Part shown: positions 1-64,000 of the stretch, piece after piece
How positions within the stretch are numbered: the stretch's first letter is position 1
Layout of the letters: each line of letters begins with the position of its first letter
NCBI GenBank assembly: GCA_030998015.1
Contig: JARWMV010000029.1
Location: forward strand, 62,001-126,000
DNA: 64,000 nucleotides
Reading direction: 5' to 3'
Source of the DNA: Ceratorhiza oryzae-sativae
Lineage: Eukaryota > Basidiomycota > Agaricomycetes > Cantharellales > Ceratobasidiaceae
The notes under the pieces: model-generated
Told to the model about the DNA's origin: nothing
What the model saw: only the letters and a program-made list of their open reading frames with translations
The model's database searches: none
Translations under genes and position numbers: made by a program

Positions 1-513
1 AACCCTTTCTATTTTTGAGTAAAATATCTCCCAGATCTGGCGGAAGGTTAGCACCACAGTTCTAATTTCATCAGAGCAAGTTAAACTTGCTCCAAGCTTT
101 GCTTCAAACAAGGCTATCAAGTTGATCGAGATCCATCAGTTTTGCTTCGAGATGCAGACGAACGCTCGCCGCCCACTGCTCAAGCGTAGAAGAGTGGCAG
201 ATAAGTTGAGTTTGGCACTTGCATCTTTCTTTTGAAACAGGGTTTGAGTCTCCGCACATAGCCCGCTTGAAGAACTCGACCTTGAATACATGTCCACATT
301 CGGACAGTTGACGAGTTGCGAGTTCTTAGAAAGCGCAATACGCCCATCGCGCCTGCCATTCCGGGCAGCTATGCTGGACATAATGGAAGAAGCTCGACGA
401 GCACGGGGAACATAGAAGATCCCGATAAGCATAATTATTATAAAAGGACATTGGCGCAACGTGAAAGCGCTCGGCCAAAATCCAATTCACTACTGAGGAC
501 TAGTCAAAACGCT
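1..513. other. Stretch without a supportable gene
   Basis: Short overlapping open frames occur on both strands here, none longer than about 107 codons. None shows a recognisable domain or a convincing start and splice pattern. I see no gene. Confidence 0.5.
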
Positions 514-593
514 GGTTCTAACTAAGCAGAATGAACGCCAGTAGCCCGTGCTAATCTGAGCTACCCGAGCCTCAATTCTGCTTAGGTAGAACC
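514..593. repeat. Imperfect inverted repeat, 19-bp arms
   Basis: The left arm at 514-532 and right arm at 575-593 are reverse complements with one mismatch, separated by 42 bp. A second small inverted pair (gagcct/aggctc) lies inside and beyond the right arm. It sits just past the 3' end of the minus-strand BTB gene, so it could be a 3' hairpin of that transcript or a small foldback element. Confidence 0.6.
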
Positions 594-609
594 AAGGCTC
601 TAGCTAGCC

Positions 610-1218
610 CTAACTAGCAAATTTGCTTTTGGAAGAGCGGAAGAAGACTTCTGTCAAGATGCGCGCTCGAGCTGAGCGTCTCCCAACCAGTTTCACGATA
701 GGGGCACTCGAGGGGATTGCTTTCGACAACTTGATCAAGCTTTTGACCTCCTGTAGGTCGTACATTTGAGATATTAATGAGGACGCGAGTGTGGTTTTGT
801 CGGTAAACCCTTCAGACAACGCTATCGCACACGCTCGCAAGGGATCCGAGTAAGCTGAAACGGGTGACCCGTTGAGGCTAAGTTCTTTCCGTAGGTCAGA
901 TTTCATCCCAGAGAGCTGATACTTGTCGGTGACGTGGAATGCTTGGGCGATGATCTCAAATGACGAGATGATCGGGGCATCGCAGGGGTAAATGAAACTG
1001 AGCGTCAGCTCCAGAATTTCCGACGTTTCTCCCACATTAACGACCGTCCTTTGGGTACCAAGGTTGAGCATATCTGCGAGGATGGGAGATGCTATTTTCA
1101 AGATGGTCGTGTGGACGTGGAAACCGACGCCGTCCGTTGAACGGAGCGTTAGGTCACCTCCGTTGGAAGGACCAAAGTAATTCGGTACCAGGGGTTCAGG
1201 GGCGGTACTCTCGGACAT
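610..1218 (-). CDS. BTB/POZ domain protein
   Basis: This intronless frame gives a 202-aa protein. The first third matches the start of a BTB fold: DLTLRSTDGVGFHVHTTIL followed by the LADMLNL region, then a helical segment with LELTLSFIYPCD and ITSFEIIAQAF-like helices. BTB domains dimerise and often serve as Cullin-3 adaptors. Basidiomycetes have large families of short BTB-only proteins of this size, so the cellular target cannot be inferred. I chose the ATG at 1218 because an upstream in-frame TTG is not a credible eukaryotic start and the BTB fold begins soon after. No Kelch, MATH or other partner domain is present. The family is fairly sure, the role is unknown. Confidence 0.8.
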   Translation of the reverse strand: MSESTAPEPLVPNYFGPSNGGDLTLRSTDGVGFHVHTTILKIASPILADMLNLGTQRTVVNVGETSEILELTLSFIYPCDAPIISSFEIIAQAFHVTDKYQLSGMKSDLRKELSLNGSPVSAYSDPLRACAIALSEGFTDKTTLASSLISQMYDLQEVKSLIKLSKAIPSSAPIVKLVGRRSARARILTEVFFRSSKSKFAS

Positions 1219-1748
1219 GGGTTGGATGGCAATCAACAAGTGAGTGTGAGCAACAGTGAGAGCCTTGGGGGTGGGTGGCTACAGGCCATGCGCTATGATC
1301 AATTGGATCAGGTAGCATGATCGACCTAATAGGGGATACGCTCAGCGGCGGTATAGTTTGGGAGTGACTTTGGCTCGAACTTTTGTTGGCAAATGAGCTA
1401 AATAGAAGAATTAGGCGGGTAAAATGCTACACTGCCCCTAGCATACGTTTGGCTACAGAGGCGCTGGGCCACATCACGATGGAAAACCCCTACCATTGTC
1501 ACGGACAAGATATAAAACACTCGGATGTGCGCTAAAAGAGCTAATCCATTTCACACCGATTCTAGAGCTTCTCAGGATTCTATTCCAATTAACTAAACTC
1601 TATCTAGAGACTATACTCCAAACAAGTATACTACGAGGGGACGCAGATGATCTAGTTTCTAGAGGATGTAGGGCTATCCGAGACAATAATCTGAGCATCA
1701 CTTCGCCTTGTGATTTTCTAAGCAAGGGCTACGAGTGAGTGGGTATCG
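1219..1748. other. Intergenic stretch
   Basis: This interval lies between two minus-strand genes, upstream of the BTB start and downstream of the Hsp70-like stop. An 80-codon plus frame at 1496-1738 lacks recognisable features. I see no gene. Confidence 0.5.
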
Positions 1749-4281
1749 CTATGATGAATCGTGTATTCCCACCTTTTCGTTCCACTCCAAGTACGCCTTG
1801 AGCTCAACGCCCCCAAACTCGAGACAAAGCTCAAACTGGAGCTTATAGTAGACACCTTGAACGCCGTTGCATTTCGTCAAGGACCCATGCATGCCGCTCA
1901 AGTCAGCCATGATTTCGCAAACGACGCTAAACCCATCAATGATATTGTCTATCCTAAATTAAGCTTTCGTACGTCGCAAATAGAACGGAAGAGGCTCACC
2001 ATTGGAGTCTGTCACCCAATCGGGAGCAGGCCTCGTATTGCTCGTCCATGCAAACAATTCGACTAAAAATTGCCCAAGATCAGGGTGTGACTCGTTGTAG
2101 GTGCGCACGTATGAACGGCGTAGCGCAAACCGCTCATCCACCACGCTATCCTATTGTCCCAACGGTTCACATATCAGTCCAGACAAAGATGAACTGTATA
2201 TGATTTCCCAACCTTTTCGACAATCAAGTCCCACTTGCCCTTCACGTGGTACCGCCCGCTTGGAAGCATAACTTGAGTACGCGTGCTATGGCCAGGAATA
2301 GCCGGGTTGTACTCTTGAACAATTTGAAGGCCGAAAGACATTCGAGCAGCCCGTCCGACGACGCCTTGACGAACGAACCACATGATTGAACCGTCGGAAG
2401 CGGCTTTCCCACTGAAGCGAGCGGGGGATTAGACGGACGTCGACGATTTAGCGGCGTGATACTGACTGTGCATCGTCCAAAAACATGACCTGACGACCCT
2501 CGCACTGAAATTCGTTAATAACGCGTTGCCGAAGATATTGGCTGGCACCAAAGCCTCCCACAAGGAATATATACTGTACGCTTTTGTCAGATTTTGCATT
2601 CATGAGATTATTGCTGTACTTGCTTTGGCTCGGGTGCGGGCAATCTGACTCCGGATACTATCCAGAATCAAGCGCACGGCGTCGTCAAAGAACCCTCGAA
2701 CAACATCCCTACCCGAAACATGCTATGAAGCCAATCGAATAACACATTGAGCACTACAAACTCACGGTTGTAAGATAATGTTTCCGTCGGGATATCCCAA
2801 TTCTGGTATTCCCAATGACATCTCGACAACATATTCCGAAGGGGCGTCCGCCGAAGTGCGGAACTCTCGTTTGCAGTTTGCCTCGAAGCTCTCCTCCGCC
2901 TTTTGCACGCATAGATCGAGGTTATATGCGTGTTCGGCCGGGAGAGCGACGAACTGTTCCTTGAGCCAAGCTACGAAGGTCTCGTTGACGAGCACGCCTC
3001 CAGCCGGCTGACCTGTGCTAGATGTCAATATATATAAACGTAGACAGCCCAATGAGTACGCACAATCCGAAGCTTTTAGTTCCTTGAGCCGGATCGGAGG
3101 CTTGGTGACAGGTGTTTCCGGAAAAACCATAGATTGCCTCTGATTACGCTCCATCCGTTGCGTAGAATTCGAGTTTCGGAAGAGTCGGCTCAGGACGCTC
3201 TCCTTTTTGAGTGGAAGCGCATTGTGGTTGACTATCGAGACAGTTACAAAAGTTGTAGTGACGAGCATTATGAAACTGTACTGACGCTCAGGGGTGGTTT
3301 CGAAGTCATGCAATGCACGGTAGGCGGTAGTGTCGACTGTAGAGCCTCCAGCATCGCAAACAATGAATTCGTCTCCAGGCTCAAAAGGGTCATGTGAGCC
3401 GAAAATCAGCGAGTAAGCGGGTTGAATCGTACCTGGAGACCCTGTGACTTTTCCCAAAGCACATAGTGAACGGCGGCTTCCGCTTCAGGGACAAAATAAA
3501 CGCGTCGTTGAGCATCGAACTCGTTCATGGCGCCAGAGAGAACAACCGCTTGGCGGAGTCGATCTTGCTCCCTAAGACCCCAGCCATTTGGGTGCGCAAT
3601 GACGAGCGTCATGGCGGGTGCGAGCTGCTCCCAGCTGACTGAGCTGTTGCGCTGGTTGAAGAAGTCGCATGTATGGTCGAGCATATACTTAATCATGTCC
3701 GCATAGACCTTTTCGACAATGAGACCCTCAGGTAGTCCTGTAGATAGGTGTAATCGAGCAAAGATCTTGGCAAGACTTGTGGTCGGACTCGCCTTCGATA
3801 TTAGTAAATTTTTGATCCTGAACTATTCTTTGCGGATGCATCAAGAGTTTGAAGTAACGGACTAGATTCCATCCGTTCCTACTGGCTGCCAGCCGCGATG
3901 CCGGGGTGGCAACAGCAGCTCCAGAAGCCTTTACCTGATCAAGAAGGAAATTTAAAATCATCCAAAACTAGCTATCGTTCGACATACCTGATTGCTTGAG
4001 TCATAGTACAGCATCGAGGCGGTCTTTGCATCACTGGAACCCCCCAAACCAACACGACTCGGCCAGTGAGTGACTCGTTCGTTGAATGGCTTCAAGTCTA
4101 TGGTTTGAAAAAAAAAAAGCCCGGGCATCGTTAGTCCAGGTAGGCGGTTGGGCGACGCTTAAATCGACAGACTTTGTTGCAGATGGGCATAGCTGACACT
4201 GCTGTGTGCTGTCCCGATATCAAGCGCGACCACAAACTGCGATGGTTTCGACCAAGCAGCCTCATCGATAGCTACAGGCAT
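1749..4281 (-). CDS. Hsp70-like ATPase of the HSPA12 type, multi-exon
   Basis: The ATG at 4281 begins a frame that reaches the Hsp70 phosphate-1 motif FVVALDIGTAHSSVSYAHL within 15 residues. Later exons carry the phosphate-2 motif (EFIVCDAGGSTVDTTAYRAL, about 3340-3400) and the adenosine motif (FLVGGFGASQYLRQRV, about 2520-2580). Together these define the actin-like nucleotide-binding fold. The C-terminal part has no canonical Hsp70 peptide-binding domain, as in HSPA12-type proteins, which are greatly expanded in Agaricomycetes. About nine short introns are needed. The best defined is 1949-1999 (GTGAGC...ATAG, 51 nt), and the last exon ends at the TAG at 1749-1751. Several inner splice sites are approximate. 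No inactivating change is required, so the gene may be functional. Its substrate is unknown. Confidence 0.82.
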
Positions 4282-4880
4282 GCCTCGAAGACTCGGAACG
4301 GGAAACGCGCTGTGGATAGCTCAGAGAGCTGGACTTGATATCGGTTCAGCATCGCCCTTGTGTTTTGACCGAGCGCCGCGCTGTCGAACATACTCTTGCA
4401 GTGAGAGGAGGCAATCAGGGGCAAGGTACATCTCAGCCTGATGCCAAGCCTGGTTCCTTTATTTTCAAGTAAGTCAATTACGACACGGGTTCTTGTTCGG
4501 CCTCTTGACCGTTGGGTCGAGACCCTGCCCTCAATTAAACAGAGGCAAATAGGCCTTGGAGACTAGGATTCCGTGTAACAAGCTAATAGCTTCTTGAAAC
4601 TTGGATTCATGGAAGAGATCGTTCGTCACCGAGACGCTTCGAGATTGAGCGTTGGCCCGTCAGCATGTCACGTGCCTAGTTGACCATCTGGATCGTGGGT
4701 CCTGGTCGCCCGTCAACGTTGGCATATAAATAGAGCTAGGCTCGACACCACCTCAACAAGATGATCCTTGGCTCGACGTGGGCCTGACAGGCCAGCGCTA
4801 AACCGCCACTCGATGTCCGGGTACATTAACGCTCAGACAACCCGGCCTGTTCGCCCTCCGCCGGACATTCACATCTCGCC
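4282..4880. other. Divergent intergenic region
   Basis: About 600 bp separate the start of the minus-strand Hsp70-like gene from the start of the plus-strand membrane protein gene. It should hold both promoters. No coding sequence is evident. Confidence 0.5.
4725..4732 (+). promoter_or_regulatory. TATA-like box
   Basis: TATAAATA lies about 150 bp upstream of the ATG at 4881. The distance allows a 5' untranslated leader of roughly 120 nt for the membrane protein gene. This is a sequence match only. Confidence 0.4.
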
Positions 4881-6376
4881 ATGGTGAACGTGACTGCTGC
4901 CTGTTTCAACCTGTATCAAGGAAACGAGCCTGAACTTGATGATAATGGGCGTTGCAAGATTGACGATGGGTCAAAGTTCTCGTTTAGTTTTACAGGAACG
5001 GCGCTGTATGTGGATGGGTGAGTCATTTACGCTGACTGCTAAATTTCTCGGCTTCATACTTGGTGCCGTTCAAGTGATTCCACCGATCAAAAAAGTGAGA
5101 ATATTTTACCTCTGACTGTGCGACCTATGGTTCTAACATGAGACAGACAACCTTGTCAATCACGGTGGATGGGTCACCATCCAACCCGAAAATCATCAGT
5201 CCCCAGACCAATGAACTTCTCATTCCAATCGCCGGGCTGTCTCTCGGCAACCACACTGTCGAAATAGTCCCCAGAGGTGGTCCTTTCTACCCGGGCAATA
5301 TAACATGGGACGACCCAAGGTATGGGTACGTAATCGAGGACTGCAAGTGGTACTTAGCGGATAATATTACAGCTTGGAAAGTGGAACAACAATTTGGGGA
5401 ACATCAAATCCGTCCTGGAACAAGAGCCATCTTGAAGCCCCTAACCCTCTGAATGAATACAAGTTTGTCGTCTTTGGGCATGCCGTTCATGGCTGACCTC
5501 CCCCCCTCTACAGTTACGCGAATAACTCAAGCGCAACCATCCAGTTCGATTTTGAAGGTATTGGCTCGCATGATAGGAAACGGGATGTCATTGACACGCT
5601 TTCTCTAAGGAACAGAGATTTATGTCTGGGGGCTAACTAGCTCGGATCCGGCGAAGTTTCAGTGGGTATAATCGAAAGTGTTTTCGACGGGGCACGCTCA
5701 CAGTCGATTCAGGCCTATCATGGATGATCAAAATGAGACTATTGCTACAGCGATTTGTTCGAGTAAGCAACACTGGGCCGTATTGGTAAGTCTGTAACTT
5801 GTTTACTCTCACGAGCACTGAGCTTTCCCTCGATTTAGTACCAAGCGAATGACCTGCCGAATAAGCAACATAATCTCACTCTTGTCAAAATGGACGAAAA
5901 TTACCTAGAAATCGGCGTAGCCTACACTTATATCCGTACTGAGCTCCCAGGAAGTGGTCGTAATTCTCAAGCGGCACCTACTCCAACAAACACTCAGACG
6001 AATATGCCTCTACAGAATCGCCATAGCCTGAGTCAAGGCGGTGCCGCTGGCGTCGCCATTTCTATGCTGCTATGCGTCGGGCTGGCCCTATTCGGACTCT
6101 GGTTCTGGATTCGAAAACGTCAAAAGTCTCCCGGTCATTTTGACAAGAACTATGTCATCTATGATCGGATGTGTTCCAAATGCCGGCAGGATATCACAGG
6201 GAACTATCGGCTGGAGTGTGTCTTGTGAGTACATCAATATCGCGCAATGAGTGGTGCTAATGCGTTGAATTGGAAGTTCAAACTGCCCTGCGGCTGTTGA
6301 CTTGCATCCAGAGTGCCGTGACTGGAATACGCCAGAACACCACGACCATGAGGTTCGCCGTGTCAAGAACGAGTGA
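4881..6376 (+). CDS. Single-pass membrane protein with C-terminal ZZ-like zinc finger
   Basis: This spliced gene encodes an N-terminal extracellular-looking region with several N-x-S/T sites and two beta-rich repeats (around TTLSITVDGSPSN and the ATIQFDFEG strand). A Ser/Pro/Thr linker follows, then a membrane span GVAISMLLCVGLALFGLWFW with a basic stop-transfer RKRQK (about 6045-6125). The cytosolic tail has C-x2-C, then C-x5-C, H-x2-C and a final H-rich stretch, resembling a ZZ finger. The tail crosses an intron whose donor is GTGAGT near 6224. The first intron starts at 5018 with GTGAGT, and others are short. Two-repeat ectodomain membrane proteins are common in Agaricomycetes. No N-terminal signal peptide is obvious, so an upstream exon could be missing. 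Ligand and partners are unknown. Confidence 0.7.
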
Positions 6377-7188
6377 GATTCGAGACGGATAGTCGAGTTT
6401 TTTCGATAATAGACTTGCTTCCCTTTATTACATTTGCTTTACCTGATTGTTGGTGTTCGCTGTCCTAGGCATGCATGTACGAGAACCAACTTTAATGCCA
6501 ATCCCTTGGGTTCGATGCACATAACTCGGAATGGGTGCCTGCTTATGGTAGCTCAGCCCGTTGCGAATCTGTGTAGCGCGTGCGCTATTTAAGCATGGGG
6601 TGGTCACAACGTGTTATAGTTGTTGGCTATATGCCGATAAATTTAGCGCGACACTTACCGCTCGCTAATTGATCTACACGAGCTAGCAAGTTGTGGAAGC
6701 AGCCCAAGAGAGGAATATGGGCGCTCGAGTCGGTGGAAGAGATCAACAGAGATGGTACAGACATGGTCGCGAGACGACGATGCTGATGCGTAACTCGGGT
6801 GCCTGTGCAAGCACCATTTCTTTTGCGGATCGATTTGCCTGAATGAGACGAGATTCATTCTATCGCTCATTTACCCGTAAGATCAACGAGGCGCATGCAC
6901 TGAACGTACCAGAAGCTCCTTTGCGCGCCACAGTGATGTGAAATCCTAATCCTCGGATAGTGCTAGAAGGTAGGCTAAGACCATCTGAGTATCAGTGGAA
7001 TCATCCAAATGTCTATCCAGCTGCGGCTTCGCCACTTCGGTAGGTCAAGAGCATGCGGATCCCGTTGAAATAAAGCATATCTTTTTCCGCCTCTTCTGCA
7101 TACCAACAGCTCTCACCAAGATATTAGGCGGTTCCTCACGTAGTAGTCTCACGCAGGGAGGTTTCGGGGGAGCTAAATACAACTCGTA
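6377..7188. other. Stretch without a supportable gene
   Basis: Only short frames of about 70 codons occur on either strand. No motif, splice pattern or repeat family was recognised. Confidence 0.45.
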
Positions 7189-7330
7189 CTTAGCTCAACT
7201 ACGAAGGTAGAGAACTATATGTATATACTGTACCTAAATACAACTCGTGCTATGGGGTACAGTGAGAAAGAGAAATACATGAAAATAAAGAAAAACTATA
7301 TCTTAGCTCAACTACTAAGGTAGAGAACTA
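7189..7330. repeat. Short direct repeat pair
   Basis: A 29-bp segment at 7189-7217 (starting cttagctcaactac) recurs at 7302-7330 with few differences. Nearby, taaatacaactcgt also occurs twice. This suggests a small local duplication. Confidence 0.6.
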
Positions 7331-7605
7331 AGGAGAGAATTTTTTCACGGAGACGCGCATAATATCAGAGATGAGTAAACTGGTACAAACACACCGCATA
7401 CATGAACGGATATGATTGTAAATTCAACAAGTAGAACAACGCAGCACAGAACCTCAGTTGGCACGCTTTAAACTCAGTACTAATCCCATATCCTCTCAGC
7501 TGAATCTCCAGTCAGACTCGTAACAACCTCACTATAGCAAATGATAGAGCCTTATTGCCTTTTCGTTATTGTACACTTTTTGTGCCAGCCTTCTGGCCTC
7601 TAGGA

Positions 7606-9281
7606 GATGCAAAACGAAGCTGCCCCTGCCTCCTTCTCTAAAGGGGTATCCGGTTCTTGGTCATCTACTTCAAATCCCATCGTCGGATGGATTCATTGTT
7701 TATCCAGATATCGGCTTTCAATTGAAAAGTTGGCTACTCCTTCTATAATTAGATTGGGCATGCTGACAACTACGCTCAAGGCGACATCATCTCTTTCACA
7801 GTCTTGGGTCAAGTCATCGTCGCTCTCAATTCGACCAAAGCTGCGAAACATCTCTTGGTCAAACGAGGTTCAATATATTCCGATCGGGCAGAGTTGACAA
7901 TGATCAGTGACGAAAATCTGTACGTGAATCCAGAACATCGTAGAGAATGAGAATTTCGGTTGGAACGGGCTGACCAGTGCTGGATGAGCAAAAATACAAG
8001 ATTCATTCGTTATGGGGGGCGCTGGAGAGTTCAGCGGAACATGACCCAGGCCACATTACACCTTGATGCGGGCGAGGAACTTTGGACGAGGATGATAAAG
8101 CAGGTGAGGCTCTCAGTGCAACGTTTAATTTGTTTTCCGGGGAATGTTACACGAGAGCTTCAATGGTAGACATTTCAATCAGCTGTTTCAACATCCAGTG
8201 CTAAATGTGTTTCCTTTGGCGGACAAGACGACCGCTGGCACGATACCTTCGTCAGTTTATGGGTATGAGGCTTGCTACCCCTTGGATGCGCTGATCGAGC
8301 TCGTTGAGGCCTCGGTTCGCCGTTTGAGTGAGCCGGACTGCCTGGCAGTAGGTCGAAGGAAGAGCTGAGAAGGTATAATCTAAGGGGCTCTTGCGTATTC
8401 TAAGCAAATACCATTCCCTGGTTAAAGCGCATACCTGCGTAGTTCCCTGGAGCCAAGTGGAAGTGCAAGCCGATTTGTGGCGAGCCGAAAAAGACAGAAA
8501 ATTCAACGAGCCGTACGAGTGGACTAAATCTCAGATGGTGAGAGGACTTCTGTCGAAATTATTCATCGAATACAATTTTGAGAATCTAGTACCATAAAAA
8601 TGAACAGTTAAGCGGCATTGCACCGCCGTCAATTTTAATAGATCTTCTCACCTCGTTAGTTACGAGCGAGCCACCAATTTTGCATGTCGGGCGGATAACG
8701 GGGCAAACGAGTATAATTGGACGAGAGCAAAGATACACGAAAGTTCACCGACGCATATAAACGATCGGTCCTGTGAAGCCGAGTCGCCCATAAAGCACCG
8801 AGTAAGCGCAAGACTAGCCGAAATCCAACAGCCAAAATATGGCATTGCTGAACAAAAAGACATGATCAAATGGGTGGCTAGAACTCTATACGTTCCTAAA
8901 TTTCTGGACATTACGACTGTACCGTTTTCTTTGCTTATGAATGACCGAAGCCGGCGCCGATACAGCGAGCAACTCATATGAATTTTCAAAAATGTTGGTT
9001 CAGTGTGATAATTTTGACATGCTTGCCGTAGACGATATCATTCTGCGAGTAGCCCAAAAAACGGGTGTATGTACGAGCGAGAACTAGATACACGATTTCT
9101 TTTTACCGACGCATATAAGCGACCGAAGCTCCGAGTAACCGCATAACTAAGCGAAATCCAACATATCAAGCATGAAGACATTCGTACATCTGCCAGTCTA
9201 GAGAAGGCCCAAGCTGAGCTCGACGACATATTAGGCGAAAGGAAGCTACCGGAGTTGAGCGATCGCGAGGCCTCGCCATAG
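7606..9281 (+). pseudogene. Broken cytochrome P450
   Basis: Fragments in changing frames line up in P450 order. First comes a proline-rich hinge (KGYPVLGHLLQIPSSDG, about 7640). Next is the beta-1/B-helix region ending KAAKHLLVKRGSIYSDRAEL (about 7840-7900). Then follow the C-helix region with RYGGRWRVQR (about 8005-8035), YGYEA...LIELVEASVRRLSE (about 8260-8330) and WRAEKDRKFNEPYEWTKSQM (about 8476-8535). Last is the J/K region AQAELDDILGERKLPELSDR (about 9207-9270). Stops and frameshifts separate them. The I-helix oxygen-binding motif, the ExxR region and the heme-cysteine loop are not found, so the 3' end is missing or unrecognisable. This is a dead gene of a fungal microsomal P450 family whose substrate cannot be inferred. 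Confidence 0.78.
8676..9175. repeat. Degenerate internal duplication in the P450 remnant
   Basis: Segments around 8676-8840 and 9009-9175 share an ordered series of short matches, including acgagcgag, tacacga, accgacgcatataa, ccgagtaa and gcgaaatccaaca-type strings. A piece of the dying gene was apparently duplicated about 330 bp away. Confidence 0.5.
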
Positions 9282-11279
9282 CTGGACGGAACGCGGTCAC
9301 GTGGACACGCGGTATCACGATGACTGAATTATGATCTATCTCCAGAATGTTTAAAATAAAATGCTCCAACAATGCCCATTGAACAAGGTACACCGAACGC
9401 ACAAAGCACTATCAACAATCTTCTACATCCAAAACCGTACAACAGGATCGCTGCGCCATTACAAGTTTATGAAATTCTGAGCAGTCGGTCCATCGCGTCC
9501 AACGAAACGGACGGACAAGGCAAGGTCAGAGTAAAGCGCGCTACGACAGAGTTGGATGATAAAAGAGTCCGAACAAGATAGAAGCCTAGTATGCCAGCGG
9601 ATAAATCGTGTGTATTCGATGCGTAGGCGAGGGAGTCGAAATAGACGAGGTGATGGCGAATTGGGAAAGTGTTGGTTCTGGGAAGAACGCGCCATATGCC
9701 ACGCATAAGCGACTGTGGAGCTGTGCAGGGCGAATGAATGGTGTTGAAAATTTTGCTGAAAACGGCTAAGTGATGTCTAGTAAAGTCTCGAAGGATTTAA
9801 ACATACTGTGCTTAAACGGAAGGATAGAAATAAAAGTTGATAAAGCCCATGTCTCGGCGGCAACGTTGTGAGCGTTTGTCGCCCATTCGATCGGTACTCG
9901 TAGGAGGCCACCGGGTGATGGGCGATACCAGTGGTTTAGCGTATTATGGTCTTCTTGCTGTGAAGCGCGGTTTTAGCTCAGTGAAGAGGGTCAAAGCCAC
10001 TATCGACTTACATTTAGGGCGCAAGCCTTCATCAGCCATAAACTAAACCTGGTCGGCATGGTCAGTGATTAGCGTCAGGCATTTGAATTGACTGGTGAAT
10101 ACCGGTATTGCTTCATCACCCGAAAGCACTCAGGGAACGAAGTACATGAGCGAGCTGGGCGAAGCTGGAGCTATCGCAATCGGGATTGTGCGGGACGTAT
10201 GAAATAGGGAGAAGATATGATATGGGATAATTAGTTTCGTGAAAATTGAGCAATTAAGAGATTGACCTACTGTACATAGATATCAATTGCTACGCTCGAG
10301 AACAAGGGCTATTCAGACTGCCAAGGGAGTGACCCGAGAGCAAGATCTGACATACGACAAGTCGTGAGCATCCCAGCAGACAACACATAGTGTTTCAAAG
10401 TCCTCACCGTGGATGAACAGTCGACAAGGCGTATTATAGGTATATGCTGGTGCGACGAACGTCAACTGCGAAACTGATCTGTCAAGCGCGAGACGTACAT
10501 GAATGGCGCTAGACCACATCACCTATAAGCTCAAGTCTGTCCAAGAGATCGACATCGAGTTTGATGAAATACGAAACATATAATAACTACCTTTGCTGCA
10601 ACCACAACAGCTGTTGCCTTGGCAGACCCGAAGTCGAAAGTAGGGAGTGTCGATGGGGTCGGAGGAAAAGGATAAAACTGTATTGGCGTCGAATTGGTTA
10701 GTCGTTATCGCATTTCGGTGATAAAAGCACGTACACTTGATGTGTGATTAAATATAAATGTTGACGGAAACAAAAAATCCGACTCGGATGCCTTCGGTGC
10801 CACAAACGAGGGTGTGCGGACGAGACGCCAAATGCTTTTGGTGTTGAAAACGTTTGACACAGGCATGGACTGGATGAACTCTAAGTGCGTACTGACAAGG
10901 CACGTCAGGGTCACGTGCTGCAGGTTGGGCGATAGAATACTGAGCCTTTGTTTCGCCTTGGATGAACGAACCTACATCAATAGCCCGAGTGTGCACCGCT
11001 CATCAACGCACCTGTCAAATGCTATTAGCAGCGGATGCGAAATCTCATCACCAAACTCACTAGCTGAGCTGAGGTCGGAGGCACGAGATGAATCCGAGTG
11101 GGACAAAAGGGGAGAAACAGATATACGAGAGCGTTTTTGTTCGGGTTTTGAAATTTTTTTTTTTTTTTGATTTTTCGGTTTTTGGTTTTTTGGGGGTTTT
11201 GATGTTTTCGTGATGATAATGTCCAAGTCGAGTCGAAGTAGAATAAATGAATGGATGTCTGCGAAATAAGAGTGTAAAA
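9282..11279. other. Stretch without a supportable gene model
   Basis: Several frames of 70-118 codons overlap on both strands. A minus-strand segment near 10600-10680 followed by a GTAGTT donor could be an exon, but I could not join it to others. A T-run near 11150-11170 lies just beyond the 3' end of the next minus-strand gene and may belong to its 3' region. Confidence 0.4.
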
Positions 11280-12746
11280 TTAATGAGTGGCGCTCTTAGC
11301 GCCACCCACGTCCACATCCGTAAAACCACCGCTCTTGTGGAGGCGGTGACGGAATTCATCATGGGTATCGACAATGATGGGGAGTGTAAATCCGAGGTCG
11401 GTCGGGGTGAGTGGGGGAGTGGAATTAGGCGAGGACGATGCAGTGCAGATAGACGGCGAAGGGAGGGACAAGTCGGTGCTGAAACGATCGAGCGCATAGT
11501 CAGAGTTGAACGGGCGGCTTCCGTTGCCGCGGTTGTTGTCTTTGCTGGCCAATCGAGACATATTGGGAAGTGGCGAGTGATTGGCAGGGTCCCTGACGTC
11601 AACATTCTTGGCTGGACGGTTGTTCTCGCCGACGACGTTCCACTCGCACGACTCGTTCTCTAGTCTAGCGGCCGACTTCCCTGGGGTCTTGGGTGCCGCT
11701 GTAGATATGGCCAACCTCGCCGGGAGGGATGCGTCCGGGGTGTTCGATGAAGAGCGGCGGCGCTTGGCCAATGCCACATCCGCCACCGAGATCGACCCAT
11801 TGCGCCTGGGCACCCCACTGCACGTCACGATTGAATTAGCCATTTTATGGATATCAAGTCTCGCTCCTCTCACCTGGAACGGCTAGCAGCGGCGTGGGCG
11901 GCCCCTTCCCGCATCCGGAGTGGCTTCAACGGGACATGCGTGATACATGCCGCTTCGTAGCAGTACAAGAGGGCGCGCGAGTCGTCATCACTTCGAATAT
12001 ACGGCAATTCAATTCCCCGCTTCGATTATGCCAAAGGCTAACAACGTACCTTGTTGCCGTCCACTCGCGGAAAAAGGAGCCAGGCTTCGGTCTCGTGTCG
12101 TCGATCAGCCGCTTGATCGCTTCCCGCCGCAGCGGACCAGTTGGGCCAAGTTGAGCCTTGCGAGCAGAGGGTTTCGGTGTTATATACCCACGGCTTGGCG
12201 ACTGGACGCGGCTCTGTTGGACAGGGGCTGCTGTCGGCTTCCTGGTCGTAGTGTGTGGCTCGGGAGCAGCCACCACCTCCTTGATAGGACTTTCCCCAAG
12301 CTGGCGCACGACGATACGAGATTCACCGCTGGATTCAGAGACTGGGTCGGTGTTTCGGCCATTCTTCATATACTCTGGGGCTTTTGGAGGTGCCAACCGC
12401 TTCAGGGGTATGTCAGCCACTCAACTCCTACCGCTCCTCTGCCCCCCCCCTTCGACTTACCGGCTTGAACGTGTACGAAAACGGCGTCATACTCCCTCTC
12501 CATTCTGTTCCACTCAAAACGACAGACCCCATTCCCCTTGGAATCGCAATTCTCGCCCCTGAGTCGCATATGTGCGGGTATAACATCGTCGTCAGTCCGC
12601 CCCGCATACAGCCCGAATGAAAGGAGCTGCAACTTCGGGAAGACTGGTTCGATATGTTGGATGAGGAATTTTGCGAATGCATTGTCGATGAGGATGTGGA
12701 GGTTCAGAAAGTCGAAATTCGAATATGCGAGAGTCCGGCTGTTGGA
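11280..12746 (-). CDS. Unrecognised spliced gene, 5' end unresolved
   Basis: Three exons join in frame on the minus strand: 12746-12461, 12419-12050 and 11817-11280. Intron 12460-12420 starts GTAAGT. Intron 12049-11818 starts GTACGT and ends CAG. Phases agree at both joins, the main support for this model. The first exon encodes a hydrophobic-to-mixed segment (LNLHILIDNAFAKFLIQHIE). The later exons are rich in Ser, Pro, Arg and Lys and look disordered. The exon at 12746 is preceded by a TTAG acceptor, so further exons lie upstream. Candidate coding exists up to about 13000 (around KFASWVIQFGECDNAGSIEG). I do not recognise the family and suggest no function. Confidence 0.5.
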
Positions 12747-15427
12747 CTAAGCGCCGGCGGCACGCGACCTTGCCGTTGCCGGCTCGAAGCATTTGCTCGC
12801 AGAGGATGACCGTACGGTTGGACTGGCGGACGGATTGGATCATATATTTTATCGGTTTAATATTGATTCGCGACGAATTCGCATTGGATAGCAGCATTCA
12901 TTCCCTCAATACTCCCTGCATTATCGCATTCCCCAAATTGGATGACCCAAGAAGCGAACTTGCGAGCTCTTTCCGGCATGTGAAAGAGGATCTATCGCCG
13001 GTGGGCTTCTTTCAAGAGCTGTAGAATTGGTTTGAGCTTGGGAGCCACCAAACGAGGGAGGATATGCAAGTTGTCGATGCGTTCATGGTGTTTATCAAGC
13101 ATGCGAGAACTGAAGAGAACGGAGCAAGAAAGCAGATGTATGGAGGTGAATAAAACCTCGCAATCAGACAAGTTGAGTCAGAAGCGGAGCGGGGTCAGGT
13201 ATGAACTCTCGTATTTCTGGGGCGGTTATGCCTATAACTGACACTTACACAGATCACTTCGGGGTGTACGTACTGGAGATGGACTCTCAAAACCCTGCCA
13301 TACTGAGTTTAGATCGTCGTGTGTATGAGTCTGGTGGAATCACCGACTGCACAGGACTCCGGAAGAATGAATTATTCGGAAGCAGTCACACATGAAATGC
13401 TGTCATTCGTAGCTTTGGTACTCTTTCCCTGCCTTGTTTGAATGGATCCGGTGTAGACGTTCCCAGCAATACCCAGCTGCAAAAGTACACCAGCCCAGCC
13501 GGCTGTGATCAAGTGGAGGGAACCAAGGCGTCTCCACGTCCTCAGCTGGTAGAAAGGGTGTGTACACTATTGACCAAATAATACCAGTGTAATCGATTTT
13601 GTGACAGTTGTTTGACGGTCGGAAGCTGGCTCGGATCGTTATGCCGTAATTTTTACAGCACCTCGTCCTTCAATATACGAGGAATACGTAGGACCATAGG
13701 AAGCGGGAGAAGGGGATACCCTCTATCTAGTGGGTGTCCGGAGCAGGAGGTGCGGGTGGGACCAAGGTCCTCTAAAATACATAGTCCACCGACCGGGTAG
13801 TGTATCTGGGTAGAACAACGATTTTGCTATTTTCCCTCATCGCATATACGCGCGCATAAAGCTCTTCGCTTGCTCTTGGATTGCATTTACAGATTCGATC
13901 CCAAACAATTAACAAAATGCTCACACTAGAGTCGATTATACGTTTCAGTCCTATGAGGTGCGAGTGTAGACACTTGTATTCCTCATTTGGGACTTGTTTA
14001 GGCCGCTGTGGCAAAGGTTTGGCGTAGCGTCAGGCTCCTTGCTGCACCATCACTTGAAGAAATACCGTCCGTGGCGCAAGCACAGCAGGCATTGAACTCT
14101 CCAGATCCCGCACAACTCCACATCAGCATGAATAGCCTCGCCAATACTACTGCCCAGTGATTTGCCACTCATATCCCCGATTCGGACGTGATCCGCTGTC
14201 ACCAAAGACATTGCGTTGGCCAACCCGGTCTGCGCTCAGTCTTCGTTGTTCATTAAGATCAACTTTGCATAGTTTGTCTGATATTTCGCTCTTGATCAAC
14301 TTGAAAACAGGCCATTCAGTAAGATGTGGCACTAGATGCTCGTTTAGTCGGCAAATATTATTTGGTGCTGTTTCACTCGGTAGTGCGGCGCATCATCCTG
14401 GTAGTTAGAGCTTGCGGGTCTCGGAGCCTCAGTTTTGGGCGTAACTCTAAAATATTTTGCCAAAAGGTGCTCGGCATATGTTTGCGTGCTTCCACCAATA
14501 ATCACGACTTTAGACGCTGGGGCAAGTGAGCCACGCGGGGCTCGGATAACTCATGTCACACAATGGTGGATGATAATGTTGAACGATCCCGCCCATATAT
14601 CGATGTTATATCGATATTTTCCCTTCCTATGGCTCTATGTCCAACGTTATATGTTTTATCCCGTTTGTATTCTCTTTCTTCCGCATACACGCCGATGTAC
14701 CGCCTTGTTTTATCCGTTTTATTCTACATAAACGAATGTACATGTCGCTCAAACAGCAGCAGCCTTTTCACCACTCTATTACTGCGTACTCAATCCACTC
14801 CGCTAAGTCAATACGAGGCGCATTTATTCTACTGCGCTTCAACAGATAATATGTGATAGATTCGCCGGCTGCATTAGTTTGTGTCCATAGTGTATAATAC
14901 AAACATAAATATATCGAATGTACGAGAATAGTCTGACAAGTCACATGACTCGTGTAGTACGACTCTTAAAGTGTACATATGGTGCCTTTCCGGCTCCGTA
15001 GGTAGCATCCCACACACACAGTTAAAATATTCGCATTTACTCGTCTTATACACACTGCACTACAGGCATTTGTTGCTTGATCTTTGGCATCGATTTTCAC
15101 AAATAATGGGATACTCCTGGCGACAGACAATCTTCAGGGTTAGCAGCGCTGCCAAATTGGATTCGATAAAATCAGCGGTCGTTACGATAACCGGGTGAAC
15201 CCCATTTGGAGCATCGGGAGCCGAGGGCATGCGCCCATCAAACTCCTGTATTCGTGTAGCAACCAGACAACAATGTTCCGAAATCCTGTGCAGAGGCGCT
15301 TCTCTGTCAATAAAATAGCTAGCCCACACTCAACTGTCCCCTTGATACTCGACACCCTAGGGGAATTGCCAACTTGTTATTTTTATTTGCTCTCAGTGAT
15401 CTTCAGTTGGTTCCAAGTCCTTCTTCA
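12747..15427. other. Gene-poor stretch with possible relics
   Basis: Upstream exons of the preceding gene may reach about 13000. A minus-strand segment at about 14370-14545 reads KVVIIGGSTQTYAEHLLAKY. The GG-S pattern recalls a nucleotide-binding loop but is too short to assign. Another minus frame spans 15060-15329 without an ATG. No complete gene model can be supported. Confidence 0.4.
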
Positions 15428-15916
15428 ATGTCCAAGTCGTGCGCATATGCATCAACCATTGATATCGAAGATCGTAAGTTTGAGTTGTCCCATTTAGAGC
15501 ATTGGCTCAGATCCCCCCCTCCCTCCGCCCGTCCAGCGCAACTTGAGGCACGAGGACCGCGGACTGCGACAGTGAGCCGAGCCTCTCGGCAGCTGAACAA
15601 CGATCGGGAACCAGTTGATCTATCGATACCACCGCCCGCCCCGCCTGCCCCACCTGCCCCACCTGCCCCACCTGCCCCACCTGCCCCACCTGCCCCACCT
15701 GCCCCACCTGCCCCACCTGCCCCACCTGCCCCACCTGCCCCACCTGCCCCACCTGCCCCACCTGCCCCACCTGCCCCACCTGCCCCACCTGTCCCACCTG
15801 CCCCACCTGTCCCACCTGTCCCACCTGCTCCACCTGCCCTGCCTGCCCAACCTATCCCCTCTCCCCCATCGAATCCCCAAGCTTGCACCATTGTTGCGCC
15901 AAACACAATCCCATAG
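15428..15916 (+). CDS. Proline-repeat open frame
   Basis: The ATG at 15428 opens a 162-codon frame. An ordinary N-terminal segment (SKSCAYASTIDIEDRKFELS) is followed by about 70 residues of Pro-Pro-Ala repeats and a short Pro-rich tail. The repeat is a 9-bp minisatellite, so it stays open in every frame on both strands, and length alone is weak evidence. A GTAAGT inside the N-terminal part could be a splice donor, which would change the model. No domain is recognised. Confidence 0.3.
   Translation: MSKSCAYASTIDIEDRKFELSHLEHWLRSPPPSARPAQLEARGPRTATVSRASRQLNNDREPVDLSIPPPAPPAPPAPPAPPAPPAPPAPPAPPAPPAPPAPPAPPAPPAPPAPPAPPAPPVPPAPPVPPVPPAPPALPAQPIPSPPSNPQACTIVAPNTIP
15640..15850. repeat. 9-bp minisatellite (cctgcccca)n
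   Basis: The unit cctgcccca is repeated more than 20 times, nearly perfect in the left part and with C/T variants toward the right end. It encodes Pro-Pro-Ala on the plus strand and Gly-Gly-Ala on the minus strand. Such arrays change length by slippage. Confidence 0.95.
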
Positions 15917-16580
15917 CTTAATCGTAGTCTAAATTCCGCCTTCGAGGATGATTTCTTGAAGGGAAAGTAGAATGCCCAGATTGACAATTCAGACATTTTT
16001 CAGACTCCTCCACTGCGTTAAGCGCTTGTGGTATGCCAGTGCCCACCAATATCGATGCCGTATTTACATCAATCCGGCTAAGCCTCTTATCACTTATCAA
16101 GATAGCTATATTGTACGGATACCTAGGCCTACCTCAACGCCTCACTGGCACCTCTTCCGACGCATACAAGATGATTCAGCTCCTGAGTAAGTGACACTAA
16201 GATGTATCACCAGCAGCTATTCGACATGATCAGCGAGCGGTTTTCGTTATAAGGAAGATGAGATATGCGCACTAGCCGATGTGGTAGATAGATCAACCGG
16301 CGACAAAAACGAAAAACGCTCTCCATCTAAAGGAAACACCGTGAGCGAGCCCTACCCAGTGGCTTCTAGAAATCCTTTTGATTGACCTTTTCCAGATGAA
16401 GGCCATGCGTTGGCTATGCGCGGGCTCCAAAGATGGAGATGATATACTTTTATTTAGTAGGCATCCCGAACGGGCCTGTTTATATCGCGCTAAAGCACAA
16501 ACATGAATGATAGTTGCCGGCCATGGTTGTCGAAGAAATGACACGTTTTAAAATTTGGTTGGTCGCGAAAGTAGAGCGAC

Positions 16581-16865
16581 TTACGAAGGTATGTTAATAA
16601 ACTGAATAGGAGCTATCGAATCCAAATTGTTCTGGACACTGTTGAAGGAATAGGCATAATACCAGTCGGCGTCGAGTTTCAACCATATACCATTTGCGAT
16701 AATTGCACCTGCCGGATCAATGCGAACCACGTGTCTTGCTACCGTGTTGGTGAAGAAAATGTTATACCATGTCCCAAACGAATAACATGGGCCTACGTTG
16801 GTGTATCGGTCATGCGTGACTGGGCAGGATAATTTACCTATTTTCTCTAGGAAATGGAGCCACGC
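16581..16865 (-). pseudogene. Open reading segment without start, possible gene relic
   Basis: Ninety-four codons are open between stops on the minus strand. Composition is protein-like (CYSFGTWYNIFFTNTVARHV, then RIDPAGAIIANGIWLKLDAD). There is no ATG at its head, so it would be an exon or a fragment. I do not recognise the family. Confidence 0.3.
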
Positions 16866-18481
16866 TCACGCTGGGCGGTAAATGTCAGTTCCAACAGTTC
16901 CTATTGATAAGTCGTGATAGGTTATATTCGATGTAAGATACCACATCTCCTCATAATAGGCTATATCCTAAAGCTATCCTGTGTTGCTATAGTGGAGGAG
17001 TCCTGGGACGTATGCATTCATCGCCAGTTTTGAGCGAGCTACCGCTGACGACTCCGAATATATGCATTCGCCGATGGCAGAAAAATGATGAATGTCCCTC
17101 GGGCAAGGTCTGGCAAAGACTTGCAGCATACCCAAATACACAAGCGAATTATCCTTGAAGGAAATTTTTAGGTCAGTGCAACAGCGTAGAGGCGCGACTT
17201 CAGTTAAGTGTCTATCCGCTTCAGGTCTCCCAACGCGTGCTCGTGATACCGCAAACGCTATGAAAGGCGAGCCTACGGGAGCACAAGTCATGTTGAGCCA
17301 GAACTTGCGCATAACACGGGCCGGCTGATATCCGAGCTCCAACCAATGTATGCGTGCAGGTCTCAATTGAGATCAAGCCAGGCGTTCGAGAATTTGGCGA
17401 AAAATGTCGTGTGGAAAGTGAGTTGCCTCCTGAAGCAAAGGTAATCCAACTGGAAATTTGAAGCTTTGCTGGGCGGCCTGTTGGGGTTATCAACCTTCCT
17501 TCGAGAACCCGGCCGATTCCGGAGGGCTGTTCACCAGTGTGAGCTCGCCCAAGGTTCCGAATTTGACTGGATTAACTTACCCGGCCTAAGGCATTTGTTG
17601 ACCATATGCAAGCTGATCCCTACGCTACGTATCGAACTCCAAACAGGTACCTTTTGTAAGTTTTCCCCGTTTTGTTGTGCTGCCTTCCATACAACTATGT
17701 TATAGTAGGAAGGCGCTTGGAGAACCAATTTACATACCCCCCCCCCGCATTACCTCAATATCAAACACACCAGGTGGGTTTCGCATCCTGCATAAGTATT
17801 GCCAACTCATCTAATGAAATTTACAGCCATATGTGTGACGAAACGTGGCAAACACGGATCAAGGAGTTAACCGGCTCGAGCTCTTGATTGACATATAACC
17901 TGCCCGACGAATTATGATCGTATGGGGATTGCAATCTGATATCCCAATATATGTGAATTAAGTCATTGCGTCAATCTCCGCTCCAATTTAATCAATTGAA
18001 TAGCATGATATTGCAACGCGGATTTGTGCATCGGGCTGATATTTCACAACCTGCGAGTGTGTAAATAGTTTTATCCTTCAGCGTACACGCGTTCATAGAA
18101 GCTTATCAACATGTTATTATACTCGGCAATCATAAAATTCACCCAAAGGCAGCCTATTGATGCGCACTGTGGACTCAAGGTCTCTGTCAACTGCGTAGAG
18201 CGAGGTGCCTGTGTAAGAATACATCACGTGAACACTTGAGTCTCGTGACCTGACCTCGGAACCAGCTGAGTGCCCGTGGACCAACCGTGGACGGCCAGAG
18301 TTGAAGTCAGGACGTGAGTCTGTCTGGTTTCCCCAACATCCACAACGACGACCTAAAATGGATTTTTTGTGTCTTTCTCTCCACAGCTCTCCCTATCCTT
18401 GGTCTGCGTACTAGCCTTGGTTGCCACGTTTCTCACGTCGCAATACTCTGCTCGTTGTGAGATTGGAGTTGGACAAGCAGG
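16866..18481. other. Stretch without a supportable gene
   Basis: A 130-codon minus frame at 16974-17366 lacks motifs and overlaps plus-strand frames of similar quality. The last few hundred bases should include the promoter of the gene starting at 18482. Confidence 0.4.
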
Positions 18482-19944
18482 ATGTCTCGCTCGTATTACT
18501 CTCCCGAGGGCCAGCCCAACGCCGCCGACCAGTACCAACAGTTTACAGAAACCACACCCCAGGCTACGCCTAATCATGATTCGGGGCAATCGGCGGACGG
18601 GTACGGGCTCGTCTATGCAGACGGCGGTTTTTCTGGTTCGGACGGATCGACGTTTGAGGATCGGCTGAGAGCATTGATGAGACAGCAGGGGGATGAGCTG
18701 AGGGCGTTTGCGGACAGGGAAGGAAGGTCAATTGACGAGGTGAGCGCTCTCCGAGCATAATATTGGTTGTCCGAGCTCACAATAACCACTCAGATCCGAG
18801 CTCAAGCAGTGACAATGGCAAACACGTCCCCACATGAATTCCTCTATTCCGCTGCGATGCAACCGCTTACGCCCCAAGAGACAATCACCAAAATGGACGC
18901 AGCGCTCGAGCATTTGCATCAGGCGCTGGGCTATGACGGCTTCCTGGCGATCGTCACTCCTGTCGACGCCGACGGCGATGGGGGCATCACGGCTGGCACC
19001 AAGATTGGCCTGGAGTTCTGGAAAGGCCTTCGTGGTGGTGGGTTGGCTGGTCTTAAATCGCTTAAGCTCCGCTGCAAAGCCAACCGGGAAGCCGCGATCG
19101 ACACGGGTGGGGGTGGGGGTGGACCCAGAGTCATGAGCGCGGGGAGCGGGATGAGCGCGAGCCGGAAGAGTTTGGACATCAAGCAAGAGCTCAACAGCGC
19201 TATGCGGAACGCCCTGCGCGAGGCCGCCGGTGACCCGCTCGCCGAGATGCGGTGGACGAAGCCCGAGCAGTTGGAGGGCTATGGCGTGCGGATTATTGGC
19301 TGGCCGTCTGAGATTGCGCTGCGGAATCCAAGCAACAATCCGGTCAGGTATGGTTTCTATTGTGCTGGGTATGTAATAAATCATCTGAGTTCTGGTCCAG
19401 AGACAACAAAACTTTGCTCTCGCTTCTCAAGTCGGGTCAACTTCGCTTTGTCAAGAAAGACTCCCCTGAATGGGACCAAGCTGACCCATCCGCGCTTGTC
19501 CGGTCTACTGCTCAAGCTCAAGCTCAAACCCAACAAGCCTCTCACCCCGTCTCTGTACCAACTCCAGCAGTTCCACAACTCGTTCAGCCTCCCGTTCAAC
19601 AGCCTTCCTTACCCCGCGCATCCTCTTTTACATCTACACCTGCCTCGGCCGTTCCGCCCGCTCAACAGCCTATGCACCCTCAGATAGCATACGTATACCC
19701 AGTACCTGGTGGACAGGGGTGGATACCGCTGTCGGGCGTGAGCGTGTATGGTGCACCGTTTGCACCTGCTCAGATGGTCGTTGGCGATGGTGATGCAGCT
19801 GGGGCCACCGGTGGGACAGTAAACGTCTCGCAAATCTCGAACGACGCAAACGCAGCTGGGAAGAAACGAAGGAGCGAGGGAAGTGTGAACGGTGCAGGCA
19901 GTGGGGCAGCTAAGAAGCGCCGCGGGACTGGAGCATCTGGATAA
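18482..19944 (+). CDS. Unrecognised protein with C-terminal basic clusters, three exons
   Basis: Exons 18482-18739, 18794-19347 and 19401-19944 join in frame to 451 residues. Intron 1 is GTGAGC...CTCAG and intron 2 is GTATGG...TCCAG, 54 and 53 nt. The N-terminal part is Gln/Ser/Gly-rich with a helix (FEDRLRALMRQQGDELRAFA). The middle is a structured segment rich in charged and hydrophobic residues, including WKGLRGGGLAGLKSLKLRC and GYGVRIIGWPSEIALRNPSN. It continues across intron 2 into NKTLLSLLKSGQLRFVK, whose conservation across the splice supports the model. A long Gln/Pro/Ala-rich segment follows, then two basic clusters (KKRR and KKRR) that look like a bipartite nuclear localisation signal. 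A nuclear role is an inference. I do not recognise the family. Confidence 0.75.
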
Positions 19945-20318
19945 GAGTATCGTCTGGCATTTATGAGAAAACAGTGTACACTAGTGTCTTGGGGTAATTT
20001 GTGATATATTTATTTGAGGTCTGGGTAATGGCCCTGCCTTGGCTCGATCGGCTCGATCGAAAACTCATCCGAGGCACTGCTCAAGTACCTGAAACAGTTC
20101 CATCAGCCAGGCGGCTGGTACATTTTTTGCATTCATAAGATTTCGGGGTTTAACGATGATTTAGGCGCGCTGCCATGAATTCCGCGATGCCTGAACTCAT
20201 TAGGAGCGAAGTATCCCTCATGATATGTTTGGCTTGCATTGTTGATCAGCTAGCTTGTTACATGCCACCATGCGGAAACAGTAATTCTGATTTATTGCCA
20301 TCAATATTTTTGTGCAAC

Positions 20319-20395
20319 CAAAATGCATCCCAAGGATTGCCCCTGGGGGTCGGCACGCTTCGCGTGCCGGGCCTGTGCGTTACATAAGCATTTTG
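20319..20395. repeat. 77-bp hairpin-forming element
   Basis: Inverted ends caaaatgc (20319-20326) and gcattttg (20388-20395) enclose a perfect 7-bp stem with a 3-nt loop (ggcacgc ttc gcgtgcc, 20352-20368). The GC-rich core contrasts with its AT-rich surroundings. It looks like a tiny foldback mobile element. No target duplication could be assigned. Confidence 0.45.
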
Positions 20396-20569
20396 ATCGA
20401 AAAGTGGCACACATTATATGTGCTCGGTTGAGGATTGTTTGATACACCATTGAAGGCTCAGAAATCGTGTATAGTTTACTAGAGAGCATATGAGCGATGA
20501 ATATAGAAAGAAAGCAAGAAATTGGCCGATCAAATCGTGTATACAAGCAGATTATGTGGTGCGGGGTTA

Positions 20570-23417
20570 CTACGACGAGGTTTCTTGAACTAAAGACTTG
20601 GATTGTACATATTTTAATGCTAGATCTGCAACAAGTTCTCGCTTTTCGCCTACTCTAAGCTTGCTTGTGATCGGAAAACCCTGCCGGTTTGTCAAGATCT
20701 GCCGATGTGCCTTAAGCTGGTCGTTCAGTTGTGGCCCTTTCGTTGTCGCAATCGCCTCTGAGTCAAGTTCGATTTGAATACCAGCAGCGTACTGCTGCCT
20801 TTGGACTCGCTTCTCTGTGCGCTTCTCCTGAATCGCCTGATTTCGCTCTGCCTCTTGCTCTCCTGCATAGACCAGATTTGCCTTTCGAGTTTCCTCCACT
20901 CTTGATGTATCAATTCGTAATGCTTCTCTTTGAATCCACTTGTACTGCTCAGGGGTAAAATTCGCCTCCATGTAGTCTTCGGTATCGTTCGTACGGTTTG
21001 ACATAAGGGGGTTATACTTGTGCAAGGTTAGACTGGGAAACCGCCGTGTCCAAACACGCCAGGCTCCAAGCGCGCCCTCATTTATATCGTTTGTAGTGGG
21101 CATGAATGATAGTTCAAGCTCCTCGGGAGACATAGTCGCGAAAGGCGAAGCTGCCGTAAATTCGTCTGTAAATCGCGCCCATGTTTTCGATGCATGACAA
21201 CAGAATGAAACAAATAAATCTGTTAGATATGGGAGCTTTGATTTGTGTTTCTGCACTGCTTCAAGTACTTCTGGATCATCCCATTCGCATCCGTCAAGAG
21301 TAGCCGTACCTGCAAGTGCATCGGTTCCAATTACTAACATTGGATCTGCAATGATTAAGCTAAGATGTTGCTGTACCCAAGTATGAAGGGATGTTAAGTC
21401 AGAAAGGCCTTTGCCAGCAACAGTAGCTGTGCGTACAAGTCGCATATATGGTTTAGACAATATTTGACTGTAGAGCGCAATCACAAGCAGCTCTGCTAGG
21501 GTGGCTAGACAGTTGAGACCCTTTGACACATTGCTTTCTATGTGGTTAAGCACACCGGACGCCTTTTTCTGTCTACAGTGCTCCATAAACTTGATATATG
21601 TGTCATGTCGTACAGAAAGTTCAGTTGCTGCATCAATATACAAGCTGTATCACATGTTGCTAGTGTCTGGAAACTGGTGGGAGCAATGATAATTGGACTC
21701 AAACCAATATACATTGCTATCTTGATGGCCTTTTTTATTGTCCTTGTGATTGAAAACAGGCCCAGCTAAGCTACAGAGTTTAATTGTGCCAGCTTTGGAA
21801 ACAGAAATTGCCCAATGTTCAGCTGGTGAGATATTGGAAGAAGGCAAAGCAAGAGACATAGTAGCATCATTATCTTTGTTGAAAAGAGTTATGGGTGGAG
21901 TAAATTGTTTGTTCTCTTTCCAAAATGTCTGCATCCCAGAAGCACCACCTTTTGCCACATTCATAGCTTTATGAGTGCAACATCCACCTTGCACTAAGCA
22001 AGTCCAATCAAGCTGGACACCAGGTGAACTTTGGCTGAACTCTTTGTTGCCTAGCTCAGATATGTACTTTTTGTACTCAGCAGCATGTAAATGTTCTTGA
22101 GTGTTGGGAGTTAGGCTGGAAAAAGCAGCAGCACCTCTGGCAGATGTTTCAGACCAGTTCTGTATATCTTGGTAAACAAGCTCAGCCTCTGTTTCATCTA
22201 GATTCATTAGGGCTAGGTTGCCCAGATAATCAACCCATGAGTCAACTTTCCACTGTTGCTCTAGCTGGGAAACCTTCAGCTGGTCTTTGGCATGGTTGCC
22301 ATTAGCCCTGTAAAGCTTGTGTGTAATATCTGATACTACTAGTGGAGCATAACTACTAGTATGAGACTTCAGAGCATGCTTTCATATGTCGCATACAGCC
22401 TCAAGAGAGTCCTTAAGCAATGTGACTTGGGTTTTGCTTGTATGATCTGCTGTCAATTCAACTGCTAGAAAAAGCTGCTTGTGAGTGCTTCCACTGTTTG
22501 CCATCATCTGCATGCTGCTATAATTAATGTTCTGCTGTGATGTTGAATCCATGCTAGTGGTTATAACTGTGCATATGCTGCCTCAGCATTTTAATTTTTC
22601 TAAGCTGACATTATTGCATACCTTGTCCAGCTGACAGTATGTTGCCCACCTCAATCCTTGCACCAACTCCCCCTTCTAGTATGAACTGACCAACTGATCA
22701 TGGTGAAGGTACATGATTGATTTTGACCCCAAATGTTGCTGCACACATCTGGATAACCTTTGGCACTTGTACTGCAGACACACCAGCCATGACAAGTTGA
22801 CATGAGAGGCTGCAAATGCAAATATCATAAGCACTAGATGATTTGCCTGAAAAGGAGCACTGTGCTGAACAATTTTTCAACTTTTTGTATTGTATATATT
22901 GAATAGATTGCTCAGCCACATATGCTCTTTTCTTCCAGCATGTTTTTGATAGCTTGTATCATTCCATTTTACTCTTGTACATAGTGGCATTTGTGCCCTG
23001 TGCATCTTTTTGTGTGTTTAATCTGAGTACAAGCATGGTAAGCTGGCATTGAAGTGTCTTGTAGCACTTGGCAGATAAAGCTATTTTTCTGCTTTCCTTG
23101 CTTAGCTACCTTCAGGATGTTGCATTTTTGAGAGTGTAGCTGGGAGTTTCAAACAGCAAGCACTTGATTTAATGCCATGAGTTTCTTGAAGATTTTAGAA
23201 TTGCAAACTTGTAGGCAGCAAGCTTCTTCTTTACTCTGTATGACTCAGTTAGTATTGGAGGACAACTAAGCTATTGTATGCAGAAATACAGTGCATAACT
23301 CACATGTTCCCCAGTAATACCTAGCAGTTGACACCTTCCTTGTGCTAGAGCAGCTTTTTGGCATTTTGTTGTTCTCCTTTTACACCATTTTGGCAAGGAA
23401 GACAATTTTGAAGGCAT
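20570..23417 (-). pseudogene. Broken copy of a large repeat-family gene, probably transposon-derived
   Basis: From the last exons backward, 20570-21649 and 21653-22552 are one frame split only by a TGA at 21650-21652, with another TGA at 22382-22384. An intron near 22575-22620 (GTATGC...TGAG) links it to an upstream segment ending at a TGA at 22698-22700. Coding resemblance continues to an ATG at 23417 with further stops. The protein has Cys/His-bearing segments (LVQGGCCTHKAMN), a TLAELLVIALYSQILSKPYM helix and a charged C-terminal coiled region. I recall similar long proteins as multi-copy in Agaricomycetes, but the family has no function I can name. The stops are mainly TGA where Arg codons would fit, and CpG is nearly absent, pointing to methylation-linked decay. 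Confidence 0.6.
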
Positions 23418-24987
23418 TTTGGATTATTAGATAGCAGCTCAAAAGGATTGATGTGTAGCCATGGTGTAGAAGGCTGGAGAACAGCCAATGACAGCAAGTT
23501 GATGCTAATTGCCAATACAGGTATTCAAACAGTTACGAACATGAAATTGTCACAGGTCAAACACTTGAATGCTCCCCAGGTTGGATCAGAATCATCTCTA
23601 TTTTTGGTCATACTATGGCAAATACTGAAATTGAAGACTTTGCTAAGATTGAAATTCAGCGGCAGGCAGTATTTCATTGTGTTCATATGTAGTTACAGTA
23701 GCTATTTCTTCATACATGCCAGTTAGCTTCAGTTCATTCTTGGGGTTTGTCTTACAAACATCTCCTGTGACCTGATATTGCATTTATGGAGCTCTAAATT
23801 CTCATGTGACAGAGGATTGAGAGGCTGTTTTCTGGTGCCATGCATGGCTCTCAATATCCACACATGACACACAGGCCCAGCATGCAAAGTGTGCCAACCC
23901 TCATTCCCCCTTATACTGTAGGTGCAAGAGTGGAACATCACTTACATACAGGCAGTGGGCACTTAACTTCATTTGGATTTATTTGGTACCTCTTTCTGGT
24001 TGTGTTGGCTGACCTGGGCTGTGGGACAGGTAGTGTTAGTGGCTGTGTTGTCCTCTAGGTACCTGAGTCAGTGCCAAAAGATATCAAAAGAGATTACTTG
24101 GCTGTGAACTAGCTGAGCAGAAGACAAATTCAGGAATGTAGACATGGTTCACAATTGTTGATTGCAATGTATTCCTACCTGTATATTACTATATTGTCTT
24201 CAAAAGTGGTTTTATGGAAGGTGATTGCTGATTGAATGCATAATCACTGATGTGATTTTGGTTCTATTTGCATGTATGTGCCAAAAAACGGCAAGACAAC
24301 ACCACCCTGGTGGTTGAACTGATGGCATGGTAAGGATATACTATGCAAGTGCATCCAAAGGTGTTCCTTACCAATCAATTAATTTGGTTTGTTCTATTTA
24401 AAGAGGCATATCCAGATATACCAACTTGTGCATATAACACTGTGCTCATCCATATTACTCCTATGTATAACATCTTTCTGTCCATTCTCCTTGAGAGACT
24501 TGAGTCAATGGCTGCACAGTCAGTCTAGGCTGCCATTGCTTCCTTCAGCAACATCCCTCTCCTTTCAGATACTGAGTTTATTGTGTTGTCTGACATTGAG
24601 CCTGGCTTGTTTTCATCACTGGACACCATTGAAGAGTTTATTCATGCTATACTTGTGCTTCCTGTACCTAGTCCTTCCCAACTCTTGCATATTTGTCATT
24701 TTCTTGAGCAAAGGTCACTTGAGTATCCACTCTCCACTCCCCAATCTCTATGCATCACTCATCATACCTGTCAAACCTATGTCCCTGTCTGGCTGATTCA
24801 TATTTGGCCTTGGCTCCACACATTTATTTGTCTAGCCATTTCCTGGCATAAGGCCTTGTGAGTATTGATTTTGTTTTAACACTCTGATGGTCCCCTTCAA
24901 CCTCTTCTGTCTGACCTCTTAGACCAGGTTTATCACCTGGTGTTCAATGGGCTGACCCCTGGCCCAGTGGTTAAACATCTGTGCACA
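23418..24987. other. CpG-depleted decayed DNA
   Basis: Only a handful of CG dinucleotides occur here, and TG/CA are abundant. A 92-codon plus frame at 24583-24861 (LSDIEPGLFSSLDTIEEFIH) looks protein-like and may be a remnant of another element. I cannot assign a family. Confidence 0.5.
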
Positions 24988-25372
24988 TGTCATGGCCAAG
25001 ACCATGACACAGATTTATTTCAATTTTTATAAATTTATTTTGTATTTTTCTCCATTTTATTTTATATACCTTTTGACCAAGTCATGGATATTAGGATATA
25101 TGCATAGATTTACTTACATAAGGGAGTCATGTGACCTTGTTGTTGTTTGACCCTTGTTTGTATCTACCAGAATGTCCTTCTCTGATGATCAGTTATTAGC
25201 ACCCTGGTTTCCATTGTACCATAGTTACTGTTGTTATCATGTCATAGTTACCATTTGCCATTGTACCATAGTTGCAGATTGTACCATTGTTACTACCTCT
25301 TATTTTGTCCTTGGATTTGATATGTATAGCTGTGGACATTAATATATAAAGGGAAAGTTTGGGAGACTTAAG
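24988..25372. repeat. Partial LTR of family E
   Basis: It starts tgtcatggccaagaccatgac and matches, in reverse complement, the intact 516-bp solo LTR at 36080-36595. Shared blocks include agatttat, atatatgcatag, acttacat and gtgaccttgtt. It is cut off at 25373 by the left LTR of element A, so A inserted into an older E copy. Confidence 0.7.
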
Positions 25373-26041
25373 TGTTATGACCTGTCAAACAGACATAACA
25401 GAGTAACTGAATATTTTTACAGATTTATGGCAATTTTTCCGAAGTGGAACAAGCCACAAACAAGGTCACGTGACCTCAGCGCTTAATCGGCGCTTGCGGT
25501 GGTTACCCTGAGCTCGCTCTAGAATTTCTCTCCCTTGTTACTTGGAGCAAGGGGCGAGTTGTCACGTGATCTCGGCGCTTACAGCAGGATCATGTGACCT
25601 CAGCGCTTATGGTGGTTACCCTGAACTTGCTCCAGCATTTCTCTCTGCTGTTACTTGGAGTGAGGAGCAAGCCGTCACATGATCTCAGCACTTACAGCAG
25701 GATCACATGACCTTAGCACTTACCCCTTGGACCTTGTGCAGCTCTATAAGATTTGGAGCTGCACAAACTTAAGATAAACAATTACCTAACCCATGGTACT
25801 ATATATAACCTGTACCTACTGCAGATTGTACTTAAATAATACATCTGTAGCCACTGCAGCCACAGGTGTATATAAGGAGGATAAAGCAAGACTGGACACC
25901 TCAGCTTGCTTTATCTTGTCAACCACCATAGACCATAACAAACACTGTAACTAGAACCTCAATACATACTGCCTAACACCAAACTGTCAATGTAGCCACT
26001 ACTTAAGTGCTTTGCAAGGAAGCATCCAGAGGGTCACAACA
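25373..26041 (+). repeat. 5' LTR of element A
   Basis: It begins tgttatgacc and ends gggtcacaaca, matching the B LTRs. It holds two tandem copies of a roughly 100-bp module with gcgctta, cacgtg/cacatg and gctcc/ggagc inverted motifs, more mutated than in B. Its end is followed by ttataaagcaagctcttaac, the same downstream sequence as in B. Confidence 0.88.
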
Positions 26042-26161
26042 TTATAAAGCAAGCTCTTAACTTTACTAGTGGCAAACATAAGTATACTACACAGATACCA
26101 AGGGCTGAGTACATGAGAAACCAGCTAACTCCTGTGATACATAAGAGAACACAAAGAAACT

Positions 26162-28140
26162 ATGTCACAGAGACCACAAACTTGATCTCAAAGCAGAGTG
26201 GCAAATAGTAGACCACAATCACCCAAGCCTGTTACTTCCCCAGAGGCTGAAGGTAACCCAGATGAAACCCTCCAAGGAATGCTGGGGGGGTTGCCACAAA
26301 ATCCACAACCAGTGGCTCAACCTAACCCCACTTGGGCCCCCACCCTGGGAGGGCAAATAGGGGGAATACCACTCTGCAGCCCTCAACTGCCAACTCTCCT
26401 GATAAATCCAGACCCAGAAGATATCTCAAATCCAGAGAGGGATGAGGTAGAAGATATGACCTGAACCATATATGAACAAGGCATGGCCTTGGCGGAAGAG
26501 GCAAGGACACAACCCCAGCCAGGTTCCAGAGCCATAAGGATGTGATGCTCATATTCTGGCATTCTGGCATCAAGGGTAACTCAATTGCATCAGCTTATAA
26601 ATCAGTGCTTCTGTAATTGAGTTACCCTTGATGCCAGAATGCCAGAATATCAGCATCACATCCTTACAGAGCCATAACCACTGCCAACCCTATTCACACC
26701 ATTGCCACCACCATCAGGGCAGGGCTCAAGGAACTTAGAGACAATAACCATAGGGAACTAGAAAAGGCAATCATGAGTATAAATCAGTGTCAAATGTCAC
26801 TAACACAGCAAGAAGGAAACATGGACTGGATGGTAAGATCAATGGAAACATCCAACAAAAATGTCCTCTATGTGGCAAAGAACCAGGACAACCTAAAAGC
26901 AGAAATGGGGAACCTGATAAAAGAATTAAAGGACATCTCCATGGAAATAAACCGGGTACTGGGAATGCAAGAGTGAAAGCTTGAAAGCTTAGAGAAGAAA
27001 ACTGAAAACACAGGGGAGATCCTAATCGCACTAGAACAATGGGTAACCAATCTAGGAAATGAGCTCCAGAAAACAACTGAAGCAGGAAGGCCAAGGGAAA
27101 GGACAGAAGAGACCAGGGGAAGAACTAGGGTGGTCATAGGAAGCCCCTCACAATCCCCCTCAGCCTCCCCAGTATGAACACACTTTCTGGGAAGAACCTT
27201 CCAGGCTGAGTCCACAATAAGACCCTGAACAGAACCTCCATCCCAAGCAAACCAACCTACCCTTGCTGCAAACCACACTCCTAAGGAGGCGCGACTAGGG
27301 AGACCCAGCAAATTTAATGGGAAAAAGGGGAAGGAAGCAGAGAACTTCATAATCAGCATGGAACTTTTCTTTGCTGACTATGACAATCAGCCTTTGATGA
27401 CCAAAAAAGATATCTGCTGTGTAATGAACATGGAGGATGGGGAAGCAGCAAACTGGGCACAACCTTACTGCCGAAACTACTAGCAGGCAAACACAGGGAT
27501 TCTTGCATCCTGGAAGGATTTCAGGAAGGGATTCCTGGATGCTTTAATGACCCAGTCATAAAGGAAAAGACCATCCAGAAACTAAGGAAATTAACACAAC
27601 CAAGAGTGCATTGGATTATGCTACCCAATTCCGGATCCTGATCCAAGAGGTAGACTGGAACCAGGAAGCCCTCAAGGACCAATTCAGGGAAGGGTTAAAA
27701 CCTGAAGTACAACAAGAGATCTTAAGGATTGAAGTACTGGCAAATGAGGCTGAAGGTCCATCATATACCTTAGATCAATTAATTGACTTTGCCTGCAAAA
27801 TGGATGACATGCAGTTTGCAAACCAGAAAATGAATGCAAGGACCAGCAACTCATCAAATTCAACCTGGGCACCAGCAAATACAAACAAGGGGGAACAAGC
27901 CTTTAGGGACCAGCAGCAAACAGGGGAATACCCAAACCAAAACATGGTAAGGATACCAAACAGTGAAAAGACAGGCAAGGAAAGAAGGACTCTGTATCAA
28001 ATGCAGTAAATCAGGGCATGTCCTGAAGGAGTGCCGGGCCAGTGGACCTATGACAAAGCTAAGATACAAGGGAAGGCCAGCAGACAAGTTGAAGAAGAAA
28101 GCAGCTCTGAGTCGAAAACTAATTGGTCCTACCACTTCCA
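26162..28140 (+). pseudogene. Element A gag
   Basis: The ATG at 26162 opens the same N-terminus as B gag (SQRPQT then an in-frame TGA where B has Arg). A coiled-coil stretch around 26820-26975 (KAEMGNLIKELKDISMEIN) is followed by the capsid-like region, including DYATQFRILIQEVDWNQEAL near 27620, and a CCHC zinc knuckle CIKCSKSGHVLKEC near 27990. Stops, frameshifts and a 130-bp foldback insertion break it. Arg-to-Gln/Trp/Cys changes relative to B are CpG-type. Confidence 0.85.
26537..26666. mobile_element. 130-bp foldback element with 10-bp target duplication
   Basis: Two arms of about 53 bp, reverse complementary with about one mismatch, surround a short loop. The sequence cagagccata flanks it at 26527-26536 and 26667-26676 as a perfect 10-bp duplication. 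B lacks it at the same place, which confirms insertion after A and B split. A 9-11-bp duplication is typical of Mutator-like elements, but no transposase is present. Confidence 0.82.
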
Positions 28141-29703
28141 TGTTGGAGGACCCCAATATAACCCCTACCACAGATGTATGTTACCTCAAGAAGTCTAGTA
28201 ATCAATCAATAATATACACTATGGTAGAGGGAATCATGGAACCAGCAAAGATGCTGATTGACTCAGGATCTTCAACCAACTTCATCGATAAGGCCTATTC
28301 AAGGGAAAAAGGGATCCAACCACTCCCCTCAAACACAAGAAATCAATTGTGGCCATTGATGAAATGAAATCAAGGATGCCATAGAAGAAAGGGCAGAACT
28401 AAATCGAAGTGGAAGGGAAGACACTAAATGCTCCCTTTATGTAATGACCCTAGGCACACAGACATAGTCCTAGGGAAAGAATGGCTTGAAGAAGCAGAAC
28501 CTATCATAGATTGGAAAGACCTTACCATCTCATACCCAGATGAAATCAAGGCAAGGCAGCCAGAGTGAAAGCCTACAAATCCCAGAAGAATTTAGGGATT
28601 TTGAAGACCTATTTGGGGAAGAAGGTTTCCAAGAACTTCCACCCCACCGAGGTAACCTAGACTTCAAAATGGACCTGATCAGGGAGCGGAGCTGCCAAAG
28701 CCTGCAAAGAGGTACAGTATGTCACCAGCAGAAACAAAGGCACTCAGGGAGTACCTAGAGGAGGAACTAAGAAACGGAAAATAAGGCCCAGCCAGTCAGT
28801 TGTAGCTGCACCCTGTTTCTATGTAACAAAGCAGATGGAGGGCTTAGGTTGGTAGTCACTACCATAAGATGAATGACATCACCAAGCCAGACAGGTTTCC
28901 ACTTCCAATCCAAATAGAATTGATTGAGAGACTGAAGGATGCAACCATCTATTCAAAAATGGATGTTCGATGGGGGTTCAACAACATCAGGGTAAAAGAG
29001 GGAGACAATGGAAAACAGCTTTCAGGACAGGAGAAGGCCAGTTTGAATGCTTGGTCATGCCATTTGGAGTAAAGAAGGACCAAGAACCTTTACAGGTTCA
29101 TGATGGAAAAGTTCTGTACATAATAGATGATTATGTGGTAATCTACATGGACATGTACTAGTGTTTTCCAGAAACAGGGAAGAACACGTACAACATGTCA
29201 GGGAAGTGTTAAGAAGAATGAGGGAAAACCACCTCTTCCTCAAACCACACAAGTGTCAGTTCTTTGTGAAGGAGGTAAGCTTCATTGGAATTGTCATATC
29301 CCCAGAAGGGATATCATGGAAAAAAAGGTAAAGGCAGTTCTGAATGGCCAGAACCTAACACAGTAAAAGAAGTCCAAGCCTTCCTAGGCTTTGTGGGGTT
29401 CTATAGAAGGTGGATAGAGAAGTTTAGCACCTTAGCCAAACCCCTCACAGATCTCACCCAAAAAGATCAAATTCCTGTGGGAAAGAAAACAACAGAAGCA
29501 TTTGAAGCTATCAAAGAAGCAGTAGCAAGAGAACCAGTCTTAATCCACCCAAACCCAAACAAGCCATACATACTGGAAACAGATGCCTCAGGAGTGGCCA
29601 TGGGGGCAGTACTAAGCCAAAAGGTTGATGACAACCAATTGCATCCAATTGCCTTCCTATTGAAGAGCTTCACCCCACCAGAGAAAAATTATGACACCTA
29701 CAA

Positions 29704-30377
29704 ATCTACATGCAGAAAACATGCAAAAATTAAGTATGATATGTTAGTACACTGAAGTTAGTACAGGGAATACTAATCTCATGGTACTGAATTTACTATG
29801 CCTGGTTCTGAGGACTAATTTCTAGTACTGCCCATTATGGCAACTTCCTAATCTGGACATCATACGGTCAATTTTTTGTTATTTACCTAGCTCCAACTTT
29901 CCCCTTTAGGAAGAGTTCAAATTTACCATATATGGATAACATTATTTCCAATTTGATCAATTTCCTCATGCAGCCACTCAGTTTTTGTCCCCTCATGCTC
30001 AAAGGGGCTATGTGCTACAAAATACCCCTGCGTGTGATTACTTGTGCACTTGCTTGGGTGCACAATGCTTAACACCAGACGTTGGTAGAACTACAAGTCA
30101 AAGCAAGCTCCATGATGGCATCATGTCATCAAACTACTCCACCATTGCACATCAGACTGCCCTCAAGCGTGTCGCATGGGGCAAATCCAGATGTAGACAT
30201 AAGTACAGCCACTATATACTTAAATTTATCAGTTGAAGCATACTAAAATTTACATGAAATCCAACTACATGAGATGAGTACAACATGTACTAGAAACAAA
30301 GAACTGATGCTGTGAGTATAAGGACAAAACATCCTAACATATGATGCAGATTTTCTGCATGTCCCAGAGTCCCAGAG
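29704..30377. mobile_element. 674-bp inverted-repeat insertion, non-autonomous
   Basis: Compared with B, RNase H coding is split between 29703 and 30378, with caa duplicated at 29701-29703 and 30378-30380. The ends are loosely inverted: acatgcagaaaa near the left end and ttttctgcatgt near the right, both with tatgttag-type motifs further in. No coding capacity is seen. The 3-bp duplication and inverted ends suggest a DNA-transposon-derived element of unknown superfamily. Confidence 0.6.
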
Positions 30378-30614
30378 CAACAAGGAATTGCTTGCAATTG
30401 TTAGGTCCTTAGAGCACTGGAGGCTATACCTAGAAGGGACAGAAGATCCTATTGTGATATACACCAACCATAGGAACCTCCAGTACTGGCAAAATGCCCA
30501 GATGTGGAATAGAAGGCATGCCAGATGGTATCTCACTCTGGCACTCTTCAATTTTCAGATTGTGTATAGACCAGGGAAACTCTCACAGAAGCCAGACACC
30601 CTTTCCAGGAGGAG

Positions 30615-30990
30615 TGTCATGAACTGACACGCATATATCCACTCCATAATATTTTCTTGATTTACTACATTTTATGAGATCATCTTCAAAACATACTTGC
30701 CTTTTATGGTATATCTGTGTCATGTGATTCAGGGGATGTTCCAGACCAATAACCAAGATGTACTTCAACTCCAATGTGAAATTCTGCAGCTCCACAGTTG
30801 CTTCTACTGCTTCTATCTCTTATCAGCCATGACTCACTGTATGGACCTGTTTGTTATGATGTGGCTTGTACTATGTATATAAACCAGGTCAAGTTTGCAG
30901 AGGACTCCTCAAGAACTTGACCTCTCATCGAATACAAGTTCTTTTACTTTCCTACTATTTTCCTTGTTGCCTGACTTGTCATTGTCAACA
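30615..30990 (+). repeat. 5' LTR of element C
   Basis: It starts tgtcatgaactgac and ends cattgtcaaca, with the same length as the 3' LTR. The two differ by scattered transitions such as acacgc versus acatgc. A TATA-like tatataaacc lies in its right half. Confidence 0.92.
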
Positions 30991-31356
30991 TCAGGTCAAG
31001 TTCTTGACAATTGTAAGTCTCAGTGTTGTCTGAGATACGTCTGGAATGCCATTGGCATTGTCTCAAGATAACTCCCCATTGCCTTCCCCAATCCTACTCC
31101 ACCTACCCACAGCCACAAGACATTGTTGCCCTATATGCGCCTCTGTGAAACCTTGCAAGTCAGGTCCCTCACATGTTGTAACAAGCTTTGGTTCTCTAAT
31201 CTCTTTCATCAACAAGAGGTGGGGTTGCTCATTGCCCTTGAGTAGTTGAGCAACAGAGGTCACCTTCCTATTCCAATAGACTCAGGAAAGGGTCTATTTT
31301 TCTTGTTCTATCTTGTTCTTGCTCAAGTATGTCTCTGACAGAATGCACAGCCCCCA

Positions 31357-32065
31357 GTGGCACAAACCTTTACAGAAGACCAGCACTGCCATTTTTGTGG
31401 GTGGTTCAGACACCTATCCATCCACTGCTTCACCCTCAACTTGGTTGAAGACATCCTTGAACAGGCCAGGCACATTGACTTTAACCATGTAGTAATTGTC
31501 AAAGTCTGCCCCCAGAAAGTTGGACAAGCCCAACAAGCCTTTGTCACCAAGCTGGGTGCCCCTGAGTGCAAAATTTGCCACCAAGCAAACAGAGCCACCT
31601 TCCCAGCACACTGCCCCTACTGTCCTAAAAAGGACAAATTTTTATACTACTACACCATCCCCCACAACCAGCTATAAGCTGGAGAACCTTGGCCAACAAC
31701 TCCTTTGTCACCTATTAGATACCATCGAAAACTTCCAAGACAGGTATTGTTATTACCAAAATAAATATGCAGAAACCCATGAAAAACTTCACAAAGCTGA
31801 GGCATGTTGCGCATTCCTAACCAAGCGACTGCACAAACATCAGGAGGACTACTTATCCCTCCTCCATGATCACCTTAGACTAGAAGCCCTAGTCCAAGGA
31901 AACACTGCACCCCATGAGTATGCCTTCCCTGTCTTCTCAACACTGTCAGACCTCCCTCACCCCACCTTTCTAAGTGGCACAAGCTTGCCAATTCAGGAAG
32001 AAGCACCCCTTCCAGCAACCCAAATCACTCATTCCCAAGGAAACACTCCTTCAGGATCAAACTAA
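31357..32065 (+). pseudogene. Leader-region ORF of element C: zinc-binding motifs plus coiled coil
   Basis: Upstream of gag, one frame encodes two Cys/His clusters (CHFCGWFRHLSIHC, then CKICHQ...HCPYC) up to about 31677. An overlapping frame, open to 32065, continues with a helical segment rich in charged residues (RYCYYQNKYAETHEKLHKAE) and a Pro/Ser-rich tail. A frameshift near 31640-31680 would join them into one protein of roughly 230 residues. A TGA lies just upstream of the zinc segment and the start is uncertain. Position before gag is unusual for Gypsy elements. I cannot name a family. Confidence 0.45.
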
Positions 32066-32276
32066 ACTAAAGAGGGTGGAGCACCCATATTGTTGTCAAG
32101 ACACCAAAAGTTGGGACTTGGACAATACCTGGTTAAGGTTCAAAGGAGTTGGAAACTTTGAAATTTATAGACTTGTGCAAGGGACAGAAATCTTCTACTA
32201 TCAAAATAACTCTCAATCTCCTGTACTTCCCTATTGCCTCTGCTGTCTCTAAAATCTAACTCACATCCTTTCTGAA

Positions 32277-33668
32277 ATGGCATCACCAGCCCCTGCCCCT
32301 GCTTGGGCAAATATGTCTGATGGAGACAAAGTGATTTATATGCTTCAGTCTATGGACGAGCTGCAAGAATGAACCAACAACCTCCAAAATGACATTGGGG
32401 ATGTTGAGCACAACAATAAAACATACACAGACTCACTTGAAGCAAAACTCACCACCAACCAAACAAAGATAGACACTGATGTGGCTGGGTTGGCCACCAA
32501 TGTCAACAACCTAGTTGGCATGCTTGCAACACTCCAAACTACAATCACACACATCAAAGCGCAAATCAACACTTCCTCAGGAGGCCCTGGCGCTGCCCAA
32601 GTACAACCAACCTCCAGTGTGACCCAACCACAACCAGCAGCAACTACTGCTGCCAGCAGATCAACTGCAAAAGTTAAGATGGCAGCTCCACAAAAATTCG
32701 ATGGCACAAAGTGTGAAGACGCCATCTCATTCAGGATTGCATGTGTGTGCTATATCAATACAAACATGAGTGGGCATTCTGCTGATCAGGTGGTTGCCTT
32801 CATTACATCCTACCTTGAGGGATCTGCAGCTGAATGGGTTAACTCATACAAAGAATTTGAAATCTTAAACCCTGGAACAGTGATCCTATGGCTTCATGAC
32901 GCCAACCTCTTTTTGCAAGAATTCACAACCCATTATGGGGATTTGAACTGCACTGAAAATAACCATGACAAGTGGCAGAAATTGAAACAAAACAAGATGG
33001 TCCAAGACTACCTCACCCTGTTCAATCTATATTCCACAGGGCTCAACTACAATGATGTGGCCATGTGGGACCAGTTCTACAATGGGCTGTCCTCAGATGT
33101 AACAGACAGCATGGTGGCCCAAAACTATGACCCCCACACCAAAACCTTTGCCCAGCTCACTCAGCAAGCCTTGGAAATTGACTGCCACCTCATATTGTTC
33201 AGTAGCAAAAGGATGTCTCATGGGGGTAACAAGTCCAGCAGCAACAATGCCTCATCCAGCTGGCCAACAGCTACCCCCCAAGGCAACCCCCAAAAGGAGA
33301 AATTCAAGAGTGGGGAGCAGATATACAAGATCAAGGATGGCAGGGTGGTCAAGGGCCAGATTGTGGCCATTGGGCCCAATGCCAAGGGCTTCACTGTCCT
33401 GACTGTTCACTATGACAGTAGCAATTCCAATGTACAAGAATCCTTCAGGGACATAAAGAAGGATAACCATCCACTGGCAACCCCCAAAGCAAAGGATCCA
33501 GATGCAATGGATCTGGATAGCACAGGAAAAGGGAAGGGAACAAACACCTGCTACAACTGTGGAGGGCACAGCCACATTGCCACCAAATGCCCATCAGCCA
33601 AGATGTCAGGATATGAGGCAGTAGTTGAGGATGTAGAAACAACTGACAAGGAGTCAGTAAAAGAATGA
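32277..33668 (+). pseudogene. Element C gag
   Basis: The ATG at 32277 begins a frame open to 33668 except for one TGA near 32370, where Arg (CGA) fits. The remainder is a 395-codon frame. The capsid-like domain includes TYLEGSAAEWVNSYKEFEI-type helices (near 32810-32860). A C-terminal CCHC zinc knuckle CYNCGGHSHIATKC lies near 33550. The frame overlaps the start of the protease frame by a few bases, consistent with programmed frameshifting or readthrough in the ancestor. Confidence 0.85.
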
Positions 33669-36600
33669 GCTCAAACTGTGCCAGGGGGGCGGTCTTGGGC
33701 GCTATGTTACAAAGTGCACAGAAGGAAGATAAAAATATGGGAATGGAATGTATGTTGTTAGGAAACCAATCACAACTTCAGTTTTTCTTTCATGCATTCC
33801 CACTGTGCACAACTCCTGAACACAAGTCTGCATATAATATGAAAAAATTCAATGGATGGGCCATGATTGATTCAGGGGCCACATCAGTATTTATCCATGA
33901 AGATCTTGTTAAACAATATCATATCCCTACCACCACCCTAAAAACACCAAAGAGATTATGAGTAATCAATGGAAGGGAGATAGACTCTGGGTCTGTGACC
34001 CATTATTGCACCTTTGAGCTGTCATTCAAGAGCACTGAGAGATTCTCAGTGCTTACATTGTGAATGTTGGCAAAAATGATTTAGTCCTGGGCATGTCATG
34101 GCTCAAATTCCATAATCCAGACATTGACTGGGATGGAAAGGACATGAAGTTCAACTCACCAATATGCCTGAAGCATTGCATTACAAAACCCTTACACATG
34201 CAAGCGAATGAACCCAAGGAGCTCCAGGTGGACTCTTTAGACTTGCTTCCAGTAAAGTACAGGGAGTTCAAGAAAATATTTGCTGAAGAAGACAATGTCC
34301 AACCACTACCACCCCATAGGAAGTGGGATATGGAGATAGATCTGAAACCAGATGCGAAACCAAGGCATGGCCCCATATACAGTGTGGGTGTCAAAGAAGA
34401 TGCAGAATTGCGCAAAACCTTAGACCGCCAATTGAAGGCAGGGCATATTAGACCCTCAAGGTCACCAATGGCATCCCCAGTCATATTTGTTAAAAAGGGG
34501 AATGGGAAGCTGCACATGTGCATCAACTACTGGTGGCTAAATGAAATGACTGTCTCCAATGTGTACCCACTCCCACGCATCAATGATATTGTGGAAACCT
34601 TGTGTGGGGCAAAGATATTCACCAAGTTTGACCTAAAGTGGGGTTTCAACCTCATACAAATTTGGGAAGGAGACAAATGGAAGGCTGCTTTTAAGACCAA
34701 ATATGGGCTGTACAAGCCCTTAGTCATGCAATCCGGTCAAAAGAATGCACCAGGGACCTTCATGGCCATGATCCAAGAGGAATTCCAGGACATTGAAGGC
34801 ATCTACACTGTAATTTACATGGACAACATATTAGTATTCTCAGAAAACCAAGAGGAACACAATGAACATGTCAGAGAAGTCTTGCGTCAGCTCCAAAAGG
34901 CCAGCCTATACTGCGCCCTGGAGAAATGCATTTTTGATGTCACCAAAGCGGACTACCTGGGAATAGTAGTGACTCCCCAGGGAATTAAAGTAGACCCAGC
35001 CAAGGTTGAAAAGGCTGTTGAATGGCCAACCCCTACCAACCCAACTGAAGTCCTGGAAGGGCTGGGGTTTGCAAATTGGTTAAGGCACTTCATAAAGGAC
35101 TTTTCAAAAATCACAAAATGTCTTTACGAACTTGTCAAGAAGGATGTAAAGTGGGAATGGATGGAAGAAAGGGATTGGGCATGGAACCTGCTAAGGCAGA
35201 AATTAAAGGAAGCCCCCCTCCTAATTCAGCCAGAACCCAGCAAACCATACATTCTGGAAACAGACACCTCAGGCTATGCCACAGGCACTGTATTATTGCA
35301 ATAAAGAGAAGACAGAATGCTTCACCCACCTCCTACTACTCCAAGGCAATGGTCTCAGCAGAAAGAAATTATGATATTTACAACAAAGAAATGCTGGCAA
35401 TTATAAAGGCCCTCAAACACTGGTGTCACTTACTAGAAGGGGCTGAACACCCAGTAAACATTGTTTGTGACCACAAGAATTTGGAGTATTGGAAGACAAA
35501 TTGGCCACTGAACAGTTGAGTCACATGGTGGCATGAGTTCCTATCCAGGCTCAAATTCAAGATTCTATACATTGAAGGGGCAAAGAACGGCTGGGCAGAC
35601 ATACTCTCTAGGCTGCCAAGACACATCCCCAAAGAGGGGGGTGAGAGCCAAGCTCTGCTTGCGCAAAACCAATTTTTTGAGCTGAAATCACTGTGCCTGC
35701 AAGCAATCACGCCAGACCACAACCTGGAACAACTCATTAGGGATGCCATCCCAGGGGATGAACAACTGTCAAAAGTGCTAAAAGCCCTAGATGACAATGA
35801 GAAGGTTAAAGATTGGGAATGGGACGAAGGACTTTTACGACACAAGGGCAGAATCTATGTCCCAAATAACAAAGAACTTTGCAAACTGGTCATCAAAAGT
35901 TGTCACAATAGCCCAGCAGCAGGACACCCAGGGCAGTTCAGAACATACAAATTGCTAAATTGCAAATACACGTGGTTATCAATGAAAAAATCAGTCAACA
36001 AATATGTCACACATTGCAAGTCATGCATCAGAAACAAGCACAGCAACCAAGTTCCCCCAGGGCTCCTAAACCCAATACCTGTCAGAGCTACAACTGGAAG
36101 GGATAACCCAAACATCTAAGGGGACGATGGGAGACCTATAGGCAACAGTGCCAGAGGTCTAAGTCACAATGTCAAGGGGAAGACGTGCGACAAGGAGTGG
36201 GGGTGCAATAAGACACAGAGGTTGAAATAAGTGCACTTGTCCTTAAGAGGACTAGGCAGGGACTATGGACTTGTAAGTCACACAGGTAGTAGAGGGGATA
36301 CGACAGGAGGTCAAGTTCTGAGGCTTAAGGCTCTCAGACTCTCCCTTATATATTCATACAATGAGCTATATCAAATACACATATGGTGCAAGACAACTAT
36401 TGTACAATGTAAGAATGGTGCCATGTAACAGAATATTCCAGAAGGTACAAACAGAGCGTAAACAATAACAAGGTCACATGATCATGTAAGTAATTCTATG
36501 CATATATCTGATTAAACAGGACTTGTCCAAAAATAGAGATTTATAAAATGTATGAAAATCATAATAAAATCTGCATCATGGTCTAGGCCATGACATTACC

Positions 36601-37714
36601 AGCACCAGAAAAACCTTGGGAGGAAATTACCTATGACCTGATCACTGGGCTACCCCTGTCAGAGGGGTTTGACACCATATTTACAGTTGTCAACCACCTG
36701 ACAAAAATGGTCCACTTTATTCCATGTCAATTGGAAGCCAGTGCTATCGATTGCACCAACTTGTTCCCAACATATGTATGGAAACTTCATGGGCTACCAT
36801 GGAAAACAATCTCAGACTGTGGCCCTAACTTTGCATCCAAATTCCTAAGGCACCTATACAAACAGCTGGATATAAAACCCTCCTACTCCACAGCATATCA
36901 CCCTCAGACAGATGGCCAGTCTGAAAGGGCCAACCAAGTAGTGGAAGGGTACATCAGACATTATGTATCAGACTGGCAAGACAACTGGGTCTTGCTCCTA
37001 CCATTGGCTGAATTTGCCTACAATAACAGTGTCAATGCCTTGACTGGCAAATCACCATTCTTTGCAAACTACAGTTTCCATCCAAGGCTGGCAGTTGGGG
37101 ACAGAGAGGAACAAGAACTCCCCTTAGCAGACAACCATGCAGAATGGCTCCAAAAGGGCCATGATGAACTTAAGGCAGCTCTGGAAATAGCAAACCAGAG
37201 GATCAAGGAATACTATGACCAGGAGCATTGGACCCCAGAAGCTATTAAGGTTGGAGACAAAGTCTGGCTTGATACCAAGAACATATGGACACAACAGGCC
37301 TCCAGGAAACTGGCCCACAAAAGAGTTGGACCATTCAAGGTGGTAGCAAAACATGGCACACATGCTTTCAAACCAGACCTACCAATAACCATGAAAATAC
37401 ACCCAGTGTTTCATGTTTCACTTCTCACCAGATATAAAGACAACCCCTATGGCCATCAGGTTCCCCCACCACCACCTGTGGTAACTCCTGAAGGGGAAGA
37501 AGAATTCAAAGTGGAACAGATCATAAAGTCACAATACAACGAAAGGTCTAACGTCTTTGAATACTATGTCAAATGGCTTGGCTACAATGAGCAACAATGG
37601 TTAACTTATGATGACCTGGCAAATGCACCAGAACTCATTGCTGACTATGTCAAGTCACATCCAAAGGCACCCCATGATCCCTGTGCCTTGAAGGGGGAAA
37701 GTGTCATGAACTGA
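33665..37714 (+). pseudogene. Element C pol, interrupted by a solo LTR
   Basis: The protease motif MIDSGATSVFI (near 33865) is followed by stops near 33960 and 34060. A long RT/RNase H frame runs 34060-35304. Its active site reads YMDN at 34816-34827, where a CpG change of GACGAC to GACAAC would account for the lost aspartate. An integrase zinc domain lies at about 35880-36050 (CHNSPAAGHPGQ, then C-x2-C). The solo LTR at 36080-36595 then intervenes. The integrase core and chromodomain resume at 36596 (YHPQTDGQSERANQVVEGYI; KVEQIIKSQYNERSN; WLTYDDLANAPELI). The stop at 37712-37714 lies just inside the 3' LTR. Confidence 0.88.
36080..36595. repeat. Solo LTR of family E inside element C integrase
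   Basis: It starts tgtcagagct and ends catgaca, 516 bp. Flanks atacc (36075-36079) and ttacc (36596-36600) form a 5-bp target duplication with one mismatch. The integrase frame resumes cleanly on its far side. A second, partial copy lies at 24988-25372 in reverse. The coding region of family E is not in this window. Confidence 0.82.
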
Positions 37715-38077
37715 CATGCATATATCCACTCCATAATATTTTCTTGATTTACTACATTTTATGAGAACATCTTCAAAACATACTTGCCTTTTATGGTATA
37801 TCTGTGTCATGTGATTCAGGGGATGTTCTGGACCAATAACCAAGATGTATTTCAACCCTGATGTGAAATTCCACAGCTCCACAGTTGCTTCTACTGCTTC
37901 TATCTCTTATCAGTTGTGACTCACTGTATGGACCTGTTTGTTATGATGTGGCTTGTACTATGTATATAAACCAGGTCAAGTTCACAGAGGACTCCTCAAG
38001 AACTTGACCTCTTGTCGAATACAAGTTCTTTTACTTTCCTACTATTTTCCTTGTTGCCTGACTTGTCATTGTCAACA
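37702..38077 (+). repeat. 3' LTR of element C
   Basis: This is 376 bp, the same length and ends as the 5' copy, preceded by a purine tract (aagggggaaag) and followed by the aggag target duplication. Confidence 0.92.
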
Positions 38078-39762
38078 AGGAGTGACCATGGGGACACCCC
38101 TATGGAACCACAGATCATGATTCCAGAAGAAAGGTTCATAGGTTTCAAGGCAGAGGTACAGGGAAACTTCTGGGAGGAGCTTAAAGAAGCTCAGGAAGAA
38201 GACAAATCTATCAGATCCTTAAGGCTGAGTGTGGCAAATAAAGAACAACTACCTCCCTCAGTACAGAAGGCATTTAGACAGTACAAAATGAAGGAGGGCC
38301 TATTAAGGTATGACAATAGGCTCTACATCCCAGATGACAAGGATTTGAGGTTGAGCCTCCTTGAGGAGTGCCATGATGCTCCTGTGGCAGGTCATCAGGG
38401 ACAAGCCCAAACACTAGAATTACTATCAAGGGATTACTACTGGCCAGGAATGAAGGCCCAAGTAAACCGATATGTGGAATCTTGTGAAATGTGTCAAAGG
38501 AGCAAAGGACACAAACAAGGCACTAGCCTGAAGCCCTTACCAATCCTGTGGAAACCATGGGCAGATGTTGCATACAATTTCATTGTCAAATTACCTGTCT
38601 CAAAAGGGTATGACAGCATCTTGACAGTTGTAGATCACTTCTCCTGGCAGGCCCATTTTGTACCATGTCTGGAGAGCACCAATGCAGAAGAACTGGCAGA
38701 AATATTCATAAGGGAGGTATGGAGACATCACAGGACACCAGAAACCACTGTCTCAGACTGAGGGCCAACCTTTAACAGCCAATTCCTAAAGGCCCTATAC
38801 AAGGGAATTGGGACAAAGCCCAGATTCTCCACTGCCTTCCATCCATTTCTGGATGGACTGTCAGAAAGAACAAATCAATGGGTAGAAGGATTCTTCAGAA
38901 CCTTCTGCAATTATAGACAAGATGATTGGGTAAAATGGTTACCCATTGCTGAATTCTGCCATAACAACCATGTAAACACTACAACAGGACAAACCCCATT
39001 TAAAATGGTATATGGAAAAAACCCAAGATGGGTTGTCTGAGAGGGAGAAGAACTTTCCAAGGCACCTGCTGCAGACAGCATGTGTAATCAAATGGAAAAG
39101 GTGTGGGACAAGGCAAGAGCCTCAATGGAATTACACCAACAAATGGAAAAGAAAGGGAAGGAATTCAAGGTAGGAGACAAGGTTTGGCTGCTCCTAACAA
39201 ACCTCTTGTCCAAGAGACCCTCCAAGAAATTGGACAACCAAAAAGGGGGCCCTTTTGAAATCACAGAGAAGATCTTGTCCCATGCATATTGCCTGGACTT
39301 ACCTAAAACCATATGTGTACACAACAAATTCCATGTGAATCTCCTCTTGCCATTCACAGAAGATAAAGACTTCCAAAGAAGGCAGGCCAAACCACCACCA
39401 ATCATAATGGAAGAAGGAGAGGAGGAGTATGAGGTGGACCAAATTGCAAATTATGAATGGTGGAATGGTGAGCTGTTTTACCAAATCAGATGGAAGGGCT
39501 ACAACCCAATAGAAGACACAATGGAACATGCCAGCAAGTTTGCTGACATGAAAGAGGTTCTAAATGACTTGAAAAGGCACTTACCAGAGGCACCAATGCC
39601 AGTCAAGATGAGTCAATCCTCAGATGACTCAAAAGGCAGACCAAAAAGAACCAAACAAATATCTAGAAAGCTTTAAAATGAGCCATCCAGGATACCCAAG
39701 AAAGGCCAGAGCCTGCTCTACCACCTCACTTGCACCACAATACACATGCAAAACCTCAAAAC

Positions 39763-40583
39763 ATGCCTTTCATCACTCACCCAGTTGCACATCCCAACCG
39801 TTACACACTACTTGTTGAAAATCAGGTGGCCCCACTTTGGCAGCCACCCACCACTAGGTGGCCAGCACCCTACCCTGGCAGGGAAAATAGTCCTAAACTA
39901 GGGATGTACTGCTCTAGTGTGGAAGACACCCAGAGGTATGCTGAGTGACTGTTGCCAGGGGCTAACCTAGTGTATGTCCCCAAGAAGTTAAGGGATGAAA
40001 GGAACTGGATTGACAATGACAAGTACCTGGATCCCAGGTTAGGGGTCCTGATATGGCATGGAAGCCAGAAGCCAACAACAAGAAACACCTTGCTAAAAAT
40101 GCCAATGTATGTCATTGACAATATTGTGGGACCAATGGTCAACATGGTGGCCAAGGCAGCAAGACAACAGAGGAGGGCCTCAGGCCAAATGGTGGATGGG
40201 GGGACTGGGAGGTGGAGCACCAGGCCAAGGCATTGTTGGAAGAGTGGAAGTTGACACCAGCCACACTGTATGTGGGACTGCTCAAAGCAACTACCACTGA
40301 TGAAATGTTTACTGCTATCAGGATGAAGCAGGCAAACATGAGTGACTTCCAAAATTGGGTGAAGGTGCACCCAAACAAAAACACCAATTACAACACAGAC
40401 ATGACAAGCCTTACATCAAGCCTAGAATCACTGGTTGTGGCTGAGGAAGAAGCAAAGCCAGTGATAAAGGAACCCACCCTGGACCCAGCTGTTGAACGAG
40501 CCAAACAGTACTGGGACCAGTGGGAAATCAAGCTTGTTGAAGCTCTGGAAGAGGTGCCACTGTTGCAACCAGCCCCCATATGA
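39763..40583 (+). pseudogene. ORF-X, element A copy
   Basis: It matches the 272-aa ORF-X of B (45253-46071) along its whole length, for example NLVYVPKKLRDERNWIDNDK near 39966. It is broken by a TGA near 39946, where B has an Arg codon, and by a frameshift near 40200. It lies after the chromodomain stop. Confidence 0.85.
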
Positions 40584-40654
40584 CCACTTTGCCCTCACAG
40601 ATTTTTTCTCAAATGTATAAGAATTTTTATATCAAACCTAATACATTTTACTCT

Positions 40655-41187
40655 CTATTTACGTTTGCCCTTGAGGGGCTGGGTATAGGGCTTCTTGCCC
40701 TTCTTATCCTTCTTATCAGACCAAACAACTGACTGGGTGGCAGGCTGCAACCAAGGGGCCTCCCCCCCTGGGAAGTCAGCCATGTAGTTCTGGAAACACC
40801 CAGAACCAGATGCCAAAAAGGGCAAAGCCTCATCAAACAAGGGAGCAGAGCCCTCCTCAAAGAATTTGGCAAGAGCAGCCTGGTGAGCCTGCTCCTCAAA
40901 GGACTTGTAGTCCTGATCAACAAGCACCCAGACATGCTCAAGGGTGGCCTCATGGGCCTGACCATCAAGGAGTATGTGCTCTTCTATAGAGCAAGTAAGT
41001 AACAAGAGACCAACAAAGAAGAAGCATATGTACCTGGCACCCCAAGGAAGAACCAGTCCCTGACACCTTCATAGAAGTCCTCAAGGGAGGTGTTGCACAC
41101 AGCGTTGCAATAGGCACAGTACTCCCCCTCAGGGAGAGACCATCAGTTGCAGTCAAGGGGATTGTAGTTGAGGGTAATAACATGCAT
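40655..41187 (-). pseudogene. ORF-Y, element A copy, antisense to pol
   Basis: It matches the two-exon ORF-Y of B. The start ATG at 41187, the intron (GTACAT...CTATAG, about 40996-41050) and the stop at 40655 are all retained. A TGA near 41145 replaces a Cys codon. The downstream exon, including QNYMADFPGGEAPWLQP, is open to its stop. Retention of both splice sites shows the intron is older than the A/B split. Confidence 0.8.
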
Positions 41188-41604
41188 AGTAAAGACAGGA
41201 TGAGGAAGGGAAACAACAAAACCACAAACATTAAAAAATCACAGTGCAACACGATAACTTGCACAAACATCAAAACAAAGTCTGGTCATGTGACACAAAT
41301 GGACATGTGACCATCTGCCAGAAAACAAACAACAAAGCATGGGAATCACATGACCTAGCCTAGTCACATGAATATACACTATCCCCTAACTACCAGAGGG
41401 GTTGGAGAGGGGGCACCAACTGAAGATGGAGCAGAGGCCCTGAGTGTAGCAAGGAATAAGGCCAACACAGGGGAACGCAGGAAGGGCACCCCTTGGAGAT
41501 GTGTCATAACCAGCACAAGGCTACATCAGGAAACCACATGACCACAACAACCAGAGAAGGTATATCTAGGGGATGCCCTTGGGGGTAAAAGGGGTTATCA
41601 TCTC

Positions 41605-41992
41605 ATGCCCTCCCCACAAGATGCATCTACCTCTAAAAAAACCAACAATGCTAAGCGAAGATGGCTCAAATGTGGGAACACCCCAGCCAAACAAATCAAG
41701 CACAGGGTGGAGGTTGCCATTGCCATTGCCGGTGCCCTTGGGATCAAGCCCAGCCCCCTCACCTGCTTCTACATGGCCTATGCCAACAGATCGCAGGTCT
41801 GAAGAGCTGACCAAAACTGCACTGGCCCCCCAATTCTGCATCCAGACCAGGGCAGTGCTGCTGACCTGGTTGAAGCTATGCAATCAGCCCTCAAGTGGGC
41901 TTGTCACCTGATACAAGGCATTCTGCTGCCATCAGCCCAATCACTGGGCAACTTTAGCCATGGTCAAACAGCACAACCTGGAGGAGCCAAAC
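41605..41992 (+). pseudogene. Rep N-terminal fragment, element A copy
   Basis: It matches the first part of the B Rep gene, including the region of endonuclease motif I (VLLTWL in A), with stops and CpG-type changes. It stops at 41992 where the B LTR begins, so the rest of the endonuclease and the helicase are absent. Confidence 0.8.
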
Positions 41993-42571
41993 TGTTGTGA
42001 CCCTCTGGAGGCTCCCTTGTGGAGCACTTAAGTAGTGGCTGCGTTGACGGTTTGGTGCTATGCAGTATGTATTGAGCGTTCTAGTTACAGTGTTTTGCTA
42101 TGGTCTATGGTGGTTGACGAGATAAAGCAAGCTGAGGCATCCAGTCTTGCTTTATCCTCCTTATATATACCTGTGGCTGTGGTGGCTGCGGACGTATTAT
42201 CTAAGCACACTCCGCAGTAGGTGTAGGTCATGTACAGTACTATGGGTTAGGTAATTGTTTGTCTTAAGTTTGTGCGGCTCCAAATCTTATAGAGCCGCAC
42301 GAGGTCCGAGGGTCATGTGACCTTTTTGGACTTAAGCACCCGGCGCTTAATCGCTGAATAAGCGCCGAGGTCACGTGACAACTCGCTCCTTGCTCCAGGT
42401 AACATGGGAGAGAAACGCTGGAGCGAGTTCAGGGTAACCACCGGCGCTTAATCGTTAGGTAAGCGCCGAGATCACGTGATCCTGTTTATGGTTTGTTCTG
42501 CTTTGGGAAAAATGCCATAAATCTGTACAATATTTGGTTGTTAGGTTATGTCTGCTAGGCAGGTCATAACA
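41993..42571 (-). repeat. 3' LTR of element B
   Basis: It runs tgttgtgacc to ggtcataaca on the plus strand, 579 bp. It carries one 101-bp module (from 42342) plus a partial second, where the 5' LTR has two plus a partial third. It also has a 12-bp insertion near 42200. Differences from the 5' LTR are mostly C/T or G/A changes, many at CpG. Confidence 0.9.
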
Positions 42572-42590
42572 TTATCCCCCCCTTTGGACA
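42572..42590 (-). promoter_or_regulatory. Polypurine tract of element B
   Basis: On the minus strand the sequence just before the 3' LTR is aaagggggggataa, a classic plus-strand priming tract. Its position next to TGTTATGACC fixes the element's orientation and LTR boundary. Confidence 0.85.
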
Positions 42591-42649
42591 TGTCTTGGGG
42601 GATCTCGAGGCATGTTTCTTTTCTGGGTTCTAAAAAGTTTCTAAAAGGT

Positions 42650-42774
42650 ATCTCATATATCGAGGAGGTTAAGGGCGCTGGACTCGAACCAACGACCTTC
42701 CGTTCAATGTGTAATTGATTAGCTAGGAGATGATGAGTCAGGCTAGACCCCTTAACCTCTACGCTACATGAGAT
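42650..42774 (-). other. tRNA-like hairpin with Pol III box motifs
   Basis: Outer 7-bp (42650-42656 with 42768-42774) and inner 11-bp (42665-42675 with 42749-42759) inverted arms enclose a tRNA-like core on the minus strand. A perfect B box GGTTCGAGTCC lies at 42690-42680 within a T-arm-like 5-bp stem. An A-box-like TAGCGTAGAGG lies at 42766-42756. A proper D arm and a sensible anticodon arm could not be fitted without an intron or a long loop. It may be a decayed or tRNA-derived Pol III unit. Confidence 0.45.
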
Positions 42775-42869
42775 TACTTTCTCCTTGCTTATTTCCTTGT
42801 TTAAGCTTACTTCTCGAAACATGGTCTGTGAATAAAACAGCTTATACAAAGATAATTTATTTTTATTTT

Positions 42870-44194
42870 TTAAGGAAAAATAAAAAATGGCTTCCCTCCT
42901 GAGTATACCCAGTCTACATTTTTGGATACCCATAAGTCCCCTTCTTCCCCCTCTATGTCCGTCCAGCACTTCATTATGGCCGACCGGCTATTCCCCAGGA
43001 TCACTGTTGGCCGTACCTTCATTGACTTCACATGAGCATATCTGCCTGTGAAGTCTGCTTCGTACTGGCTCAGGGCTTTGAGCGAGTACTTCCCGTTTGA
43101 CTGGACCATGTCATCCAGGATCCAGATGTCGGCGTCCTCCGACAGATTCCCCATGTTCCAGACATTGCACATCCGGCTATGGGAGCCCTTGGATCGTGCA
43201 TACGCCGTCTTCCCAGTTCCTGTTTCGCCTTCGATCACCAGGATGCGATGGCGCACGCCCCTCCCTCTCTTCTCAGCCTCTTCCGCAAACCATCGGTCCG
43301 CCCTGTTGATGTGCGCCCGGTCTTCTGGGACTTCCAACTCCACCGGGATTGCAGGCATGCATCCCCGGTCCTCCTTATCGTGTACTCAGCATATGCTCGA
43401 CCGAGTTCCAGTCGTCACCATCTGGAGGGGGCGCAGGCGCTTGAATGCCTGGTAGTACTCTTTTTTTGTCGCTGAGGCAACAATCTCCGCCCCGTCCTCC
43501 AGGTCTGCCTCCGCCCTCGACCTTTTCCTGCCCTTCCCCTTCACCAGGATTTCCTCCAACCTTTCCAAGGTCAGGTCCCCCGCCATCAGCTCCTCTACCT
43601 CCTCGCCGTTAGCTCCGACATCCTTCCAGAGGTAGTTGAAAGCCTCCCTTGCAGGGTTGCCTCCTGGTCCGTCCTTGAGGTCCTTCAGCAGGATGTTGGG
43701 GTGTTGCCCCTCGAAGTCCCAGAACCAGGTGTTCTGGGTGTTCCAGCCGCCCTTCCGCTCCTGACTGATGGAGAGGCGTGGACATGGAGGGGCCGGGCTG
43801 GGTCGTAGTTCGGTTCCTCGGGGTTGTGGCGTTCCACCACCGCCAAAGTGCCCAATGATTTGGCCGTTGGCGGCAGAACGCCTCGTATCGGGCGACGAGC
43901 CCACTTGAGGGCTGATCGTGTAGCTTCGACCAGGTCAGCAGCACCGCCCTGGTCTGGACGCGGAACCGAGGGGCCAGCGCGGTTTCGGTCGGCTCTTCGG
44001 ACCCTCGATCCGTCGGCGTAGGCTGCATAGAAGCGGGTGAGGGGGCTCGGCTTGATACCGAGGGCACTGGCAATGGCGACGCCGACCTCCGCCCTTCGCT
44101 TGATCCGCTTGGCTGGGGTGTTGCCGCGTTCGATCCATTTCCGCTTAGCATCGTTTACAGTTTTAGAGGTATTTGGGGACTGGGAAGAGAGCAT
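42870..44194 (-). pseudogene. CRESS-DNA-type Rep: rolling-circle endonuclease plus SF3 helicase, frame-broken
   Basis: Minus-strand segments show, in order, endonuclease motif I (VLLTWS, 43944-43927), motif II (HVHA, about 43786-43775), a geminivirus-like HPNI box (43703-43692), motif III with Y-x-x-K (YLWK, 43634-43623), Walker A GETGTGKT (about 43229-43206), Walker B ending ILDDM (about 43126-43106) and motif C ILGN (near 43000). Such proteins nick an origin and unwind DNA for rolling-circle replication. Apparent 1-nt shifts separate motif I from II and II from III, and one TGA lies at 43386-43388 before the helicase. The start could be 44194 or 44151. The HPNI box suggests the geminivirus/genomovirus branch. 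Sequencing error cannot be excluded. Confidence 0.85.
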
Positions 44195-44630
44195 GAGAGT
44201 GCGGGTTATCTCGGGCCTTGTGCTTGTCTATATAAGCTGCAAGGTCCGTTTTGATCCACATGACTCTGTCTTGCATTTGTTGTGATCACATGACCTTGTT
44301 TTGATGATGACGCATCTCCGAGGGGTGCCCTCCCATCCGTTCCTCCGCATCGGCCTTGATCCTCGCTACGCTCGGGGCCTCCGCTCCCCCACTTCGGTTG
44401 GTGCCCCCTCTCCGACCCCTCCGGTAGTTAGGGGATAGCGTATATTCACGTGACTAGGCTAGGTCATGTGATTCCTGTGCTTTGTTGTTTGTTTTCTGGC
44501 AGATGGTCACGTGTCTGTTGGTGTCACCTGACCAGACCTTGTTTTGATGTTTGTGCAAGTTATTGTGTTGCACCGTGATTTTTTAATGTTTGTGGTTTTG
44601 TTGTTTTCCTTCCTCATCCCGTTCTTTACT
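44195..44630. other. Divergent spacer between Rep and ORF-Y
   Basis: The spacer holds E-box-like CACGTG and CACATG motifs (near 44288, 44448, 44465 and 44508), the same kind repeated in the LTRs, and a GC-rich middle. Near 44416-44434 ccccT...Aggggg-type arms form a 5-bp stem with a 9-nt loop. In CRESS replicons the origin hairpin lies in such a spacer. The usual nonanucleotide (TAATATTAC-like) is not present, so an origin is not shown. Confidence 0.4.
44228..44236 (-). promoter_or_regulatory. TATA-like box upstream of Rep
   Basis: TATATAG on the minus strand lies about 34 nt before the ATG at 44194, which leaves little leader for that start and slightly favours the ATG at 44151. It lies in the 436-bp divergent spacer between Rep and ORF-Y. 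Confidence 0.4.
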
Positions 44631-45172
44631 ATGCGCGTTATTTCCCTTAACTACAATCCCCTTGACTGCACCTGCTGGTCTCTCCCTGAGGGGGAGTACT
44701 GTGCCTACTGTGATGCCGTGTGCGACGCCTCCCTTGAAGACTTCTATCAAGGTGTTGGGGACTGGTTCTTCTGTGGGGTGCCAGGTATGTGTGTTCGTTC
44801 TTCATCATTTTCACGTAGCTAACTCGTTCTGTAGAAGAGCGCATCCTCCTTGATGGTCGGGCCCATGAGGCCACCCTTGAGCGTGTCTGGGCGCTCGTTG
44901 ATCAGGACTACAAGTCCTTTGAGGAGCGGTCCCACCAGGCCACTCTTGCCGAATTCTTCCAGGAGGGCTCTGCTCCCTTGTTTGATGAGGCTTCGCCCTT
45001 TGCAGCGTCTGGTTCTGGGTGTTTCCAGAACTACATGGCCGACTTCCCAGGGGGGGAGGCCCCCTGGCTGTTGCCTGAGAACTGGGCCAGTGGTTCTGCA
45101 GCCCATACTACTAGGAAGGATAAGAAGGCAAAAAAACCCTATACCCGGCCCCTCAAGGGCAAGAAAAAATAG
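44631..45172 (+). CDS. ORF-Y: two-exon accessory gene antisense to the retrotransposon
   Basis: Exons 44631-44784 and 44835-45172 join across a 50-nt GTATGT...TGTAG intron to give 163 residues. Exon 1 is rich in Cys and aromatic residues (CTCWSLPEGEYCAYCDAVCD), so metal binding is possible. Exon 2 is acidic and aromatic (CFQNYMADFPGGEAPWLLP) and ends in a Lys-rich tail. The gene faces away from Rep and converges with ORF-X, its stop 80 bp from ORF-X's. Its A copy keeps the same exons and intron. I do not recognise the family. A capsid role would fit the position opposite Rep but the protein is short, so this is speculation. Confidence 0.68.
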
Positions 45173-45252
45173 AAACATTTTGAAATGTATTATTATATGA
45201 TTATGAAAATTATTCTTAAGACATTTCAAAAAACGTGTGATAGGCCCGGTAA

Positions 45253-46071
45253 TCACAGGGGCTCTGGGGCCAGCAGGGGCACTTCCTCCAGGGCGCCCGC
45301 CAGCTCATCCTCCCATTTGGCCCAATCCGTTTGGACTCCCTCTTGGGCCGGGTCCGGGGTTGGTTCCTTTATTGTTACTCTCGGCTCCTCCTCCTTCACC
45401 ACCAGGGACTCCAGGCTTGCTGCAAGGCTCGACATATCTGTGTCGTAACCGTGCAGGTTTGGGCGTACCTTCACCCAGTTACGGAAGTCAGCCAAGTTTG
45501 CTTCCTTCAACCTGATGGCAGTAAACATTTCATCAGTGGTAGTGGCCTCAAGCAGTCCCACATACAGTGCTGCCGGTGCCAGCTTCCACTGCTCCAACAG
45601 TGCCTTTGCCCGGCGCTCCACCTCCCAGTCCCCTCTGTCTGCCATTTGGTCTGTGGCCCTCCTCTGTTGCCTTGCTGCCTTGGCCACCACGTCGACTGTT
45701 GGTCCCACGATATTGTCGACGACATACATCGGTGTTCTTAACAAGGCGTTTCTCGTCGTTGGCTTCCGACTCCCATGCCATGTCAGGACCCCTAACCTGG
45801 GATCCAGGTACTTGTCATCGTCGATCCAGTTCCTTTCATCCCTTAACTTCTTTGGGATGTACACTAGGTTAGCCCCTGGCAACAGTCGTTCGGCGTACCT
45901 CTGGGCGTCTTCCACACTGGAGCAGTACATCCCTGGTTTAGGACGATTTTCCCTGCCAGGGTAGGGTGCTGGTCGCCTGGTGGTGGGTGGCTGCCGAAGT
46001 GGGGCCACCTGATTTTCAGCAAGTGGGGTGTAACGGTTGGGATGTGCGACTGGGTGAGTGACGAAAGGCAT
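45253..46071 (-). CDS. ORF-X: 272-aa accessory protein after pol
   Basis: This uninterrupted frame starts 108 bp after the pol stop. An N-terminal Pro-rich segment (APYPGRENRPKPGMYCSS) leads to a folded-looking middle (NLVYIPKKLRDERNWIDDDK; DPRLGVLTWHGSRKPTTRN) and a helical part (WEVERRAKALLEQWKLAPAA). A Glu/Pro-rich acidic tail ends the protein. It has no signal peptide or membrane span, so an envelope role is unlikely although the position after pol is where env-like genes sit. The A copy is full length but broken. The family is not recognised. Confidence 0.7.
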   Translation of the reverse strand: MPFVTHPVAHPNRYTPLAENQVAPLRQPPTTRRPAPYPGRENRPKPGMYCSSVEDAQRYAERLLPGANLVYIPKKLRDERNWIDDDKYLDPRLGVLTWHGSRKPTTRNALLRTPMYVVDNIVGPTVDVVAKAARQQRRATDQMADRGDWEVERRAKALLEQWKLAPAALYVGLLEATTTDEMFTAIRLKEANLADFRNWVKVRPNLHGYDTDMSSLAASLESLVVKEEEPRVTIKEPTPDPAQEGVQTDWAKWEDELAGALEEVPLLAPEPL

Positions 46072-46179
46072 GTTTTGGGGTTTCGCAGGTTGAGGTGTTT
46101 TTGGGGTTTGGTGTGTTGTGGTGCAAGTGAGGTAGTAGAGCAGGCTCTGGCCTTTCTTGGGTATCCTGGATGGCTCCTT

Positions 46180-49100
46180 TTAAAGCTTTCCAGATCCTCG
46201 TTTGGTTCTCTTTGGCCTGCCTTTCGAGTCACCTGAGTGCTGACTTGTCTTGACTGGCATTGGTGCGTCTGGTAAGCGCCTTTGCAAGTCATTTAGAACC
46301 TCTTTCATGTCAGCAAACTTGCTGGCACGTTCCATTGTGTCTTCTATTGGGTCGTAGCCCTTCCATCTGATTTGGTAAAACAGCTCGCCATTCCGCCATT
46401 CATAATTTGCAATGTGGTCCACCTCGTATTCCTCCTCTCCTTTTTCCGTTATGATTGGTGGTGGTTTGGCCTGCCTTCTTTGGAAGTCTTTATCTTCTGT
46501 GAATGGCGAGAGGAGATTTACATGGAATACATTGTGTACACGTATGGTTTTAGGTAGGTCCAGGCGATATGCATGGGATGAGATCTTTTCTGTGATTTCA
46601 AAGGGCCCCCCTTTTCGGTTGTCCAGTTTCTTGGAGGGTCTCTTGGACGAGAGGTTTGTTAGGAGCAGCCAAACCTTGTCTCCTACCTTGAATTCCCTCC
46701 CTTTCTTTTCCATTTGTTGGTGTAATTCCATTGAGGCTCTTGCCTCATCCCATACCTTTTCCATTTGATTACGCATGTTGTCTGCAGCGGGTGCCTCAGA
46801 TGGTTCTTCTCCCTCTCGGACAACCCATCTTGGGTTTTTTCCATATACTGTTTCAAATGGGGTTTGTCCTGTTGTAGCATTTACGTGGTTGTTATGGCAG
46901 AATTCGGCAATGGGTAACCATTTTACCCAATCATCTTGTCTATAATTGCAGAAGGTTCTTAAGAACCCTTCTACCCATTGATTTGTCCTTTCCGACAGAC
47001 CATCTGTTTCTGGATGGAAAGCAGTGGAGAATCTGGGCTTTGTCCCAATTCCTTTGTATAGGGCTTTTAGGAATTGGCTGTTAAAGGTTGGCCCTCGGTC
47101 TGAGACAGTGGTTTCTGGGGTCCCGTGATGTCTCCATACTTCCCTTATGAATATTTCTGCCAGTTCTTCTGCATTGGTGCTCTCCAGACATGGTACAAAA
47201 TGGGCCTGCCGGGAGAAGCGATCTACAACTGTCAAGATACTGTCGTACCCCTTTGAGACAGGTAATTTGACGATGAAATCATATGCGACATCTGCCCATG
47301 GTTTCCATGGGATTGGTAAGGACTTCAGGGGAGTGCCTTGTTTGTGTCCTTTGCTTCTTTGACACGTTTCACAAGATTCCACGTATCGGTTTACTTGGGC
47401 CTTCATTCCTGGCCAATAGTAATCCCTTGATAGTAATTCTAGTGTTCGGGCTTGTCCCTGATGACCTGCCACTGGGGCGTCATGGCACTCCTCAAGGAGA
47501 CTCAACCTCAAGTCCTTGTCATCTGGGATGTAGAGCCTATCGTCATACCTTAATAGGCCCTCCTTCATTTCATACCGTCTAAATTCCTTCTGTACTGAGG
47601 GCGGTAGTTGTTCTTTATTTGCCACACTCAGCCTTAAGGATCTGATAGATTCGTCTTCTTCCTGAGCTTCTTTAAGCTCTTCCCAGAAATTCCCCTGTAC
47701 TTCTGCCATGAAACCTATGAACCTTTCTTCTGGAATCATGATCTGTGGTTCCATAGGGGTATCCCCATGGTCGCTCCTTCTGGAAAGGGCATCTGGCTTC
47801 TGTGAGAGTTTCCCTGGTCTATACACAATCTGAAAATTGAAGGGTGCCAGAGTGAGATACCATCTGGCATGCCTTCTATTCCACATCTGGGCATTTTGCC
47901 AGTACTGGAGGTTCCTATGGTCAGTGTATATCACAATAGGTTCCTCTGTCCCTTCTAAGTATAACCTCCAGTGCTCTAAGGACCTAACAATTGCAAGCAA
48001 CTCCTTGTCGTAGGTGTCATAATTTTTCTCTGGTGGGGTGAAGCTCTTCGATAGGAAGGCAATTGGATGCAATCGGTTGTCATCACCCTTTTGGCTTAGT
48101 ACCGCCCCCATGGCCACTCCTGAGGCGTCTGTTTCCAGTATGTATGGCCTGTTTGGGTTTGGGTGGATCAGGACCGGTTCTCTTGCTACTGCTTCTTTGA
48201 TAGCTTCAAATGCTTCCTGTTGTTTTCTTTCCCACAGGAATTTGACATCTTTTTGGGTGAGATCTGTGAGGGGTTTGGCTAAGGTACTAAACTTCTCTAT
48301 CCACCTTCTATAGAACCCCACGAAGCCTAGGAAGGCTTGGACTTCTTTTACTGTGTTAGGTTCTGGCCATTCTAGAACTGCCTTTACCTTTTCCTTTTCC
48401 ATCGATATCCCTTCTGGGGATATGACAATTCCAATGAAGCTTACCTCCTTCACAAAGAACTGACACTTGTGTGGTTTGAGGAAGAGGTGGTTTTCCCTCA
48501 TTCTTCTTAACACTTCCCTGACATGTTGTACGTGTTCTTCCCTGTTTCTGGAAAACACTAGTACATCGTCCATGTAGATTACCACATAATCGTCTATCAC
48601 GGAACTTTTCCATCATGAACCTGGTAAAGGTTCTTGGTCCTTCTTTTACTCCGAATGGCATGACCAAGCATTCAAACTGGCCTTCTCCTGTCCTGAAAGC
48701 TGTTTTCCATTCGTCTCCCTCTTTTACCCTGATGTTGTTGAACCCCCATCGAACATCCATTTTTGAATAGATGGTTGCATCCTTCAGTCTCTCAATCAAT
48801 TCTATTTGGATTGGAAGTGGAAACCTGTCTGGCTTGGTGATGTCATTCATCTTACGGTAGTCGACTACCAACCTAAGCCCTCCATCTGCTTTGTTCACAT
48901 AGAAACAGGGTGCAGCTACAACTGACTGGCTGGGCCTTATTTTCCCGTTTCTTAGTTCCTCCTCTAGGTACTCCCTGAGCGCCTTTGTTTCTGCTGGTGA
49001 CATACTGTACCTCTTTGCAGGCTTTGGCAGCTCCGCTCCCTCGATCAGGTCCATTTTGAAGTCTAGGTTACCTCGGTGGGGTGGAAGTTCTCGGAAACCT

Positions 49101-49588
49101 TCTTCCCCAAATAGGTCTTCAAAATCCCTAAATTCTTCTGGGATTTGTAGGCTTTCACTTGCTGCCCTTGCCTTGATTTCGTCTGGGTATGAGATGGTAA
49201 GGTCTTTCCAATCTATGATAGGTTCTGCTTCTTCAAGCCATTCTTTCCCTAGGACTATGTCGGTGTCACCTAGGGTCATTACATAAAGGGAGCATTTTAG
49301 TGTCTTCCCTTCCACTTCGATGTTTAGTTCTGCCCTTTCTTCTATGGCATCCTTGATTTCATTTCCATCAATGGCCACAATTGATTTCTTGTGTTTGAGG
49401 GGAGTGGTTGGAATCCCTTTTTCCCTTGAATAGGCCTTATCGATGAAGTTGGTTGAAGATCCTGAGTCAATCAGCGTTTTAGCTGGTTCCATGATTCCCT
49501 CTACCGTAGTGTATATTATTGATTGATTACTAGACTTCTTGAGGTAACATACATCTGCGGTAGGGGTTATATTGGGGTCCTCCAACAT
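46180..49588 (-). pseudogene. Element B pol: protease, RT, RNase H, integrase, chromodomain
   Basis: The first frame (49588-48356) holds the protease LIDSGSSTNFID (near 49460) and RT fingers/palm with [18 protein letters not shown] small deletion near 48600 shifts to a second frame (48600-46180). That frame starts just before an intact YMDD box (48576-48565) and runs through RNase H (LETDASGVAMGAVLSQ), the integrase HHCC zinc domain (HDAPVAGHQGQ; C-x2-C), the integrase core (VSDRGPTFNSQF; HPETDGLSERTNQ) and a C-terminal chromodomain (YEVDHIANYEWRNGELFYQI), ending in a basic tail. The chromodomain identifies a chromovirus-type Gypsy. Apart from that shift the 806-codon frame is intact, and the shift may be a sequence error. 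Confidence 0.9.
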
Positions 49589-51437
49589 GGAAGTGGTAGG
49601 ACCAATTAGTTTTCCGACTCAGAGCTGCTTTCTTCCTCAACTTGTCTGCTGGCCTTCCCTTGTATCTTAGCTTTGTCGTAGGTCCACTGGCCTCGGCACT
49701 CCTTCAGGACATGCCCTGATTTACCGCATTTGATACAGAGTCCTTCTTTCCTTCGCCTGTCCTTTTCACTGTTTGGTATCCTTACCATGTTGTTGGTTTG
49801 GGTATTCCCCTGTTTGCCGCTGGTCCCTAAAGGCTTGTTCCCCCTTGTTTGTATTTCGCTGGTGCCCAGGTTGAATTTGATGAGTTGCTGGTCCTTGTAT
49901 TCATTTTCTGGTTTGCAAACTGCATGTCATCCATTTTGCAGGCAAAGTCAATTAATTGATCTAAGGTATATGATGGACCTTCAGCCTCATTTGCCAGTAC
50001 TTCAATCCTTAAGATCTCTTGTCGTACTTCGGGTTTTAACCCTTCCCTGAATTGGTCCTTGAGGGCTTCCTGGTTCCAGTCTACCTCTTGGATCAGGATC
50101 CGGAATTGGGTAGCATAATCCAATGCACTCTTGGTCTGTGTTAATTTCCTTAGTTTCCGGATGGTCTTTTCCTTTATGACTGGGTCATTAAAAGCATCCA
50201 GGAATCCCTTCCTGAAATCCTTCCAGGATGCAAGAATACCTGTGTGTTCGCCTGCTAGTAGTTTCCGGCGGTAAGGTTGTGCCCAGTTTGCTGCTTCCCC
50301 ATCCTCCATGTTCATTAGCACAGCAGATATCTTTTTTCGGTCATCAAAGGCTGATTCGTCATAGTCAGCAAAGAAAAGTTCCATGCTGATTATGAAGTTC
50401 TCTGCTTCCTTCCCCTTTTTCCCATTAAATTTGCTGGGTCTCCCTAGTCTCGCCTCCTTAGGAGTGTGGTTTGCAGCAAGGGTAGGTTGGTTTGCTTGGG
50501 ATGGAGGTTCTGTTCGGGGTCTTATTGTGGACTCAGCCTGGAAGGTTCTTCCCAGAAAGGTGTTCGTACTGGGGAGGCTGAGGGGGATCGTGAGGGGCTT
50601 CCTATGACCACCCTAGTTCTTCCCCTGGTTTCTTCTGTCCTTTCCCTTGGCCTTCCTGCTTCAGTTGTTTTCCGGAGCTCATTTCCTAGATCGGTTACCC
50701 GTTGTTCTAGTGCGATTAGGATCTCCCCTGTGTTTTCGGTTTTCTTCTCTAAGCTTTCGAGCTTTCGCTCTTGCATTCCCAGTACCCGGTTTATTTCCAT
50801 GGAGATGTCCTTTAATTCTTTTATCAGGTTCCCCATTTCTGCTTTTAGGTCGTCCTGGTTCTTTGCCACATAGAGGACATTTTTGTTGGATGTTTCCATA
50901 GACCTTACCATCCAGTCCACGTTTCCTTCTTGTCGGGTTAGTGATATTTGACACTGATTTATACCTGTGATTGCCTTTTCTAGTTCCCTATGATTATTGT
51001 CTCTAAGTTCCTTGAGCCCCGCCCTGATGGCGTGGCAATGGTGTGAATAGGGTTGGCAGTGGCTATGGTTCCGGGACCTGGCTGGGGTTGTGTCCTTGCC
51101 TCTTCCGCCAAGGCGTGCCTTGTTCGTATATGGTTCGGGTCATATCTTCTACCTCATCCCTCTCTGGATTTGAGATATCTTTTGGGTCTGGATTTATCAG
51201 GTGAATTGGCGGTTGAGGGCTGCGGAGTGGTATTCCCCCTATTTCCCCTCCCAGGATGGGGGCCCGAGTGGGGTTGGGTTGAGCCACTGGTCGTGGGTTT
51301 TGTGGCAACCCCCCTGGCATTCCTTGGAGGGTCTCATCTGGGTTACCTTCCGCCTCTGGGGAAGCAATGGGTTTGGGTGATTGTGGCCTACTATTTGCCA
51401 CCCTGCTTTGAGATCGAGTTTGTGGTCTCTGTGACAT
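49589..51437 (-). pseudogene. Element B gag
   Basis: The ATG at 51437 opens SQRPQTRSQSRVANSRPQSP and 124 codons before a 1-nt shift near 51112 relative to A. A coiled-coil stretch around 50700-50920 and a capsid domain (50384-49827, with SALDYATQFRILIQEVDWNQ) follow. A CCHC zinc knuckle CIKCGKSGHVLKEC lies near 49735-49700. At least three short indels break the frame. CpG is retained, and Arg codons that are Trp, Gln or stop in A are intact here. Confidence 0.85.
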
Positions 51438-51558
51438 AGTTTCTTCGTGTTCTCTTATGTATCACAGGAGTTAGCTGGTTTTCTCGTGTACTCAGCCCTT
51501 AGTATCTGTGCAGTATACTTATGTTCGCCACTAGTTAAGTTAAGAGCTTGCTTTATAA

Positions 51559-52225
51559 TGTCGTGACCCTCTGGAGGCTCCCTTGTGGAGCACTTAAGTA
51601 GTGGCTGCGTTGACGGTTTGGTGCTATGCGGTATGTATTGAGTGTTCTAGTTACAGTGTTTGCTATGGTCTATGGTGGTTGACAAGATAAAGCAAGCTGA
51701 GGCATCTAGTCTTGCTTTATCCTCCTTATATATACCTGTGGCTGCGGTGGCTGCGGACGTATTATCTAAGTAGGTGTAGGTTATGTACAGTACTATGGGT
51801 TAGGTAATTGTTTGTCTTAAGTTTGTGTGGCTCCGAATCTTATAGAGCCGCGCGAGGTCCGAGGGTCATGTGACCTTGTTGGACTTAAGCACCTGGCGCT
51901 TAATCGCTGAATAAGCGCCGAGGTCACGTGACAACTCGCTCCTCGCTCCAGGTAACATGGGAGAGAAACGCTGGAGCGAGTTCAGGGTAACCACCGGCGC
52001 TTAATCGTTGGGTAAGCGCCGAGATCACGTGACAACTCGCTCCTCGCTCCAGGTAACATGGGAGAGAAACGCTGGAGCGAGTTCAGGGTAACCACCGGCG
52101 CTTAATCGTTGGGTAAGCGCCGAGATCACGTGACCTTGTTTATGGTTTGTTCCACTTCGGGAAAAATGCCATAAATCTGTACAATATTCGGTTGTTAGGT
52201 TATGTCTGCTAGGCGGGTCATAACA
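51559..52225 (-). repeat. 5' LTR of element B with duplicated 101-bp module
   Basis: It runs tgtcgtgacc to ggtcataaca on the plus strand, 667 bp. A 101-bp module begins at 51895 and 51996, with a partial third copy at 52097. Each holds a ggcgctta/taagcgcc hairpin, a palindromic tcacgtga and an aactcgctcc/ggagcgagtt pair. A TATA-like tatatata lies in the left half. Confidence 0.9.
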
Positions 52226-52864
52226 GTAAGAGTGAGACTCAGTTGTCCTGCCAATCTGATACATAGTGTCTCAGGTACCCTTCTACTACTTGGTTAGCCC
52301 TTTCAGACTGGCCATCTGTTTGGGGGTGATATGCTGTGGAGTAGGATGGTTTCACATCCAGCCATTTATACAGGTGCCTTAGGAATTTGGATGCAAAGTT
52401 GGGGCCATAGTCTGAGATGGTTTTTTGTGGTAACCTGTGAAGTTTCCATACATAAGTTAGGAAAAGGTTTGCACAGTCCATTGCACTGGCTTCTGATTGG
52501 CATGGAATAAAGTGGACCATTTTTGTCAGGTGATTGACAACTGTAAATATAGCATCAAACCCTTCTGACAGGGGAAGCCCAGTAATTAGGTCATAGGTGA
52601 TTTCCTCCCAAGGTTTTTCTGGTGCTAGTATTGGGTTTAGGAGCCCTGGGGGAACTTGGTTGCTGTGCTTATTCCTAATACAGGATTCACAATGCATGAC
52701 ATACTTGTTGACCAATTTTTTCATTGCTGACCATGTATATTTGTGGTTTAACAACTTGTATGTTTGGAATTGCCCTGGATGTCCTGCTGCTGGGTTATCA
52801 TGACAACTTTCAATGACCAGCTTGCAAAGTTCTTTGTTATTTAGGACATAGATCTGGCCCTTGT
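52226..52864 (-). pseudogene. C-type Gypsy integrase fragment
   Basis: On the minus strand it encodes the zinc domain (C-x2-C region CESCIRNKHSNQ) and core (FTVVNHLTKMVHF; YHPQTDGQSERANQ) of a C-family integrase. It ends mid-gene at 52226 against element B and is cut at 52864 by a D-family LTR. It lacks the E insertion present in element C. Confidence 0.88.
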
Positions 52865-53429
52865 TGTTACGGGTCAGGGTACACTTGGATATCTAGAGCT
52901 TAAGCAAATGTAGATATGTTAGTATACACTAATCGTACTCAATACTTCTTAGACTAGGGTAAGAAGGCTCAAAGTAGTTGCAATGCAATCAAGTAACACT
53001 CAAGGTAGTCTTAATCTTTCACAGTGTAAACTGACTAATTTATAGGTATAAAGAGCAAGACTACTATGGTCAGGTTCCCTTAGATATCTTAAATGTAGTT
53101 CAGCCCTAGTTGCTTGGACTAACTGATACTAATCTTAATACTAGGCTTAAGCGATAGCTTATAGGATAGATGGTGGGCTGCCTAATGCGTGTACTTCCTC
53201 AGCTACAGGTACTTAGATTTCCTCTAATAGCTGGTACTTAATGTCACACTCAATCAGGCAATATTGTATCCTTATATATCTCTGTATATAAGATACAATG
53301 ACTCAGACAGTATATAACTAATATGGTACTTTATTCCTCAGTACTAGTTATATAAGAAATCACACACAGACAAGAGAAATAGAAAGAGAAAAAGGAAACC
53401 AATAACCGGTCTGGGTTGAGTAGTGAAGG
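52865..53429 (-). repeat. Partial D-family LTR
   Basis: It starts tgttacgggtcagggtac and matches the first 565 bp of the solo LTR at 56682-57989. It is truncated at 53430 by the LTR of a C-type element. The flank cttgt (52860-52864) would be one half of its target duplication. Confidence 0.85.
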
Positions 53430-53805
53430 TGTCGACGACGACAAGTCAGGCGACAAGGAAAATAGTAAGAGAATAAAAGAACTTGTATTCGACGAGAGGT
53501 CAAGTTCTTGAGGAGTCCTCTGCGAACTTGACCTGGTTTATATACATAGTACAAGCCACATCATAACAAACAAGTCCGTACAGTGAGTCACGACAGATAA
53601 GAGATAGAAGCAGTAGAAGCGACTGCGGAACTGCGGAATTTCACATCAGAGTTGAAATACATCTTGGTTACCGGTCCGGAACATTCCCTGAGTCACATGA
53701 CATGGATATACCATAAAAGGCAAGTATGTTTTGAAGATGATCTTATAAAATGTAGTAAATCGAGAAAATATTGTAGAGTGGATGTATGCGTGTCAGTTCG
53801 TGACA
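53430..53805 (-). repeat. 3' LTR of the second C-type element
   Basis: It is 376 bp, the exact length of both LTRs of element C, with matching ends (tgtcgacgac...gttcgtgaca). It retains CpG sites that are TG or CA in element C's LTRs. Confidence 0.9.
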
Positions 53806-54914
53806 CTTCCCCCCTTCAAGGCACAGGGGTCCTGGGGTGCCTTTGGGTGCAACTTGACATAGTCAGCGATGAGTTCTGGTGCGTTCACCAGGTCATCATA
53901 GGTTAACCATTGTCGCTCGTCATAGCCGAGCCACTTGGCATAGTATTCAAAGATGTTAGATCTTTTGTTGTATCGTGACTTTATGATCTGTTCCACTTCA
54001 AACTCTTCTTCCCCTTCAGGAGTTACCACAGGTGGTGGTGGGGGAACCTGACGGCCATAGGGGTCGTCTTTATGTTTGGTCAGGAGTGAGACATGAAACA
54101 CTGGGTGTATTTTCATGGTTATTGGTAGGTCCAATTTGTAGGCATGTGTGCCATGTTGTGCTACCACCCTGAATGGTCCAACTCTTTTGTGGGCCAGTTT
54201 CCTGGAGGCCTGCTGTGTCCGTATGTTTTTGGTATCAAGCCAGACCTTGTCTCCAACCTTAATAGCTTCAGGGGTCCGATGCTTCTGGTCGTAGTATTCC
54301 TTGATCCTCTGGTTTGCTATTTCCAGGGCTGCCTTAAGTTCGTCATGGCCCTTTTGGAGCCATTCTGCATGGTTGTCCGCTAAAGGAAGTTCTGGTTCCT
54401 CCCTGTCCCCGACTGCTAGCCTTGGGTGGAAACCGTAGTTTGCAAAGAATGGTGATTTGCCAGTTGAGGCATTAACACCATTATTGTAGGCAAATTCAGC
54501 TAATGGTAGGAGCGAGACCCAGTCATCTTGTCTGTCTGATACATAGTGTCTGATGTACCCTTCCACTACTTGGTTGGCTCGTTCGGACTGGCCATCTGTC
54601 TGAGGGTGGTATGCTGTGGAGTAGGAGGGTTTTATATCCAGTCGTTTGTATAAGTGCCTTAAGAATTTGGATGCAAAGTTGGGGCCATGGTCTGAGATTG
54701 TTTTCCGTGGTAACCCATGGAGTTTCCATACATATGTTAGGAACAGGTTGGCGCAATCCATAGCACTGGCTTCCAATTGACATGGAATAAAGTGGATCAT
54801 TTTTGTCAGATGGTCGACCACTGTAAATATGGCATCAAATCCCTCTGACAGGGGTAGCCCGGTGATCAGATCGTAGGTAATTTCTTCCCAAGGTTTTTCT
54901 GGTGCAGGTATTGG
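53430..54914 (-). mobile_element. 3' part of a second C-type Gypsy
   Basis: A 376-bp 3' LTR (53430-53805) is preceded, on the minus strand, by the purine tract cttgaaggggggaag. An intact 342-codon frame (54821-53793) follows, with integrase core (DHGPNFASKFLRHLYKRLD; SYSTAYHPQTDGQSERAN) and chromodomain (EVEQIIKSRYNKRSNIFEYY). It is less CpG-decayed than element C. The 5' part was cut off by D1 at 54915. Confidence 0.9.
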
Positions 54915-56217
54915 TGTTATGGATCACTAACATTTTCTATTATTTTAGTCTGCTCTGCCAACAAGCGATGCCTCTGTAATTAAATTGTGAAATACTCGAA
55001 TTTGTATGCGCTCTGAATTGTACTATTTTCTGTTTCATTAAATAGTACAAAATTCCCGCTCTCCAACGCATATTTTATTAAGTTTTTACGATAAGATCTC
55101 AGAGAGATACAGAGGTTGCAATATTTCCTCTTATCAGGAGATATTGATTACAACATCGCACCGCTCATATCTCGGCAACCGCTTACGCTATCAAAGCGAT
55201 CTTGTGCTCTATCGATAGCCAATCTTCGGCGGTATCTGCTGCCCGAAGATCGTCGCGATCCACCGGATCCTCGCGCCGGAATGGCCCGAAGATCATTAGA
55301 ATCTTACTGGACCATCAATCAAGATCTAATGACTCCAGTGAGTCAGGAGAGCTTCCCAAATTGATCCAGAAGCTTCTCTGACTCACTTTATGACTCACTG
55401 AGATGTAGCCTCCATTCATTACATGTATATACTATGATAATATGATCTACAAGCCAATAGCAGGTCTCAGATGCATCAATGCCTTCGATCCACACCCTGT
55501 CTTTACTCTTTTATCCTATACTGGCTAGGGTGTACCCCAAGTATAGCAGTACCCTCTTTTGATGATCGCACTGGCATGCATGTATCTATTTGGCTCTGGA
55601 ATGCCCTCCTCAGGGTATAAAAGGACCTCCTCTGAGGCCCTTCCAGACCACCTTCCTCCCTCTACTCAACCCAGACTGGTTATTGGTTTCTTTTCTCTTT
55701 CTATTTCTCTTGTCTGTGTGTGATTTCTTATATAACTAGTACTGAGGAATAAAGTACCATATTAGTTATATACTGTCTGAGACATTGTATCTTATATACA
55801 GAGATATATAAGGATACAATATTGCCTGATTGAGCGTGACATTAAGTACCAGCTATTAGAGGAAATCTAAGTACCTGTAGCTGAGGAAGTACACGCATTA
55901 GGCAGCCCCCATCTATCCTATAAGCTATCGCTTAAGCCTAGTATTAAGATTAGTATCAGTTAGTCCAAGCGACTAGGGCTGAACTACATTTAAGATATCT
56001 AAGGGAACCTGACCATAGTAGTCTTGCTCTTTATACCTATAAATTAGTCAGTTTACACTGTGAAAGATTAAGACTACCTTGAGCGTTACTTGATCGCATT
56101 GCAACTATTTTGAGCCTTCTTACTCTAGTCTAAGAAGTATTGAGTACGATTAGTGTATACTAACATATCTACATTTGCTTAAGCTCTAGATATTCAAGTG
56201 TACCCTGACCCGTAACA
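54915..56217 (+). repeat. 5' LTR of element D1
   Basis: It starts tgttatggatcac and ends acccgtaaca, 1303 bp. The same sequence in reverse is at 56682-57989, and a partial reverse copy is at 52865-53429. A TATA-like ttttataccc-type motif lies near 55615-55625. Confidence 0.9.
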
Positions 56218-56236
56218 TTGGTGAAGCGACCCAGGT
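56218..56236 (+). promoter_or_regulatory. Primer-binding-site candidate of D1
   Basis: Immediately after the LTR end the sequence is ttggtgaagcgacccaggt. A TGG next to the LTR pairs with the CCA end of a tRNA, as expected for minus-strand priming. I cannot name the tRNA. This fixes D1's orientation as plus. Confidence 0.6.
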
Positions 56237-56264
56237 CCTTACATCAAGTAACTATCAACTAACA

Positions 56265-58018
56265 TTGCCATTTTTGGTCAATCTATTGCCCAAAACGGAA
56301 TTTCTCAATTTTGACCACTCTGTGTATAGAAATACCTTTCTTACCACAGAATACAACGACATATCTTGGGCTCTTGAGATAGATCCTGTCTGGATTCAAG
56401 CCCCAAACCCTACAATTACTGTTTTAGGTTATAGTAGTACTGGTGGTCCACCCCCACATATTACTCTGACATTTACCTTTTGGAATTATAGGCCATATAT
56501 TCCAATAAATTCAGTATCAAGTGCTCTAAGTGCTGGACTTGAATTTGAAGTCTATATTCAACATCTTCCTGATCAACCACAACCAATAAAAGTTCAACAC
56601 ACATTTATTAGGTCTTTCTGGTCACCCCATACCAGCTACTGGGATACAGTTTATCAAGCCATTTATCAATTCGTCACTGAATGTTACGGGTCAGGGTACA
56701 CTTAAATATCTAGAGCTTAAGCAAATGTAGATATGTTAGTATACACTAATCGTACTCAATACTTCTTAGACTAGAGTAAGAAGGCTCTAAATAGTTGCAA
56801 TGCGATCAAGTAACACTCAAGGTAGTCTTAATCTTTCACAGTGTAAACTGACTAATTTATAGGTATAAAGAGCAAGACTACTATGGTCAGGTTCCCTTAG
56901 ATATCCTAAATGTAGTTCAGCCCTAGTCGCTTGGACTAACTGATACTAATCTTAATACTAGGCTTAAGCAATAGCTTATAGGATAGATGGTGGGCTGCCT
57001 AATGCGTGTACTTCCTCAGCTACAGGTACTTAGATTTCCTCTAATAGCTGGTACTTAATGTCATGCTCAATCAGGCAATATTGTATCCTTATATATCTCT
57101 GTATATAAGATACAATGTCTCAGACAGTATATAACTAATATGGTACTATATTCCTCAGTACTAGTTATATAAGAAATCACACACAGACAAGAGAAATAGA
57201 AAGAGAAAAAGAAACCAATAACCGGTCTGGGTTGAGTAGTGAAGGGAGGTGGTCTGGAAGGGCCTCAGAGGAGGTCCTTTTATACCCTGAGGAGGGCATT
57301 CCAGAGCCAAATAGATACATGCATGCCAGTGCAATCATCAAAAGAGGGTACTGCTATACTTGGGGTACACCCTAGCCCAGTATAGGATAAAAGAGTAAAG
57401 ACAGGGTGTGGATCGAAGGCATTGATGCATCTGAGACCTGCTATTGGCTTGTAGATCATATTATCATAGTATATACATGTAATGAATGGAGGCTACATCT
57501 CAGTGAGTCATAGAGTGAGTCAGAGAAGCTTCTGGATCAATTTGGGAAGCTCTCCTGACTCACTGGAGTCATTAGATCTTGATTGATGGTCCAGTAAGAT
57601 TCTAATGATCTTCGGGCCATTCCGGCGCGAGGATCCAGTGGATCGCGACGATCTTCGGGCAGCCGATACTGCCGAAGATTAGCTATCGATAGAGCACAAG
57701 ATCGCTTTGATAGCGTAAGCGGTTGCCGAGATATGAGCGGTGCGATGTTGTAATCAATATCTCCTGATAAGAGGAAATATCGCAACCTCTGTATCTCTCT
57801 GAGATCTTATCGTAAAAACTTAATAAAATATGCGTTGGAGAGCGGGAAATTTGTACTATTTAATGGAATGGAAAATAGTACAATTCAGAGCGCATACAAA
57901 TTCGAGTATTTCACAATTTAATTACAGAGGCATTGCTTGAGGTTGGCAGAGCAGACTAAAATAATAGAAAATGTTAGTGATCCATAACACTGAAACATAT
58001 TTTGAAAATTATTCCTAA
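56265..58018 (+). pseudogene. D1 ORF1, split by a solo LTR
   Basis: The ATG at 56265 opens a frame of 139 codons to the insertion at 56682. Skipping the LTR and one ctgaa copy, the same frame continues for eight codons from 57995 to a TAA at 58016-58018. The protein is rich in Pro, Thr and aromatic residues (WALEIDPVWIQAPNPTITVL). No domain is recognised. It is the first gene after the primer site. Confidence 0.6.
56682..57989 (-). repeat. Antisense solo LTR of family D inside D1
   Basis: It runs tgttacggg to ccataaca, 1308 bp, in the orientation opposite to D1's own LTR. The perfect 5-bp duplication ctgaa lies at 56677-56681 and 57990-57994. With the LTR at 54915-56217 it forms a 1.3-kb inverted repeat around a 464-bp spacer. 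Confidence 0.9.
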
Positions 58019-58052
58019 GTACAAATTCATCTTGAATTGGAGAAGAACTGTT

Positions 58053-61000
58053 ATGGCCAGTACTTCAAATATTTCTGTGCATGTCCCTGGAAGTTTTTGG
58101 GACAGTACTCACCATCCATTACCACCTGAAGAGCATTATGCATCAGATTCCATGGTAGGAAGTGATGCAGGAGGTAGGCATGTACAATCAGACTATAGTT
58201 ATCATCACCAAGATACTGTAGATTATGAACAATATTTGCCCATCCCTCCTAATGGATCTAGTTCATATATTGCTCTTACTCCTAGAGAGCAAAGGCATCT
58301 GACTTACCAACCTGCTGCTACTAGGATGACAAACCTAACAAGGATGCATCCAGAGATAGCAGAGGAGAAGGTTAGTTAGAGCAGTAGGTAGGAAGATATA
58401 TGAACGTCCTCATCCCCATGTAATGCACATTAAATATCCATCTATTGGGTGTAGAGAATTCTTCAAGGATCTCTTACAAGAATTGGATTATTTATGTACA
58501 TTTAGGCCAGAATGGTCTTGGTCTGCATCTGGAGAACCTGTCATGTTCATTGACTTGAACAGGCATAGGAGTTTTAGGACTAAGCTCTCTGCTTTCAAGT
58601 CCCAACTACTCCCTGTTAGGAGCAGGCATCCTATACCTCACCCAGATGTTCCTGCATTCCCTGAAACTAGGAAGCATTTTGCTTTCAGTAAGAAACAGCA
58701 TGAAGTTGCTTGTGTATTATTCAGGGATGAAGTTGAGCGCTTTTTGGCTTACCTCTTTATTGAACACCAAGCTATGCAAGACCTTGGTAAAGGGAAGCAA
58801 AGGGAGCTCAATGAAATAATGTGGGAAAATTCTGAAGCAGATCCAAGACTCCAGAATATGCTCCAGCCCCTCATCCTAAGCATACTATTGACTCAATTAG
58901 ATCTCCTACTGGTCGTCTAGAATTCAAACCTCTAGAAGTTCAGGAGGATCCAGATGAGCCAGTGAGTGGTGGAGAGGAGCTAGTTCAAATAGAAGAGCAG
59001 GAAGTGGAAGATATCACAAGGATAGCAGATGATTCTGCTGAGGATACTACCATGACTGCAATTCAACCTTCTGGATTTGCATCTACTTCAGCTATGGCTC
59101 AGGGAAGGAGCTTCCTTGGCCCTGTAACTAGTTCTCCAGCTAGACCAGAAGCTTTAGGTGCAATTACTCCTATAAGGACTCCAAGTGAGAAGAGACTACA
59201 AGCTCTATTTACTCCAGAATCAGTGTCTCAAATAGAAGCTACTCGCATTCTGGGAGTTAGAGGTCCTTCTACTTACTTAGAGAGTTATCTAGGAACTTCA
59301 TTTACTCCTGTAGATAAAGACTATCCTAGACGCATAGGAGTAGGTCCTAGGCAATCAGGAAGAGTACTAGAACCTCTATTACCTCCTGCTCAAGTGACTG
59401 AAGCTGGTCCTTCAGCTTTACCCACTATTGGAGAAGTAAATGAGGATGATACTGATCAGGACCAGGACTCTCCCTTGGTAAATAAACCTGCTAGACCGTC
59501 AATCTTTGACAATGCTATTAGAAGGAACCTTTTAGGGGTCGACTTAGCAAAGGTCATGCAGTCACTATTGAGGAAGAGTTTCCTCCTCAGAACAGTATAC
59601 TGGAAGACCAGCATCTCCTTACCCACCTAGGGAGCCAATAACCCCTTCTAGGCCAGTAAGGGATGACTCTGGGACTGTTCCTCAAGGAGCTGTTCCCCTT
59701 ATTGTTACTACTAGTGAAGAAGACTCTTCTGAGGAAGAAGCTAGGAGACCTAGGCATAGGAGTTCTAATAGAACTTCAGATGCTGAAGCAGGTAGGCCTA
59801 CAGAAGATCATAGGGCTGAAGGTTTTAGAGAGCCTACTGGACCTTCTGTAACTATGACTGGAGATCCTTCAAAGATGCCAGTTTATAGTCCTGAAGGGAA
59901 TACCTTATTAGGTTTCCAGCCATTAGTACCTCAGTCACAATTACCTGCTGATGCTAGCATACATATGCCACAAGCTCTAGACCTACTGAAGCTGAAACAT
60001 TTAGAACTCAGAGGTTTGATCCTTATCAACCCTTTGTGATAAATCTAGGACCAGGATTCTCTGGTCTGGCTTCTACTCCACCTAGGAGGCCACCAGGACC
60101 TCCTCCCACTGGACCTCCTGCCTCTAGTGGTAGGAATTTCTCAGGAGGAAGTGCAGGTCCACCTAATCCTCCAGGAGGAGGACAGGGGCCACCTAACCCT
60201 CCAGTAGGTCAAAGTTACCCTCAGCAAGGAGGAGGACATATTCCTCATATTCCTCCCATTCCACCTATTCCACCCAATACTCCTAGGCCACAAGGACTAC
60301 CAGGACCACCAGGACCACCTGGACCTCCAGGGCCCCCTGGAAATCCTCCTAATGGTCCTTATCCTTGGATTCAAGGCCCTCCAGGACGTCCAGGAGACCA
60401 AGGTCCCCCTGGAAGGGATGGCAGGGATGGAAGAGATGGTCCACCAGGTCCACCAGGACCAGAAGGCCCTAGAGGAGCTGGAGGAAATGGTAACAATAAC
60501 AACCAAAATAATCGACCTCATCTAGACATGAAATTGAAGCCTGAAGTGATACCAGAGTATGATGGTGATCCAGATGAACTATATGAATGGATAGACCAAA
60601 TCAGTCGTTATATAGCCATGGGTTTAAATGAGAACAACAGACTCACCCTGACTATCCCATTCAGGTTTACTGGAGATGCTAAACAATGGTGGTATCAGTT
60701 CAATGAGGAACAAAGGCTTAGAATGTCTACAGATTGGAATCAGATGAGAGCTCGCTTAATTAGTTTCTTTTGGACTCCTACTTGGATTACCAAGGCTAGG
60801 AACAAAGCTTTGGCAGCCAGGTTCAAGGATTCAGGCAACAATAAAGAAACTCCAGTTCAGTATGCACTTCACAAAAAGAAACTGCTTGACATGGTTGAAG
60901 ATTGGGATGACCTCACTATCATTGCTGAAGTGGCTAGGTCAGCTCCTACACAATGGAGAACTATAGTCAACCATGAGGATATTGCAGACTGGTCCACTTA

Positions 61001-61523
61001 TGTGACTAGAATTAAGGAACAAGAAGATTTATTGCAAGATTGGCCTTGCCATATGAACAACCAAGCTACCTATGACACAGTCAAGGAGGTGATCAAAGCT
61101 TTTAAGGCTGAAAAGCATCAGAAAAAGTAAGGTCACAAAGCTAGTGCTCATGCAGTAAATTCTTCTAACTCTAAGTTCAAGTCAAAGCAGCCTGATAAAT
61201 TCAAAGGCTATAAGAGGCCCTTCCCTCCAGACAATTCTAATGTTTCCAAACATAAGAAAGGGACTCCTAAAGCTAGAGGAATGAGAGGCTGTATTCATTG
61301 TGGAAGTCTTATGCACTATGACAAGGAGTGCAAGCATAACAAATCTAATGCTAACAATGTCCAAGTTTATTTTGCTGAAACTATTGAAGCTGAACAAACT
61401 GCTTATGCTGAATATGAAGCTGCCTGCAATGATTCTGATCCTGAATCATCTGAAACTGAGCCATCTGAAGACCAAGAGGAAGAATCTGATTCTTCTAGTT
61501 CTTCTTCTGACTTGGATTTTTAA
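58053..61523 (+). pseudogene. D1 gag with collagen-like segment and zinc knuckle
   Basis: Overlapping frames (58053-58379, 58423-58920, 58962-59630, 60036-61130, 61281-61523) appear to be one gene broken by frameshifts near 58370, 58850, 59560 and 59970 and a stop near 61128. In order they encode a His/Tyr-rich N-terminus, a helical region, an acidic low-complexity region, a Gly-Pro-Pro segment (about 60290-60480), a capsid-like domain (PEYDGDPDELYEWIDQISRY; FTGDAKQWWYQF) and a zinc knuckle (CIHCGSLMHYDKEC, near 61294), then a Ser/Glu-rich tail. Collagen-like repeats are unusual in Gag. Confidence 0.72.
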
Positions 61524-61561
61524 TTACTGCCCAGCCTTCTGAATCTAATGAGACAGAGGAC

Positions 61562-64000
61562 TTGGGAGTAAATGCAGATGACCAGGATATACAGGCAGTA
61601 CTCAATTATAATGCACTAGCAAATCAAACAATGGCTACCAAATCATTTTCTATTCAATTATCTACCAGGAATGAGCCTCTTGACCTTAAATCAATCCCTG
61701 AGGATAAAACTATTACTCTTAAAAAGGTGATGGAACATCCTTCAGGAACTCATTTCTTGGGAACTAGACCTACAGTAGCTATGGCTAGGGTAGGGAATGA
61801 AGAAGGCTTAACAGAAATTACTGTTGACTCAGGCTCTGATATTACCCTGATTAGCTATAATTTTCTGACTAGCCTGAAACAACCTCCTAAAGAGAAATCT
61901 GGTCAAAAGATAAATCTTATTTAAGTGACTGGTAAAACTAGTATTGCAGGATATGTAGTATTAGACTTAATCTTCCCTACTAAGGATGGACCTGTAAAGA
62001 TGCAGGTAGAAGCCTATGTAGTGAAAGGAATGAAAGTACCTTTCATTCTGGGTAATGACTTTTCTAACCAATATAGAATCTCTTTAGATCGTCTTTCCTC
62101 TCCTAGCAGAATACTCTTTGGCAACTCTGGTAGGTCTGCTGAAGTAATTGAATTAGAAACTGAACCAAGATTGGATGAAGCTGGAAATGTATTTCAAGTT
62201 TACACTAGACCAGACTTCAAGACAAACCTAGAAAGAAAGCCTTTCACAGGAAAAAATCTTCTAAGAAGAAAGCCTTAAAGAAAGGGCCTGAAGGTGCTAC
62301 CCCAGTTAAATTAGCTAGGGATGTATTTTTAAAGGCTGAATTCATTACACAAGTGCCTATTCTAGTTGAATTCCAGGAAGGACAGCAAGAAGGTTTTATT
62401 GAAGGTAGTCTAGAAAGTAATAATGGAACTCTGATGTCATGGAACTACAGACAGCATCATCACTCCTGATACTAAGACTATTCAGATAACCAATTTTCTC
62501 AGAGGCCAGTGCATTTACCCAAAGGACATGTCATAGGATATATGCATGACCCCAAGATTGCATTGGATAAAGAAAAAGATTTGCCTGAAGAACTTAGGAA
62601 GCAGGAGAAGCCAAGGCACATCTAATAAATACTCTTATGAAGGAAGTCAAAGTACCTTCTCCTACTGCTGAAGAGATTGAACTCTCAAAGCAGCCAGAAG
62701 GAGGCCCTAAAACTGCTGAACTGCCTGACCCAGAGCCAGTCCCTAGGGAAAGACTCTTGGCAGAAGTACATTGGGGAGACAATTTGACTCCAGATCAGAA
62801 GAAAAGCTTGCAAAAGGTGGTGAAGAAGAACTTTGAAGCTTTTGGATTAGATGGCAGACTTGGTAATTACCCAGCCAGGGTAGAGATTAATCTCAGACCA
62901 GGTACAAAGGAAATTGCTTTAACTCCTATAGGCCAAGTGAAGAAGCTAAGGCTGCTATAGACAAGCAAATAGATGATTGGTTGCGCTTAGGTGTAATTGA
63001 GGAATCTAAGAGCCCTTGGGGCTTCCCAGTGCTTGTAGTATGGCGGAATAATAAGCCTCGCTTGTGCATTGATTACAGGAAGCTTAATGCAGTAGCTATA
63101 CCAGATGAATACCCTCTACCTAGGCAACAAGACATCCTTCATTCACTTGAAGGAGCCCAATATCTCAGTACTCTAGATGCTCTAGCAGGCTTTACTCAAC
63201 TCCAGATAAAGGATGAGGATAGGCCTAAGACAGCATTTAGATGTCACAGAGGACACTTTCAATTCAGAAGAATGCCTTTTGGATGGAGAAATGGACCTCC
63301 AGTATTCCAAAGGGTTATGACTGATGTTTTGGCCCCATTCTTATGGATATTTGCTCTAGTATATATAGATGACATTGTGATATACAGCAAGTCATTTGAA
63401 GACCACTGTGAGCATTTAGACAAAGTATTAAAGGCCATTGCAGACTCTGGATTGACTCTTTCTCCTGGTAAATGCCACCTTGGATATCAATCTTTGCTCC
63501 TTTTAGGACAAAAGGTGTCCAGACTTGGCATGTCTACCCATAAGGAGAAAGTGGAAGGCATTCTACAATTAGAGGAACCTAAGGATATACCTACATTACA
63601 AACATTCTTAGGAATGATGACCTACTTTTCAAGTTATATTCCATATTATACTTGGATAGTAGCCCCATTATTTAATCTCTTAAAGAAGTGTCAAGTGGAA
63701 ATGGGATAAATTGGAATCCCATGCTTTCAAACTAGCTAAGCTAGTCCTAGCCAATGCACCAGTTCTCTCTTACCCAATACCAGGGATGCCCTATAGGCTT
63801 TATACTGATGCATGTGACTTTGGAATAGCTGCTATCTTACAGCAAATTCAAACCATGAAACTTAAGGACCTGAAAGGAACTAGAGTTTATGATCAATGTA
63901 AGAAAGCTCACCAAGAAGGGTTACCTGTCCCCAGGTTTATTACACCTGACTCCAAAGGAAAGGTCATCCTGACTGGGGGGGCTGATGGTACTGAAACTTT
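61562..64000 (+). pseudogene. D1 pol: protease and RT/RNase H, truncated by the window
   Basis: The protease motif VDSGSDITLIS lies near 61825, followed by an in-frame TAA at 61922-61924. Frameshifts near 62250, 62440 and 62940 interrupt the linker. The RT frame (62981-63709) is intact, with PRLCIDYRKLNAVAIPDEYP, GFTQLQIKDEDRPKTAF and the catalytic YIDD at about 63361-63372. A shift near 63690 leads to the RNase H start (YRLYTDACDFGIAAI, near 63800). Integrase would lie beyond the window. YIDD and the RT order mark it as Gypsy type. Confidence 0.85.

Follow-up and report, generated by a model that had tools for sequence, protein, structure and literature searches.

A putative geminivirus-like Rep module kept between pol and the 3' LTR of a chromovirus family in Ceratorhiza oryzae-sativae

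The genome of the basidiomycete Ceratorhiza oryzae-sativae contains a family of LTR retrotransposons with a Rep gene module inside the unit delimited by its target-site duplications (TSDs); the module has been inherited across sublineages, and its HUH and SF3 catalytic residues have been kept. The window analyzed here, a stretch of 64,000 nucleotides of contig JARWMV010000029.1, holds one such retrotransposon (element B) next to another, truncated one (element A). The reading that we favor, tentatively and at somewhat less than an even chance, is that a self-priming chromovirus family retains a geminivirus-like (CRESS-type) Rep, acquired long ago, in a working module that also includes ORF308 and an antisense gene, and that this Rep multiplies the DNA of the element by rolling circle. 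Element B comprises the following features:

41993-52225, minus strand: element B, whole unit, Ty3/gypsy chromovirus with self-complementary primer site
51559..52225, minus strand: 5' LTR, from self-alignment and sequence
51545..51556, minus strand: primer binding site (PBS), 12 nt, perfect complement of LTR positions 528-539
49827..50612, minus strand: gag ORF, from the ORF listing
46180..49618, minus strand: pol (protease, RT, RNase H, integrase, chromodomain), from ORFs and Pfam
45253..46179, minus strand: ORF308, sense, stop-to-stop, directly after pol
44631..45172, plus strand: antisense gene, 163 aa, exon 1 44631-44784, exon 2 44835-45172
44276..44475, no strand: conserved non-coding block from which the antisense gene and Rep diverge
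42870..44151, minus strand: Rep, with HUH motifs I-III and SF3 helicase Walker A/B/C
42667..42766, minus strand: tRNA-like segment with a long stem GGTTAAGGG/CCCTTAACC, from sequence and fold
42573..42585, minus strand: polypurine tract directly before the 3' LTR, from sequence
41993..42571, minus strand: 3' LTR, TGTTATGACC...GGTCACAACA, read 42571-41993

The order gag, protease, RT, RNase H and then integrase with a chromodomain is that of a chromovirus. Pol, split in B over two overlapping frames and ending with a stop at 46180 (minus strand), scored above the Pfam cut-offs for RVT_1, RT_RNaseH, Integrase_H2C2 and SH3_Tf2-1, exactly at the cut-off for Chromo (25.1 bits) and below it for rve (28.6, cut-off 32.6); protease and RT were recognized by Pfam at locus L025, where the same gag ORF matched Retrotrans_gag (PF03732, E 9.5e-14) and also Ty3_capsid. 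Self-alignment, sequence and the units with TSDs gave paired LTRs with TG/CA-type ends. The two LTRs of B are identical at 545 of 566 aligned bases, the 5' LTR having an extra tandem unit of ~101 bp, and a TSD is absent at B's own ends. Bounded by direct LTRs and carrying gag-pol, B has neither terminal inverted repeats nor transposase ORFs. Elements of the Tf1/sushi group are self-priming, their PBS being complementary to the 5' end of the RNA, and B would fit this group, a TATA box at position 494, from which the RNA start is predicted, lying ~30 nt upstream of LTR positions 528-539.

The interval between pol and the 3' LTR of B holds ORF308, the spliced antisense gene and Rep. The Rep motifs were located as follows:

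43941-43927, minus strand: motif I, LLTWS
43789-43775, minus strand: motif II, LHVHA
43703-43692, minus strand: HPNI
43640-43620, minus strand: motif III, FNYLWKD
43229-43206, minus strand: Walker A, GETGTGKT
43124-43107, minus strand: Walker B, WILDDM
43004-42990, minus strand: motif C, VILGN

CRESS Reps are defined by HUH motifs I, II (HxH) and III (YxxK); all three occur here in order, with LLTWS a loose fit to motif I, and are joined by the SF3 Walker A, Walker B and motif C. The earlier note had described a Rep with motifs I-III, HPNI and Walker A/B in this interval, facing a spliced gene on the opposite strand, and both genes were found, the second with a predicted 50-nt GT-AG intron (44785-44834) and a product with a basic C-terminus. 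All Rep motifs can be read in B, but the gene is broken there, since they are spread over three different frames (one with motif I, one with motif II, and one with motif III and the helicase); in other copies the frame is open.

The block between the two divergent genes may be a promoter region and is a candidate origin. Its identity with loci L037 and L039 is 66-78% per 50-nt bin, that of the adjacent bins (7601-7750 and 7951-8000) 2-46%. Within it lies a short hairpin, CCCCT-AACTACCGG-AGGGG (44434-44416), exact in 20 of 21 modules, the left arm of which is not conserved in L037 and L039. The segment before the polypurine tract, with what we take to be A-box- and B-box-like sequences, is retained in L033, L034 and L037; ARAGORN and Rfam in their ordinary modes found no tRNA there, which speaks against a tRNA identity, and at a very lax setting ARAGORN reported numerous chance genes.

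Other LTR elements lie beside B in the window:

25373..26041, plus strand: LTR of element A, in opposite orientation to B
30613-38077: other nested Ty3-like element, with its LTR directly after pol
38077..41992, plus strand: part of element A, cut off by B, with pol end, ORF308 region, antisense gene region and Rep start

Element A had been said to share the layout of B. Its pol end, ORF308 and antisense regions and the start of Rep do so, but the rest of Rep is missing: cut by B's LTR, it ends at 41992 after ~365 nt (80% identical). What is left spans the region of motif I, where LLTW can be read and is shortly followed by a stop, and does not extend to motif II. Because of this truncation, the comparison of A with B is weaker than first claimed.

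The helicase piece of Rep gave 151 matches in the 48.8-Mb genome (150 of them listed), which, together with full-length homologues bearing the same motifs in other fungi, excludes chance. The claim that Rep always lies between pol and the 3' LTR, as against family copies lacking it, held in nearly every readable copy of the genome: 36 of 40 pol copies (41 rows, two of one copy being joined) have a same-sense Rep within 10 kb, 32 of them at 2.7-4.2 kb downstream and four at 8.2-9.8 kb, the latter possibly not of the same element. Among the other four, C108 retains an internally deleted module, and three have no Rep within 10 kb among the matches listed. Twenty loci, selected by module match, were fetched; their 21 modules all have an LTR downstream and, in 20 cases, a same-sense pol upstream. 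All 24 Rep contexts readable to the end (these 21 modules, B, L037 and L039, leaving aside the truncated Rep of A and a fragment of an old Rep at the L015 edge) are followed by an LTR. The family thus belongs to the LTR elements in which most copies carry an additional ORF after pol and before the 3' LTR. Target duplications of 5 bp were perfect in five of the six units tested, the sixth matching at 4 of 5 bases. One diverged copy (pol 70%, module and LTR ~64%) retains the complete order and a second (62-68%) retains it over the part read; the divergence of L037 and L039 is inflated by heavy CpG depletion (observed/expected 0.03 and 0.02, and 0.57 in B). Copy contexts, diverged copies and TSDs bear out the view that Rep is inside the mobile unit, is older than the split of the sampled sublineages and moves with the element.

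Rep is under strong, frame-specific purifying selection. Open frames were counted on the 21 fetched modules, ten of which have a single open Rep frame of at least 429 aa, while 11 are not open at this length over all motifs (one of these is open at 378 aa). Pooled pN/pS was 0.158 for 12 open Reps; between L033 and the other 11 it was 0.096 in frame and 1.72 and 2.37 in the shifted frames (helicase dN 0.036, dS 0.96), and among the 11 themselves 0.224 in frame vs 1.31 and 1.51 shifted. For ORF308 the value was 0.237 (n = 8). Two diverged copies have a putative 61-nt GT-AG intron in the sense strand of Rep, recognized from the sequence, at a site where proteins of other sources also have translated insertions. 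This intron is precisely missing in the B lineage, a loss expected after passage through spliced RNA; the antisense gene, unlike the B-lineage Rep, still has its intron.

Full-length Rep homologues are 69-77% identical in other Ceratobasidium, the genus of all named relatives; the protein search with ORF308 gave a single homologue, from Ceratobasidium sp. AG-Ba, at 43% identity. The Y and K of motif III, the first His of motif II, the Walker A lysine, the Walker B DD and the GN of motif C are invariant in 14 database homologues, and the second motif II His is present in at least 90% of them. A Pfam scan of these 14 members gave no match above the gathering score, and Gemini_AL1, Viral_Rep and RNA_helicase were not listed. 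Gemini_AL1_M (PF08283) reached E = 0.001 (19.5 bits, cut-off 24, positions 11-106 of 107), its match ending at Walker A, and came up at E ≤ 1 in six members; as unrelated families reach similar E-values in the same scan (Jiv90 0.0048, P53_TAD 0.0052), this single match gives weak support. There were also weak matches to nSTAND3 (0.043) in 11 members and to AAA_22 in seven. The motifs and the sub-threshold Gemini_AL1_M match together suggest the CRESS label. No viral Rep sequence matched in the collections searched: the PDB gave no relative, an IMG/VR profile scan 35 pattern matches with none confirmed, tblastn against plasmids one chance match (E = 8), and PHROGs weak matches only (an ATPase family and terminases ranking first, with a DnaA-like match at 0.22). 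In the fungus's own genome PF00799 had no match and PF08283 three sub-threshold ones away from the Rep loci; both missed these Reps, and since no control genome matched either profile, this search shows no absence. Two AlphaFold runs (14 and 55 sequences) were of low confidence (mean pLDDT 39 and 37), leaving the HUH fold putative, and a BFVD search with the first, poor model, which carries no weight, gave no match at E ≤ 0.001.

Could the protein be an unrelated P-loop protein in which HUH-like words occur by chance? The lack of a match over the Pfam gathering score and of PDB or viral relatives would fit, as would the nSTAND3 and AAA_22 matches, but the six motifs stand in CRESS order with key residues invariant in the homologues, Gemini_AL1_M falls at the right place, and we find this quite improbable. 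The earlier note also allowed that Rep might be a passenger, caught once and copied only through its position between pol and LTR, with which the 11 modules lacking a long open frame and the broken gene of B agree. Selection on Rep being frame-specific (pN/pS 0.10 in frame vs 1.7-2.4 shifted for L033 against the eleven), this option is contradicted; the conservation of Rep in other Ceratobasidium, beside the one ORF308 homologue, also counts against it, and a mere passenger is very unlikely, indeed barely credible. A separate mobile unit (transposon, plasmid or virus) that repeatedly inserted into one slot of the LTR element, or converted it, would explain why Rep and the spliced antisense gene, with the upstream block that they share, resemble an ambisense replicon, and why L033 and L034 have gag-pol 98.6-99.9% identical to B and Rep only 90-91%. 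However, the LTRs of these two have diverged too (88-89%), the pattern of a template switch from one LTR element to another, the link between LTR and Rep divergence being loose because L022 and L031 combine LTRs of 89-90% with Reps of 94-96%. An LTR follows Rep in every fully read context and no free form appeared in IMG/VR or plasmids, and we regard such a unit as improbable.

For the favored reading, that of a working Rep module, a rolling-circle DNA stage is a plausible prediction. A family in a Ceratobasidium-like fungus would have taken up a geminivirus-like (CRESS-type) Rep long ago; Rep, made in the nucleus from its own promoter, would nick the element's cDNA, circular or nuclear, somewhere within the unit, candidate sites being the LTR hairpins and the conserved block that precedes Rep, and would unwind this cDNA with the host polymerase behind, the element DNA thus being multiplied by rolling circle before transcription or integration. 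The canonical NANTATTAC nonanucleotide was not found on either strand of B's module or 3' LTR, and in place of a stem-loop with a NANTATTAC-type nonanucleotide only non-canonical hairpins were seen. The LTR hairpins are weakened as Rep origin because L033 and L034 lack the exact form, and such a palindrome would also suit a transcription factor. Rep might instead be a selected gene of the element with another job and no rolling-circle stage. It could, for instance, push host cells into DNA synthesis, recruit cDNA to replication forks, take part in integration by nicking the target or the ends of the cDNA, or counteract silencing. Selection and conservation fit any function, the canonical origin was not found, and integration looks like plain integrase work since both the 5-bp TSDs and the LTR ends of the units are of the ordinary kind; yet the kept HUH and SF3 residues argue for nicking and unwinding of DNA over pure protein contacts. 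We consider another job of this kind almost as probable as the favored reading. A full hybrid of LTR retrotransposon and CRESS replicon, which would have two replication modes, spreading between loci by reverse transcription and multiplying its circular cDNA in the nucleus by a rolling circle driven by Rep, seems to us rather unlikely.

Tf1/sushi-type chromoviruses (Ty3/gypsy) have RT, RNase H, integrase, chromodomain, a self-priming PBS and 5-bp TSDs; the B family is like them in these features and differs by its 3.6-kb Rep module. With Geminiviridae/Genomoviridae-type CRESS Reps it shares HUH motifs I-III, SF3 Walker A/B/C and the weak Gemini_AL1_M match, and its antisense partner diverges from Rep across a shared upstream region as in CRESS replicons, although no free circular genome turned up in IMG/VR or plasmids and no canonical nonanucleotide in B's module or 3' LTR. 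In the available text on the geminivirus-like transposon of Tuber melanosporum (Liu et al., 2011, PMC3198968), Rep is amplified to tens of copies in an element with 37-bp terminal inverted repeats, transposase ORFs, no obvious TSD and an interrupted Rep. Both, as far as that text goes, have a geminivirus-like Rep multiplied inside a fungal mobile element; the B family, in a different fungal phylum, differs in its LTRs, gag-pol, 5-bp TSDs and a Rep often open and under measured selection. Extra ORFs between pol and 3' LTR, sense or antisense, are described in the accessible parts of Vicient and Casacuberta (2020, PMC7264820) and, as bdelloid ORF3 types, of Rodriguez et al. (2017, PMC5408684); in many families they are conserved over most copies, and they include env-like, dUTPase, GDSL esterase and DEDDy exonuclease ORFs and antisense ORFs without a determined role, those parts naming no rolling-circle replication initiator, unlike the B family. 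In some plants, endogenous geminiviral sequences contribute >100 copies of Rep to a genome (PMC7758297); the main text of that paper lacks the words retrotransposon, LTR and Gypsy and gives no sign of Rep inside an LTR element.

LTR retrotransposons and Rep replicons represent two great copying strategies of small elements and are classified apart from each other. In the present family a retrotransposon that now occurs in many copies and several sublineages has, as a constant component, a Rep whose catalytic residues selection has preserved; this hints that an RNA-copying element may also use a DNA-copying enzyme. Retroelement circles are usually regarded as dead ends; if Rep acts on the element's own DNA, they would become a replicating stage, and if it does not, a viral-type replication enzyme would have been put to another use. 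With its many copies and its relatives in sister species, this natural family makes the question directly testable.

Element B, a Ty3/gypsy chromovirus LTR retrotransposon, carries Rep within a module that lies between pol and the 3′ LTR. Its features in the window are as follows.

52225 to 41993, minus strand: element B, comprising 5′ LTR, gag, pol, a 3.6-kb module, polypurine tract and 3′ LTR
52225 to 51559, minus strand: 5′ LTR of element B
42571 to 41993, minus strand: 3′ LTR of element B

The pol region contains protease, RT, RNase H, integrase and chromodomain, and the primer binding site is a 12-nt perfect complement of LTR positions 528–539, located about 30 nt below the TATA box at position 494, which is the layout of self-priming elements of the Tf1/sushi type. 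Along the element the module begins with ORF308, followed by an antisense gene that encodes 163 aa and is interrupted by a 50-nt intron; next come the upstream block shared by this gene and Rep, Rep itself, a tRNA-like segment and, last, the polypurine tract. The earlier note had attributed the same layout to the related element A on the plus strand. This holds for the end of pol and for the ORF308 and antisense regions, while of Rep A retains only the first ~365 nt, extending beyond motif I and stopping short of motif II, where it is truncated by the LTR of B. Because B lacks a target-site duplication, its junction with A does not represent a clean nested insertion. A second Ty3-like element (window 30613–38077), with LTRs of ~378 bp, gag-pol and no extra module, is nested in A, and related fragments lie reversed at 52226–57990. 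The window also holds a 9-bp tandem repeat array of ~330 bp (15578–15910).

The window corresponds to C29:62001–126000 in a genome of 48.8 Mb and 253 contigs, throughout which copies of the family were searched for. The module DNA query gave at least 56 matches (first 40 of 204 candidates), which by hand count, with neighbouring pieces joined, represent ~38 copies, 37 of them reaching the LTR edge. A protein search with the helicase piece of Rep yielded at least 151 matches, of which 150 are listed (150 of 196 candidates scored), with identities from 100% down to 66%. The pol search yielded at least 41 matches (40 of 273 candidates scored), taken as 40 copies. Among the matches listed, 36 of these 40 have a same-sense Rep downstream, at 2.7–4.2 kb in 32 and at 8.2–9.8 kb in four. 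One of the remaining four, on contig C108, has a module with an internal deletion, and for the other three no Rep was found among the Rep matches listed. Twenty loci (L015–L034), fetched on the basis of their module match, contain 21 modules, all followed by an LTR and 20 preceded by pol, which is the position that the earlier note had proposed; the exception, in L027, is directly preceded by an LTR and is a deletion derivative. Units read at both ends are flanked by 5-bp target duplications, perfect in five of six cases and agreeing at 4 of 5 bases in the sixth. Rep is therefore part of the integrated unit and moves with the element, as had been claimed.

Some loci show unusual arrangements. 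L027 (contig C143) holds a derivative in which two LTRs enclose the module alone, with part of ORF308, the antisense gene and Rep; one of these LTRs is shared, head-to-tail, with a longer copy. At L016 (contig C13) an LTR directly abuts a second, incomplete LTR, after which comes the 5′ portion of a further element with the same orientation; recombination or a concatemer could produce such a head-to-tail array. Bases 1–411 of L015 hold an older Rep fragment, 87% identical and in the same orientation, ~500 bp past the 3′ LTR of that copy.

The Rep of B contains motif I (LLTWS), motif II (LHVHA), an HPNI box and motif III (FNYLWKD), together with the helicase motifs Walker A (GETGTGKT), Walker B (WILDDM) and C (VILGN), in the order typical of CRESS Reps. 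These are spread over three frames, so the B copy is a broken gene. The homologues are invariant at the Y and K of motif III, at the first motif II His and at the SF3 residues. The sole profile support for a CRESS Rep was Gemini_AL1_M, with E = 0.001 and 19.5 bits, below the cut-off of 24; its alignment covers nearly the whole profile, ends at Walker A and reaches E ≤ 1 in 6 of 14 members, in a scan where unrelated families attained 0.005 in single members and nSTAND3 appeared in 11 of 14 (best 0.043). No relatives were found in PDB, IMG/VR, plasmids or PHROGs, and the predicted structure models were too poor to show a fold. Given the order of the motifs and the invariant motif II, motif III and SF3 residues, we consider it, with reservation, a diverged geminivirus-like Rep. 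Another frame (MLSSQSPN..., window 44194–43685, minus strand) overlaps the Rep N-terminus and opens at the first ATG below a TATA-like sequence upstream of Rep; its FYAAYADGSRVRRAD stretch recurs in proteins of Ceratobasidium sp. AG-Ba, e.g., P0007, and this region may thus code in two frames.

LTR retrotransposons with additional ORFs in the slot after pol and ahead of the 3′ LTR are well known (PMC7264820, PMC5408684), and in the fungus Tuber a geminivirus-like transposon has been described that has inverted repeats and transposase ORFs (PMC3198968). In the open-licence papers searched, no title or abstract among the matches listed concerned a Rep inside an LTR retrotransposon.

Whether Rep is a passenger, as the earlier note had allowed, was assessed from its coding pattern. 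Ten of the 21 modules have all six motif words in a single frame that is open for 429 aa or more, and an eleventh has them in a frame of 378 aa. Pooled pN/pS was 0.158 for twelve Reps whose frame stays open between motif I and the stop; RT-RNase H gave 0.294 (n = 8), integrase 0.105 (n = 5) and ORF308 0.237 (n = 8). Since the twelve were chosen for openness, low ratios are favoured, a bias met in part by a shifted-frame control on the same letters. The comparison of L033 with the other eleven gave 0.096 in frame vs 1.72 and 2.37 in the shifted frames, and the eleven without L033 gave 0.224 vs 1.31 and 1.51. In the helicase part dN was 0.036 and dS 0.96 (L033 against the eleven), constraint was weaker in the first 120 codons (ratio 0.21), and 30–38% of the differences touched CpG sites in the four pairs compared. 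We conclude that Rep is a working gene in this family rather than a passenger.

The family also seems to be mosaic. Identity of gag-pol to B is 97.9–100% in the fetched copies (one short match, 96.9%), and outside L033 and L034 it is 94–98% for Rep, 91–98% for the antisense gene and 95.5–97.6% for ORF308, but 88% for the ORF308 of L032. L033 and L034 have RT and integrase above 99%, Rep at 90–91% and LTRs at 88–89%, and their identity breaks at element positions 7710–7780, inside a 71-bp segment whose marker word is present twice in 11 of 20 loci; L022 and L031 have LTRs at 89–90% and Reps at 94–96%. L033 and L034 read as near-identical gag-pol joined to Rep-LTR halves of a different subfamily, and template switching between related elements with different Rep-LTR halves fits the pattern.

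Older copies occur in the same genome. C12 (part fetched as L037) is 70% identical to B in pol and ~64% in module and LTR, and retains the whole series from pol through ORF308, the antisense gene, Rep and the tRNA-like segment to the LTR; C20 (L039), read over the antisense region, Rep and LTR, keeps these at 62–68%. Their CpG observed/expected ratios are 0.03 and 0.02, vs 0.57 in B, a depletion so strong that the divergence is in part decay, apparently methylation- or RIP-like. The tRNA-like segment (window 42667–42766), between Rep and the polypurine tract, contains sequences that resemble an A box and a B box, folds with a strong outer stem and is kept in L037 as well as in L033 and L034; neither ARAGORN nor Rfam calls it. 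Outside this genome, Rep homologues were found as proteins: the best is from AG-Ba (77% identical, covering 94% of the query), others at 57–71% come from Ceratobasidium strains 395, 428, 394 and UAMH 11750, strain 414 has a partial one, and further homologues are in jgi and lgn entries, probably metagenomic. No other named organism appeared in these protein searches at the E-limits used, and the homologues point to a Ceratobasidium-like host for the genome studied here. ORF308 has one homologue (43%).

In C12 and C20, Rep contains a 61-nt GT-AG stretch at the same site, past motif I and ahead of the RYKAFC segment, after which the frame resumes. B, L015 and L033 are uninterrupted there, and the twelve open Reps have equal length across the site. 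Translated insertions at this site in P0023, P0046, P0054 and P0060 (jgi) and in P0017 and P0030 (AG-Ba) make it likely that the intron is an old one, removed precisely from the lineage of B. Splicing of element RNA can take out an intron on the sense strand, which is then lost on reverse transcription; an antisense intron cannot be lost in this way, and the antisense gene has kept its own. Of the 21 modules, 20 show the intron pattern of the antisense gene, as does B, the exception being L017, where the start pattern used gave no match; the protein is open to about full length in 14 of the 20 modules with the pattern. In a Rep exon-2 tree P0022, which has no intron, groups with proteins that bear one, and the intron-less P0020 pairs with P0026, of uncertain intron state; these might be further losses, although as gene-caller proteins they carry little weight.

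In L037 and L039, a block of ~200 bp upstream of Rep (window 44276–44475) retains 66–78% identity in each 50-nt bin, compared to 2–46% in the adjoining bins, which marks it as a putative promoter, a candidate origin or both. It contains a short hairpin, CCCCT-AACTACCGG-AGGGG, which 20 of 21 modules have in exact form; in both diverged copies its left arm is altered. The LTRs contain tandem units of ~100 bp (~101 bp; window 42340–42480 and 51890–52125, and the LTRs of L015–L034) in which the inverted repeat CGGCGCTTA...TAAGCGCCG forms a 9-bp stem around a loop, of 9 nt in 34 of 43 cases and ending in CGAT in most, with adjoining CACGTGA sites; exact hairpins are present in 18 of 20 loci and in neither L033 nor L034. 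The canonical nonanucleotide is absent from the upstream-block and LTR hairpins.

As to what Rep does for the family, the reading we put forward is that it would act on the element's own DNA in the nucleus, nicking and unwinding its circular cDNA, which a host polymerase would then multiply. Selection of Rep for another task is about as likely.
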